64,000 nucleotides of DNA from positions 124,001 to 188,000 of the forward strand of contig CAJNOJ010000183.1 in assembly GCA_905250025.1 (NCBI GenBank), given 5' to 3'. Every line of letters starts with the position of its first letter. Positions within the stretch are counted from its first letter, which is position 1. Origin of the DNA: Adineta ricciae. Taxonomy: Eukaryota; Rotifera; Eurotatoria; Adinetida; Adinetidae. The notes under the pieces are model-generated. The model had not been told where the DNA came from, did no database searches, and worked only from the letters and a program-made list of their open reading frames with translations. The translations under genes and the position numbers were made by a program. Positions 1-64,000 of the stretch are shown piece after piece.

Positions 1-2592
1 CGAAATGAAACAAATGGAATTTACTTGAATTAGTTCGTCAAGAAAATGTACCGACGAACTGTAAAGATCCGAACCGAGATGTCTCAATGAGCCGCATATC
101 GATTCTCGCATATCCTTGTCCTTAAATGTTTCTCTTCGATGGCATATCTTTCTAATGAACTGTTCAGCTTGCTCGCTTGTGATCTGATCAGGTGAGACAT
201 CTGGTAATTGATCGGTGTCATCTGTCTCGCTCACAGTATTGTCTTTTTCTGATGAAGTACTCGTCGAAATTTCCCCAGATTGGATGACGACATTCGCAGA
301 AGTACCTAATTTGATTAAACGATCGATCTCTTTGGCCATTCGAATATTCTCTTTTTGATATTCATCTCGATCGGCCTTTGTACGTTGTAATTCTTCTTCG
401 AGATGTTGAAATCTTTCATTAAGTGATTGCTTTTCCTGTTTCAAGTGTTCATAATCGCATTTTAATTGTAAAATGTTAATTTTCTCCCATTCGCTATCAT
501 ATAATTTCTGAAAATCCTTCAATTGCTTTCCAGTTTCGTCGCATTGACCTAATATTTGAAGCTGCTCATGCAACGAATGGTATGCAGATAGTAGATCTTT
601 CGTAGATGTTGAAGGTTTCTTCGGCTGATTGGCGGGTTCAACCGTTGTGATGACGTTAGGTGTTTCAATATATTCTTTCTCATCCTCGTCCTCATCAATG
701 TGTTCCGTTTTCGATTGTACCAGTAGAGAGTACAAACGAAGGGGTATATCGACTTTGTTCATGTGAGATGAGCTACTTCGAAATAGCACTCCAATAGTGG
801 ATGGAATTATTGTCAGTAGATGGACTTGTCGTTTTACCGTGGTACTGATTGAGATCGAACCATTAATAAGGAACGATGTGAGCAGAGCATATAAGTTGAT
901 GATCAACAACAGTTTTTTATTAGACCTGTCTGCAATTTGAGATGATACAGCGAACTTTGGATCGGTTAGAATTTCGATGGCGTCAACAATTGTGTGAACG
1001 TCATCTGCTGTCACTTGCGAAGAATGGTCAAAACTTGCATAGAAAAGAGATGATAAAACTTCGAAATTAACCCAGTTCGCTAAAATTTCAGTATGTTGAA
1101 AGCAGTAGTCCATTTCCGATGACATTCGTGATTTGCGATCATCTGATCTAAAAAAAACTCTGTTGACATTCACATCTAAGTTTTACAAGACCTACTCGGA
1201 ATCGAATGAGAGTGCTTCATCCCGGTACATTTCCTTCAGCCGTCGATACGGTAATAAAAGCTGCATAATTGCATTTAAAATTTTTCGTGCTGTTGATGGA
1301 TCGACTGATAAATAAACATGGGCATATCTATGTTCATTTAGATCAGCACTAAGAATCTTTTCACAGAGATCCAGGCCAGCGAGTATAAGAGCATAATTTT
1401 GATGGCATACGAGTGAAAGACTCAATTCGAAAGTCTCGCGCGTGTTACTGAATAGTTTGTGACGAAAGAAAAAGTGTTTCGATACTTGGCAGACGCACCA
1501 AAGAATTGCATAGAGAAGAGAAAATGTCGACTCGTCATTGCTAGCAAGCAGTCGTTGTGCATAAAGAATCAGTTGAGCTGCGATTGTGTCTGAATTTTCA
1601 ACATCTGAATCCTTAAATCCACATAGAAAATGTCGTTTGTATGCTTTTCGCTTCTCTCTATCGGCGTAGGTCATATCACGAAGCACTAAATAGACTACTT
1701 CACGGACCGCCTCAGTTGCTTCGTCAGTATTTTTCAAACGACTGCAAAGAGTCTCTAAAGGACGCTTCAAAATTTGTGCATAATAAGACTTTAAGTGTGA
1801 TGTAGTATATCGTACATGTTGCACCGTTCGATTATGTGGTCCAAGCAATTTTTCCATCGAAGATCGAACGTTATCATTGTTAGATGAGTATTTCAGTAGC
1901 TTTTGATCAAATAGATCTTTTAATATTTCTTGTAATTGAGCACTCGCAAAGTCGCCATTATCTTGAACAAGCAATGTATGTTCTCGAAGAGATAGCGAGG
2001 AATTCAGTAGAGAAAAAAATCTTCGAGTACGATCTCTATAATTGGGATATGTTTGATTAATGTATTCTTCATAAGGAGCACTCTGACAAATCCAATCCAT
2101 GAACAGTTTCTCTTCATTAACTAATAAACCGAGAACAGCGAATGTCGTTGTAACGGGTGGTTGCTTTTGATTATTTGAGTCGATGACTATCTTAAGGAAA
2201 TCCGGATCCAAAAGAACGGAGCCATAAACGAGAATCCAAGTTAATGCGTTCTTATTGAGCAGATCATCAACTTCCTTGCGAAGTGTCTCATATTCCTTTG
2301 CATGCAATGTGGTATGTCCACGACAGCATGTATGTATTGGATTCGTTGTGACTGAATTAGTTGATGAAGGTTGACTTTTATGATCGAATATGCGATTTTG
2401 TATGGTCATTAATGCATCATAATTAGTCAAATTATTGACTTCAAATGACGTGCTAGTTTGTGAATAGTTTTGTATAAAATATTTTATTCGTTCATAGGCA
2501 GTTGTATCTGGTCCACCAGCGAGAATAATGAAATTTATTTGTGTTGAAGGTTTGCCAAAAATTTGACAGTAGGAACACAGAGAATCGACCAT
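1..2592 (-). CDS. Unrecognised helical/coiled-coil protein, haplotype A, cut by window start
   Basis: The first exon (2592 to 1196) encodes about 466 residues, rich in predicted helix, with no family I recognise. An ATG at 2592 opens it. The reading frame seems to end with GAG-TAG, but that TAG lies inside a GTAGGT donor. Removing a 36-nt GT...CAACAG intron (1160-1195) keeps the frame into a second exon (1159 to 1) with an acidic D/E run, a Ser/Thr-rich linker and a long Lys/Glu/Leu heptad-like coiled coil. The C-terminus runs off the window at position 1. The same intron is preserved in the second copy (4833-7348). A two-gene reading, with an ATG just past the stop, is possible; I favour one gene because phase and splice sites agree in both copies. 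No signal peptide, so probably intracellular. Function unknown. Confidence 0.6.
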
Positions 2593-3109
2593 GGTTCTTA
2601 TTACGTGAAATCTATTAAAATGAAATTCTCAAAATTGCGTTGTTTTTCATCTGATAAGAAAAAAAACACAGTCGTACTGGTAATTCAACACGCTCTGTTT
2701 TATTAGTAGATGTTGACTTAGAGAGAGCGCACATTTTTTGCTTGAATAAAGCACTGCAGTGGAGAATTTTTCTTATCGGATTACAGCCGAATGTCTTCTC
2801 ATCGTGGAATACTATTGCACGATGATTATTTTTCATAGCAACAAGGGAAAAAAAACCAATAGCAATCTGATGCACTTCATGCTTGAGTAAATGCAATGCT
2901 CATCTTCGCATTGGGCTCGTTTTCAAGTCGAGTGAAAAGTGAAATGGGACATTTGTCAAACGTGAAATTTTATTTAAACATCATATTTATTGACTTCATA
3001 TAGAATGTGTGATGTAACATAGATAACAAATTGTAACAAAACAGACGTAGATGTGCTGAAATAAAAAATATATCTCGAAATTATTGTATATAAAAAAGTG
3101 ATTGTTGGA

Positions 3110-3811
3110 TTAAAAATCATTTGCACTCGAGTGTTCTTTTTCAACATGTTTTGCAAGTTCGTCATTGCTGCCAAACCAGTCGCCACACTCATCACAAGAA
3201 ACTTCCAATTCTTTGACGATTTGGCAATTCGCATTGGTTTTCTTGTGCATTGCAAGATTTTTTTTCAGATCCCAATAAACTTTTATGTTCGGATCTTGTA
3301 TATGAATGCTTCGTCTATGTTCCAGAAGATCGTCATGTAAATCAAACGATTCCTTACAGTGATTACATCCATATTTGACAAACACTTCGTCATCGTTACA
3401 ACTTGGCATATGTTGTTTAACTAAACCTATAATTTCGTTCAGGGTGATCTCCGGCGGATTGCTGACTGTCTGAATGAATAGCCGACTTCTCCCATGGTAT
3501 TTTTGCTTAGTGAACAGTTCTTCAGCACTGCAAGAATTCGAACCAATGATAATGATTATCGATGTGAAATGATCGCATTCCTTTTTGAGGGTATCGATAA
3601 TATTTTGACCATTTGAAGACGGCAGTACAGATACATTAGATATACCTGGGTGTGGCATTATTTTTTCCTGAATTAACGTTGGATCAGCACAAAAGATGTA
3701 GAATTTACAGCTGCCGGGAACTTTTGATAACCCTCTGATATTGCCGAGAATGATTTCCATACGATCATCGTCACCATCAAATAGAACAAGTTGATTTGCG
3801 TTCGAAGCCAT
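3110..3811 (-). CDS. PIN-like domain plus two C2H2 zinc fingers, haplotype A
   Basis: This is a 233-residue single-exon protein. The start is the ATG at 3811; the longer open frame upstream has no ATG. The first ~130 residues have alternating strands and helices, beginning with a hydrophobic strand ending in F-D-G-D-D-D, then IIDTLKKECDHF and IIIIIGSN. This is the usual look of PIN/NYN-like nucleases, with acidic residues after strand 1. Two C2H2 fingers follow (CNHCKESF...HRRSIH and CDECGDWF...HVEKEH). The fingers are clear. The PIN-like call is inference from pattern and could be another Rossmann-type fold. It lies on the opposite strand to the ART1 gene and may share the ~470-bp intergenic region with it (head to head). 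The haplotype B copy is 7835-8536. Confidence 0.6.
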   Translation of the reverse strand: MASNANQLVLFDGDDDRMEIILGNIRGLSKVPGSCKFYIFCADPTLIQEKIMPHPGISNVSVLPSSNGQNIIDTLKKECDHFTSIIIIIGSNSCSAEELFTKQKYHGRSRLFIQTVSNPPEITLNEIIGLVKQHMPSCNDDEVFVKYGCNHCKESFDLHDDLLEHRRSIHIQDPNIKVYWDLKKNLAMHKKTNANCQIVKELEVSCDECGDWFGSNDELAKHVEKEHSSANDF

Positions 3812-4225
3812 AAAATGTGAATATACTGCGTTCACTGCGATTTTCTAACACAGAATTCTGACAAGAAACCAGCTTTTTTATATGATAAAAATTTCCCAGT
3901 TGAAATAGAATTTTGCAACTATATGTAAGATTTGTTTCTTTCCAGTGTGTGATAACATTACTAAAAACTCAGAGGAATCAGATAATTGTTCTTTCACCTC
4001 CTTCTTAACAAATGACAATGTTGTATTCTCAATAGAAAATTTCACAACTGTATCGTAACATTAATTTGTCAAAGCAAACAACGTCACTGCGTATTTTTCA
4101 GACAGATTTATGTCCTTTTACTACCGAGTTTATTTTTTCTTCCTATTTGTTTTTCTTTGTAACAGACGGCAATAAAAAAAATGACAGAAACATTTTTCGC
4201 GGAATAAACTTGCCTCGCTGCTTTG

Positions 4226-4234
4226 TATTTAAAA
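4226..4234 (+). promoter_or_regulatory. TATA-like box of ART1, haplotype A
   Basis: TATTTAAAA lies 45 bp before the ATG at 4280. The same motif is kept at 8944-8952 before the complete gene, so the longer reading frame starting at 4223 is unlikely to be translated. Confidence 0.45.
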
Positions 4235-4279
4235 GATCTCGTGTGCTCGTCATTCCCATTGCTAAAAATCAAGCCCGAC

Positions 4280-4831
4280 ATGAGTCGTAAGCCGGTGAAA
4301 AGCAACGTAACGAAATCTAAAGTTGCAGCAAAGCCGTCACCACCAGCATCCTCGGCTGTTGAGACACAAGTCAAAGTGGAAAAATTCAAACATGATTGTG
4401 CAACGGAAAACTTCAATTTAGTCTGGCTTGATGAAAACTACGACGAGATGAATTCGAACTGCTCCGTCTTAACTGCCAAATTATCGACCATCATAAGAAA
4501 TCTGTATATTTTCAACGATGTTGATGAATGTATCAAACGTATCAACAGTATTCGAGATCTGGATGTATATCTGATATTATCGAATCCGACTGAAGATGCT
4601 CTTGCTCATACTCACCAATTAGGCCGAGTGAAAGTGGTATTTATTTTCGATGATCGCAATTCGTCGAATCCATCATGGAAAGGTCAATGGAAAAAAAGTA
4701 CAAGGAATATACAAGGATATCAATACACTCTGCCAGTTCATCAAGGAAACGGCAAAGTATTACGACGAGGAATACAAAGAATTTAGTTGCATCGCGCTGC
4801 AAGATCTAGACAAACGTGATGTCGATGAACT
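4280..4831 (+). pseudogene. ART1 5' part, haplotype A, frameshifted and cut by joint
   Basis: This encodes the N-terminal ~180 codons of the same protein as 8998-10962: a basic/proline-rich leader, then the WLD-type receiver-like domain. A run of seven A at 4691-4697, against six in the other copy, shifts the frame and gives an early stop at ~4786. The rest is lost at the n (4832). The extra A may be a sequencing error in a homopolymer or a real allelic lesion; the sequence cannot decide. Ignoring it, identity to the second copy is high. Confidence 0.75.
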
Positions 4832-4832
4832 N
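4832..4832. other. Contig joint 1 (single n)
   Basis: The sequence right of the n restarts at what is position ~83, and the bases left of it (gatgtcgatgaact) recur at ~9535-9548. So 83-4831 and 4833-9548 are two versions of one ~4.7-kb block, diverged by a few percent. An end-to-end join of overlapping haplotype contigs explains this better than a tandem duplication. Confidence 0.75.
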
Positions 4833-7348
4833 CTCAATGAGCCGCATATCGATTCTCGCATATCCTTGTCCTTAAATGTTTCTCTTCGATGGCATATCTT
4901 TCTAATGAACTGTTCAGCTTGCTCGCTTGTGATCTGATCAGGTGAGACATCTGATAATTGATCGATGTCATCTGTTTCGTTCACAGTACTGTCTTTTTCT
5001 GACGAAGTACTCGTCGAAATTTCGCCAGATTGGATGACGACATTCGCAGAAGTACCTGATTTTATTAAACGATCGATCTCTTTGGCCATTCGAATATTCT
5101 CTTTTTGATATTCATCTCGATCGACCTTTGTACGTTGTAATTCTTCTTCGAGATGTTGAAATCTTTCATTAAGTAATTGCTTTTCCTGTTTCAAGTGTTC
5201 ATAATCGCATTTTAATTGTAAAATGTTAATTTTCTCCCATTCGCTATCATATAATTTCTGAAAATCCTTCAATTGCTTTCCAGTTTCGTCGCGTTGACCT
5301 AACATTTGAAGCTGCTCATGCAACGAATGGTATGCAGATAGTAGATCTTTCGTAGATGTTGAAGGTTTCTTTGGCTGATTGACGGGTTCAACCATTGTGA
5401 TGACGTTAGGTGTTTCAACATATCCTTTCTCATCCTCGTCCTCGTCCTCGTCATTGTGCTCCGTTTTTGATCGTACCAGTAGAGAGTACAAACGAAGGGG
5501 TATATCGACTTTGTTCATGTGAGATGAGCTACTTCGAAATAACACTCCAATAGTGGATGGAATTATTGTCAGTAGACGGACTTGTCGTTTTACCGTAGTA
5601 CTGATTGGGATCGAACCATTAATAAGGAACGATGTAAGCAGAGCATATAATTGGATGATCAACAGCAGTTTGTTATTAGACCTGTCTGCAATTTGAGATG
5701 ATACAGCGAACTTTGAATCGGCTAGAACTTCGATAGCGTCAACAATTGTGTGAACGTCATCTGCTGTCACTTGCGAAGAATGGTCAAAACTTGCATAGAA
5801 AAGAGATGATAAAACTTCGAAATTAACCCAGTTTGCTAAAATTTCGGTATGTTGAAAACAGTAGTCTATTTCCGATAACATTCGTGATTTGCGCTCATCT
5901 GATCTAAAAAATACTCTGTTGACATTCACATCTAAGTTTTACAAGACCTACTCAGAATCGAATGAGAGTGCTTCATCACGGTACATTTCCTTCAGTCGTT
6001 GATATGGTAATAAAAGCTGCATAATTGCATTTAAAATTTTTCGTGCTGTTGATGTATCGACTGATAAATAAACATTGGCATATCTATGTTCATTTAGATC
6101 AGCATTAAGAATCTTTTCACAGAGATCCAAGCCAGCGAGTTTAAGAGCATAATTTTGATGGCATACGAGTGAAAGACTCAATTCGAAAGTCTCGCGCGTG
6201 TTACTGAATAGTTTGTGACGAAAGAAAAAGTGTTTCGATACTTGGCAGATGCACCAGAGAATTGCATAGAGAAGAGAAAATGTCGATTCATCATAGCTAG
6301 CAAGCAGTCGTTGTGCGTAAAGAATCAGTTGAGCTGCGATTGTGTCTGAATTTTCAACATCTGAATCCTTAAATCCACATAGAAAATGTCGTTTGTATGC
6401 TCTTTGCTTCTCTCTATCGGCGTAGACCATATCACGAAGCACCAGATAGACTACTTCACGGACCGCCTCAGTTGCTTCGTCAATGTTTTTCAAACGACTG
6501 CAAAGAGATTCTAAAGGACGCTTCAAAATTCGTGCATAATAAGACTTTAAGTTGGATGTAGTATATCGTACATGTTGCACCGTTCGCTTATGTGGTCCAA
6601 GTAATTTTTCCATCGAAGATCGAACGTTATTATCGTTAGATGAATATTTCGATAGCTTTTGATCAAATAGATCTTTTAATATTTCTTGTAATTGAGCACT
6701 CGGCAAGTCACCATTATCTTGAACAAGCAATGTATGTTCTCGAAGAGATTGCGAGGAATTCAGTAGAGAAAAAAATCTTCGAGTACGATCTGCATAATTA
6801 GGATACGTTTGATTAATGTATTCTTGATAAGGAGCACTCTGACAAATCCAATCCGTGAACAGTTTCTCTTCATTAACTAATAAGCCGAGAACAGCGAATG
6901 CCGTTGTAACGGATGGTTGCTTTTGATTATTTACGTCGATGACTATCTTAAGGAAATCCGGATCCAAAAGAACGGAGCCATAAACGAGAATCCAAGTTAA
7001 GGCGTTCTCATTGAGCAGATCATCAACTTCTTTGCGAAGTGTCTCATATTCCTTTGCATGCAATGTGGTACGTCCACGACAACATGTATGTATTGGATTC
7101 GTTGTGACTGAATTAGTTGATGCAGGTTGGCTTTTATGATCGAATATGCGATTTTGTATGGCCATTAATGCATCATAATTAGTCAAATTATTGACTTCAA
7201 ATGACGTGTTAGTTTGTGAATAGTTTTGTATGAAATATTTTATTCGTTCATAGGCAGTTGTATCTGGCCCACCAGCGAGAATAATGAAATTTATTTGTGT
7301 TGAAGGTTTGCCAAAAATTTGACAGTAGGAACACAGAGAATCGACCAT
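4833..7348 (-). CDS. Helical/coiled-coil protein, haplotype B, C-terminus cut by joint
   Basis: This is the second version of 1-2592. Exon 1 runs 7348-5952 (ATG at 7348), the 36-nt intron is 5951-5916, and exon 2 runs 5915-4833, ending at the n. The protein has no recognised domain in its first ~465 residues. Then comes an acidic stretch (EDEDEDE), a Ser/Thr/Pro linker and a coiled coil of ~80 residues beginning near LHEQLQML and ending near AKEIDRLI. Differences from haplotype A are scattered substitutions without frameshifts, so both copies look functional. The in-frame TAG at the exon 1 edge belongs to the intron donor (GA|GTAGGT). Function unknown; probably cytoplasmic. Confidence 0.6.
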
Positions 7349-7834
7349 GGTTCTTATTACGTGAAATCTATTAAAATGAAATTCTCAAAATAGTGTTGTT
7401 TTTCATCCGATAAGAAAAAAAAACACAGTCGTACTGGTAATTCAATACGCTCTGTTTTATTAGTAGATGTTGACTTAGAGAGAACGCACATTTTTGCTTG
7501 AATAAAGCACTGCAGTGGAGAATTTTTCTTATCGGATTACAGCCGAATGTCTTCTCATCGCGGAATACTATTGTACGATGATTATTTTTCATAGCAGTAA
7601 GGGAAAAATCCCAATAACAATCTAATGCACTTCATACTTGAACAGATACAATGCTCATGTTCGCGTTGGGCTCGTTTTCAAGTCGAGTAAAAAGTGAAAT
7701 AGGACATTTGTCAAACGTGAAATTTTATTTAAACATCATATTTTACTTCATAGAATGTTTGATGTAACATAGATGTGGTCACATTACAAATATACCTCGA
7801 AATTATTGTATATAAAAAAAAAGTGATTGTTTGA

Positions 7835-8536
7835 TTAAAAATCATTTGCACTCGAGTGTTCTTTTTCAACATGTTTTGCAAGTTCGTCATTGCTGCCAAA
7901 ACAGTCGCCACACTCATCACAAGAAACTTCCAATTCTTTGACGATTTGGTAATTCGCATTGGTTTTCTTGTGCGTTGCAAGATTTTTTTTCACATCCCAA
8001 TAAACTTTCATATTCGGATCTTGTATATGAATGCTTCGTCTATGTTCCAGAAGATCATCATGTAAATCAAACGATTCCTTACAGTGATTACATCCATATT
8101 TGACAAACACTTCGTCATCGTTACAACTTGGTATATGTTGTTTAACTAAGCCTATAATTTCGTTCAGGGTGATCTCCGGCGGATTGCTGACTGTCTGAAT
8201 GAATAGCCGACTTTTCCCATGGTATTTTTGCTTAGTGAACAGCTCATCAGCATGGCAAGAATTCGAACCAATAATAATAATTATCGATGCGAAATGATCG
8301 CATTCCTTTTTGAGGGTATCGATAATATTTTGACCATTTGAAGACGGCAGCACAGATACATTAGATATACCTGGGTATGTTATTATTCTTCCCTGAATTG
8401 ACGCTGGATCAGCACAAAAGATGTAGAATTTACAGTTGCCGGGAACTTTTGATAACCCTCTGATATTGCTGAGAATGATTCCCATACGATCATCGTCACC
8501 ATCAAATAGAACAAGTTGATTTGCGTTCGAAGCCAT
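7835..8536 (-). CDS. PIN-like domain plus two C2H2 zinc fingers, haplotype B
   Basis: This is the intact second version of 3110-3811, also 233 residues from the ATG at 8536. The acidic F-D-G-D-D-D cluster near the N-terminus and both C2H2 fingers are conserved. Changes lie mainly in loops (for example the region after FYIFCADP). Conservation of the putative acidic residues and all eight zinc ligands in both copies argues for selection. A nuclease role is only inferred from the PIN-like pattern. It is head to head with ART1 (ATG at 8998), with ~460 bp between them. Confidence 0.6.
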   Translation of the reverse strand: MASNANQLVLFDGDDDRMGIILSNIRGLSKVPGNCKFYIFCADPASIQGRIITYPGISNVSVLPSSNGQNIIDTLKKECDHFASIIIIIGSNSCHADELFTKQKYHGKSRLFIQTVSNPPEITLNEIIGLVKQHIPSCNDDEVFVKYGCNHCKESFDLHDDLLEHRRSIHIQDPNMKVYWDVKKNLATHKKTNANYQIVKELEVSCDECGDCFGSNDELAKHVEKEHSSANDF

Positions 8537-8943
8537 AAAACGTGAATATGTTGGATTCACTGCGATTTTCTAACACAGAATTCTGACAAGAAACTAGCTT
8601 TTTATATGATAAAATTTCCCAGTTGAAAGAGAATTTCGAACTATATGTAAAATTTGTTTCTTCCCAGTGTATGATAACATTGCTAAAAACTCAGAGGAAT
8701 CAGATAATTGTTCTTTCACCTCCTTAACAAATGACGATGTTGTATTCTCAATAGAAAATTTCACAACTGCATCGTAACATTAGTTTCTCAAAGCAAACAA
8801 CGTCACTGCGTATTTTTCAGACAGATTTATGTTCTTTTACTACCGAGTTTATTTTTTGTTCCTATTTGTTTTTCTTTGTAACAGACGGCAATAAAAAAAT
8901 GGCAGAAACATTTTTCGCGGAATAAACTTGCCTCGCTGCTTTG

Positions 8944-8952
8944 TATTTAAAA
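8944..8952 (+). promoter_or_regulatory. TATA-like box of ART1, haplotype B
   Basis: TATTTAAAA is 45 bp upstream of the ATG at 8998, identical in sequence and spacing to the copy at 4226-4234. Confidence 0.45.
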
Positions 8953-8997
8953 GATCTCGTGCACTCGTCATTCCCATTGCTAAAAATCAAGCCCGAC

Positions 8998-10962
8998 ATG
9001 AGTCGTAAGCCGGTGAAAAGCAACGTGACGAAATCTAAAGTTGCAGCAAAGCCGCCACCACCAGCGTCCTCGGCGGCTGAGACACAAGTCAAAGTGGAGA
9101 AATTCAAACATGATTGTGCAACGGAAAACTTCAATTTAGTCTGGCTTGATGAAAACTACGACGAGATGAATTCGAACTGCTCCGTCTTAACTGCCAAATT
9201 ACCGACCATCATCAGAAAACTGTATATTTTCAACGATGTTGATGAATGTATCAAACTTATCAACAGTATTCGAGATCTGGATGTATATCTGATATTATCG
9301 AATCCGACTGAAGATGCTCTTACCCATACTCACCAATTAGGCCGAGTGAAAGTGGTATTTATTTTCGATGATCGCAATTCGTCGAATCCATCATGGAAAG
9401 ATCAATGGAAAAAAGTACAAGGAATATACAAGGATATCAATACACTCTGCCAGTTCATCAAGGAAACGGCAAAGTATTACGACGAGGAATACAAAGAATT
9501 TAGTTGCATCGCGCTGCAAGATCTAGACAAACGTGATGTCGATGAACTCGGTCAATCGTTTATGTATACTCAATTACTCAAGGAAATTCTTCTCGAAATG
9601 AAATATGGTACGACATGTAATAAAGAATTAGCTGAATATTGTCGCAAAAAGAAAAATGTTCTTAACAATGATTTAAAACGCTTGGACGAATTTGAACAAA
9701 ATTACAAGCAAGAAAAAGCAGTATGGTGGTATACTACGGAGAGTTGTATCTATGGTTTGGTTAACAAAGTGTTACGCGAACAAAAATTCGATTTCATCAT
9801 CAAGTTTGGCTTTTTTATTAAAGATCTACACTTGCAGATAGAACAACTACATGAAGACCAAGCATCGAAGAAAAAGGATAATCCAACCCTTTATCGTGGT
9901 ATCAGTATGACGGAGAAACAATTCAAAGAGCTACACAAAAGCGAGAAGGGATTGTTAGCATTCAATAGTTTCGTATCAACTAGCCGGGATCCAACAATAG
10001 CGCAAGGGTTTATTCAACGCTCTTTGGGAGCAAATCCTCGTCTAATCGGAATCCTGTTCATCATTAATGTTGATCCATCGATTTCATCGACCAAATATGC
10101 TGATATTGAAGAGATAACTGACGTGCATGGAGAATCAGAAACTCTATTTTCTCTGGATGCGGTCTTTCGTATTGGAAGTATAACTCAAGTTCAAGATGAA
10201 CCACAAGTATGGACCGTAGAACTCGATCTAAGCGATAATCGCGACAAAAAACTCAATACTCTCATGGATCGTATGCGACTTGAAATCGATGGATTAACGG
10301 AGTCGTACAAATTAGGCAGTTTAATGATGAAAGTTGACCAATATGATGTAGCAGAAGAAATTTATAATAAATTAAATGACGAAACCAATGATGAACGAGA
10401 AAAAGCGAATATTCAACATCAATTGGGATACATAAAATATAAACAAGGAAAGTCAAAGGAAGCTCTCGATTGGTACCAACGAGTATTGGACGTCTATGTA
10501 AAGATTCTCGGAAATGAGCATAAAAATGTCGCTGCAGTTTACAATAACATCGGCTTAGTTTATGACAGTCTCAATGAGTATTCAAAAGCCTTGACTTATT
10601 ATCAAAAGGCTCAACAAATCTATGAAAAAACTTCAGCGAATGATCCCGTTCTAGCGACATGTTACAATAACATAGCGTCAATCTATGCTACCATAGGAGA
10701 CCATCAATCAGCACTAAATTATTACCAGAAATCATCTGAAATCAGTCAGAAATTGCAGGCTACCAACCATCCTGACTATGCTACTTTGGAAAATAATATT
10801 GGTCTGATTTATTTGACACGTGGAGACTTTAAAGAAGCTTTCAAATACTTTCATAATGCGGTTAAAATTGGTACGAAATCGTTGCCTGTTGACCATGCAG
10901 ATTTGACAACTTATCAAACTAATCTCAAAATGGCAACCGAGAAACTGGACAAGTATAAATAA
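8998..10962 (+). CDS. ART1: receiver-like domain + arginine-type ADP-ribosyltransferase + TPR
   Basis: A 654-residue single-exon protein without signal peptide or membrane segment, so probably cytosolic. Order: Lys/Pro-rich leader (1-~45); an alpha/beta domain starting at LVWLDENY with the strand VYLILS (~50-170), shared with ART2 and ART3; a helical segment (~185-290); then an ART core with Arg in TLYRG (R300), the STS motif (327-329) and the ExE motif ESE (E379, E381). Those three features define R-S-E ADP-ribosyltransferases that move ADP-ribose from NAD+ to protein, commonly arginine when ExE is present. About five kinesin-light-chain-like TPRs follow (~425-654) and probably bind partners. 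Start chosen at the ATG 45 bp after a TATA-like box; a longer frame upstream lacks ATG. A poly(A) signal AATAAA lies at ~11071. The substrate is not predictable. The gene converges on the GTPase gene at 11110. Confidence 0.85.
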   Translation: MSRKPVKSNVTKSKVAAKPPPPASSAAETQVKVEKFKHDCATENFNLVWLDENYDEMNSNCSVLTAKLPTIIRKLYIFNDVDECIKLINSIRDLDVYLILSNPTEDALTHTHQLGRVKVVFIFDDRNSSNPSWKDQWKKVQGIYKDINTLCQFIKETAKYYDEEYKEFSCIALQDLDKRDVDELGQSFMYTQLLKEILLEMKYGTTCNKELAEYCRKKKNVLNNDLKRLDEFEQNYKQEKAVWWYTTESCIYGLVNKVLREQKFDFIIKFGFFIKDLHLQIEQLHEDQASKKKDNPTLYRGISMTEKQFKELHKSEKGLLAFNSFVSTSRDPTIAQGFIQRSLGANPRLIGILFIINVDPSISSTKYADIEEITDVHGESETLFSLDAVFRIGSITQVQDEPQVWTVELDLSDNRDKKLNTLMDRMRLEIDGLTESYKLGSLMMKVDQYDVAEEIYNKLNDETNDEREKANIQHQLGYIKYKQGKSKEALDWYQRVLDVYVKILGNEHKNVAAVYNNIGLVYDSLNEYSKALTYYQKAQQIYEKTSANDPVLATCYNNIASIYATIGDHQSALNYYQKSSEISQKLQATNHPDYATLENNIGLIYLTRGDFKEAFKYFHNAVKIGTKSLPVDHADLTTYQTNLKMATEKLDKYK

Positions 10963-11109
10963 CGATACTAGTGGTTGGTTCAAAAACTTTACTATAATCT
11001 CAACTGAATACAATGCACAAACGCGTTTTCTTATCGAGTATTTTAGAAAAATACAATGTAGTAACTCTTGAATAAAATAGTAGTGTGTATATAATGTCGA
11101 ATAGTAAAA

Positions 11110-12234
11110 TTAATATCTGGGATCGTTTGTTGTATCATCATTCATATGTGCTCGTAATTCTTGCTCGCGTAGAATTGATCTGCGATACTTTTCAGTAAGC
11201 CTTCGTATCTCGTGTTCATCTTTCAATCCCTGCTTTTGAAATTGTTTGACAATATATTCTTGCTCTTCCAACGATTGCCTTAAATTCAGTACTTCATCTT
11301 CTTTTTGTTTCTTCAAATCATTGGCGGATCTTTCTGGACTGATACGCATCTGATTGATTGGTAGAGGATCTCTCACGCTTAAGAACTTCTCGATCAGCTG
11401 TGTACGATAGTCAACCGCTGCAAAATATTGATTGTACACGCATTCGCTACCATTGTTGTAATCATCTCGATTTATTGAACCGGAAAACAGAATTCCGAGT
11501 TTAAAGAATGGAGCGATTTTATGAAAAGCAGCATCTTCTACCAATTCTTTTCGCAATTTCTCACGTTGTTCTTCGTTTTTCGATTCACAATGTGTTATAA
11601 TTAAGCAGGAATTTTTCGATGTCTCTTCACCAAAATACTCTATTAATGTTTCGATTGACTGTATATCTTCCCTGTTGATACCAACTGTCACAGAGACACA
11701 AAAGCAAATAGCGTGAAATTTTGTAATTTCCATCGTGGCGCACAGTTTGATTGCGTTTAAAATGGTGTCGTTGTCGCGGATGTCAACTTCTTTGCTACCG
11801 CGTTCGAACAAACCCGGTGTATCGATAATATTAATAACAGTGTCCTTGTCTTTTAAATTAAATGCTTGGAATTGTGGATCTCTTGTTCCGGATTTCAACG
11901 TCAATTCGCTCGGAACGCTCGTCGGATCAACTAACAGTGCTTTGATCGTTGATTTGCCGGTGCGTGTACGTCCAATGATTAAAATATTCACATGCTCAAC
12001 TTTTTTCATTTTATACAGACCATTTTCTTTAAAATCCTGGACAATTTCCTGGGTAATTTTGTTTCGCTTTGACTCCAAATTATCCGTACGATATCGTTCG
12101 CGCAGTGTGCTCTGAAATGAACAGAATATCAGTTGGTACCCATTCAATATTAGTTCTGAATAAGCATGTTGGCAGCTTCTTTTTCTACGTCAAAGAATAT
12201 ACATGATATTTACCGAACTCTTTTTGTCAGACAT
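11110..12234 (-). CDS. AIG1/GIMAP-like GTPase with C-terminal coiled coil, intact haplotype
   Basis: Exon 1 (12234-12214) encodes MSDKKSS. A 102-nt intron (12213-12112, GTAAAT...TTTCAG) and exon 2 (12111-11110) complete 340 residues. The P-loop GRTRTGKST (54-62) and the G3 motif DTPG (104-107) followed by LFERG identify an AIG1-type P-loop GTPase. The later strand LIITHCES is the likely G4 region. The tail (~265-340) is Glu/Gln/Arg-rich and coiled-coil-like. AIG1/GIMAP proteins bind GTP and oligomerise on membranes in vertebrate lymphocytes and in plant defence; a role here is inferred only from family. The tiny first exon was chosen because it restores an ATG directly in frame; the longer frame in the track has no ATG. 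The gene is nested between ART1 and ART2 and convergent with ART1. Confidence 0.75.
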
Positions 12235-12566
12235 AATAGAACACATTGATTTTGACCAAATGAGTGTACTGGTTCGATATAGTGTTTACTTCGATTGCTT
12301 ACATGTAAAATCTTCCAGTTCTCTGTAATGCGTTGTCGTTTTATAGCTGCTGCTCAGTTCATATAATTTTTTCCAAGAAGCCCGTAAATCGAGAACATAC
12401 GCTTTTTTTCAAATGTATGACGTCAGAAATAAAGAATGAGATTTTATGTTGGAATAAAAATACTGACAAGGAAGAGAATGCAGAGTAGATGGCGGGTAGA
12501 ATGTAGGTTTTCTCCTAGCTACAACAACGTTTACACCCGCAAAAAATACATTTTATTATTCGTCAT

Positions 12567-13311
12567 TTAATTCAACAAAGAAAGACAAAGTGTATGATTA
12601 ATGTTTCCTGACGACTCATCGCTTTGGTCGATGTTGAATCTTTGTATTCGATGATTTCCCCAATCGGCTACGTAAAGATTTCCATCTACATCGAATGCTA
12701 AACCTTGAGGATTCTGTAATTGATTCGCGTCATTTCCTTCACCATATCCGCCAGCAATAATAGTTCCTTGTGCCATTCCTTTGCAGAAGCGCATCACACG
12801 ATGATTAGCATTATCAGCCAAGTAGATTGTTCCTAATGCATCAACTATTAATCCATCAGGATGCGATAGTTGTGTCAGTTTATCACCTTGACCTCGACCA
12901 CCAGCAACAAGAACTCCTTCTTTGGCGTTCTTTTCCCACATCATGACACGATGATTTCCATTATCGGATACGTATACAGATTGATCTTCATCGACGAAAA
13001 CAAATGTTGGCCAGCTGAGCTGATCGAGATCGTTTCCTGGTCCATTGCCGCCGGCTACGATCGTTCCAATTGTATCACCTGCACGATATCGTCGAACTTC
13101 ATGTAGCTCGCTATTAGAAACATAGACAAATCCTTGACAATCCATCGTTAGACGCTGACATGCTAATTCCGATAGTATCGTCTCTCCGCTTTTACTATTT
13201 TGACGAGACCATCGAACGATTTGTTCATTTTTCGAATCACTAACAATGACATTGTCATTATGAACGATCACATCTGTTGGTCCATTTAACTGATCAGATC
13301 GACGTCCTGGT
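12567..13311 (-). CDS. ART2 C-terminal NHL propeller, haplotype A fragment
   Basis: This is the C-terminal ~247 residues of the ART2-NHL protein, corresponding to 15659-16403. It is cut by the n at 13312. It holds about five NHL-type blades with recurring G-x-G-N-D-x-x-Q-L-x-x-P and V-A/S-D-x-x-N-H-R-V patterns and ends at the same stop context. The body of the gene is represented only by the second copy. Confidence 0.75.
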
Positions 13312-13312
13312 N
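13312..13312. other. Contig joint 2 (single n)
   Basis: Right of the n the sequence restarts inside the ART1 gene (equivalent to 10151). The left end (cgacgtcctggt) recurs at ~16403. So 10151-13311 and 13313-16403 are two haplotypes of one block; the 70-bp length difference is mostly the deletion in the GTPase gene. Confidence 0.75.
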
Positions 13313-14124
13313 CTCTGGATGCGGTCTTTCGCATTGGAAGTATAACTCAAGTTCAAGATGAACCACAAGTATGGACCGTAGAACTCGATCTAAGCGATAA
13401 TCGCGACAAAAAACTCAATACTCTCATGGATCGTATGCGACTTGAAATCGATGGATTAACGGAGTCGTACAAATTAGGCAGTTTAATGATGAAAGTTGGT
13501 CAATATGATGTAGCAGAAGAAATTTATAATAAATTAAATGACGAAACCAATGATGAACGAGAAAAAGCGAATATTCAACATCAACTGGGATACATAAAAT
13601 ATAAACAAGGAAAGTCAAAGGAAGCTCTCGATTGGTACCAACGAGTATTGGGCGTCTATGTAAAGATTCTCGGAAAGGAGCATAAAAATGTCGCTGCAGT
13701 TTACAATAACATCGGCTTAGCTTATGACAGTCTCAATGAGCGTTCAAAAGCCTTGGACTATTATCAAAAGGCTAGACAAATCTATGAAAAAACTTCAGCG
13801 AATGATCCCGTTCTAGCGACATGTTACAATAACATAGCGTCAATCTATGCTGCCGAAGGAGACCATCAACCAGCACTAAATTATTACCAGAAATCATCTG
13901 AAATCAGTCAGAAATTGCAGGCCACCGACCATCCTGACTATGCTACTTTGGAAAATAATATTGGTCTAATTTATTTGACAAGTGGGGACTTTAAAGAAGC
14001 TTTCAAATACTTTCATAATGCGGTTAAAATTGGCACGAAATCTTTGCCGGTTGACCATGCAGATTTGACAACTTATCAGGATAATCTCAAAATGGCAACT
14101 GAGAAACTGGACAAGTATAAATAA
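13313..14124 (+). CDS. ART1 C-terminal part, second haplotype fragment
   Basis: The frame opens directly at the joint within the last strand of the ART domain (SLDAVFRIG) and runs to the normal stop. It covers the linker and all the TPRs of ART1. The differences from 10151-10962 are a handful of substitutions and no frameshift. The catalytic Arg, STS and ExE lie upstream of the joint and are absent here. Read it as an allele of ART1, not as a separate TPR gene. Confidence 0.75.
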
Positions 14125-14271
14125 CGATACTAGTGGTTGGTTTAAAAACTTTACTATAATCTCAACTAAATACAATGGGCAAACGTGTTTTCTTATTGAG
14201 TATTTTAGAAAAATACAATGTAGTAACTCTTGAATAAAATAGTAGTGTGTATATAATGTCGAATAGTAAAA

Positions 14272-15325
14272 TTAAAATCTCGGATCGTTTGTTGTATTAT
14301 CACTCATATGTGCTCGTAATTCTTGCTCGCGTAGAATAGCTCTGCGATACTTTTCAGTAAGCCTTCGTATCTCGTGTTCATCTTCCGACTCCTGCTTTTG
14401 AAATTGTTTGACAATATATTCTTGCTCTTCCAGCGCTTGCCTTAAATTCAGTACTTCATCTTCTTTTTGTTTCTTCAAATCATTGGCGGATCTTTCTGGA
14501 CTGATACGCATCTGATTGATTGGTAGAGGATCTCTCACGCTTAAGAACTTCTCGATCAGCTGTGTACGATAGTCAACCGCTGCAAAATATTGATTGTACA
14601 CGCATTCGATACCATTGTTGTAATCATCTCGATTTATAGAACCGGAAAACAGAATTCCGAGTTTAAAGAATGGAGCGATTTTGTGAAAAGCAGCGTCTTC
14701 AACCAATTCTTTTCGCAATTTCTCACGTTGTTCTTTGTTTTTCGATTGACTGTATATCTTCCCTGTTAATGCCAACTGTCACAGAGACACAAAAGCAAAT
14801 AGCATGAAATTTTGTAATTTCCATCGTGGCGCATAGTTTGATTGCGTTTAAAATTGTGTTGTTGTCGCGGATGTCAACTTCTTTGCTACCGCGTTCGAAC
14901 AAACCCCGTGTTTCGATAATATTAATAACAGTGTTCTTGTCTTTTAAATAAAATGCTTGGAATTGTGGATCTCTTGTTCCGAATTTCAACGTCAATCCGT
15001 TCGGAACGCTCGTCGGATCAACTAGCAGTGCTTTGATCGTTGATTTGCCGGAGTGCATACGTCCAATGATTAAAATATTCACATGCTCAACTTTTTTCAT
15101 TTTATACTGACCATTTTCTTCAAAATCCTGGACAATTTCCTGGGTAATTTTGTTTCGCTTTGACTCCAAATTATCAGTACGAAATCGTTCGGGCAGTGTG
15201 CTCTGAAATGAACAGAATATCAGTTGGTACCCATTCAATATTAGTTCAAAATAAGCATGTTGGCAGGTTCTTTTTCTACGTCAAAGAATATGCATGATAC
15301 TTACTGAACTCTTTTTGTCAGACAT
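14272..15325 (-). pseudogene. AIG1-like GTPase, second haplotype, broken by a 71-bp deletion
   Basis: This is the counterpart of 11110-12234. Exon 1 (15325-15305) and a GTAAGT donor are present and the P-loop survives as GRMHSGKST. Near 14746 the segment equivalent to 11578-11648 is missing. The lost 71 bp is bounded in the intact copy by the direct repeat TTTCGATT. The loss shifts frame, removes the strand and loop expected to carry the G4 specificity motif, and splits the gene into two frames (15238-14723 and 14775-14272). The G3 motif has also changed from DTPG to ETRG. The C-terminal coiled coil stays open. No full-length GTPase is expected from this allele. Confidence 0.8.
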
Positions 15326-15658
15326 AATAGAACACATTGATTTTGACCAAATGAGTGTACTGGTTCGATGTAATATTTACTTCGATTGCTTACGTGTAAA
15401 ATCTTCCAGTTCTGTGTAATGCGTTGTCGTTTTATAGCTGCTGCTCACTTCGTACAATTTTTCCCAAGAAGCGCGTAAATGGAGAACATACGCTTTTTTA
15501 CAAATGCATGGCGCCAGAAATAAAGAATGAGATTTTATGTTGGAATAAAAAATACTGACAAGGAAGAGAATGCAGAGTAGATGGCGGATAGGATGTAGGT
15601 TTTCTCCTAGCTACAACAACGTTTACACCCGCAAAAAATACATTTTATTATTCGTCAT

Positions 15659-18519
15659 TTAATTCAACAAAGAAAGACAAAGTGTATGATTGATGTTTCC
15701 TGACGACTCATCGCTTTGGTCGATATTGAATCTTTGTATTCGATGATTTCCCCAATCGGCTACGTAAAGATTTCCATCTACATCGAATGCTAAACCTTGA
15801 GGATTCTGTAATTGATTCGCGTCATTTCCTTCACCATATCCGCCAGCAATAATAGTTCCTTGTGCCATTCCTTTGTAGAAGCGCATCACACGATGATTAG
15901 CATTATCAGCCAAGTAGATTGTTCCTAATGCATCAACTATTAATCCATCAGGATGCGATAGTAGGGTCAGTTTATCACCTTGACCTCGACCACCAGCAAC
16001 AAGAACTCCTTCTTTGGCATTCTTTTCCCACATCATGACACGATGATTTCCATTATCGGATACGTATACAGATTGATCTTCATCGACGAAAACAAATGTT
16101 GGCCAGCTGAGCTGATCGAGATCGTTTCCCGGTCCATTGCCACCGGCTACGATCGTTCCAATTGTATCACCTGCACGATATCGTCGAACTTCATGTAGCT
16201 CGCTGTTAGACACATAGATAAATCCTTGACAATCCATCGTTAGACGTTGACATGCTAATTCCGATAGTATCGTCTCTCCGCTTTTACTATTTTGACGAGA
16301 CCATCGAACGATTTGTTCATTTTTCGAATCACTAACAATGACATTGTCATTATGAACGATCACATCTGTTGGTCCATTTAACTGATCAGATCGACGTCCT
16401 GGTCCACGCCCACCCGCAATTAATCGACCTCTCGTTGCACCATCTGTCCATTCTACGATACGATCATTNTGACATGCTAATTCCGATAGTATCGTCTCTC
16501 CGCTTTTACTATTTTGACGAGACCATCGAACGATTTGTTCATTTTTCGAATCACTAACAATGACATTGTCATTATGAACGATCACATCTGTTGGTCCATT
16601 TAACTGATCAGATCGACGTCCTGGTCCACGCCCACCCGCAATTAATCGACCTCTCGTTGCACCATCTGTCCATTCTACGATACGATCATTCAAACAGTCA
16701 GCAATTATGATAGTTCGATCTTTATCGATGAAAAGACCGATTGGACCATTGAGTTGATTGAGTTCACTACCGTTTCCGTGACCACCTGCTACTGTGATGC
16801 CTTCTTGTACCCACTTTGTCTTCGCAGGAATATTTGGGATTGTATTTGTTGTATTTGCTTTACTATTTTTATTTGATTGAGCTTGTTCTTTGATCATGAG
16901 CGCCTTTTCCTCCCATTCCATACTTTTGTCATATTGTTGACTCTGTGCGGTAACTTCAGCTAGTTCATCGTAAAGAATAGCAAGAAACGGGTGATTTGGT
17001 GGAAAGTCATGAATGAAACGTACAAAATACTTTTCTGCTAAATCAAATTTACCCATTCTCGCCAATATCTTTCCGAATATTCGAAGATTTGTTACTCCTA
17101 CTCCATTTTGACTTTTCCTATTGAGCAGAACTTGTTTCAGCGCATTAGCATCATCGCTACATAGATCCATTCGAATAATCCATACATTGTCTTCGTCAAG
17201 ATCAACACTAGTCAAATGAAAGATCGAACCAAACATAAATAATACTTCATCTTCCGTGGGAAAAGAACTGTGCGCGCTGATCTCTGCAAATGGCTTCGTA
17301 GTAACCATCTGTGGGTCAGCAATAATTTCGAATAAAACTCGTTTCATAGTTGCTGATGACGAACTGCTCAGAAACGACAGAGCTGTTGATCGATTTGTAC
17401 TCGTCGAAAAGAAGGAATTGATTGAAATAAACTCTCCTGACAATCGTTTAAGAATTTCCAATTCTTCGTCGGACATACATTGACTTCGATACACATTCAA
17501 CACGCGTGTTGTCTGATATTCCTGAAGTTGATGATAAATATCGCCAATATACGAACGAAAGAGATAGATCATATGAATATTTTGAGTACGCAATGCAGCA
17601 TTGAGAGTCTTGTAGAAGAATGTTTCACGTGTGTACCACCACAGGGCTTTTCCCNNNNNNNNNNNNNNNNNNNNNNNNNNNNNNNNNNNNNNNNNNNNNA
17701 TTGACTTCGATACACATTCAACACGCGTGTTGTCTGATATTCCTGAAGTTGATGATAAATATCGCCAATATACGAACGAAAGAGATAGATCATATGAATA
17801 TTTTGAGTACGCAATGCAGCATTGAGAGTCTTGTAGAAGAATGTTTCACGTGTGTACCACCACAGGGCTTTTCCCGACGAATAAGATTGTCGAAATTCAC
17901 GAAGATTGTTCAGTTCTTCTTTGTTACCTAAATACTCGTTGATATAATACGAGATCAATTCGTTTTTATCAGCTTCACTAGGTTTCATTCGTAATAGACA
18001 ATCAATAAGAACTTGGAAGAAAACAAATTGACCATTCACTCCTGTTGTTGCTTTGTTCGAACCAGGACTTGTAGTGAACATATTGATTGATAATGGTTCA
18101 TCGATTTGTTGCTGAATTCGATAATCATCCTGTATTCGAGATATGAGCTCATTAGGTTCAATAATAACTGCTTTAATCTTAGGATATTTCGAAGTCCACC
18201 GTCGATTTCCTTGTTTGTGTGTGCAGTAAATATAGATCGACGAAATTTGTCGAAGTAAATGAATGGCTGGTATGATGATCTTCCCTTGATAGTCGTTGAC
18301 AACAATGACTAGTCGGTGATCTTTCGATTGCTGTTCAATATATTCCTGACAGTCTTTTATATCATTGAAGTTAATGAGGTGATTGATAATAGCGCGTAAT
18401 CTTTCTTGAACGACTGCATTTTTTATATTGTCATCGAGCCAAATGAGACTAACTTGCTCTAGATTCATATTGTTCTCGTCGGTGTCAAGTTCATTATTTG
18501 ATGCGATACTTTGCGCCAT
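15659..18519 (-). CDS. ART2: receiver-like domain + ADP-ribosyltransferase + TPR + NHL propeller
   Basis: Reading from the ATG at 18519 (MAQSIASNN), the order is: receiver-like domain with LIWLDDN (~25-150), helical segment, ART core with Arg in NVYRSQ (R271), STS (298-300) and ExE as EDE (E349, E351), a short TPR-like stretch (~415-480), then about six NHL blades to the stop at 15659. Two assembly duplications interrupt the gene: 176 bp around the N run (17479-17654 = 17700-17875) and 221 bp around the n at 16469. Dropping one copy of each leaves 2418 nt, an exact multiple of three, giving 805 residues, so the gene is probably intact. An upstream ATG at 18588 is only 9 bp from TATAAA (18598-18603) and so lies before the likely transcription start; 18519 is preferred. 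Cytosolic; NHL propellers usually bind protein or RNA. Confidence 0.8.
16248..16690. repeat. Apparently exact 221-bp duplication around contig joint 3 (n at 16469)
   Basis: Positions 16248-16468 and 16470-16690 appear identical. With the n the insert is 222 nt, so it stays in frame and falsely adds 74 codons of NHL repeat to ART2. Lack of divergence points to an unmerged overlap of the same haplotype, not a biological repeat. Confidence 0.8.
17479..17875. repeat. Apparently exact 176-bp duplication around a 45-N gap (17655-17699)
   Basis: Positions 17479-17654 and 17700-17875 appear identical and lie in the ART2 coding region, just around the catalytic Arg. The two halves of the gene join in frame if one copy is dropped (minus strand 17700 to 17478). 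This is an assembly overlap left unmerged. Confidence 0.85.
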
Positions 18520-18597
18520 CGCTATCTGAAATTCTATAGAAATCTGTGCGTGTTTTTTCGAAATTATGATCGATCGAACTGCCACCATTACAGAAGA

Positions 18598-18603
18598 TTT
18601 ATA
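18598..18603 (-). promoter_or_regulatory. TATA box of ART2
   Basis: TATAAA on the minus strand lies 9 bp before the first ATG (18588) and 78 bp before the second (18519). With a start site ~25-30 bp downstream, the mRNA would begin after the first ATG, supporting 18519 as start. It is conserved in the other haplotype at ~19732-19737. Confidence 0.5.
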
Positions 18604-19169
18604 CTTGAAGTCTGCTTAGCAACTTTTTCCTTATCCAGTTTTTTCATTGCCCATCACTGAAAAATGGCATCGACTCGAAATAATTATTCATCGACACGAT
18701 AGGAAGATATCGCTATAACTAGTGACTTCGTTTTTATCTTAAAGCTGCCTTGTCAATAGTTTACGTTTTTTATTTACTGTTCTGTTTGACTTCGAAAAGT
18801 ATACTCGAAAGAAAAAAAAGAATGTTTTTGTCTTTCGCAATGTGAGTCGACATAATGTTTCCATTTGATCGTTCATTGTTGTTCGTGAGCATTCAAGTAC
18901 TCATATGCATTCGAGTAGATATGAGTGAAGGTGTATAATAGTCTTCTTCGAACTGGAATGACCATTTTCTCTCTTGTAAATACAATTCGAACTATAAAGA
19001 ATAAGATGCGTCATTGACACTTTTATTGCTTCAAAGCATATTTCTCCTTTTTTCCAACTAAAACTTGATTTGCGAGTATTTTTCGCACTGCATGGTGATA
19101 AAGTTGTTGTCGGAAGACATTTCTTTCAAAGTAGTTTATCAGATCTAACGGATTCGACAGCATATAAAA

Positions 19170-19288
19170 ATGTGCACCAACTGTAAGTAAATTTGTGGAA
19201 CCATAAAATTGAGTAGTGAGCTGATTTTCATCCTAGGTTTCACTCGTAATGGGACACGTGAATTAGATTTCATAGTCGTATGGCTCGA
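19170..19288 (+). CDS. ART3 exon 1 and start of exon 2, haplotype fragment
   Basis: ATG at 19170 opens a 13-nt exon (to 19182), followed by a 54-nt intron (19183-19236, GTAAGT...CCTAG) and the first bases of exon 2 up to the n at 19289. It matches 20301-20419. In this copy the ART2 start (18519) and the ART3 start lie head to head ~650 bp apart, which is the true intergenic distance once the joint is removed. Confidence 0.7.
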
Positions 19289-19289
19289 N
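19289..19289. other. Contig joint 4 (single n)
   Basis: Right of the n the sequence restarts inside ART2 (equivalent to 18156, minus-strand gene). The left end recurs at ~20419. So 18156-19288 and 19290-20419 are two versions of the ART2/ART3 divergent promoter region. Confidence 0.75.
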
Positions 19290-19653
19290 GTTCAATAATA
19301 ACTGCTTTAATCTTAGGATATTTCGAAGTCCACCGTCGATTTCCTTGTTTGTGTGTGCAGTAAATATAGATCGACGAAATTTGTCGAAGTAAATGAATGG
19401 CTGGTATGATAATCTTCCCTTGATAGTCGTTGACAACAATGACTAGTCGGTGATCTTTCGATTGCTGTTCAATATATTCCTGACAGTCTTTTATATCATT
19501 AAAGTTGATGAGGTGATTGATAATAGCACGTAATCTTTCTTGAACGACTGCATTTTTTATATTGTCATCGAGCCAAATGAGACTAACTTGCTCTAGATTC
19601 ATGTTGTTCTCGTTGGTGTCAAGTTCATTATTTGATGCGATACTTTGCGCCAT
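19290..19653 (-). CDS. ART2 N-terminal receiver-like domain, second haplotype fragment
   Basis: The ATG at 19653 (MAQSIASNN) opens the same N-terminal domain as at 18519, with LIWLDDN and the strand LVIVVND. It is cut by the n after ~121 codons. A few synonymous changes and one or two residue changes separate it from the other copy. It is an allele fragment, not a stand-alone protein. Confidence 0.75.
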
Positions 19654-20300
19654 CGTTATCTGAAATTCTATAGAAATCAGTGCGTGTTTTTTCGAAATTA
19701 TGATCGATCGAACTGCCACCATTACAGAAGATTTATACTTGAAGTCTGCTTAGCAACTTTTTCCTTGTCCAGTTTTTTCATTGTCCATCACTGAAAAATG
19801 GCATCGACTCGAAATAATTATTCATCGACACGATAAGAAGATATCGCTATAACTAGTGACTTCGTTTTTATCTGAAAGCTGTCTTGTCAATAGTTCACGT
19901 TTTTTATTTACTGTTCTGTTTGACTTCGAAAAGTACTCGAAAGAAAAAAAAGAGTGTTTTTGTCTTTCGCAATGTGAGCTGACATAATGTTCCATTTGAT
20001 CGTTCATTGTTGTTCGTGAGCATTCAAGTACTCATATGCATTCGAGTAGATATGAGTGAAGGTGTATAATAGTCTTCTTCGAACTGGAATGTCCATTTTC
20101 TCTCTTGTAATTATAATTCGAACTATAAAGAATAAGATGCGTCATTGACACTTTTATCGCTTCGAAGCATATTTCTCCTTTTTACCAACTAAAACTTTAT
20201 TTGCGAGTATTTTTCGCACTGCATGGTGATAAAGTTGTTGTCGGAAGACATTTCTTTCAAAGTAGTTTATCAGATCTAACGGATTCGACAGCATATAAAA

Positions 20301-22119
20301 ATGTGCACCAACTGTAAGTAAATTTGTGGAACCATAAAATTGAGTAGTGAGCTGATTTTCATCCTAGGTTTCACTCGTAATGGGACACGTGAATTAGATT
20401 TCATAGTCGTATGGCTCGATGCAGCAGTGGGTGACAGTGCACTTAAATTGGTACAAAAAAAAGTTCAACTAATAATGAAGCATTTTAAGAATATGGATAC
20501 AGAAGAAGACTGTGAAGAATATATTCGTTCTGCTCAACTTGGTCAAACTATTGTTGTGGTTACCACTGAAGATTCTGCTAAAATTATCGTACCCGCCATT
20601 CATCACCGATGTCAAGTGGGAGCTGTATTTGTCTACAATGGTACAAGCACGACGTGTGACCAATGGAAATCCATATATAAAAAGGTATAAAATAGCGAAT
20701 GTAAATATTAGAGACGAATGGATCTGTTTACATTTATATTCTCCGACGATCTCTGTTCCTTACTTTCATTGTAGGTCAAATTCCTCGAGCTTGATGCAGT
20801 TGAAAAGCATGTCAAAGCATTTCGGTGTCGCTGGCTCCGCAATACATCTCATGATTATATTCCAATGAGTATTTTCAACATGCAAAATGTCAGCGCAGAA
20901 CGTTCATCTACAGATTTAAACGGAAGGTTTCTCTTTGTGCAATTGCTGCTGGATATTCTTCTGGACTTAGATCCGCCGTTCAGCAATAAAGACAAGTTTA
21001 TTCGGAAATGTGCCAGATTGTATGAAAGAAATGCAAAGGAATTGGAAGTCCTGGCAGACTTCAACACAAATTATTGTCCAACTGCAGTTTTAGAGTGGTA
21101 TACAAGAGAATGTTTCATTTTTAAACTTCTCAACAAAGCACTTCGACGACAAAATATTTCACTTCTTCTTCTCTTTTCCTTCTTCATTCAAGATATGCAA
21201 AATCAACTGAAAAATTTACAGTGTCAATCATCAGTAAATGTATATCGCGGTCAAGTGATTTTAAAGACCGAATTAGCTCATTTGAAAAACTCATGCGGCA
21301 AATATATTGCTATGAATTCGTTTTTGTCAACGAGTCTTAGTAGAGACGTAGCTCTTCAGTTCATGGGTGGTGCTACCGGAAGCCCGACTGAAGAAGATTT
21401 AGAATACGTTTTGTTTGATATACATGCGACTTCTAATGACAAGACTGGAGGATCATCATTTGTCAACATTGCTGATACTGGTTATTTTGATGCAGAAGAA
21501 GAAGTCTTATTCAGTTTAAATTCAGTGTTCCAACTCGATAGTGTCCAAACTGATCCAACACATCCAGATTTAACCATTATAAAAATGACGTTCTGTGACA
21601 ACAACAAGCATGAGTTACACGCCGTTTTTAATGCGATGAAAAAACAGTTCAAACAAGATTGCAATGATATAAGAGGAGACGATCGCGATACAACCCCTAT
21701 AACTCTCGGTGTTGTCCTACTCAATATGGGACACATGAAACTAGCGAAGACGGTCTTCACTCAGGTGCTACGTAAACTGAGAAGATCACCAGACACAGTA
21801 GATGTTGGCAGATGCTGCCATTATATTGGTGATGTATACCGACAAAAAAATTGCTTTTCAAAAAGTATCCAGTGGTACAAAAAAGCATTGAGAATATACG
21901 AAAGTACCGCACGAGACAACCATTCATTAGTCGCAAAAACATACTTATCACTTGGTCATGCCTATAGCAAGACGACAGATTGGAAATTTCCAGTATGGTA
22001 CCGAACTGATCTTGCCAGTAAGTCGAAGCATAAACAGATTTATCATACATAAAGATTATTCTCATTTCCGTAGACTGGTGGTCGACAAATGTCAGCAGAC
22101 GATGGCGAAAGAGTCTACG
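20301..22119 (+). CDS. ART3: receiver-like domain + ADP-ribosyltransferase + TPR + zinc ribbon, haplotype A (exons 1-3, start of 4)
   Basis: Exons: 20301-20313 (MCTN), 20368-20684, 20775-22017, then 22074 onward to the joint at 22120. Introns are 54, 90 and 56 nt with GT-AG ends and consistent phases. With exon 4 taken from the other haplotype (23373-24040) the total is 2241 nt, i.e. 746 residues. Order: receiver-like domain with VVWLDAAV (~15-125); helical segment; ART core with Arg in NVYRGQ (R268), STS (295-297) and ExE as EEE (E351, E353); then TPRs. Without splicing, the gene would look like two short frames with false stops. No signal peptide, so probably cytosolic. It is divergent from ART2 across a shared ~650-bp promoter region. 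Confidence 0.8.
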
Positions 22120-22120
22120 N
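22120..22120. other. Contig joint 5 (single n)
   Basis: Right of the n the sequence restarts inside ART3 exon 3 (equivalent to 20822) and the left end (gtctacg / gcctacg) recurs at 23418. Both blocks are 1298 bp long and differ by scattered substitutions, as alleles would. Confidence 0.75.
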
Positions 22121-24040
22121 TCGGTGTCGCTGGCTCCGCAATACATCTCATGATTATATTCCAATGAGTATTTTCAACATGCAAAATGTCAGCGCAGAAC
22201 GTTCATCTACAGATTTAAACGGAAGGTTTCTCTTTGTGCAACTGCTGCTGGATATTCTTTTGAGCTTAGATCCGCCGTTCAGTAATAAAGAGAAGTTTAT
22301 TCGGAAATGTGCCAAATTGTATGAAAGAAATGCAACGGAATTGAAAGTCCTGGCAGACTTCAATGCAGATTATCGTCCAGCTGTAGTTTTAGAGTGGTAT
22401 ACAAGAGAATGTTTCATTTTTAAACTTCTCAACAAAGCACTCCGACGACAAAATATTTCACTTCTTCTTCTCTTTTCCTTCTTCATTCAAGATATGCAAA
22501 CTCAACTGAAAAAGTTACAATGTCAATCATCAGTCGACGTATATCGCGGTCAAGTGATTTTAAAGACCGAATTAGCTCATTTGAAAAACTCATGCGGCAA
22601 ATACATTGCTATGAATTCGTTTTTGTCAACGAGTCTTAGTAGAGACGTAGCTCTTCAGTTCATGAGTGGTGCTATCGGAAGCCCGATTGAAGAAGGTTTA
22701 GAATATGTTTTGTTTGATATACATGCGACTCCTAATGACAAGACTGGATGTTCATCATTTGCCAACGTTGCTGGTACTAGTTTTTCGGATGCAGAAGAAG
22801 AAGTCTTATTCAGTTTAAATTCAGTGTTCCGACTCGATAGTGTCCAAACTGATCCAACAAATCCAGATTTAACCATTGTAAAAATGACCTTCTGTGACAA
22901 CAACGAGCATGAGTTACACGCCGTTCTTAATGCGATGAAAAAACAGTTCAAACAAGATTGCAACGACATAAGAGGAGACGATCACGATACAACCCCCATA
23001 ACTCTCGGTGCTGTCCTACTCAATATGGGACAAATGAAACTAGCGAAGACGATCTTCACTCAGGTGCTACGTAAACGGAGAAGATCATCAGACACAGTAG
23101 ATGTTGGCAGATGCTGCCATTATATTGGTGATGTATACCGACAAAAAAATTGCTTTTCAAAAAGTATCCAGTGGTACAAAAAAGCATTGAAAATATGCGA
23201 AAGTACCGCACGAGACAACCATTCATTAGTCGCAAAAACATACTTATCACTTGGTCATGCCTATAGCAAGACGACAGATTGGAAATTTCCAGTATGGTAC
23301 CGAACTGATCTTGCCAGTAAGTTGAAGCACAAACAGATTTATCGTACACGAAGATTATTCTCATTTCCGTAGATTGGTGGTCGACAAATGTCAGCAGACG
23401 ATGGCGAAAGAGCCTACGTCCATATGAAAAAGCATTGGCTCTGTACGAAAAACTTTATGGTCAAGATCATGCGTGTTCTGAAATAGCCGACTGCTATCTA
23501 GGCCTAGGTTCGGTGCATCTTCACATTAACAACTTCATACCCGCTATTGACAATTATCAAAAGGCTTCGATTATTCAAACAAAAATATTACCTGAATTCC
23601 ATCCTGCATTGGCTTTTTGTCAAAATAAATTAGCGTACAGTTTCTTTCGAATTAATGATATGAATTCAGCTAAAATTCATTTCGAGAAAGCACTGGAAGT
23701 AGGATTAAAATCCCTGCAGCCTGCTCATCCTTTGATCATCGAGCTTTATTACATATTAGGCATTATTCACAGAAATACTAATACACGGCAAGCCGAGGAG
23801 TATTTTCAACAGCAACTGCTACTTCTTGAACACTATCGAACAGCGAATCAATCTACAGCTGATACGGTCGAGATTGTTGGTTATAAAATACATTATATTT
23901 GTCCGCAATGTAATCTCCCTGTCTGGGTATACACATCATGCCGCATTCTCAAAGGAAAAACCTGTCCAAGGTGCATGCGCCAGTTCTCATGTTTGCGGTC
24001 AGCGAGAGTGCATGTGATGCTTGCTCAGCCGGATGAATAA
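22121..24040 (+). CDS. ART3 haplotype B: ART core, TPRs and C-terminal zinc ribbon
   Basis: The copy opens at the joint in exon 3 and runs to 23316, then a 56-nt intron (23317-23372, GTAAGT...CCGTAG) and exon 4 (23373-24040). Catalytic features are kept: VYRGQ, STS and EEE. Exon 4 adds three or more TPR-like helices and ends in a CxxC...CxxC zinc ribbon (CPQC...CPRC) close to the C-terminus, which is not found in ART1 or ART2. Splicing is required, since the unspliced exon 3 frame stops at ~23372. A poly(A) signal AATAAA lies at 24140-24145. The zinc ribbon could bind nucleic acid or protein; this is not resolved by sequence. Confidence 0.8.
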
Positions 24041-24341
24041 ATCGAACTCATAGCAAGCAAGAAAGTATAAGATACTCTCAACGTTTATCCCACATCCACA
24101 ACCACCCTCATCCACCCTAAAAGTGTTGTAAATTATCGCAATAAAGTGAATGTCTTTCTCGTTCATGTGTAAAAAAAACATGTAATGTGCGGAATATGTT
24201 TGGTTTCGATTGATTGGAGGAGATGTTATTCATAACATGACGAAAGAGAAAACTTCTATGTTCGTCCGTATTTTGTTTACAATTATATCGATTTCGTCAG
24301 AAGAACGAAAACGAAGCGGACGAATATCGTAAGATATCGTA

Positions 24342-24348
24342 TAAATAT
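24342..24348 (+). promoter_or_regulatory. TATA box of TIKI-like gene, haplotype A
   Basis: TATAAAT lies ~33 bp before the ATG at 24381. The same box is at 25506-25512 before the complete copy (ATG 25547). Confidence 0.5.
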
Positions 24349-24380
24349 GTGAAAATCAGTAGTAAATCATCATTTCAACC

Positions 24381-24721
24381 ATGAAAGTTTCTCTCGTATT
24401 CATCTTTACTTTAATTCATCTTTGCCAATCGAATATCTTATATCGAATTCATAGCAAACGAAAAGATGTACACTTGGATTCGGCGTACATCATCGGTGCT
24501 GTCGCTTCACACGAATTTCGTAACATAACACCAAGTACTTTGCCTGAAAGCGAAGAAGTCTGGGTCGAAACAGATGTTGTTCAATCTGATTTTCACAAAC
24601 TTAGCGGACAATGTGCTCAACAATCGATACAATGGAAATCAAAAGAAATCCTCCGATCTTCATCATCGGACTTCCTTGAAAAATTTCGAGAAAACATCGT
24701 GTCACGACCATCAGAAGGTAT
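24381..24721 (+). CDS. TIKI/TraB-family-like protein, N-terminal fragment, haplotype A
   Basis: The signal peptide and the first ~113 codons match 25547-25883 closely (for example MKVSLVF versus MQVSLVF). The copy ends at the n (24722), within the first intron. See the complete copy for the family assignment. Confidence 0.7.
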
Positions 24722-24722
24722 N
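24722..24722. other. Contig joint 6 (single n)
   Basis: Right of the n the sequence restarts inside ART3 exon 4 (equivalent to 23554). The left end recurs at ~25887. So 23554-24721 and 24723-25887 are two versions of one block. Confidence 0.75.
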
Positions 24723-25209
24723 TTATCAAAAGGCTTCAATTATTCAAACAAAAATATTACCTGAATTCCATCCTGCATTGGCTTTTTGTCAAAATAAATT
24801 AGCGTACAGTTTCTTTCGAATTAATGATATGAATTCAGCTAAAATTCATTTCGAGAAAGCACTGGAAGTAGGGTTAAAATCCCTACAGCCTGCTCATCCT
24901 TTGATCATCGAGCTTTATTACATATTAGGCCTTATTCACAGAAATACTAATACACGACAAGCTGAGGAGTACTTTCAACAGCAACTAATACTTCTTGAAC
25001 ACTATCGGACAGCGAATCAATCTACAGCTGATACAGTCGAGATTGTTGATTATAAAATACATTATATTTGTCCGCAATGTAATCTCCCTGTCTGGGTATA
25101 CACATCATGCCGCATTCTCAAAGGAAAACCCTGCCCAAGATGCATGCGACAATTCTCCTGTTTGCGATCAGCGAGAGTGCATGTGATGCTTGCTCAGCCG
25201 GATGAATAA
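24723..25209 (+). CDS. ART3 C-terminal TPR and zinc ribbon, second haplotype fragment
   Basis: The frame opens at the joint (YQKASIIQ) and ends at the usual stop. It holds the last TPR-like helices and the CPQC...CPRC zinc ribbon, with only a few residue changes from 23554-24040. It is an allele of ART3 exon 4. Confidence 0.75.
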
Positions 25210-25546
25210 TTCGAACTCATAGCGAGCAAGAACGTAGATACTCTCAACTTTTATCCTACATCCATATCCACCCTCACTCACCCCTAAAAATGTTGCAGAT
25301 TATCGCAATAAAGTGAATGTCTTTCTCGTTCATGTGTAAAAAACATCTAATGTGCGGAATATGTTTGGTTTCGATTGATTGGAGGAGATGTTATTCATAA
25401 CATGACGAAAGAGAACAACTTTGATGTTCGTCCGTATTTTGTTTACAATTATATCGATTTCGTCAGAAGAACGAAAACGAAGCGGACGAATATCGTAAGA
25501 TATCGTATAAATATGTAAAAATCAGTAGTAAATCATCATTTCGACC

Positions 25547-26759
25547 ATGCAAGTTTCTCTCGTATTCATCTTTGCTTTAATTCATCTTTGCCAATCGAAT
25601 ATCTTATATCGAATTGATAGCAAACGAAAAGATGTGCACTTGAATTCGGCATACATCATCGGTGCTGTCGCTTCACACGAATTTCGTAACATAAGACCAA
25701 GTACTTTGCCTGAAAGCGAAGAAGTCTGGGTCGAAACAGATGTTGTTCAATCTGATTTTCACAAACTTAGCGGACAATGTGCTCAACAATCGATACAATG
25801 GAAATCAAAAGAAATCCTCCGATCTTCATCATCGGACTTCCTTGAAAAATTTCGAGAAAACATCGTGTCACGACCATCAGAAGGTATGTGTATAAGGAAA
25901 ATGCGAATACAGAATGTCATTCTTTCGCTTTTGTTCATTGTAGTCGATGCTGCATGGCAGAATTTCTTACACGATTCTTTTTCAATAAATGAAAGCTTTT
26001 CCAAGTGGAATAATCCAATGCTTCAAGATTATGTGTATTATGGATATGTTTTTGACGCTTATCGTCGAAATCAATCCGTGAAATCTCTTCTACCACTTCC
26101 TTCAACTTGTCCTGAGTTCTCAAAGTCTCTTAAGTTACGAGATCAACTGTTGAAATCCGAGTTTCTCATGTTGGCAGATGATGTTCTTCGAATGTATACA
26201 TGCGGTCTGATCTCCGAAGACTTATTTCGAAGCAGTTTCAATGAACAGGAAATAAAATCTATCAATAATCGCAACGAACAAATGGCACAACGTATTCATC
26301 AATTATTAACACAAAAGCCAAACACAAAATATTTCTTTCTTGTCAATGCAGGTTAACTATAGACATAAAGAGATTTCGGTACCGGACTGTTGATATTCTC
26401 ATTTTTGTTTAGTCAACTTTTTGGGTAATCAAAGTGTTGTGAAATTACTTGAAGATCAAGGATATTCTTTGGAACGAGTCTATTATCAACCAAATCCATT
26501 AGCAGAGTAGGGAGAATGCTTTTTCAGGATAGTATTATCGTCTGGTTTTAGAAAATGTGCAGACAAGGAATTTAGAGATAAATATCAACATCCAGATAAG
26601 GACATTACGAATGCTGTGACGATATACTTGAAGAATTTCAATATTGATCCATTATTTTACTTTTATTATTACTTTACTTCACTCTGTATGGTATCAACCG
26701 ATTCGATTAAATCGGATTGTCCATTCAATGATTTAAATTGGATGAAAATAGCTGCATGA
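25547..26759 (+). CDS. Divergent TIKI/TraB-family protein, probably secreted or membrane-anchored
   Basis: Four exons: 25547-25883, 25944-26351, 26413-26506 and 26552-26759, with introns of 60, 61 and 45 nt; the phases agree throughout. A signal peptide (MQVSLVFIF...CQS) is followed by YIIGAVASHEF, then NRNEQMAQRI and KYFFLVNA-VNFLGNQSVVKLL near the C-terminus. This layout matches TIKI metalloproteases (TRABD2), which cleave the N-terminus of Wnt proteins at the cell surface. In the family the C-terminal motif reads GAGH before FLG; here the His is Asn and the Gly is changed, and the N-terminal GxxH is also irregular. The protein may therefore be inactive or act differently. The last exon is the least certain: without splicing, translation would stop at 26510. 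A TATA box is at 25506. Confidence 0.6.
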
Positions 26760-27088
26760 CTCATATAGACTTTTACTTGTACGAACTATCAATGAGATAA
26801 AAACTAACTAAATAAATAATCATTATTAACATAGATTGGTCTTTAATAGGATATTTTTCTTGATGTACAATTACATCGAAATCTTCACCCGAATGCTGTT
26901 TAGAGTCCATACAAAGCTGTGCTTGTATAGTCTTGATTATTTATTTCTTTGTTTGGAAAAAGAATAAAAGAGCAAAACATGAAGATATGTTCCGGATTAA
27001 AATAAGAATTTTCTTGAATAGACTTTTTGTAGTTTGAGATATGACGCGGAGTTTTACAAATCTCCTTGTGTTGTGCGGATAAGGCCAT
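26760..27088. other. Intergenic, convergent 3' ends
   Basis: AT-rich sequence between the TIKI-like gene and the minus-strand gene ending at 27089. It contains AATAAA-type signals near 26810 but no convincing coding frame. Confidence 0.5.
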
Positions 27089-28563
27089 TCAGTCTTTTGA
27101 TTGTCTTTTGTTTTGGACCAGTTCTTTTACGTTTTGTATCAGCCTATAGAAAGAATCAATACAACGAACAGTGATTTTCAATGGATACATTTACTGTATT
27201 TGATTTGTTTCTTTTGTTTCGGTATTGTTCTGGAATACAGTTCTGTTCCTTGTCTAAACAAAAACATTATTTAGAGAGAATATGTACTTCCACAAATAAG
27301 AGAAGCCTCTTACATTCATATTCATAAATTGGCTCTGTTTTACAAGACATGTAAGTCGAATGAGCTATTTGATTCTGATCGACAAGAAATATTTGAAAAT
27401 GTAAGACAGAATATCGAAGATTATAGGTGTTAATGATGGATTTTGCTTTATCGAGATTGATGTTATGATAACCTATGCATGATATGAATATCAACGTAAA
27501 ACGGTTTCGTATCTGTTACCTGCGCAATCAACCTGATCGTACGTGAATATTGGCCACTGCTTTCTGGTTGTCACAGTAGATTGTTTTAATCGCGACATAA
27601 TTAGGTCGTCAATTCTATGAAAAATCAAGAAGTTTCAATGTGTCCATTCACATAAGAATCTATACTTACATTATTCTTTGCTCTTCTATGTTTTTATCCG
27701 ATACAGGAAATAGCAAAGAACCGTGGTGAACTATTGCCTGTTCGTTTACGGTCGATAATGGATACGGATGGCAACAGATCGTTTCATCAGTGCCAAATGG
27801 AGTTGTAGTGCGAGACGCACGTAACATGACCGACATATTATCAGGTATACGGCTTCGGATATCGGATATCTATTGCACAGTAACAGGGAAATTTGGCAAA
27901 TGAAGCAACATGAATCAATGTGAATCTTATTTACCTCCAGTACAATGCCTTTGTTTTTCGGTGTGGAAATAAAACGAAGATCATCATCAAGTTCTCCATC
28001 ATACCGCGCGCGTTGATAAGGGTCAGGTGGCGTAAGTAATCGCAACGAATCAACATGATCGTGTGCCTGAAAGAAAAAAAACATCCTATTGATGCAAACG
28101 AATCGTTTCAGTATGATTTAACAAACCGATGGCTCTGATGCTTGTTCAAGCGCACTGGTGAGCATTTGTTCGGGAAAAACTCTTGACTGTGATTCATCAA
28201 ACCCTAAGAAAAGTAGAGGTCAATACGACAGAAAAATACCTGAATCTACTTCACCTTCAAATGGTTCATCCGAGAAAGAGTTAAACACCACCGGATTGAA
28301 TTCATCAAGAACTTCAAATGATACGAAAAGAAAATGTATAATTTGAAAATTATTTCGTTATTTACATACTTATTTGAGGGTTTACAAACAAATCATCAAT
28401 AAAATTCGATGCCGCAACTACAACAGGAAAATAATGCATTATTGTTATGGCATTCCAGGGTGATACAAATAGTTATACCAGAGATATTAGGGTACGGATC
28501 ATGTGGTAGCAAATCACTATTGACAGTTGATGATGAAAATTCAAACTTTTCAAGTGAGTCCAT
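27089..28563 (-). CDS. Possible Rel-homology (NF-kB/NFAT-like) transcription factor, complete haplotype
   Basis: Ten small exons can be read on the minus strand: 28563-28479, 28417-28370, 28311-28255, 28203-28127, 28066-27935, 27869-27670, 27614-27520, 27472-27288, 27253-27195 and 27143-27089. Introns are ~34-68 nt with GT-AG ends and phases agree at every junction, giving ~330 residues from the ATG at 28563. An acidic N-terminal part is followed by PPDPYQRARYDGE, a strand-rich middle with HHGSLLFPV before a long helix, and NLRYSVLHFQIFLVD. The last resembles the Rel-homology motif with conserved aromatic/acidic residues (consensus like VRLCFQVFLPD), in the expected order after a linker helix. 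I infer a divergent RHD-N DNA-binding domain. The final exon is uncertain; a stop at 27191 is an alternative end. Confidence 0.45.
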
Positions 28564-30388
28564 TGTCGAAGGAGTGGAGTATAGTAAGGTAGAGAAATGA
28601 AAATGGCTTGTGAAATATATTTATATATAAACCAAACACTTCGGTTTTTTCCGGCCGCAACGTTGTTTCTTACTATGTGCTCTGTTCTGTTTTGTTTCTT
28701 TTTATACTATTGACTAAAAAAGAAGACAAATCGTAATTCTCAAGGAAAAAGAAATAATAGAGTGCGCTACAATGAGATGACGGAAAACTTACATAATTAC
28801 AATTTTGTGGTTAACAGACTAATACGATAGATATACCATTGGATGACACGAGTGAGAGATTTGTGTAGATTCCTGATTGAAATGGTTGGATTTATGATGA
28901 ACACATCTTTCTTGTAAGAAATCTAGTGAACCATTTTGTTTATACATTATGATTGAAGAATCTGCCATTGTGATGATGTGAGTAAAAGAGCAGAAATATC
29001 TAACTCATGGAAGATCTTAAGGATAATAGTTGAAAGAAATTGATTTTCGAATTTGAACTTGTCAGGACATGTTTTATTTTTACACGCGCAATTGTTCGAC
29101 CTGACACAATGATATTCTATCACAAAGAGAAAAGAAACTCATTCTGATCTGAAGAACCCAAAACATCAGAAGTACATATTGAGTTTCGGCTGAGTACATT
29201 TATTCATTGATCAACACACATTATAGATGCATCAAACGAGAAATACTTTGATTTTATGAAGCTATTTCGAACAGCAGTATCATCTAGATGAATAAAAAAC
29301 AAACATTAAATACAACAAGGACTTTGCGAAGAAATTAAAATATTCAAAGTGATGTTTTTTCGTCATTATAACTGAAGAAGATCATTAGAGTTCAATCAAA
29401 TCGATTGACGCTTTCTTCTTGTGAAAGAAATTCTCTGTTCATATTATGTCAAAGTCTATGAAATAGTTGAGCAAAGAACTTTTTGTTTTTCTTTTTGCCA
29501 TATTTATCAGCCTTATCATTCGTCTCGAATAGATTTCATTTTCACACTACAAACATAGAATTTTTCGTTCGTTGCTTTGCAAGTCTCTCTCTCTATGCCT
29601 ATGATAAGGACAGTTGTTCGGGTTTCAATATTGTTTAACTCATTTAATAGAACATTCGCTAAGACAAGTCATGAACGATAGCAATGGATCTTATTGTCAG
29701 TCAAGATTTGCTTGGAAGAGATGTTCACGGACATGTGTTGAGAAGATTTTTCATAAATTAACCTTTGTGAGACAACAGAAAAAATAAACGAGTACCTATC
29801 CGACTGATCCAGACTCTAATCTTCTTGAGGAGAATGACGGATTTAAAAGCTGAAACAGGTAGTGAATGGTTTGATAGAAGTAATGATGAAAGTGAACTCG
29901 AGTTCATGGTGTAAATGGAGATATTCTGTCAAATACACAGAAACACAATGTTTCATTTAAAAACAAATTCCCTTTCTTTTGTTTCCTCAAATTGGTTCAG
30001 ATATGTTTTAAACGTGCGGATGTTCTACTAGCGCTGCAGTTTATCTTTGCTTTCAATTCAAATTCAATTTGATTTTCCTATAAAATGCTGTCAAAACCGG
30101 TTTCCTTTTTGCGACGTTTTGAAGAGAGAAACTAATTAGCATGCGTTAATCTGCTTGCAATAAGACTGCAATATCTGGATTAAGTTTTAACTTATTCATC
30201 CAAAATCTCCGTGTGCTAAATAGAGAAAAGTCGCTTTCTCTTGGTACGTAAAATCGAAACTTTCATTTCACTCTCATTGACGTGCTATGGACTTTTAAAG
30301 TTTGTTGCATATAGAGAGGAAGATTATCCTCTAGAATCCACTCAATTATCAATTAATTACAGATCATATTATTTAACAACAAAATCTA
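28564..30388. other. Intergenic, no gene seen
   Basis: About 1.8 kb of AT-rich DNA between two divergent genes, also present in the second haplotype (34873-36701) with only substitutions and short indels. Short open frames here are not conserved between the copies in length. It probably holds both promoters. Confidence 0.5.
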
Positions 30389-31453
30389 ATGTCGAACACT
30401 ACCGAAGCGATCAATCAGCTCAACACGGCGACTACCACCATTGCACTTATATTGTCTCTCATTAACTTTCCACCAGGTGCCGTTGGCCTTATCTTCAACG
30501 TTCTAGTATTTACTCGACCAGTTCTAAACCGTCAACCATGTTCATTTTATTTCCTGATCTCAACATTGTTTAACTTATTTGTTGTATTCATTATTCTGCC
30601 TGTACGGATTGTTTCCAACAGCTTCAATCTGGATCTAGCCAATTACAACCTTGGAATATGCAAAACAGAATTCTACTCGTTCTATGTAGTGCGTGTCGTC
30701 TCCATCTGGTTAATTCTGTTGGCATGCATCGATCGATACTTTCATAGTTCATCGAATATCAAGTTACGTCGACTGAGTTCTTTGAAAATGGCTCGAATAT
30801 CTTCTAGTGTGCTTACTTTGTTAATGATTGTCATCTACAGTCATATGATCGTTTATTTTGAAATCGCCAATGTCACCAGTCAAACTGGTCAAGCTACACA
30901 AACGTGCAATGCAAGAAAAGGCACATATCGAAGTTTTAGTGCATCCTGGCATATGACCTTGTATTCATTATGCCCATCATCTCTGATGTTATTATTTGGC
31001 ATTCTAACAGTGAGAAACATTCATCAACATCATCGGATCATACCAACACATAGTGATAACAATCAACGCCATAATCGTCGAACAGATATGCAACTGCTAC
31101 GAATGTTAACCATTCAAGTTCTTTTCATTATTGTCTCCACAATGCCGTCCAGTGCTATTCGTTTGTATTCATCATTTACTGCAACTACGACAAAGAATGC
31201 ATTTCAAACTGCTCAAGAAAACTTAGCCACTCAATTATGCAATTCTCTTTCATATTTTGCCCATTCAACTAGTTTTTATCTGTACACATTGACTGGTAGT
31301 TTATTTCGAACAGAGCTCACTAAAATTATAGGTCGCTGTTTTCATTTTCGTTCGAACTTTATTGAAACGTCTGGAACTGGTCAAAATCAAATGTCACTCA
31401 ATCCAATCAATCAACAACGTAATACAGCCGTCGTCGTTATTGATCATCAATGA
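30389..31453 (+). CDS. Class A-type 7TM receptor, haplotype A
   Basis: 354 residues, single exon, ATG at 30389. Seven hydrophobic segments are visible. TM1 begins near LILSLINF, the TM3 end carries the DRY motif (CIDRY), and TM7 ends with TSFYLYTLTGSLFRTEL, where NPxxY is replaced. The N-terminus has a glycosylation-type NTT and no signal peptide. Such short rhodopsin-like orphan receptors are common in rotifers; the ligand is unknown (peptide or amine both possible). Two Cys (CKTEFY before TM3 and CNARKG in the second outer loop) could form the usual disulfide. Sixteen or so residue differences separate it from the copy at 36702. Confidence 0.8.
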   Translation: MSNTTEAINQLNTATTTIALILSLINFPPGAVGLIFNVLVFTRPVLNRQPCSFYFLISTLFNLFVVFIILPVRIVSNSFNLDLANYNLGICKTEFYSFYVVRVVSIWLILLACIDRYFHSSSNIKLRRLSSLKMARISSSVLTLLMIVIYSHMIVYFEIANVTSQTGQATQTCNARKGTYRSFSASWHMTLYSLCPSSLMLLFGILTVRNIHQHHRIIPTHSDNNQRHNRRTDMQLLRMLTIQVLFIIVSTMPSSAIRLYSSFTATTTKNAFQTAQENLATQLCNSLSYFAHSTSFYLYTLTGSLFRTELTKIIGRCFHFRSNFIETSGTGQNQMSLNPINQQRNTAVVVIDHQ

Positions 31454-31806
31454 CAATGTCTTACTGAGATTCGGATTTTGTCTAGAGTTTCAACATTGCT
31501 ACCGTTTCCTCTTTTCTTCTAATTAGTGTTGTAATTTCTTGTAAAACCGTGCGAGCATTTTCGCTCTCATATGCATGTCGTCGAAAATGTTAAACAGTAA
31601 AACGATGAATACGTACAGTGATGAAGGCTAACTCATCGATAGTACACAGTAAACCACCTGTTCTTAAAAACAAAGTAAAATGTAATACGATATGATTGCT
31701 TGAATTATACCGAATTATATCCCTGAATTAAAAATATTCGATGTCGTTGCATATTTGAAATAAAAACGTATTTTTTTCTCCTTTGGAAATCAATAATAAC
31801 CACAGT

Positions 31807-33011
31807 ATGTGGACTATTTTCGTTACAATTATTCTACTTGGTTCAAGAATCGAAGCCATACCGCGGACTGATGTAACTGTTTCAGGTTTGTCGTCGGGTG
31901 CTGCGATGACAGCTCAGCTGCACCTCGTTTATTCATCAACAATCAGCGGCAGTGGTGTTCTTGCTGGTCCTCCCTATTATTGTGCTCGAGGCAATTCGAA
32001 GAATGTTGACGAATGTCTGTACGGCCCAGCAAAATCAATTCCTGTCGAAACACTCATCCGCCAATTACAATCATACGCTTCTGCTGGTACAGCTGATCCA
32101 ACATCGAATATTAAAAATGATCCTGTCTACATATTTACTGGTAAGTATGATCCCGTCGTTTTTCCTGATGTTGTTAAACTCAATACAAAAGTGTTTTTAT
32201 CGTTCGGTGCGAATATCAAGCCAAATTATGAAATGCACGCGACTCACGGATATGCGACAGAAAATTTTGGTGGACCTTGTGAGATTCCCGATCTAAAATA
32301 TTTTATTAATAATTGGTATGTAGAAAACAAAGTGAATACCGTTTTCATTTGTCTCTGAAATAGTTCGTTCAATTTGGCTTATGATGTATTAAATCATATA
32401 TTTGGTGGAAATCTGACTAAACCCGGGCAAACAGTACCACTAACTGGTCAGTTTATAACTTTCGATCAACCTGCACTAATGAGTCCAGAATCTGTTGAGA
32501 TACGTGGCGTACGCTGCAAGAGTATTTTTTCCTATTGGGCAAATTGGCTAAAAGTACCGATAGGAACATCTAAACTTCCTGGTTTAGTTGACATTACATC
32601 GACGAATTCTTCTAGTTTCGACAAAGAAGGTTACGTTTATTATCCAACAAATTGTGTGAAAGAAAAGAAATGTCCAATTCATGTAGCTCTCCATGGATGT
32701 TTACAAGGTTTGAATAATTTTTTGCTTACAAAGCTTATTCATCTTCCGTCATAGGGAAATGGCGCATTGGTGATGTCTTCGCGAAGAAAACGGGTTATTT
32801 AGAAGTGGCTGAACTCAATAATATTATTATAATATTTCCACAAATTATAGCATCGCATGTCAATCCGTCAAATAAAGAAGGCTGTTGGGATTGGTGGGGC
32901 TATAGTTCTCCTAACTATGCTAATAAGCTGGGTATAGAAATGGCAGGTGTGAAGAAAATGATCGACAGTTTCAGATCTATTAATACTGCTTTACATCCTT
33001 TCGAGAAATAA
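31807..33011 (+). CDS. Secreted PHB-depolymerase-type alpha/beta hydrolase (permuted, type 2 order)
   Basis: Three exons: 31807-32315, 32364-32707 and 32755-33011 (introns 48 and 47 nt) give 369 residues. The start is the ATG at 31807; a longer frame upstream has no ATG. A signal peptide is followed at once by the lipase box GLSSG (nucleophile S29). Asp of YIFTGKYDP (D115) and His of ATHGYA (H147) complete a triad, and the oxyanion-type HGC (H280) comes near the C-terminus, followed by FPQ and WDWWGY. Ser-Asp-His before the HGC segment is the order of type 2 (permuted) extracellular poly(3-hydroxybutyrate) depolymerases. Likely secreted and active on polyesters or related esters. The introns argue against contamination. 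It converges on the SDR remnant at 33040. Confidence 0.75.
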
Positions 33012-33039
33012 ATCTCGACATTTTGTCTATTTGAAAAGA

Positions 33040-33640
33040 TTATCGGTTTGCCTCGAGTGGCAAACGTGTACCACCCTTCGAAAATTGTCCATTTTCAAGG
33101 TTTTCCGTATAAACAGCATGTAAGATAGAATCTGCTCCAAGCTCAGCGGGTCGTCCACCGTCTGCTCGATTGTTAATATCAGTTGCACAAAAGCCCTGGA
33201 CACACAGCACTTACAATGACATTTTTTGCTGTATACTTTTTGTTTTAATTGCGAGCTTGCGAACGGGTCAGAATATTGGCACCCAAGTTGGATGCGCCAT
33301 AGTATAAGGCAAAGTAATCATCAAAATTTGGAATTTTAACAAGATTGAAACCAATTGTTTTGAAATCATTTCCTTCTTGAACTACTCTGAATAATCTGGA
33401 AAGAAAAGGGTCGGAGCAAAACGAAATACTTTACTCTTATTTATACTCAGTAAAAATTTGCTCTAATTGACTTTCTGTTATATTGGGATCAAGAAGTTTG
33501 ACTTGTAAATCTTTGCAATAGCGTTCCAACGTCAATGATGCTATGCCACTGCTTACATTCACTATACGCCCATTATCTCTCAACAACGGCGACAACGTAT
33601 CATTCAAATATTTGACATCATAGAAGTTGTTCCCATGTAA
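33040..33640 (-). pseudogene. Carbonyl-reductase-like SDR, dead and truncated
   Basis: Reading right to left, GRIVNVSSG, then a 51-nt intron, then ALYYGASN, VIVSAVCPG, FCATDINN and GADSILHAVY match the second half of CBR1-type short-chain dehydrogenases. The catalytic YxxxK reads Y-G-A-S-N, so the Lys is lost. A stop (TAA) follows SQARN, and a +1 shift lies between CPG and FCATD at ~33195. The NAD-binding N-terminal half (TGxxxGIG) is missing; the homology stops near 33640, where a GCGTC-rich repeat begins. A tiny intron cannot rescue the frame (19 nt at most). It ends at 33040, 28 bp from the hydrolase stop codon. Confidence 0.7.
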
Positions 33641-33649
33641 GCATTTTTT

Positions 33650-33851
33650 GGATCTAAACGCGCTTTAATCGCGTCCGAATCGCGTCTAAATCACAGTAAT
33701 TGAGCGCGTCCCAGGTGAAACAATCGGAGCATCTAGACGCAGTACAAAACTGACTGCGTCTAAACGCACTTCAATTTGAGCTGCGTCCTGGATGAAACTA
33801 TCGGAGCGTCTGAACGCGTTCACATTAAATTTCAAAATTAGGCAAAAAATC
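33650..33851. repeat. GCGTC-rich imperfect repeat, ~76-bp period
   Basis: The block contains many GCGTC/GACGC words in short palindromic settings (for example gcgtctaaacgc). A stretch beginning TTGAG...GCGTCC...GAAAC.ATCGGAGC recurs after ~76 bp (near 33700 and 33777). It replaces the 5' half of the SDR pseudogene and ends at the n (33852). It may be the edge of a non-autonomous mobile element. Confidence 0.5.
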
Positions 33852-33852
33852 N
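33852..33852. other. Contig joint 7 (single n)
   Basis: Right of the n the sequence restarts at the equivalent of 27541, inside exon 7 of the possible Rel-type gene. The homology runs to 38805, matching 27541-32494 (4.95 kb each). Here the left end (33851) does not recur on the right, because the right copy changes into other sequence at 38806. Confidence 0.7.
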
Positions 33853-34872
33853 ACGTGAATATTGGCCACTGCTTTCTGGTTGTCACAGTAGATTGTTTTA
33901 ATCGCGACATAATTAGGTCGTCAATTCTATGAAAAATCAAGAAGTTTCAATGTGTCCATTCACATAAGAATCTCTACTTACATTATTCTTTGTTCTTCTA
34001 TGTTTTTATCCGATACAGGAAATAGCAATGAACCATGGTGAACTATCGCTTGTTTGTTTACGGTCGATAATGGATACGGATGGCAACAGATCGTTTCATC
34101 AGTGCCAAATGGAGTTGTAGTGCGAGACGCACGTAACATGACCGCCATATTATCAGGTATACGACTTCGGATATCGGATATCTATTGCACAGTAACAGGA
34201 AAATTTGGCAAATGAAGCAACATGAATCAATGTGAATCTTATTTACCTCCAGTACGATGCCTTTGTTGCTCGGTGTGGAAATAAAACGAAGATCCTCATC
34301 AAGTTCTCCATCATACCGAGCGCGTTGATAAGGGTCAGGTGGCATAAGTAATCGCAACGAATCAACATGATCATGTGCCTGAAAGAAAAAAACATCCTAT
34401 TGATGCAAACGAATCGTTTCAGTATGATTTAATAAACCGATGGCTCTGACGCTTGTTCAAGCGCACTGGTGGGCATTTCTTCGGGAAAAACTCTTGACTG
34501 TGATTCATCACACTCTAAGAAAAATAGAGGTCAATATGAGAGAAAAATGCCTGCATCTACTTCACCTTCAAATGGTTCTTCCGAGAAAGAGTTAAACACC
34601 GCCGGATTGAATTCATTAACAACTTCAAATGATACGAAAAGAAAATGTATGATTTGAAAAAGTATTTCTTTATTTACGTACTTATTTGAGGGTTTACAAG
34701 CAAATCATCAATAACATTTGATGACGCAACTACAACAGGAAAATAATACATTATTGTTATGGCATTCCAGGATGATATAAATAGTTATACCAGAGGTATT
34801 AGGGTGCGGTTCATGTGATAGAAAATCACTCTTGACAGTTGATGAAAATTTAAACTTTTCAAATGAGTTCAT
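33853..34872 (-). CDS. Possible Rel-homology factor, haplotype B, 3' exons missing
   Basis: This is the second version of 27089-28563. The ATG is at 34872; exon 1 (34872-34791) is one codon shorter. The exons encoding PPDPYQRARYDGE and the strand-rich middle are kept with intact splice sites. The frame ends at the joint inside exon 7, so the FQIFLVD-type motif is not in this copy. There is no frameshift in the visible part. Confidence 0.45.
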
Positions 34873-36701
34873 TGTCGAAAGAGTGTAGTATAGTAAGGTA
34901 AAGAAATGAAAATGGCTTGTGAAATTTATTTACATGTAAACCAAACGCTTCGGTTTTTTCCAGCTGCGCAACGTTGTTTCTTACTATGTGCTCTGTTCTG
35001 TTTTGTTTCTTTTTATACTATTGACTAAAAAAGAAGACAAATCGTAATTCTCAAGGAAAAAAGAAAGAATAGAGTGCGCTACAATGAGATGACGGAAAAC
35101 TTACATAATTATACTTTTGTGGTTAACAGACTAATACGATAGATATACCATTGGATGGCACGAGTGAGAGATTTGTGTAGATTCCTGATTGAAATGATTG
35201 GATTTATGATGAACACATCTTTCTTGTAAGAAATCTAGTGAACCATTTCGTTTATACATTATGATTGAAGAATCTGCCATTGTGATGATGTGAGTAAAAG
35301 AGCAGAAATATCTAACTCATGGAAGATCTTAAGGATAATAGTTGAAGGAAGTTGATTTTCGAATTTGAACTTGTCAGAACATATTTTATTTTTACACGCG
35401 CAATTGCTCGACTTGACACAATGATTTTCTATCACAGAAAGAAAACAAAATCATTCTGATCTGAAGAACTTAAAACATCAGATATACAGGTTGAATTTTA
35501 GTTGAATCTATTTATTCATTGATGAACACACATTACAGATGCCGAAAACGAGAAACACTTTTATTTTATAAAACTATTTTGATTGGTAGTATCATCTAGA
35601 TAGATAAAAAACACGCATTAAACACAACAAAGATTTGGTAAAGAAATTAAAATATTCGAAGTGATGTTTTTTCATCATTATAATCGAAGAAGATCATTAG
35701 AGTTTAATCAAATCGATTGACGCTTTCTTCTTGTAAAAGAAATTCTCTGTTCATATATTATGTCAAAGTCTATGAAATAGTTGAGCAAAGAACTTTTTTG
35801 TTTTGCTTTTTGCCATATTTATCAGCGTTATTATTCGTCTTGAATAGATTTCATGTTCACATTACAAACATAGAATTTTTCGTTCGCTGCTTTGCAAGTC
35901 TCTCTCTCTACGCCTATGATAAGGACAATTGTTCGAGTTTCAATTTTGTTTAACTCATACATTCGCGAAGACAAGTCATGAACGATAGCAATGGATTTTA
36001 TTGTCAGTCAAGATTTGCTTGGAAGAGATGTTCACGGACATGTGTTGAGAAGATTTTTCATAAATTAACCTTTGTGAGACAACAGAAAAAATAAACGAGT
36101 ACCTATCCGACTCATCCAGACTCTAATCTTCTTGAGGAGAATGACGGATTTAAAAACTGAAACAGGTAGTGAATGGTTTGATAGAAGTAATGATGAAGGT
36201 TAACTCGAGTTCATGGTGTAAATGGAGATATTCGGTCAAATACACAGAAACACAATGTTTCATTTAAAAACAAATTCCCTTTCTTTTGTTTCCTCAAATT
36301 GGTTCAGATATTGTACTGTTTTAAACGTGCGCGGATGTTCTACTAGCGCTGCAGTTTATCTTTACTTTCAATTCAAGTTCAATTTGATTCTGCTATCAAA
36401 TGCTGTCAAAACTGGTTTCCTTTTTGCGACGTTTTGAAGAAAGAAACTAATTAGCATGCGTTAATCTGCTTGCAATAAGACCGCACTATCTGGATTAAGT
36501 TTTAACTTATTAATCCAAAATCTTCGTGTGCTAAATAGAGAAAAAACGCTTTCTCTTGATACGTAAAATTCAAACTTTAACTTCATTCTCATGGACGTAC
36601 TGGACTTTTAAAGCTTGTTGCATATCGAGAGGAAGGTTATTCTCTAGGATCCACTCAATTATCAATTAATTACAGATCATATTATTTAACGACAAAATCC
36701 A
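34873..36701. other. Intergenic, second haplotype, no gene seen
   Basis: This corresponds to 28564-30388. Substitutions and short indels separate the two. Open frames of 60-80 codons here are broken or differ in the other copy, so I call none of them genes. Confidence 0.5.
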
Positions 36702-37766
36702 ATGTCGAACACTACCGAAGCGATCAATCAACTCAACACGGCGACTACCACCATTGGACTTATATTGTCTCTCATTAACTTTCCGCCAGGTGCTGTTGGT
36801 CTTATCTTCAACGTTCTAGTATTCACTCGACCAGTTCTAAACCGTCAACCATGTTCATTTTATTTCCTGATCTCAACATTGTTTAACTTATTTGTTGTAT
36901 TCATCATTCTGCCTGTACGGATTGTTTCCAGCAGCCTCAATCTGGATCTAGCTAATTACAACCTTGGAATATGCAAAACAGAATTCTACTCGTTCTACGT
37001 GGTGCGTGTCGTCTCCATCTGGTTAATTCTGTTAGCATGCATCGATCGATACTTTCATAGTTCATCGAATATCAAGTTACGTCGACTGAGTTCTTTGAAA
37101 ATGGCTCGAATATCTTCTAGTGTGCTTACTTTGCTAATGATTGTCATCTACAGTCATATGATCGTTTATTTTGAAATCGCAAATGTCACCAGTCAGACTG
37201 GCCAAGTTACACAAACGTGCAATGCAAGAAAAGGCACATATCGAAGTTTTAGTGCATCCTGGCATATGACCTTGTATTCATTATGCCCATCATCTCTGAT
37301 GTTATTATTTGGCATTCTAACAGTGGGAAACATTCATCAACATCGTCGGATCATACCAACACATAGTGATAGCAATCAACGCCGTAATCGTCGAACAGAT
37401 ACACAACTACTACGAATGTTAATCATTCAAGTTCTTTTCATTATTGTCTCCACAATGCCGTCCAGCGCTATTCGTTTGTATTCATCATTTACTGCAACGA
37501 CGACAAAGAATGCATTTCAAACTGCTCAGGAAAACTTGGCCACTCAATTATGCAATTCTCTTTCATATTTTGCCCATTCAACTAGTTTTTATCTGTATAC
37601 ATTGACCGGTAGTTTATTTCGAACAGAGCTCACTAAAATTGTAGGTCCCTGTTTTCATTGTCGTCCAAACTTTATTGAAACGTCTGGAACTGGTCAAAAT
37701 CAAATATCACTCAATCCAATCAATCAACAACGTAATACAGCCGTCCTCGTTATTGATCATCAATAA
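36702..37766 (+). CDS. Class A-type 7TM receptor, haplotype B
   Basis: 354 residues, same length as the copy at 30389, with DRY and all seven segments kept. About sixteen residue differences (~4.5%) lie mostly in the termini and the third inner loop (for example RHNRRTDM versus RRNRRTDT). No frameshift or stop, so both alleles look functional. Confidence 0.8.
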   Translation: MSNTTEAINQLNTATTTIGLILSLINFPPGAVGLIFNVLVFTRPVLNRQPCSFYFLISTLFNLFVVFIILPVRIVSSSLNLDLANYNLGICKTEFYSFYVVRVVSIWLILLACIDRYFHSSSNIKLRRLSSLKMARISSSVLTLLMIVIYSHMIVYFEIANVTSQTGQVTQTCNARKGTYRSFSASWHMTLYSLCPSSLMLLFGILTVGNIHQHRRIIPTHSDSNQRRNRRTDTQLLRMLIIQVLFIIVSTMPSSAIRLYSSFTATTTKNAFQTAQENLATQLCNSLSYFAHSTSFYLYTLTGSLFRTELTKIVGPCFHCRPNFIETSGTGQNQISLNPINQQRNTAVLVIDHQ

Positions 37767-38120
37767 CAATATCTTACCAAGCTTTGGATGTTGTCTAGAG
37801 TTTCAACATTGTTACCGTTTTCTCTTTCCTTCTAATTAGTGTTGTAATTTCTCATAAAACCGCGTGAGCATTTTCGCTCTCATATGCATGTCATCGAAAA
37901 TGCTAAACATTAAAACGATGAATACAGTGATGAAGACTAACTCATCGATAGTATCACAGTAAACCACCTGTTCTTAAAAACAAAGCAAAATGTAATACGA
38001 TATGATTGCTTGAATTATACCGAATTAAATCATCAAATAAAAACTATTCGATATCATTGCATATTCGAAATAAAAACGTCTTTTTATCTTCTTTTTTTGG
38101 AAACAAATATCAACCACAGA

Positions 38121-38805
38121 ATGTGGACTATTTTCTTTACAATTATTCTATTTGGTTCAAGAATTGAAGGCGTACCGCGAACTGATGTTACAGTTTCCGG
38201 TTTGTCGTCGGGAGCTGCGATGACAGCGCAGCTGCACCTCGTTTATTCATCCACAATCAGCGGTAGTGGTATTCTCGCCGGTCCTCCCTATTATTGTGCT
38301 CGAGGCAATTCGAAGAATGTTGATGAATGTCTGTACGGCCCAGAAAAATCCATTCCCGTCGAAGAACTTATCAGTCAATTACAATCATATGCTTCTGCTG
38401 GTACAGCTGATCCAACATCGAATATTAAAAACGATCCTGTCTATATATTTACTGGTAAATATGATCCCGTCGTTTTTCCTGATGTTGTCAAACTCAATGC
38501 AAAAGTGTTTTTATCGTTCGGTGCAAATATCAAGCCAAATTATGAAATGCACGCGACTCATGGATATGCGACAGAAAATTTTGGTGGATCTTGCGAGATT
38601 CCCGATCTGAAATATTTTATTAATAATTGGTATGTAAAAAAAATTAATACCGCTTTCATTTGTCTTTGAAATAGTTCGTTCAATTTGGCTTATGATGTAT
38701 TAAATCACATATTTGGTGGAAATCTGACTAAACCTGGTCAATCAGTACCATTAACTGGTCAGTTTATAACTTTCGATCAACCTGCACTGATGAGTCCAGA
38801 ATCTG
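38121..38805 (+). pseudogene. PHB-depolymerase-type hydrolase, haplotype B, interrupted in exon 2
   Basis: Exon 1 (38121-38629) with GLSSG, GKYDP and ATHGYA and the 45-nt intron (38630-38674) match the intact copy. Exon 2 matches until 38805, then turns without any N into unrelated repeat sequence that stops the frame within six codons. The oxyanion HGC segment and the last exon are absent. This is either an insertion or rearrangement in this haplotype, or a chimeric contig. Confidence 0.75.
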
Positions 38806-39260
38806 GAGGGGTGTCCAAGGACTGAGAAATATCAATTCTTACATTCCCTTTAAAACCTATGAAAACTCCTCAAATTAAACGAGGAATTGGGATGCGATCG
38901 ATATATCCTCCACATCTCCCCCACACTCCCTCAATAATTACCTTAACTCTAAACAATAATCACATAATGTACCATCAACACCTACTCTCACTTCCTCCAC
39001 ATTTCCCTATTACCTCACAAAGGAAACAAGACCAAGACAATACCTACGTAAGGAATCAACGAACCGACCAGAAATAATCGTCAATGCCTACCAAAGGAAT
39101 TGACACACAACAAACACGACCTAACACTAACTCGCTTCACACCAGATACAAATAACCATATTCATACACAACGAAGTACCCATCCACCACGCATCCTATC
39201 CTACACGTCCGACAATATTCCTCCCTAGGGCTCAACAGATTAAGGTTTCCACAGATGCCT

Positions 39261-39834
39261 CCTCCAGACATTTCAGTCAGAGAGGTAATGCAAAAAGTGG
39301 TGGAAATGAGGAATTGTTTCATTTCTGCTAATATTTCCACGGGAATGAAGATGGTACCTGAATGGTACCTTCAACAGTTCCCCGGAAGAATCGAGGAATT
39401 GAGCCATGCGTGAACACATGATCGACATCTTAACATACGAGCGAGGATGAAAAAAGCGATGGAAATGAGCAATTGTTTTGATTTCTGCTAATATTTCCAC
39501 GGGAATGAAGATGGTACCTGAATGGTACCTTCAACAGTTCCCCGGAGGAATCGAGGAATTGAGCCGTTCGTGAAGACATCATCGACACATTAACACGCGA
39601 GAGACAATGAAAAAAAGCGGTGGAAATGAGGAATTGATTCATTTCTGCTGATAATTCCACGGGAATGAAGATGGTACCTGAATGGTACCTTCAACAGTTC
39701 CCCGGAGGAATCGAGGAATTGAGCCGTTCGTGAAGACATCATCGACACATTAACACGCGAGAGACAATGAAAAAAAGCGGTGGAAATGAGGAATTGATTC
39801 ATTTCTGCTGACAATTCCACGGGAATGAAGATGA
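39261..39834. repeat. 160-bp tandem array, ~3.6 copies
   Basis: The landmark gggaatgaag recurs at 39341, 39501, 39661 and 39821, exactly 160 bp apart. Units share atggtacctgaatggtacc and cagttccccgg and differ by a few bases; the middle two are almost identical. Open frames on the minus strand through the array are repeats of one another, not genes. Confidence 0.85.
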
Positions 39835-39899
39835 AACAATTGCTCATATCGAACGAACTTTTCATTCTCCTTCGTATTTAAATGGGTCGATGTTATGTG

Positions 39900-41098
39900 T
39901 AACGGGGAGCTGATTGAGTAGCTGACTGCTTCTCACTGTGTAGATGTTTGTTGACTATTCTGCATGACTAGAATGTCCATATTTCGCAATACGTCGTACG
40001 TTTATATAGAGAAGAGAGACAGAGACAGAGACAGATGACCCGGAGATAATATTATATAAAGGTGAGAGAATAAATAAGAGAAAGAGATGAACGATATCAT
40101 TATGATTACACCCTCGCACTCAGATTAGACACGCTCCTCACCGTCTTTACAAGATTAAGTGGAAAGGGGAAAAGATGAAGATGAGTAGATAATGATCACG
40201 AGAGAGGTCATACGAATAAAAACAATAGAAACTCATCGAATGCACTATAGCTGTATTAACAGAAAAGGCGGTTTATAAGCGTTTACACATAACGAAGTAT
40301 CGTAGATTAAACAAATTGTGATGCAACAACTACGACGTTTCGAAGAAAAAATTAACATAACGACAAACACATACGCACTAACTCGAGACATTCCATACGT
40401 ATTTTCCTCATGCTCTTGTTTCAATCGATCGCCTCATATATCAAATGCAACAAAAATATAATTAGTCAAATAGTGCACTCTTCTGTATGCAGGTTTACTG
40501 GAACGAGCCTCGTGCCAGTAAAATGAATCTCCACGCAGTAGAAGTGGAACACTTCCATGTCAATCTTCTCCCGGACTACTCGGCTGTTCAGTCGTTGGGT
40601 CGTTCTCGCAGCTACACATAAATAAAATTCTTCGATTCCTTCATTTCCAGTAATTCTTTCTGAATTAATATTCCTGCCAACGCGCCCACCCATTTCTTAT
40701 GCTGTTCATGACGTTAAGGAGGTTCCTCATCACATTCATTCAAAATTCAACCTTGTTATTTTACATACATCGCAGTCACCGATTGAGCATTAAATTTCAA
40801 TTGATCCATTCGCGGATCTTCAGTGTCATTTGTGTTTACTAGAGAATCGACTTTTACTGCATTTACGAAGATTCACTAATCAGGGACACCATCTAACGAC
40901 AAACTGGTTCTGTAGATGACCGCTTCTCACGGGAAAGATGTTTATTCACTACTCTACATGACCACAATGTCTCTACTTGACAATAATTCATAGGCTTATA
41001 TAGAGAAGAGAGACAGAGAGAGATGGTCCACATATAATATGATATAGAAGTAAGAGAATAAAGACGAGAAACAGATGAATGACATCATCATCGTTACA
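39900..41098. repeat. Diverged direct repeat pair inside the element
   Basis: 39900-40115 and 40905-41098 share gactgcttctcac/gaccgcttctcac, a Cys/Tyr-free spacer, tatatagagaagagagacagaga and a run ending near gatgaa.gacatcat. Identity is moderate with indels. The ~1 kb between them shows no gene; a 75-codon minus-strand frame at 40466-40693 is unsupported. Confidence 0.6.
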
Positions 41099-41139
41099 AT
41101 TCGTTCATACATATATCAGTTACTCGATTCCTCCAAGCA

Positions 41140-41439
41140 ATCATCGAAGGTACCATCTTCATTCCCGTGGGATTATCAGCAGAAATGAGACAATTCCTCC
41201 ATTCCACCCCTCTTCCATCCTCTCTCGTATGTTAATATCTGGATGATGTCTTCACGCATGGGTCAATTCCTCGGTTCCCCCGAGGAACTGTTGAAGGTAC
41301 CGTCAAGGTACCATCTTCATTCCCGTGGAGTTATCACCAGAACTGAGACAATTCCTCCTTTCCACCCCTCTTCCATCCTCTCTCGTATGTTAATATCTCG
41401 ATGATGTCTTCACGCGTGGCTCAATTCCTCGGTTCCCCC
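41140..41439. repeat. Inverted copies of the 160-bp unit
   Basis: Reading the minus strand, ggtaccatcttcattcccgt, caattcctcggttcccc and the flanking words are the reverse complement of the array at 39261-39834. About 1.8 units are visible (landmark cttcattcccgtgg at ~41157 and ~41315) before the n. Confidence 0.75.
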
Positions 41440-41440
41440 N
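41440..41440. other. Contig joint 8 (single n)
   Basis: The left side ends within the 160-bp repeat. The right side (41441 on) is not recognisably repeated elsewhere in the window. This joint does not show the overlap signature and may be a repeat-induced break. Confidence 0.6.
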
Positions 41441-42937
41441 GATTCTCTATAAAATGCACATTTAATAGATTATCTTATATTCGAATCGACGAAATAGTGC
41501 AGCCATTTGCGGTTGGAACCAAAAACGTTTATTGGTAGCGATGCTAGATCCTTGTTTGAAGATGCCTGTGATGATCTATAATGCAAGAGATAATATATGG
41601 TACATAATAAGAAGAGATAAATCTATCAATATCTCTATGTTGGGTATATGGATTAAGAGGCTAGTGTCGAAGTTCATAAAGGAAGGAAGAAAGCAGATAA
41701 TTATTGTATATAAAGAGGAAGAGAAAGAGAGAAGAGGAAAAGTATACAATCATAAATTGTCATAAGACCAAATATCTATAGTTTGAAACTTAAATTCAAC
41801 AGTCTACCCTTCCGTTCAATTATTAGAGTATCCGTATACTCGCGAGTGAGTAAAAGGGTTCTGAAGGGACATCATTTCAGTGAGGATGAAGAGAAAAAAG
41901 ACTGCAAAAAATAGTTGAATAGTTGTGTCGAAATTTCGAGTTTCGCATTACTAAAAGACGCAAGGATCATAGTAGCTATTCTTAGCAGGCTGCTGTTTCA
42001 TGTGTGAAAAATGATCATGAATAATGGACATTACATAAATAGCAAGAGCGATGACAGTTGTTTGGTTAGTTTTGAAAAAGGTTGAAATTGATGAGGACCG
42101 TTCCCGAGACATCATTTGGAAGCGCAAGTTTTATCTGAAGTATAACCCAATCAGTCGAGGGTAATGCGAGTCTCCCTCGACGAGCGTTGTTTATCTTCAA
42201 ACAATCGAATATTCATATAGCATGTGCATATCGTATAGCGTCAGTTTTAAAGAATTTGCGATTGATCAAAGTGTTGGTCGAGCTATTGATCTTGTATCGG
42301 GTCTTCTACAACAACTCAGGATTTTCTTGCAGTTATAATATTACCTTACCTGTCAATAGTCCCGGACGTGCAGATGAAGCTCCAGTTAAAAAGAAGAAAA
42401 AGAAGATTTTTGGTGAGTGTCAGTAAAAGATAAATATGCTTATAACAACATATCTAGTGTGTCGATTGCAGTGAATTACGTGAATAATGAGAAAAATGAA
42501 CGTATTGTTCACGCAATTTTATTGTTTCCATCGTTGTGCTTTACTATTACTCAGCTCCATCGAAATAATTCATTTTTACATAACCAATCACCAGAGAGAA
42601 TTCATTCCATCGTGTCTCATCATATCTCAAGCGAATTATTTTGGTGTGTGAAACGTGCTATAAAAACTAGTAGAAGAACTACTAGTGTATATGTGAAAAG
42701 GTTGCCGATGTGTGACGACGATGGTCAAACCGATGCCGATTAGAAATCATTATTTTATGAAAAATTAAACGAATTCAAACGCTTCCATACTAATCTCACC
42801 ATGGAGCACTATCTGGAGAAGAGCTCTCGTATTAGTCTTGAAGCAACTGAAATAATGACTGAGGAGTTGATGAACTATTTGTCTTTAGCAGAATACATGA
42901 ATGTGGATGTGTCACCGTTACGCGAATTGAAAGCAAT
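41441..42937 (+). pseudogene. Rearranged partial copy of the unknown gene at 45726-46606
   Basis: From ~42193 the sequence matches 45728 onward, but upstream of that it is unrelated to 44.2-45.7 kb, so a breakpoint lies at ~42193. Within the match, this copy lacks 105 bp, bounded in the other copy by TGTTG (45807-45811 and 45912-45916), and ~50 bp more near 42330 with a short filler. A KKK-encoding run is longer here (aagaagaaaaagaagatt). The later block (42417-42743, CFTITQLHR...MCDDDGQ) and MEHYLEKSS (42801) are nearly unchanged. The upstream ~750 bp has no gene I can support. Confidence 0.55.
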
Positions 42938-42938
42938 N
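42938..42938. other. Contig joint 9 (single n)
   Basis: The left end (gcgaattgaaagcaat) recurs at ~46591-46606. The right side begins inside a carboxylesterase gene. So the two sides overlap only through the left end, consistent with a rearranged haplotype contig placed before its partner. Confidence 0.65.
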
Positions 42939-44248
42939 AAATATTTACAAACCAATTATTCCATCGAATTCGTCTTTGTTGCCCGTACTTGTTTGGATTC
43001 ACGGCGGTGCTCATAATCATGGTTGCTCATCAGAAGCCATTCCATTGATATTCAACGGCACGAATATTATCGCTTATTCACCATCAGGTCAACCAGTCAT
43101 TGTTGTCACCATAAACTATCGTTTGGGTGTATTAGCAGATATGTTCCTAAATGAGTTAGTCGAAGAAGATCCACAATGGTCAACAGCAGGTAATTATATG
43201 TATCTCGATATGTTGTCTGCATTACGATGGAGATGCAAACAGTGTGACTATATTTGGTCAAAGTGCTGGAGGTTTGTCTGTAACTGACCTAGGTGCTGTT
43301 AAAGGATCTTCTGGTCTCTATCGAACAGCAATAAGTGAATCCGGCTTGGGTTCACCTGGAACATCGTCATCGTACTATAATATAAGTTTCGCTCTCAATG
43401 CTTCGAATTCAGTTGTTCAACGATTGCATTGTGATTATGAAGGTAGACGACGATTACTTACATGCATTCGCAATGCTTCCTTTGATGATCTTTTGCGCAC
43501 ATATGATTCTCGATATACACGACCTATTATTGAGAATTATTTCTTTCCGTTGTATCCACTATTGGCAATTAGTAGCGGTCAATATAATAATGTGAGTTTG
43601 ATCATGGGTAATAATGACTATGAACAACCGATTTGTTTCGAACATCCATTGATGACTTCGAGTGAAGCTTTAACAAAAATTGCTGCTACCTTTTCTTCCG
43701 AACGAAGTCTAATGATCGCAGACTATTACCATTTGCATAACTGTTCAATGAGACCTACTGCTAATGCTACTCGTTGCTGTGATATCGTTCGTCGAATATT
43801 AATGGACTCTATGTTTGACTGTGATATTCGTCGATTATTCAATGCATTTTATGCAAAATATGGCGCACAGTATGAGCAAGATAAATTATTCTCTTATCAT
43901 TTGAACTGTTACCCTCTATGTCCTATTGTACAGCAAGAAGGTATATGCTGCCATTCATCTGAAATTCCATTTGTATTCGGAACTGTTAATGACGTCGATT
44001 CGCAACGGCAGTTTCATTGTACGTGGAATAATCAAACGCGATTTTTTTCGAACAATATCATTTCACATTGGATCAGTATTGCTCAGACAGGCAGACCACT
44101 TCATAGATGGCCAAGTTATGATCCATTGGTACCGAAATATCTTTACCTTACACCCGACCAGGGCTTTTTACCTACGAATTGGAATAGAAATTGCTCAATT
44201 TTTGATGAGATTGAGGCAGAACATGCGAGAGAATTATTTCAATTCTGA
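42939..44248 (+). pseudogene. Type-B carboxylesterase, N-terminus missing, small frame-breaking deletion
   Basis: The frame opens at the joint with NIYKP...LPVLVWIHGGAH (oxyanion HGG), then VTINYRLG and YLDMLSALRW. At ~43228-43231 about nine residues of the usual segment between RW and GGDxxxVTIFGQSAGG are missing and the frame shifts by one. The second frame continues with the nucleophile elbow GQSAGG and ends at 44248, with a His in CCHSSEIPFVFG at the expected catalytic place. Family members hydrolyse carboxylic esters and are often secreted. The lesion is too short and ill-placed for an intron; it is either an allelic mutation or an assembly error. About 100-150 N-terminal residues lie beyond the joint. 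Confidence 0.7.
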
Positions 44249-44773
44249 AAAATGGCACTGCGTGTAAGCGAAAAAAGTCGTTTTACGATACCATTTCGTT
44301 TGTGTTCGGAAGTCAATTCTGCTATTAACCATAGGATAGACTAGGAGAGAAGTAATCACAACTGAATTCAACGAAAGTCAAATAGACCCAGGACGAACAG
44401 CAGTTGCAAAATTCTTACAAAGAAGAATTCAGCTTGACGCTGCATTTCAAGTTTACAGAATTCTGCTTGTCGTGTACAGAATACACCCTGAAGTATAGAG
44501 GATTCTGCTGGAAGTAATCCAAATGTTACCGAACGTTTTGTTGGATTTTTATTTCTAATACGTTGTTTGGATAGAGTGACAGAATTGGAAGGAATGAAGA
44601 TATTGGTGGTAAACAGTTGTAGTGGAATTTCACAGGTTGTTCGATTAAAGGTAGATGTTTATAACATTTCTTGTTGCTGCAATGGAGGGAGGATTATTTG
44701 TGTAGATTATGGTGTCGTTTGTCGTTGGATTTTGCGTATTGTATAGACATCAATTTCCGAAACTTACATTCCA
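44249..44773. other. Intergenic, no gene seen
   Basis: Half a kilobase after the esterase stop with no frame above 30-40 codons that resembles a gene. It includes a diverged repeat of agaattc/ttctgct words near 44400-44520. Confidence 0.4.
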
Positions 44774-46411
44774 ATGTCAGTGATGAGTCGCAAGTTTATT
44801 TATGCTAATATGCTTCGCGCGGCAGAGATTCGTGTTCTAATAAATGTGTTATTCAGCGAGGGAATGTTGAAACTCATCGAAGCATGGCAGCCGTTGCGTA
44901 CTTTTGCAGGGGATCATCGAATACCTTCGAATTTGTACAATATAGTTACGGATCGTAGTTGTATGTTTATAGTTGTTTTGGTGTATATGCACATGTTCAT
45001 TTTGTATATTCCCTAGCTTATGACAAAAGTGATATTACTACTTTAATTCGAAATGTGTTACATAGTGTCGGGTGTGCCAACGGAGAAAATGCTAACGTTC
45101 GCGTTGACGAAATGACAAAAGCCAGACTGGTAATTATTTTGGTAAAACTTCTGTTGAAAATAATTGTCGCCGTATGTTTTGTCAGAAAAGAAGATTGATT
45201 GTAACTCGCAGTTTTTAGCATTTATAGCAACGCTCTATGAACGTATTGATCAACCGTATGTTCGTGAATTAGCCGGAAAATCAATAATTGTCGAAAAAAA
45301 GCAAGCTGAATATTTTAGTATGAACGTAGCCTTGGTGTTTTGTTTTTGAAGAAATTTATGAAATGTTTTTTAATTAGGGTTTGTCTACTGGTGAAATAAT
45401 GGGAAGCATTGTATCTAGATTAAAAGGAGGTGCAGGATGGGATGCTTTGGTTGGTCGGTTTACGTGGTGGATTCCGGATGAACTGTCAATGATGGAAACA
45501 TTGACGGAACCAACTTTTGATCGCAGTTTACCTTCGATTCAGCAGTTTTCCTATATAGCAAGCTTAATTGAAAATTGCACTTTTAAGTATACCGATGAAG
45601 CTTTAATTCGTGTGGTTCAATGGGGCAATGAGATTGAGCTAAAAAGTATGTTATGATTATCGTGAGGATCCGTTAGTATCACCATTGCTTGGCAAATCTG
45701 TTCAGCAAATGCATCAATTCGCTGGTTTTCTTCAAACAATCGAATATTCATATAGCATGTGCATATCGTATAGCGTCAATTTTAAAGAATTTCCGATTGA
45801 TCAAAGTGTTGATCATGTATTCATGGAACTGTGTCATGCGATTTTCAACGGCATGTTTCCTGACCAGGCACATGCCAATCAGAAACATCAATTTTTCATC
45901 TGTGAAGAAACTGTTGGTCGAGCTATTGATCTTGTATCAGATCTTCTACAACAACTCAGGATTTTCATGGATGACTCAAATGCGCCAGCATATAACGGTA
46001 GTCACAGTAAGACAGTTATAATATTACCCGTCAATAGTCCCGGACGTGCAGAGGAAGCTCCAGTTAAAAAGAAGAATTTTGGTGAGTGTCAGTAAAAGGT
46101 AAATATGCTTATAACAACATATCTAGTGTGTCGATTGCAGTTAATTACGTGAATAATGAGAAAAATGAACGTATTGTTCACGCAATTTTATTGTTTCCAT
46201 CGTTGTGCTTTACTATTACTCAGCTCCATCGAAATAATTCCTTTTTACATAACCAATCACCAGAGAGAATTCATTCCATCGTGTCTCATCATATCTCAAG
46301 CGAATTATTTTGGTGTGTGAAACGTGCTATAAAAACTAGTAGAAGAACTACTGGTGTATATGTGAAAAGGTTGCCGATGTGTGACGACGATGGTCAAGCC
46401 GATGCCGATTA
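44774..46411 (+). CDS. Unrecognised multi-exon protein
   Basis: Five or more coding blocks join in phase through short introns: one ending at DRS before GTATGT (44958), SYDKSDITT...KARL (to ~45129, then GTAATT), FLAFIATLYERIDQ...SMN (~45209-45325), GLSTGEIM...EIELK (~45378-45645), then SPLLGKSVQQMHQF...APVKKKNFG (to 46080, GTGAGT) and VNYVNNEKNERIV...CDDDGQADAD with a stop at ~46411. The block change near 45646 needs either a 31-nt intron or a frameshift. The protein appears helical, with a Lys-rich linker (PVKKK), and no domain I can name. The start is uncertain; the ATG at 44774 or an exon further upstream are both possible. A rearranged second copy is at 42193-42937. Confidence 0.45.
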
Positions 46412-46469
46412 GAAATCATTATTTGATGAAAAATTAAACGAATTCAAACGCTTCCATACTAATCTCACC

Positions 46470-47022
46470 ATGGAGCACTATCTGGAGAAGAGCTCTCGTA
46501 TTAGTCTTGAAGCAACTGAAATAATGACTGAGGAGTTGATGAACTATTTGTCTTTAGCAGAATACATGAATGTGGATGTGTCACCGTTACGCGAATTGAA
46601 AGCAATAGGTGAATATATTGCTTTGGTTGCATAAACTTATTCAAAGATCTTTTTAATAGAACACGATAAGAATAACCAAACAGATCAACATTTGAAGACC
46701 AATTAATGAATGGCACCGAAAGCAATGATGAATCAAAAGGTATACTTTTCGTGAATAGGATAATATTTATTTACGAATGACAAATCAATATGATTTTAGA
46801 AAATCCGTATGCCGACACTACTCAGTCCAATGAAGTTGGTGTAGCTTTCGCTCATGTTGTTATTCATGCTGAATTAGATCGCAGCGCCGGTAAGCCGTCT
46901 TTCACCTTTGCATATATAATATTTGTGTCTATCATGATAATGAGTTATTTGAATATTCGTCTTTGTGTAGATTTCGGCGATACGGAGATGGAATCACTAT
47001 CAAATGCACAATCGGAACGATA
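46470..47022 (+). CDS. Short reading blocks downstream of the unknown gene
   Basis: An ATG at 46470 opens MEHYLEKSSR...LRELKAI, ending at a GTGAATAT donor (46607). Further blocks NPYADTTQSNEVGVAFAHV...ELDRSA (46800-46891, donor GTAAGC) and FGDTEMESLSNAQSER (stop at 47022) are flanked by plausible splice sites. They may be a separate small gene or 3' exons of the preceding one; I cannot decide. The first block is conserved in the rearranged copy at 42801-42937. No domain recognised. Confidence 0.3.
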
Positions 47023-48396
47023 AGAGAGCGTAGTGAACAATATAAGCGGTGGAGATATTATCGGTGAAGAAGGTAGTGACTTGCCTATTTATCCAAGTCG
47101 ATCATTCCGGCGACTGGATCCGTTGAAATCTGAGTCGGTTCCGGTACAGCTCTTCTCGATTCCGGCCGGAATCCGACCGTGCTATAATAATCTGGGTACG
47201 CTGAGGTTTGATTTCCAAATGAATTCACTTCGATATTTTTAGAATACTCCGACTTGTTTTCATACAAAAGAAAATATTTGAAAAATATATCACTAGAAGT
47301 ATTAAAATCAGAATTTTAAGTTGCGATTGTACGTCTCAATAATATAGTCGTCTTCGAGAAGATTGCTGGATTCGATTCAATTCTTCAGTTTTCCCATTAA
47401 ACTTCTACTTGCATGTGAACCATAAGAACGACAAGTACCGAATGTCATCAAGAGATTTTGGCAATAGATGTTGTTCTATTGATCTTTTGGATTTTTCCGT
47501 GAAGTTCAATGAAGGATGCACCAAACGAGAGAAGAGAGAGCAGTAAGCACTTACAAATTCGTCTCACTTGTCAGATCTTTACCAATTCCGAAAGCCATCA
47601 CAGTGTCTAAATTCGATGCTCTTCGAAGTACTAGATTTCATTCGATGCAATCCAACCCTGTTTCACAAAATAAAACTTATGTGTGAACATTTTCTGTAGG
47701 TTATATCAAATCAATCAATTGCTGGAAACGAAAGTTGCAGATAGATATGACTAGTTTGTATAGAAAATAAACGGAAAATTGTTCCAGTTCAGTTGTATCG
47801 AGATGAGCATCACGAGTTGGATCGTTATTGATATTGGAAACTGTTTGGCAGTTGGTTTCAGCTGGGCTGTTTACGTTTTCTTCTATGAGAAGAAAAGTTT
47901 TATTAATAGTTAAGTAAAGATGTTTCTCCTTGTCTTTACCTGTGTGAAGAGGTTGAATAAAAAATATAGCAGTGCCCGATTGAGGATGATACCGATGTTT
48001 AAATAGTCAATGATGCTCGAGTTAAAATGATGAATTAAATTTGTCGATTTGAGTTTCGGATAGCTGACGCTCATCAGCTAATTATATTTGGAATCAAAGG
48101 TCTACCGATTTGGAAGATAAGATTGGATCACTTGCACGCATCGATCACTGTACGTATAGCCCATTTTATCCACAGAATACCTAATAGAATCTATGATAAG
48201 AGTGTACTACTATTGTCTCAAAAATATAAAACCTAACCCAATGAAGTTCCAAAGAAACAGCTTTTAGTGAGTTTAGATAGAACGCCTACAGTTGAGTACT
48301 TTTGAAACAATAGTAAAATATTTAAGTCACGCATATATAGAAGAACTACGTGCCTGCAATTAACATTCCAAGTGTCTAGGCAACAGAAAGAAACTA
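47023..48396. other. Intergenic, no gene seen
   Basis: About 1.4 kb between the unknown gene and the P450, with only short frames. No repeats or RNA genes were noticed. Confidence 0.4.
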
Positions 48397-49926
48397 TCAG
48401 TCAAACTCAATTGATACTCCAATATGTTTAGGTAGAATAGCAAGTCCCATCGAGTGTCCACCGGCATTGACTTCAGGGCCAGCATCATCGAATGTAACCT
48501 TTTGCATCAAACGACCTACAATCACTTTCAGCTCAAATCGAGCAAGATCCTGCCCGATGCATTGACGATGACCACCTCCGAATGGAATGAGTGCGTAGGG
48601 ATGATGATTTTGATCTTCGCCGAGAAATCTTTCGGGGTAAAATAGATTTGGATCGACCGACCAATAACGAGGATCATGTGCAAGACTATGAAATGGAATC
48701 AGCACTGAGTCTCCTCTAACTAATTGAACATTCGTTGCAGGTAGACAATCGTCTCTAGTTAAGGTCCGAATGGTGCCAGTAGCAGGTGGAATAAATCGGA
48801 GAACTTCGTTAATAACACAATTCAAATAGACTAAGGAGTCAAGGCGATCCGATGATAAATGATGGAGACAATCTTGCGCTATCAATTCTGCTTTGATCTT
48901 TTGTTGTACCTGTGCATGTTTACTCACTAAATGAATGAACCAGACTAATGTCGACGACGTGGATTCAAAACCTGCTATCAGAAAAGCCACCATTTCATCA
49001 ACAACTTCATTTCGTGATAGACCTCTCTTGTCTTCGTCTATATCTTCCGTTGCTTCGAGATGCTCATTCATTCGCAAAGAATGAACTAACGAAGCAATCA
49101 GAGATGTATGCTTTCCTTGTACGGTCGCTTGTTCATGTTCAATCATTCTGTAGATATGTCGTTCGATAGTATTTCGTGCTTGTCGTTGTCGATAGCTGAG
49201 AGTTACATAGACTTTAGCCAGAATTCTCGGCAAAGCGAGAATCGTCATAATACTATTGATGATTGTGCGTAGTGCGAGAGTAAGTTCATTATCTCCATCT
49301 TCAAGCGTTTCTAAGTCATAATCGAATGCAATAAATCCAAAAATGGCGAGCACTAGATTGTGACATTGCCTGACAATGTCAACATGGAGTATTTTTGCTT
49401 CAGTTTTACGCCATTTAGTTAGTAATTTATCAGTACAATTAATAATCAAGTCGAAATGAGAAATGACTTTGCTCCGTCGAAATAGGGGCGAAACGATTGA
49501 GCTGTGCCGTTTGAATTGGATACCTAAAGAGATTATTTTACATAGAAATAGTCATAGACTAGCAATTTGAGATAAACCTTTAGTTGAAATAAGACTTTGA
49601 GAATAGCTGATGCTGAATTTTTTTATGAATATATCACCTTGATCGTAAATATTTCGATGAGTGAGAACGTGCTCGACATCAGTGACATTGTTGATCACTA
49701 TAAAACGCGTAGGTCCGAACCAGAATTGAAAAACATCTCCAAAACGCTTTTGAAATGTTGACAAAATCATCGGTGGAGAGTTGCCATTGAAAAATCCTGA
49801 CTGAAGCAGATTTCCGAATAGAAATTGAGGTGCTAAACCAGGTACATAACCATGGAGCGTAAAGTATTTCTGTTTCAGATATAATACTAGTAAAACGCCA
49901 GTAATGACTAACAATATGAAAATCAT
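48397..49926 (-). CDS. Cytochrome P450
   Basis: Two exons (49926-49578 and 49523-48397), separated by a 54-nt intron, give 491 residues. An N-terminal membrane anchor (MIFILLVITGVLLVLYL) puts it in the endoplasmic reticulum. Family marks: AGFEST in the I helix (oxygen binding), EVLR for the ExxR pair, PERF, and the haem loop FGGGHRQCIG with Cys438 as the iron ligand. Length and spacing are normal. The layout around the haem loop and the meander resembles CYP3/CYP4-type microsomal enzymes, but I do not assign a family. The substrate is unknown: detoxification or lipid oxidation are the usual roles. Single copy here, no damage seen. Confidence 0.9.
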
Positions 49927-50210
49927 TTGTTCTTAGAGGATCACCAAGGAGAAATCTTGACATACATGTGACAATACACACGTGGCGACGCTTTTTCTTC
50001 TTTCTTTCTTTCTTTCTTCATGGTCGTTAGAAACTGCGCAAGTTCCTTCTCAAACACAAACTCAGACATAAAAAAAGAAGGTCGTGCTTGCCATCAAGTT
50101 TTTTCGTGTTCACTATATACAAGTACGACTTGCATTTTGTCGAAAATGGATTCTATTTACTTAAATATGTATTCCAAAAAGTTTATAACAATCATTATAA
50201 AAAGGAAAAA

Positions 50211-50432
50211 TTAATATCGACTGGTATAATGGTATGTATAACGAGAATTTCCTCCATGCCGATAGCGTCCTGTATCACCATAATGGAAATGACCGTACTG
50301 TGGAGAACCATAGCCACTATCATGATATGTCACATATCCGTTCGCTATAGCGCGACGTTGTCGATGTTTAGCCCATGCATAACCAGCTACACCAGCTGCG
50401 CCAGCCGCACCAACAAGAAGTAATAGCGACAT
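50211..50432 (-). CDS. Small Gly/Tyr/His-rich peptide with N-terminal hydrophobic segment
   Basis: 73 residues from an ATG at 50432. MSLLLLVGAAGAAGVAGYAWA is either a signal peptide or a membrane segment; the rest is rich in Tyr, Gly, His and Arg (GYGSPQYGHFHYGDTGRY). Composition like this is seen in small secreted or cuticle-type peptides. No family is recognised and a chance frame cannot be excluded, but the strongly biased composition and the ATG context favour a gene. Confidence 0.5.
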   Translation of the reverse strand: MSLLLLVGAAGAAGVAGYAWAKHRQRRAIANGYVTYHDSGYGSPQYGHFHYGDTGRYRHGGNSRYTYHYTSRY

Positions 50433-51504
50433 TTAATATAAGCTATTTCGTTGTTTGATATTTTTACATCAGTATATGTATGGGTGACTATAAAGGTGTA
50501 GTCAAAATTTAAAAAAAACATCGAGTAGAGCGTGTTATGTATAGAAAGAAAACATATCATTTATCGAAACTTAGTCACGAATATGAAGAAACATATATTG
50601 CGTCATCTTTCCATAAAAAATGGGACGGTGCATAAATGATTTTTGTGCAATAACTATGCAGTACTTGAAAACTATCATGAACAATGATTCATGGAAGTTA
50701 AAAATAACTTTTTTAATACTAAAAAGAAACTGTTTTCTCTCAACGACTTAATCCTCGATATAAATATGAGCAACAATCAAAATGCGGAATTATACGTAAA
50801 ATATATTACTCCTTGTTGAGTCCCTGTTTATGTGAGTGCTTGTGAGTAGTATGTATTCACTTTATTCCATCCGATGTAATCGATACTGCTTGTATTGCTG
50901 TTTTCTCTTTATCTTCTTTTATTTGCTTTAAATATATGACGGTGACTCAACGAACTGCATCAAGTAAATCTATGCTCAACTATAATCCAATGCTGCAACT
51001 CTCCCACAACATATCAGAACAACTGCTCACTTTCACCTACAACAACTAGGAATCACGCTGTGCTTGTCTTAACTTTAGTGTATTGCTCGAGGAAATTTTT
51101 GTTCATGTTACTACACATTCAAGTTTCTTCCACTCTAGTAGACATTACTCTCCAGGTATTATCTGTCGAATGTAAAAATGAGAATTATAACAAATATTCT
51201 AATAAAACCGAGGATACCACTATTCGTAAATGACAAAGTTTATTTTGAGTAAAACTTCGACGATGCAAAATGGAACAAGTAGAAACATAACATCCTCAAT
51301 GTGATATTTCTGAGATGATACGTAATGCATCGACGCAGATTGAAGCACGTGACTTCTCGAGAATATCTTCGACATAGGAGGAACTATTTTTGTTCTACAT
51401 CAGCACGCGTATTTCTCTTATCGAAAAACACAGTTCTTTTTCTTTCAATTCTTATCGTTATTTCTAACACGAGCAAAATCAGCACTTCGTTCTAAACACT
51501 CAAA
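50433..51504. other. Intergenic, no gene seen
   Basis: About 1.1 kb, AT-rich, between divergent genes. No open frame above ~60 codons and no recognisable repeat. Confidence 0.5.
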
Positions 51505-53085
51505 ATGTCGAACAATCTTCTATACTTTACTTTCGCATCTTTTCTACTTGTGTCATCATCATCAATAGCAGTGAATTCTGTTTTATCTGAAAAAGAGTTA
51601 AAGCTCATCCGATTCATATCCTACTTGACATATCTTCAAACATCAACAAATATTACTTGGAATGGCTGGGAGAAGAATTACGACGGACCGCAACTCGGTC
51701 TCGATGCCATTCGGTATCCCCTAGCTCATATCGGTTATACTGCCGCAGCTTTAGCTTATCGCACACCAAACTACCGTGAATTGGCTGTGAACATCCTAAA
51801 TGATACAATCAAACGTATGCTAACGTTGAAAGTATGGGGGTACATCGATCAATACTGGCAAAAAACTTCAACTTTTCCTGATCCTGTTTACTACGAGAAC
51901 ATCATGTACAGCGGACACTTGTTACAACTGATAGCATTATATGAGAGTATTTCTGGTGATTTAATTTACGATACACAAGGATTTGACTTCGTTTGGACTA
52001 AAGATGGTTCAGCCGAAACGACAATTCATTATACAACTAGTCAACTTGTGCGTGCTATCTATCGTCAAATGGATGACGACTCATCAGCTGGTGTATCGTG
52101 CGAACCTGGATGGGTGTATACGATTTGTCAAAATCATCCTCATTTGGGTTTGAAACTCTACGATGTCGTTCGCGATGGTCGAACGAATTTTTCGCGAATA
52201 TCATCGAAGTGGAAAGACTTTCTCAATCATCATGCACTCGAAGATATTCCATTATACAAAAAAGATCGATATTTCAAAATGTTGTATCAACGTTCCACCC
52301 ATATCTGGGTGCCTTTTTTTGCTGCAACAGGCAATGATGGATGGGCATTAGCTTGGATGTCATCATGGTACGATCAAAACCAAACATCAGACTTTATTTG
52401 TAACGGCTGGAAGGTAATGTACAAGAATAAATATTGGCAACCAGCAGAATCGGGTTGCTATCTTGAAGCGGGTGGTTATATTGGTGTACGAATGCAAATG
52501 AATCGTTGGATAGCGACATCATTTTATCCCATGGTTGAAAAACAATGTTCGATCGATGCTACAGAAAAATTGGCGTGTGCATATGCATGGTTTGAGAACA
52601 ATTTCGGTACATATTTAGATATAGATCATGACGGATATTTCGAATCATTTTATTATGAAACGGAAACTGTTTATTCCAACTGGGTCACAACGAACGTTCT
52701 TTTATCTTTGTTAATGGGAGAAAATCGTGTTGAAGCAAAAGAATTTTTGCGGCAAATTTATGCGACCAAATTTCATGAAAAATTTCAAAATGATGAACCA
52801 GAAATTATAGCTGTTCAATATCCAACCATACGTGTCACTTATGCTCAGTACGATTCGACTAGAAAAATCTTGGTAATTAATTTTAATACAGAAAAACCGA
52901 GCATTTTATCAACAAGATTTGATATTAAGTATCCCAACACTTTCTTAACTATTTCGAATATCACCCGTGATGGTTTGACCGACGGATTTTCAACAAAACA
53001 AGTTACTAATGACCGAATAAGAATCGAGTATTCCTATAACAATCTGGAAAAGCAACAGACGAAATTTCATATTTTATTTCAATAA
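51505..53085 (+). CDS. Linalool dehydratase/isomerase-like secreted protein
   Basis: 526 residues in one exon from the ATG at 51505, with a signal peptide (MSNNLLYFTFASFLLVSSSS). The body contains helix-rich segments typical of an (alpha/alpha)6 barrel, and NIMYSGHLLQLIALYE and GVSCEPGWVY match the pattern I associate with the linalool dehydratase/isomerase fold, known from a bacterial terpene enzyme and many uncharacterised fungal proteins. About 100 C-terminal residues form a strand-rich extension. Whether it acts on terpenes is unknown; a glycan-active barrel is an alternative. The lack of introns and the sparse animal distribution I recall suggest horizontal gain, which needs a phylogeny. 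Confidence 0.6.
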   Translation: MSNNLLYFTFASFLLVSSSSIAVNSVLSEKELKLIRFISYLTYLQTSTNITWNGWEKNYDGPQLGLDAIRYPLAHIGYTAAALAYRTPNYRELAVNILNDTIKRMLTLKVWGYIDQYWQKTSTFPDPVYYENIMYSGHLLQLIALYESISGDLIYDTQGFDFVWTKDGSAETTIHYTTSQLVRAIYRQMDDDSSAGVSCEPGWVYTICQNHPHLGLKLYDVVRDGRTNFSRISSKWKDFLNHHALEDIPLYKKDRYFKMLYQRSTHIWVPFFAATGNDGWALAWMSSWYDQNQTSDFICNGWKVMYKNKYWQPAESGCYLEAGGYIGVRMQMNRWIATSFYPMVEKQCSIDATEKLACAYAWFENNFGTYLDIDHDGYFESFYYETETVYSNWVTTNVLLSLLMGENRVEAKEFLRQIYATKFHEKFQNDEPEIIAVQYPTIRVTYAQYDSTRKILVINFNTEKPSILSTRFDIKYPNTFLTISNITRDGLTDGFSTKQVTNDRIRIEYSYNNLEKQQTKFHILFQ

Positions 53086-53309
53086 AATTATTTTACTGAT
53101 TATATCTTTTCATAAAACTATCGAATGTTGAAGAGTTTAATTGCTATTGCCCTATAAATAGAAGAGGACAAGTTTTCACACTGAATGACGCGAGTAGGAA
53201 GCGAGAATGATAACTCTCGAGATGACATATCATATATGGATGTAAAAAGTACTATAAGAAACCGTTAGTTTTTCTGCTCTATTTTCACATCCCAATACTC
53301 GTTGAGAGA

Positions 53310-54836
53310 ATGCTTTTCAATTATTACTTGAACATTTGCATTCTATTCCAATGGTTATTCGTGCCGGTTTATCTCCAAACGATTTGGCAGTCGCAGACAA
53401 ACGTATCAGAAGTCGGATTGGAATATTCCGCTCTCGATAATCAAACGTTACTATTTCAATATTCTGCTAAATCTTTGATTCTATGTACGGCACAATGTTT
53501 TGCAACTGCAAGCTGTCGTATCTTCGACTTCAATGCTCAAACACGACGATGTCGTCTTTTTGAAGGCGACCTATCAACATCAGGCTCAATCATTGCATCA
53601 ACATCAATGCAATCACGCGTTGGATCAATTCAAGTGTCACCGGCGCAATTCGCTGCTCGAGGAGCACCTTGTTCATCTTGCCAAGGTAACAGATATCTAG
53701 TATGTATCAATGCAACTTGTCAATGCCCACCTCACACATACTTTGATGACTCGATATGCAAAAGTCAAAAATTACTTGGAGCAAAATGTAATATGAGTTA
53801 TGCATGTCGAACTGATTTGAACTATACGTGTTTACCGCGCAAACAATGTGGTCGTAAGTGTGTTACTAGTACAGATGAATTTTTGAAGTAATTCTAATTT
53901 GTAGCTGCTTCTCTACAACTTGGGACAACTGTAGGCGGGCGATCGAATGGTGCATCAGGAAATTTATTGGATGCATTACAAAACCCTGCAGGATTATTTA
54001 TCGATCCGTATGGATTCATATACGTCAGCGATCTTGCTAATAATCGTGTTATTAGATTACGAGAAGGGTCATTAAATGGAACAATAGTAGCTGGCGATGG
54101 TACGGCAGGCGCTACGAATGCACGGTTGTATCAACCAGCCGGCATATACTTAGATTCAGCAATGAATATGTATATATCCGATAGCAAGAACTATCGAGTT
54201 ATGCTCTGGAAGCAGAACACTTCCACTGGAATTCGTGTAGCAGGCACTGGGTTTCCGGGCAGTTTACTGAGTCAGCTTAATAACAGTGGCGCAATTCTTC
54301 TTGATTCAGTTGGAAATATGTACATAAGTGATACAACTAATCATCGAGTTTTAAAATGGGCACTGAATGCTTCGAGCGGTACTATTGTTGCTGGAACCGG
54401 AGTGGCTGGTCCCACTAGTAATCAACTTAATACGCCTTATGGTATATGTCTTGATGAAACTAACTCATATCTTTATATTGCTGATACTTTGAATCATCGT
54501 ATTCAACGCTATCGATTAGGTAATCCAAATAACGGTACTACTATAGCAGGCGGAAATGGTGGTGGAACAGGAAATAATCAATTCAATGCGCCTGTCGGTG
54601 TTTATCTTTCTAACAAGACCGGTGCCTTATATGTCGCTGACCACTTAAACAGTCGAATACAGCGTTGGGATGCCGGAGCGACAAATGGAGTAACAGTTGC
54701 GGGTATCACTAATGTTACTGGGGCGAATGCATCACTGCTAAGCGCTCCTTACAGTGTTATACTAAATGCCAATGAAACTTTTCTCTACGTTACCGATTAT
54801 TATAACAATCGAGTACAGCGTTTTACCTTGATTTAG
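53310..54836 (+). CDS. Secreted PAN/EGF-like plus NHL propeller protein
   Basis: Two exons (53310-53853 and 53905-54836; 51-nt intron with GTAAGT) give 491 residues. A signal peptide is followed by an apple/PAN-like Cys pattern (CTAQCFATASCRIF...CRLF), an EGF-like Cys-rich part (CSSCQG...CQCPPHTYFDDSIC), and six NHL blades with VSDLANNRVIRL, ISDTTNHRVLKW and ADTLNHRIQRY repeats. Extracellular by layout. NHL blades here share the N-H-R-V style of ART2 but belong to a different, secreted architecture. Unspliced, the first exon would stop at 53891. The ligand is unknown. Confidence 0.75.
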
Positions 54837-55076
54837 CTGATTGTTATTGTTATTTATTCTTTACTTAACATTCTGAAAAGCAGATTTGTCAATTTCTTTA
54901 GTTTTCACTTCATGACAAAATAAATTTCTTTATGATCACAATAGATGTCAACTGAAGACAGAAAGGAAAAAGTGTGAACTATATCGTCCAATGAAAAATC
55001 GATATAAGATGAATTGCATCAGACAGTCAAATAATGACAGTAAGTGGCATTTTCCGTTTCTTTTGTCTTAAATTCG
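54837..55076. other. Intergenic, no gene seen
   Basis: Short gap holding the 3' end of the NHL gene (AATAAA at ~54918) and the 5' region of the HAD gene. Confidence 0.4.
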
Positions 55077-55564
55077 ATGGAATTGAACATTATTTTCTTG
55101 GATATTGACGGAGTGCTATGTCTTAATCGACGAATGAATCAGGTCTGTTTGGAAAACTTGAAAACTATCGTTGACAACACATCTGCTCGCATCGTTTTAT
55201 CATCTTCATGGAAGTAAGAAACAAACCACTGTCTATCAATAATCATTAAATCCTCTATAGATTGTTTCCAAAGTCACGTACACAAATCGAAACGTCATTT
55301 AGAGAGATTGGAATCGATCCGATCATTGGATGGACTGGTACTCGTGGTAAAACCCGAGTAGATGAAATATGTTATTGGTTAACAAATTTAGATAACAAAA
55401 CTATCGACGACGATATCTTAATTAGAAAGTGGATTGCGATTGATGATATGGATTTATTGAAATTAGATCCGAAGCGAATGCAAGATCATTTTGTTTTGAC
55501 AAGCGAAGAGCATGGAATCACAAAAGAAAATGTTCAAGAAGCTATCCGATTACTTTCTTACTAA
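55077..55564 (+). CDS. HAD-superfamily phosphatase-like protein (Swiss-army-knife RNA-repair type)
   Basis: Two exons (55077-55213 and 55261-55564; 47-nt intron) give 146 residues. Motif I is FLDIDGVL (D9, D11), motif II IVLSSSW, and motif IV is AIDDMDL. The C-terminal HFVLTSEEHGITKENVQEAI is typical of small HAD domains found with RNA-repair modules. The first exon is too short to be listed as a frame on its own, yet it supplies the nucleophile Asp. Cytosolic; the substrate is not predictable. No insert cap domain is visible, so it is a minimal HAD. Confidence 0.75.
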
Positions 55565-56203
55565 ACTTGTACGAGCAAACAAATGAAAATTAAAAAAAAA
55601 GAATCGTTCAGTCACTTTGGAGTTTTTCTACTCTGAAAAATATGGTTGAAGCTACGAATGATAATCAAAACGAATATACTTAGTTTCCTATCGGTTAGAA
55701 CTGTAGTTCTCCCCGTAGTGTATATGTAGGCAAAACTAGATTAAATATAAGCATATATTCGCATGGCAACGTTTACATTTTCTGTATGAGTAATGGACGC
55801 AAGAGAAGATGAAGAACCTTGTATTCTCATTTGAAGTATTAATCTTCGAGAGAATTTTAATGAAAAATGAGTCTAAAGTACGCTCGTTAAGTCAGTATGT
55901 TGTATAACACAACGAAGTACTCGTTCACATTATATTTTCATTCAAATACCGAAGTCTGGTGGATGAGATAATTGAATATGTCAATCTCATACTACATTGC
56001 TGTATCAATAATTAATTTGTTGCTCTAGGCGTATCCAAGATTGTCTCGTATTTCTTTGCTGATTAGTTGTGCACGAGAATCTCTCAAAAACGGATATGTT
56101 ACCTTACTTTAATTAAATAATAGCTCTTCTCAGCTTCATTCGCATTTCAACGTTATAATAAATAGCGACTTTATCTGCTCCTCAGAAGAAAAACAAAGTT
56201 AGA
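55565..56203. other. Intergenic, no gene seen
   Basis: AT-rich region before the receptor gene; no coding frame or repeat noticed. Confidence 0.4.
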
Positions 56204-57233
56204 ATGTCGTCTGCTTCGCTTGCAACTCTACGTCTTGTTGAAAAAGAAGTGATTACCTTTATTGGTTCAGCAATATTTCTTGCCGGTCTATTGGGAGGTA
56301 TATTGAATATAACCGTCTTTCTTAGCCTTCAAACGTTCCGACAAAGTTCCTGCGCATTTTACTTAACAGTCATGTCGCTTTTGAATAGCTGTCAATTGTT
56401 TACTACTGTATTACCGCGAATATTAGGTGCAATCATTGGCACTGATGGAAGTGATACATCGTTCTTTTTTTGCAAATTTCGTTTATTTTCGATTGCTGTT
56501 GGTACAATCTTTTCTTTGAACTGCTTTTGTTTTGCTATTATGGACCAATATTGTGCCACATGTTCTTGGCCGCGTTTACAGCAATTATGCAATCTGAAAC
56601 TCGCCCGATGTCTCGTTTGTATTTTCGGTACTATTTGGGTTTTGTATGCAATTCCCTATTGGATTTTTTATAATCAAGTCGTTTCAGCTACAACAGGCAC
56701 AACCGTTTGTGTGATGACAAATGCAGTTTACGTACAAATTCGTGCCTATTTCAATTCGCCTGTTCTCATTGGATTTTTGCCCATTGTAACCACAGTAACA
56801 TTCGGATTAATGGCTTATCGAAATCTTCAAAAAATGCGTTTCTATACTGTGCCGCTTGTTCGACGTGAATTAGATAAACAGTTGACATCAATAGTCTTGA
56901 TCCAAGGACTCATCAATACCTTTGTTCTTTCCCCATACGCAATTGCGTTTATCATCGCTCTGACTGTCAATGTTGCCAATAATGCGGTTCTCAAAGCACA
57001 TATTGATTTCAGTGCAAATATTACTTTTACATTATTTTGGGTATACTACGCAGTAAGTATGAATCAGAATTGAAATTCGTAGGAAAAACAAAAGCTGTTG
57101 ATTGTTCTAGTGTCCGTTTTATATAAATATATGTGTGTCACATCGGTTTCGGCGGCAATTTATTCATGTTTTCTCCAAAATATATTGTAAGCATCCCAAA
57201 GGAACACAAAACCAAGTGCATCCACAGGCATAG
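56204..57233 (+). CDS. Rhodopsin-like 7TM receptor
   Basis: Exon 1 (56204-57052) encodes TM1 to most of TM7. A 58-nt intron (57053-57110, GTAAGT...TCTAG) and exon 2 (57111-57233) add CPFYINICVSHRFRRQF, which completes TM7 and helix 8 (NPxxY-like position CPFYI). The total is 323 residues. TM3 ends with MDQY in place of DRY; the second outer loop has a Cys (TTVCVMT) to pair with the Cys before TM3 (FFFCKF). The loops are short and there is no signal peptide. An unspliced frame would end at 57073 and lack the helix 8 region, which is why the second exon was added. Ligand unknown. Confidence 0.75.
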
Positions 57234-57517
57234 ATCGGAATGGTCTATATCAAGCAGTTTCTTATCGATCGAGATTTCGTCTTGACATCGATGAACAGAT
57301 ACACAATCGTTTATCTTCTTTATGATTTTTTTATGCGTAGTTTCTGAAAATATCCTTCTATGACTTGATTGAAGGCCTAAAATAATCTTTTCTATATCCC
57401 ATAGATACGCGCTTTTTATATAAAATTACACCCGCTCGAATATATATATATATATAATTTAAGTACCCGACAAAAAATAAATGAGTATAGAACGGCATTA
57501 CAGTCACTTAATCGTAT

Positions 57518-57525
57518 TATAAATA
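57518..57525 (+). promoter_or_regulatory. TATA box of PLA2-like gene
   Basis: TATAAATA is 54 bp before the ATG at 57580; a start site ~30 bp downstream leaves a short leader. This supports 57580 and not the frame opening at 57541, which lacks ATG. Confidence 0.45.
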
Positions 57526-57579
57526 CCGTGAAAGAGCCTAGTGAGTGAAAAGTACTCTGTTTCTCTGCATCGGGAACAA

Positions 57580-57981
57580 ATGCTGAAAATCTTAATAAAA
57601 TTTTTACTTCTTCTGAATGTCCTACAAACAATGCAAGCGCATGTAATTAAAAATCTGTCACGAAAACCGACCGTGCGTGAAAGTATTCTTCATGGAGATT
57701 TGACAACAACGCCAGGTCTTACTGGAAGAAACAACGCTGGTTGTGATGCGATCATCAACAGTTGTGGCCCGAATGGTGGATGCTGTGATGAACATGACCA
57801 GTGTTATGAATTAAACAAATGTACAGCTTTGAGTTGGATTCCTGGCGTTCAAGGCTTGAATTGTTGGAATTGTAATTGGAAGGTAATGAAATGCGTTGTT
57901 ATGCTAAATCCAGGAATGAGTTCATGTTGTTCAGCTGGTACCTGTGGACAAGATGAAACTGTTTTGGAAGCACAAGCATAG
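57580..57981 (+). CDS. Small secreted phospholipase A2-like protein
   Basis: 133 residues. A signal peptide (MLKILIKFLLLLNVLQTMQA) is followed by a Cys-rich domain with GGCCDEHDQCYE, the HD-containing active-site helix of secreted PLA2 (H72, D73). The glycine-rich calcium loop is not obvious in its usual place (here CGPNGG), so calcium dependence is unclear. It is closer to the short group-XII-like or CCxxHDxC-containing proteins than to classical pancreatic enzymes. It would hydrolyse the sn-2 ester of phospholipids if active. Single exon. Confidence 0.7.
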   Translation: MLKILIKFLLLLNVLQTMQAHVIKNLSRKPTVRESILHGDLTTTPGLTGRNNAGCDAIINSCGPNGGCCDEHDQCYELNKCTALSWIPGVQGLNCWNCNWKVMKCVVMLNPGMSSCCSAGTCGQDETVLEAQA

Positions 57982-59114
57982 AAACTCTTTGATACCACTT
58001 TTTTTGATAATATCGATTGTTGCTGCATAAATTAAATCATATATGCAGCATAATAGAATGGATACTAAACAGTGAACTGATGCGTAGAAAGACCGTTTAT
58101 ACTATGAATTGATAAAAAAAATTTCATATTCAGTTTTGTTATATTTTCTTCCGCCACTTTGCACTTGATCTTATACATGAAAGAATACGACTGCTATCTT
58201 ATCGCTTGTCCATCGATTCGTACAGAAATTGAGAGAACACCTTCAAAATCTGAATCATTTTCCATCTATATCTCTTTCAATTGACAAGAGCATCAACAAG
58301 ATTGTTTACTCGCTTATTAAATCTTATCGTTAGCGATTTTTCTCTTATACAATTTTTGCATTACTTCGATGAAATTAAATACTTTACAAAATTCGATTTT
58401 CCATGAGTATACCCTATTAAATCGATCGTATTGCGAAACGCTGACATGTACATACAAAAAGATGGTCACCAACTATGAAAATAACTTTGATATTATAAGT
58501 ATATATTACACGAAGCATGTTCGAGCATTTGTGTTACACACAATCGGGTTTATTACAACTCGAATATCGATTTATCAATATTCGACAGACAGGTAAATTT
58601 CTCTTTCAAGCATTACGCGGATCATGTAAGTTGATTAATCAAACTATCAAGGACAATTTGAATCAGTTGAAATCAAATCACTATGCCGGTATAATTATAA
58701 TATCTTCAAAACTATTTGATCCATAGTTTTCCTCATTAACAACAAGCATTTTCTTTCTTTCATTTGATATTGTCAGATCATTAACGGAAACGAAGACATT
58801 TTTTCCAGCTTTACAAACGAACTGTAAGATATTTTCTGATAAAATCGAAAAAGTATTCAACATGTACTTGCAAAACTTCAATCAAGTGTGTCACATAATA
58901 TGTCACATACAAATATTCGAATGTAGCGTTTTTAATGACTATATCGGATCTCTTTGCTGCACGTTTTCACTCATTATGAGGGTGTTTGGTTCGTTCATGA
59001 CCCTGCACTACTTTTCTAAAAAATCGCTAAAGAATATCGTTTGTTTTAGGCGAACATTGTCATTTGTATAAAGGATGAGTAGCAAAATGAATACTATCTT
59101 TAAGCACACTCGCT
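57982..59114. other. Intergenic, no gene supported
   Basis: About 1.1 kb. A 69-codon frame at 58517-58726 and shorter ones show no recognisable domain or signal, and are probably chance frames in AT-rich DNA. Confidence 0.4.
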
Positions 59115-62100
59115 TCATGAAATCTTCTGCCAATGTCTTCTTACAGTTTGTCGATAATTATTAATAGATTTGCTGAATTCTTTTCTGTAAAACCTCGATG
59201 GTAATATGAATATGACAAATGTGAGCATTGATGGAATAAATGAAATGAAATATCCAATTAGATATACCCAAGCATTGTTACTCGATTTCAAGCATTTCGA
59301 TGTAAATGAAATAATCAAACGTGGTAACGCAAGAATAACGAGAATAATAGGCGCTAGGAACAAATGTCGATGTTGACGATAATTTTCTTGTAAAATTTCT
59401 TTCATGGATTTTTGAGTTTGAAAGTTTGATTCTCGCCGAGTCTTCGCTATGAGAAGAATTGTCGCTGAAATAAGATTAATGAGAAATGGTACGAAGAATT
59501 GAACAGCTTGTACTGTATAATCAAACGCTTGTAGACGAGATGAATAAGTCACAATACACCAAATTCGTTTTTCATCATTGTCATTATTTTCTTCATCAAT
59601 TAAACGTCGATGTATAGGATCATGAATTGAAGCGAGAATATTGAATACCAAGAGACATGTGATGATAAACTTCGCTATTGTCCTACTCTTCTTTCTAACA
59701 AAACGTGCACCTTTGAGTACAGTTACCACTCGTTCAGAAGCAACACTTGCTTGTAACCATAGATCCATATTGAGGGCAATTCGAAGTAAAAAATTTAAAG
59801 AGACGCATTCAATTTGTAAAAATAGCCGATTCGATATTCCACGGGTCTGAGCGGTAATGAATATCCAAAATTTCAAAACAAAGAACATCATTATCGCTAA
59901 AGAAGCCACGGATGAATAGAATAAGTACAGGCCACAGCCAATCTCGCGAACTTTCTTATTTTTGAATGTAATTAACGAAAGAATTCCATTAGTAAAACCT
60001 ACTACTACACAGACAATATTCAACGCGATGCTTATTTTCACCATGATTGGTTGATGTGTAATACTAACATTTGGCGAAACATGGTGGCCTAAGATACTGT
60101 CGAGTGACAAACCAAATCCACTGGTAGTAAATTGGCATAATCTACCGTAGAAGCATGAAGGACAAGAACACATGGATTTTTTGGGACATTTAGACGTATC
60201 TTGAAAGCATTTTCCTCCGTTTTGACAATCATTTTGTCCAAAACAATCAAAGGTCATGTTGTGATTGAATTCGAAACAATTGGCTAAACGTTGTTGTCTA
60301 AAATCGTAGCATATACATAGATGAACATCATCATAGAAACACGAAAGAGTAGACGGATACAATCGACAGGGTAAATGATAATATTTTATACGATGTATAA
60401 GAGCTAATTCACTGATACTGTGATTGAGCGTTTCATTAATATGAAGACAACGATCGGATGGACTTATTGTTTTCTTTAGTTCTTGCGATTGGGTATAATT
60501 CTTTTGAACCAAAGCTAAATAGTAATTATTTGGATAGAATTCAATGAAGATAAGATGAAATATTCTCGACCAGAGAATAGTGAGATAGTTTTGTTGAAGA
60601 ACAATTGTGTGAAATGTTGTTGATCGCAATGGTTTACTGTTACTCATCACTTGAATGAAATGAATAAAAATCGATGATGGTAAGACAAGTTGTTTATCGA
60701 ATGATAAGATTAATTGCGTATCATTAACTTCACAATAGTCACCAGTAAAACCTCTCCGACAAATGCAAGACGATCTTTTCGTTGTTTCGTATTCATCCAT
60801 GGGAATACACTGACCACTATTTTGACAAACGAATTTGTCACAAATTGTGTTCTTCAGTAGGCATCGATGACCGAATTTGTTCATAGGACAGACACATATC
60901 GATCGATTATTGTTTGAAGAAATACCGATAGGTATTGAATCGTTTGAACAATCATGTTTCGGCCAAATTTCTGGGTATTGACAAAAAGTTCTTTGTTTAT
61001 TATTTAAATATTTTCTACATGGACCATTTTGACATAGATTCGTTGAACAAGTTTCAACATTTGCGTCACTTTGTGGAATGTTAATAAGAAATGACAACCG
61101 ATGGACAGGTAAAAATGAAAATTTTACGGGAAACAAGAAACTTCCTCGATAATGCAAAGAGATCTTCTCGTACACATCAATACGAATTTCATAATTTCTT
61201 GTTTGGTTCTTTGGCCGATCTGCATATGTCAAATAGACGTGATGTTTCATATCACAGTCGCGTACTGATAAATAAGTGAATTGCTCGTATGAATCGATGA
61301 TTTGTTCGTTGTTATCATCATAGACTAACAAAATTACAATGGCAAATGGCGTTTGCCAGGAATTCGGTGCTGCTTGAAATTTAAGTGACAAACTTATCCG
61401 TTGATTTTGATGTTGACATCGGTTACCATAATAGGTTGGTGGACAGAAACACGCTTGTTTTGTTTGATTTTGCAACCAGAGTTTAACAGGAAAACCACGA
61501 TAACAGAAACTATATTTTGGTTGGATGGGTATTGGAATTGGAAGTGGTGCAATTCTTTTTCTTTCATTCGTCTGCCGACTTTTTGACTTTGTTTTCTGTT
61601 CAAGTGTGAAATGTATAATTCGTTCTTTGCTATAGTCTTTCATTTGTTCACATAAGAAATTTTCGACATCCGTAGCATTTGAACGTTCCTCTGCCCAACA
61701 AATCGAATAAAAAGAATATTTTTTGGGTGTTGTGCAAAATTGCTCATCTTCACCATCGAAACAATCTACATTGCTGTTGCATAGTTCAGAAAATGTAACG
61801 CATTGTTCCGGTCCTGGATTTCTACAATAGAAATTGTAGTTGTTTGTTTGTGCATACTCTGTACGACATAAGGCCGGTTTATCGCTAGCGCCAAGGCAAT
61901 CAATCTTGTCATCACCCACTTGCTTCGTCGATAAACACATAAATTGATTTGTTATAGGTGAAACACATGGAAATTCATTTGAAGAACAGTTTGCTGATGG
62001 TGCTATATTACAATCCGTTTCATCGGCACCATTAGGGCAATTCGATAGGCCATTACAGTGAGTATAAATATTGTCGCACGACCAATAATCACAGTTGGTT

Positions 62101-63752
62101 TCATCGGTTTCATTGCGTCCATTTATGTTGATTGGTGATAACTCCGTAAATCCATCACAAATCGTTTGAAATAGAAGATGTTTTCTCGCGTGTTCAGCGT
62201 TCATCACTTCTTCCAAAACATCTAGCGGTGAGTGCAACGAAGAATAGGTATGGTTAAGCGAAATTTCGTCTTCATCATCACTGTGGGGACAATCACGTAC
62301 ACCATTCCTGAGACGATGTATCGAAATGCATTTTGATGAATTGATACATTCGTACATAGTTGATCTTTTACACATTGTTGAATCATATTCGTATACTTGT
62401 TGATATTGCCGAAGTTTTTCATGTAGATATGAGGTTAAATATGTTTGAGTTATTGAGCCCATATCAGATGTTACAGGAATCCATGGTTCATACAGACGAT
62501 GACACGTTCGATTATTAAATATTGTTGTTGAATAACCATGAGATTCTTTTGCTGCTTCGATAAAATAATTGTCATAACGAGAATTATTGTAACATACATA
62601 AGGATATGTATATAAATTTGGAATATCCATAGTCGATTTATATTTTTCATAAGCAAAATAAATGTCACCAAATAGAACTGGAATAATCGGCATATAAAAC
62701 AAATCTGGACATTGGAACTCTATTACTTCTGTGTGCGTACGATTACCAGACACGGTAGAACAATTGTATAAACTAGATTTGTATAATCCAACGCCATAAC
62801 ATACAAAAACAGCCCAACATTGATCGGATGTTGAATTATCTTTCACTGAATACAAGTTGTTCAATATAACTCGTTGACGATGAGACCAACAAGAACCAGT
62901 CCGCGTTCTCCCGGTACATTGCACGTCTTCACATTTAAATAATGGCTGTTTCTCATCACAAAGATTATTTTCGTTAGCAGTGCCCAAAGACTCATCTGAA
63001 CCGTCGCGACAATCAGGAAAAGTTGGATCATCACGAAGGAATATTTTTGATATACATTGTCCATTGGTGCATCGATATTCATCATCTTCACATTCGTTGA
63101 TCTCAAGTTGCCAGCAATCCTTTTCATCAATTCCACTGTCGAAACAATCAATTTCTCCATTGCAAATCTCTGCCCAATCCAAACATGACGATGAATGACC
63201 ACGATTGCATTGTAAATGTGTATAACATGTCAAATTCATGGGTGTATATATATGTGTACGATAAAACTCATCCATGATTTCAATCAACGATGAGTGTTTC
63301 GAATCGTAGGAATCGAGTTCATATTGACATACTGAACCAAATCTTGGAAATGTACAATTATAAAACACTTCTTCCGATAGATATGAGTTACTAGTAAATG
63401 ATAACTCGTTCAAGTAGAATTGGTAATTCTCAACAGTATTCATCGGCGCTGACCATAGATAGAGGTTTTCGCTTGTGACACTTAGATTTGAAAGTTCAGC
63501 AAAAGTGAATTTTGTCGAAGTGTTACTGGCTACAGTAGACAATTTCGATGGGAATTCGCTCATGCAGTAGAATGCGATTTCACGACTATGATTACCGTTC
63601 TCGGTGAATATATCGACACGAAAGCAATCGTGCTGTAAAATATCATCATTTTCATTGTTCATTATCTTACCTGTATCTTGAAAGTTGATTTGAGGTAGAG
63701 CAAGAACCCAATGAAAAGAAATAAAACAGAATACAAATGTCACATAGAGCAT
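59115..63752 (-). CDS. Large LDLa/EGF-like 7TM receptor
   Basis: 1545 residues in a single exon. The start is the ATG at 63752 (MLYVTFVFCFISFHWVLA, signal peptide); the frame opens six codons earlier without ATG. The ectodomain has about six LDL-receptor class A modules (~175-255, ~460-500, ~555-580, ~585-630, ~640-672), each with C...C...CDG/DCxDGxDE-type acidic ends. EGF-like modules follow near ~774, ~957-1004 and ~1174-1207 (CxCPxxxxGxxC). Seven membrane segments lie at ~1236-1520 (first ISIALNIVCVVVGF), with a short basic tail. This resembles the large orphan LDLa/EGF 7TM receptors I associate with rotifers; the fused modules suggest an adhesion or lipoprotein-type ligand, unknown. No intron is visible, unusual for 4.6 kb of animal coding sequence. 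Confidence 0.85.
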   Translation of the reverse strand: MLYVTFVFCFISFHWVLALPQINFQDTGKIMNNENDDILQHDCFRVDIFTENGNHSREIAFYCMSEFPSKLSTVASNTSTKFTFAELSNLSVTSENLYLWSAPMNTVENYQFYLNELSFTSNSYLSEEVFYNCTFPRFGSVCQYELDSYDSKHSSLIEIMDEFYRTHIYTPMNLTCYTHLQCNRGHSSSCLDWAEICNGEIDCFDSGIDEKDCWQLEINECEDDEYRCTNGQCISKIFLRDDPTFPDCRDGSDESLGTANENNLCDEKQPLFKCEDVQCTGRTRTGSCWSHRQRVILNNLYSVKDNSTSDQCWAVFVCYGVGLYKSSLYNCSTVSGNRTHTEVIEFQCPDLFYMPIIPVLFGDIYFAYEKYKSTMDIPNLYTYPYVCYNNSRYDNYFIEAAKESHGYSTTIFNNRTCHRLYEPWIPVTSDMGSITQTYLTSYLHEKLRQYQQVYEYDSTMCKRSTMYECINSSKCISIHRLRNGVRDCPHSDDEDEISLNHTYSSLHSPLDVLEEVMNAEHARKHLLFQTICDGFTELSPININGRNETDETNCDYWSCDNIYTHCNGLSNCPNGADETDCNIAPSANCSSNEFPCVSPITNQFMCLSTKQVGDDKIDCLGASDKPALCRTEYAQTNNYNFYCRNPGPEQCVTFSELCNSNVDCFDGEDEQFCTTPKKYSFYSICWAEERSNATDVENFLCEQMKDYSKERIIHFTLEQKTKSKSRQTNERKRIAPLPIPIPIQPKYSFCYRGFPVKLWLQNQTKQACFCPPTYYGNRCQHQNQRISLSLKFQAAPNSWQTPFAIVILLVYDDNNEQIIDSYEQFTYLSVRDCDMKHHVYLTYADRPKNQTRNYEIRIDVYEKISLHYRGSFLFPVKFSFLPVHRLSFLINIPQSDANVETCSTNLCQNGPCRKYLNNKQRTFCQYPEIWPKHDCSNDSIPIGISSNNNRSICVCPMNKFGHRCLLKNTICDKFVCQNSGQCIPMDEYETTKRSSCICRRGFTGDYCEVNDTQLILSFDKQLVLPSSIFIHFIQVMSNSKPLRSTTFHTIVLQQNYLTILWSRIFHLIFIEFYPNNYYLALVQKNYTQSQELKKTISPSDRCLHINETLNHSISELALIHRIKYYHLPCRLYPSTLSCFYDDVHLCICYDFRQQRLANCFEFNHNMTFDCFGQNDCQNGGKCFQDTSKCPKKSMCSCPSCFYGRLCQFTTSGFGLSLDSILGHHVSPNVSITHQPIMVKISIALNIVCVVVGFTNGILSLITFKNKKVREIGCGLYLFYSSVASLAIMMFFVLKFWIFITAQTRGISNRLFLQIECVSLNFLLRIALNMDLWLQASVASERVVTVLKGARFVRKKSRTIAKFIITCLLVFNILASIHDPIHRRLIDEENNDNDEKRIWCIVTYSSRLQAFDYTVQAVQFFVPFLINLISATILLIAKTRRESNFQTQKSMKEILQENYRQHRHLFLAPIILVILALPRLIISFTSKCLKSSNNAWVYLIGYFISFIPSMLTFVIFILPSRFYRKEFSKSINNYRQTVRRHWQKIS

Positions 63753-64000
63753 TCTCTTCGTATCATGCAAGAAGAGAAATGAATTTGATGTTAATTAAAT
63801 TTAAATTTATACAAGTAGCGCATTATTTTCTCCTTTTGTTTTGTTACAGCATATGGAATAGTTGATATCATTAAGGTTTTATGATAAAATAGAGAAAAAC
63901 ATGTTATTCTGTGTTGCTGACGTCAATTTGAACTATTAAAAATCAAAGAATTTCGTATTCAAATATTTGAGTTTAGGAAAGTATCACGACCTCGAATATA
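63753..64000. other. 5' flank of the large receptor gene
   Basis: AT-rich sequence upstream of the receptor; no other gene visible before the window end. Confidence 0.4.

What the first reader, a model, noticed from the sequence alone, without database searches (positions are those of the whole stretch)
8998..24040. ART array with a shared receiver-like N-domain and swapped C-termini, next to an AIG1-like GTPase
Three genes (ART1, ART2, ART3) carry the same N-terminal WLD domain and a complete R / STS / ExE ADP-ribosyltransferase core, but end differently: TPR only, TPR + NHL propeller, TPR + zinc ribbon. None has a signal peptide, unlike vertebrate ecto-ARTs. The fixed input domain, fixed NAD-using effector and variable repeat recogniser resemble the layout of intracellular immune receptors, and a GIMAP-like GTPase lies inside the array. 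The layout is seen in sequence; the immune or stress role is inference.
Basis: partly seen in the sequence, partly recalled or inferred. Interest (0 to 1): 0.85.

Follow-up and report, generated by a model that had tools for sequence, protein, structure and literature searches.

The report
Huge rotifer family of intracellular ADP-ribosyltransferases
Three neighbouring genes in what looks like a bdelloid rotifer genome belong to a very large family of proteins with an undescribed front domain, an enzyme core of the kind that tags other proteins using NAD, and changeable repeat tails; their job is unknown, but they look like many-copy cellular sensors.

Summary
The core observation holds. ART1, ART2 and ART3 share one N-terminal domain (HMM built without them: 8e-40, 6e-25, 8e-14; best of 12,420 shuffled frames 0.0026) and an R/STS/ExE ADP-ribosyltransferase core over Pfam's cut-off; tails are TPR, short TPR-like + NHL, TPR + CxxC ribbon. 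The array is partly an assembly artefact: seven of ten N gaps sit between two 95-100% identical copies, so the second GTPase, second ART1 end and extra NHL and ART3 pieces are most simply unmerged haplotypes. That leaves three diverged ART genes and one AIG1 GTPase.
The N-domain is matched at 227 loci of this 130 Mb genome (haplotype copies included, searches capped). The genome looks like a bdelloid near, not identical with, Adineta vaga. In two recent clades all domains are under purifying selection; TPR tails change faster and vary in number. The N-domain has no Pfam or PDB sequence relative found, a predicted (beta-alpha)5 order, and no receiver-type phosphoacceptor Asp. The GTPase link is weak. 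Best reading: cytosolic arginine-type mono-ADP-ribosyltransferases aimed by variable repeats. Immune or desiccation roles remain inference.

The parts
8998..10962 (+). ART1: N-domain + ART + TPR repeats, single open frame, 654 aa
9121..9513 (+). N-domain of ART1, predicted (beta-alpha)5 order
9529..10272 (+). ART core of ART1: YRG, FVSTS, ESE
10405..10880 (+). TPR repeats of ART1
   Evidence: TPR_12, 158 bits
11110..12189 (-). AIG1/GIMAP-like GTPase (neighbour; link to the ART family weak)
   Evidence: (61.3 bits, cut-off 27)
15659..18615 (-). ART2: N-domain + ART + short TPR-like stretch + NHL repeats; crosses N joins at 16469 and 17655-17699 with duplicated ends
   Evidence: layout also in L062
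18082..18474 (-). N-domain of ART2
20370..24037 (+). ART3: N-domain exon (20370-20690), ART + TPR exon (20775 on), probable intron near 23317-23370, then TPR and CxxC ribbon; read in two haplotype pieces joined at N 22120; exon limits by eye
23897..23986 (+). two CxxC pairs (CPQC...CPRC), possible zinc ribbon; also in the haplotype copy ending at 25209
   Evidence: no Pfam family over cut-off
4833..9548 (.). likely haplotype copy of 83-4831 across a single N
13313..16468 (.). likely haplotype copy of 10151-13311: second end of ART1, broken second AIG1 copy, second NHL part
19290..20419 (.). likely haplotype copy of 18156-19288 (start of ART2)
22121..23418 (.). likely haplotype copy of 20822-22119 (ART core of ART3)
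24723..25887 (.). likely haplotype copy of 23554-24721 (end of ART3 and start of next gene)

Best explanation
ART1, ART2 and ART3 are members of an expanded family of cytosolic arginine-type mono-ADP-ribosyltransferases (here called N-ART) in a bdelloid rotifer close to Adineta. Shown in sequence: a shared undescribed N-domain, an ART core with the R-S-ExE set, C-terminal repeats that differ in kind and number, hundreds of matching loci, purifying selection in the two clades measured. Inferred: the C-terminal TPR or NHL repeats bind a partner or foreign protein and bring it to, or release, the ART core, which then moves ADP-ribose from NAD to arginines of a bound or nearby protein; the N-domain is a regulatory or assembly module. 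A minority of copies with a lost R, S or E would act as non-catalytic partners or decoys.
For: N-domain and ART in all three genes. The family's ART profile hits the arginine ART Vis (E 1.2e-9) and SpvB (6.4e-4) by sequence, and Vis comes first by fold (2.2e-8). Of 48 members R is kept in 46, first S of STS in 41, the two E in 42 and 41; TPR in 45 of 48. N-domain matched at 227 loci. In-frame stops in 1 of 150 rows and 6 of 150. dN/dS in two clades: N-domain 0.39 and 0.26, ART 0.32 and 0.27, TPR 0.64 and 0.43; TPR core motifs 3 to 12 among six members of the first clade (the seventh, L037, is cut by its locus end). In 110 TPR units sites 9 and 12 are the most variable of helix A on a near-constant frame (that these face the ligand groove is recalled). 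NHL layout in an unbroken frame elsewhere.
Against: No activity, ligand, target or expression was tested. ART scores are modest: at E 0.01 PF01129 matched 31 and PF03496 35 of 48 members. Some members lost a catalytic residue (L015, L016, L021, L026, L027, L031, L051, L053 by the alignment; L064 by eye). In one search about 42 of 131 rows carry a stop (by eye, mostly one TAG; an intron as in ART3 would explain many, not checked). The N-domain model is of moderate confidence (block means 66-79 over residues 41-110, 36-55 before that; mean 62 overall) and the N-domain-only model failed (41.9). TPR dN/dS stays below 1, and alignments of genes with different repeat numbers are less sure. Variable TPR sites also lie outside the groove (18, 22, 29, 31).
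Confidence: 0.6

Rival explanations
1. Cytosolic immune receptors: the variable repeats detect molecules of fungi, bacteria or viruses and the ART core modifies host or microbial proteins, a lineage-specific counterpart of NLR or plant R-gene repertoires. (A narrower form of the best explanation.)
For: Number of loci, recent clades with changing repeat number and faster tails, variable TPR sites 9 and 12, mixture of apparently catalytic and non-catalytic copies. A published suggestion that expanded A. vaga families, TPR and NHL among them, may serve defence among other things (PMC3846280, passages).
Against: TPR dN/dS below 1; no NTPase switch domain among the matches shown for ART1; no challenge data. 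In the bdelloid fungal-infection paper the words ribosyl, TPR, tetratricopeptide and NHL do not occur in the held main text (PMC11258130, term search), but its authors say that they focused on horizontally acquired genes.
Confidence: 0.3
2. Stress enzymes for desiccation and rehydration: the ARTs re-tune protein activity or NAD use during drying and recovery.
For: In A. vaga the GO process ADP-ribosylation (and microtubule-based process) is enriched among genes over-expressed both on entering desiccation and after rehydration (PMC10809525, section 7 read). GO ids there came from InterProScan (passage); that this GO term is fed by the ART family rather than PARP is recalled, not checked.
Against: The authors discuss PARPs (17 and 9 over-expressed genes, passage), which may explain the term. 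A stress role does not need hundreds of copies with different tails.
Confidence: 0.25
3. Mostly non-catalytic TPR/NHL adaptors in which the ART fold is a relic used for binding.
For: Several members lost R, S or E.
Against: R 46, S 41, E 42 and 41 of 48 kept, with 3 of the 48 cut before the end of the core (L038, L047, L049); dN/dS of the core 0.27-0.32 in two clades.
Confidence: 0.12
4. The array is an assembly artefact and the gene number is inflated by unmerged haplotypes.
For: 7 of 10 N gaps in the window lie between near-identical copies; single Ns also occur in 8 fetched loci from elsewhere in the genome (L005, L018, L026, L036, L046, L047, L049, L057); near pairs on one contig elsewhere, such as C180 and C202.
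Against: True for local copies, not for the family: ART2 and ART3 are 21-30% identical to ART1, the three lie in two deep clades, and only 30 of the 1,128 pairs among 48 members exceed 88% identity in the ART core.
Confidence: 0.1

Closest known systems
Vertebrate ecto-ARTs (ARTC, PF01129)
   Same: ART fold, R-S-ExE set of arginine-specific enzymes; Pfam cut-off met.
   Different: No signal-like hydrophobic start seen; an N-domain in front and TPR/NHL behind. Vertebrate features are recalled.
Bacterial arginine ARTs of the exoenzyme type (Vis; SpvB domain)
   Same: Nearest solved relatives by sequence and among the nearest by fold; YRG, STS, ExE.
   Different: Part of large multi-domain proteins of an animal; no relative found in plasmids, phages, viral contigs or prokaryote genomes with the queries used.
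Expanded TPR, NHL and other repeat families of Adineta vaga (PMC3846280)
   Same: Same kind of animal, same repeat types, reported as expanded (passages).
   Different: The word ribosyl does not occur in its main text, so ART core and N-domain are not linked to those expansions there.
NLR / plant R proteins
   Same: Works-like resemblance: fixed core, variable repeats, many copies.
   Different: No NACHT/NB-ARC among the matches shown for ART1; the output would be ADP-ribosylation; recognition not shown.
GIMAP/AIG1 GTPases (PF04548)
   Same: The gene at 11110-12189 is one.
   Different: Association with the ART family is weak across the genome.

Membership tests
ADP-ribosyltransferase superfamily, R-S-E type | Match to ART profile over the curated cut-off | tested here: met
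   PF01129: ART1 26.7, ART2 22.5, ART3 25.2 against 22.3 bits
ADP-ribosyltransferase superfamily, R-S-E type | Catalytic R, STS and ExE | tested here: met
   Present in all three; R 46, S 41, E 42 and 41 of 48 family members
ADP-ribosyltransferase superfamily, R-S-E type | NAD splitting and arginine modification | not testable with these tools
   Needs protein assay
Vertebrate-type ecto-ART | Signal peptide / surface anchoring | tested here: not met
   By hydropathy only: a strong stretch near the N-terminus in 1 of 48, and that one lies within the N-domain (L026)
Response-regulator receiver domain | Pfam match | tested here: not met
   35 N-domains against Pfam at E up to 10: the 25 of 36 families listed hold no receiver, best 0.0032
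Response-regulator receiver domain | Phosphoacceptor Asp at the end of strand 3 | tested here: not met
   Column 60 is S in 31 of 35 and D in none; column 61 is D in 3 of 35
Response-regulator receiver domain | (beta-alpha)5 fold | tested here: inconclusive
   Order of strands and helices fits, but moderate confidence and no fold match of the N-domain alone
NLR-type immune receptor | NACHT or NB-ARC NTPase | tested here: not met
   None among the Pfam matches shown for ART1 (25 of 26); for the other 47 members only the 25 commonest of 95 families were listed
NLR-type immune receptor | Activation by pathogen molecules | not testable with these tools
   Needs experiment
AIG1/GIMAP GTPase (gene at 11110-12189) | PF04548 over cut-off with GxxxxGKS and DTPG | tested here: met
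   61.3 against 27 bits; motifs by eye

The most novel reading that the evidence does not exclude
Bdelloid rotifers carry a cytosolic receptor repertoire of hundreds of genes whose output is ADP-ribosylation: an undescribed Rossmannoid switch domain, an ART effector and diversifying TPR/NHL recognisers, an animal system parallel to NLRs that uses NAD chemistry.
Probability: 0.28. Interest if true: 0.9.

Novelty: new variant of a known kind. Interest (0 to 1): 0.62.

Why it matters
A very large gene family in this animal appears to be an uncharacterised intracellular mono-ADP-ribosyltransferase with a domain for which Pfam gave no match. If the enzymes are active, ADP-ribosylation would be a major signalling output in bdelloids, and transcriptome reports that read the GO term ADP-ribosylation as PARP activity may need a second look. 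If the repeats recognise foreign molecules, this would be a new way in which asexual animals keep a receptor repertoire.

Tried and rejected
Rejected: local copies as paralogous expansion (most simply haplotypes across N joins). Rejected as strong: the GIMAP link. Rejected: canonical receiver. No significant Pfam or PDB sequence relative for the N-domain. PADLOC gave TPR models for 45 of 48 members and five other models in one or two members each, among them a type II methyltransferase model on ART1's N-domain region at 7.9e-5, not pursued.

Led nowhere: a search with a rotifer spliced-leader sequence recalled from memory, 0 hits, no conclusion; the N-domain-only model (pLDDT 41.9), not searched; pdb_via not available; searches for relatives in prokaryote genomes, viral contigs, plasmids and phages, none found, but the contig scans used only 2 to 6 short patterns and the tblastn used ART1 alone. 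Paper searches: searches found no paper; some searches listed 10, 7, 13, 20, 8, 10, 3 and 8 papers, in some cases of hundreds or thousands; no title or abstract start listed describes this family. Subscription papers on bdelloids are mostly not held.

Full report
Observation. ART1 is one open frame, 8998-10962 (+), 654 aa. ART2 lies on the minus strand, 15659-18615, in pieces; ART3 on the plus strand, about 20322-24040, with introns placed by eye. Pfam finds ART over its cut-off in all three (ART2 by 0.2 bits), TPR in ART1 and ART3, NHL in ART2, and AIG1 in the gene at 11110-12189. An HMM of the N-domain from 33 relatives outside the window finds ART1, ART2 and ART3 at 8.4e-40, 6.2e-25 and 7.7e-14; 20 shuffles of the 621 window frames (12,420) gave two weak hits, best 0.0026. 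The ART HMM (22 relatives) finds all three and no shuffled frame.

Artefact. A self-comparison of the window shows ten N gaps. At seven (six single Ns and the 45-N gap) one copy of a stretch ends at the gap and the other starts after it, 94.8-100% identical. At 33852 and 42938 only one copy touches the gap; at 41440 only a local repeat. Unmerged haplotypes or contig overlaps joined end to end are the simplest reading; I could not check reads. Hence the second AIG1 copy (14272-15280, itself broken), the second ART1 end (13313-14124), the second NHL part and the doubled ART3 core are probably not extra genes. Single Ns occur in other fetched loci too. That leaves three ART genes and one GTPase. 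ART2 and ART3 are 21-30% identical to ART1. A tree of 50 ART cores puts ART1 with the C180 genes (99/95) in a TPR-type clade and ART2 and ART3 in a second deep clade (100/100) with the NHL genes L061 and L062 and with L064; three of the 48 family frames (L038, L047, L049) were left out because their core is cut. ART3 is a long branch and the program warns about its place.

Whose genome. 130.5 Mb in 1033 contigs. A glutamate receptor from it (L069) has AvGluR1 as nearest solved relative (4.8e-77 against 3.8e-34 for the next), and the best genome match to part of that chain is 88% identical. That AvGluR1 is from Adineta vaga is recalled. I infer a bdelloid near, but not identical with, A. vaga. 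No other rotifer genome could be searched (one search states that it has no relatives here).

The family. The ART1 N-domain query gave 150 scored matches of 502 candidates, all at E 1e-10 or better. Of the first 50 by rank, three are ART1 and its haplotype pieces; the other 47 were read with ART1 (48 proteins). The N-domain lies within the first 190 residues of each frame counted from its stop (start position). At E 0.01 Pfam gives TPR in 45, ADPrib_exo_Tox in 35 and ART in 31 of 48. R is kept in 46, the first S of STS in 41, the two E of ExE in 42 and 41 of 48. An ART2-based query gave 131 matches, 114 scored of 1029 candidates, and a second N-domain query 150 of 688 candidates. Loci with a match to the N-domain itself number 227 over. 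together give 387 ART or N-domain loci, 242 of them hit or 50 (some by the ART core only) and 145 by the Pfam ART profile alone; none of the 150 hits has a hit within 1.8 kb, so the high-scoring classical ARTs are largely a separate set (one search scored 150 of 553 candidates). These counts include haplotype copies, which inflate them, and are capped at the best candidates, which lowers them. Loci with a neighbour within 10 kb are 20.9% against 5.8% expected, inflated by haplotype copies.

Stops. Rows with an in-frame stop: 1 of 150, 6 of 150, about 42 of 131 by eye (mostly one TAG). ART3 has an intron between N-domain and ART, so introns may explain many of the last; I did not check each.

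Independent support for layouts. L062 (C346) has one unbroken 822-aa frame with N-domain, ART (PF03496 39.6 bits) and NHL, without N. L064 has an N-domain and, by eye, a degenerate ART, followed by a separate frame with a classical ART of 30.2 bits; whether that is one gene is not known.

Selection. In a seven-member clade mean dN/dS is 0.39 (N-domain), 0.32 (ART), 0.64 (TPR); in an eight-member clade 0.26, 0.27, 0.43. TPR core motifs range from 3 to 12 in six members of the first clade; L037 shows 1 but is cut by its locus end. In 110 TPR units of the 48 proteins the frame is nearly constant, and sites 9 and 12 (2.65 and 3.17 bits) are the most variable of helix A; sites 18, 22, 29, 31 and 33 are variable too. 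This fits a changing binding surface but does not prove it.

Structure. A model of ART1 residues 41-434 from window sequences only has mean pLDDT 62.2. The N-domain has block means of 66-79 over model residues 41-110 and 36-55 before that, and shows strand-helix five times; the ART part is mostly 65-88 with dips near 50. Foldseek's first hits are Vis (2.2e-8), then C3-type, VahC and SpvB ARTs; TM-scores are low (0.22-0.57 by target length in the 50 rows shown) and rmsd often high, so only the fold class is used. The rows shown hold no separate match of the N-domain. By sequence the ART profile hits Vis at 1.2e-9, the N-domain profile nothing significant (best 0.11). Column 60, at the end of strand 3, is Ser in 31 of 35 and never Asp, so it is not a canonical receiver.

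GTPase. 68 AIG1 matches exist; 8 lie within 10 kb of an ART/N-domain locus against 3.9 expected, on five contigs including the window's. I do not regard it as part of the system.

Literature. Expansions of TPR, NHL and other repeat families in A. vaga, with defence among the suggested roles, are in PMC3846280 (passages). GO ADP-ribosylation is enriched among genes over-expressed in desiccation and rehydration (PMC10809525, section 7; passages) and among genes lowered in spaceflight, where the authors speak of PARPs (PMC12220480, passages). PMC3482391, PMC5916493 and PMC11258130 were searched for terms only. No listed paper described this family (capped listings).

Mechanism. Most likely the repeats choose the partner, the ART core marks arginines with ADP-ribose from NAD, and the N-domain regulates or assembles the protein. 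The recognition step, the target, the role of the N-domain and the biological trigger are all inference. Between defence and stress I lean slightly to defence because of tail diversification and number, with no direct test.

Noticed in passing
window 14272-15280: The second haplotype copy of the AIG1 GTPase has ETRG where the first has DTPG and its frame is broken, so the two haplotypes may differ in having an intact GTPase.
   Followed up: no
window 5951-8569 (-): Neighbouring minus-strand frames; one ends in C2H2 zinc fingers (25 bits, just under cut-off), the other (478 aa) has no Pfam match at E 0.01.
   Followed up: partly
window 25547-26353 (+): Predicted secreted protein (hydrophobic start by eye) with a weak TraB/GumN match (17.6 bits, under cut-off); its first part is doubled across the N at 24722.
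   Followed up: partly
window 27541-32494 and 33853-38805: A 5-kb stretch occurs twice at 93%; the second copy starts at the single N at 33852, the first ends 1.4 kb before it.
   Followed up: no
G000 C202, C256, C124, C286 and others: 48 matches, some partial, to part of the rotifer glutamate receptor AvGluR1, many in single frames of about 900 aa: another expanded family.
   Followed up: no
L064 1411-3799: N-domain protein with a degenerate ART core directly followed by a frame with a classical ART; possible pseudoenzyme-enzyme pair or fusion.
   Followed up: partly
L061 3232-3771 and L062 3230-3727 (+): A small cysteine-rich protein with a signal-like start and one transmembrane-like stretch (by eye) lies head to head with both N-ART-NHL genes.
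   Followed up: no
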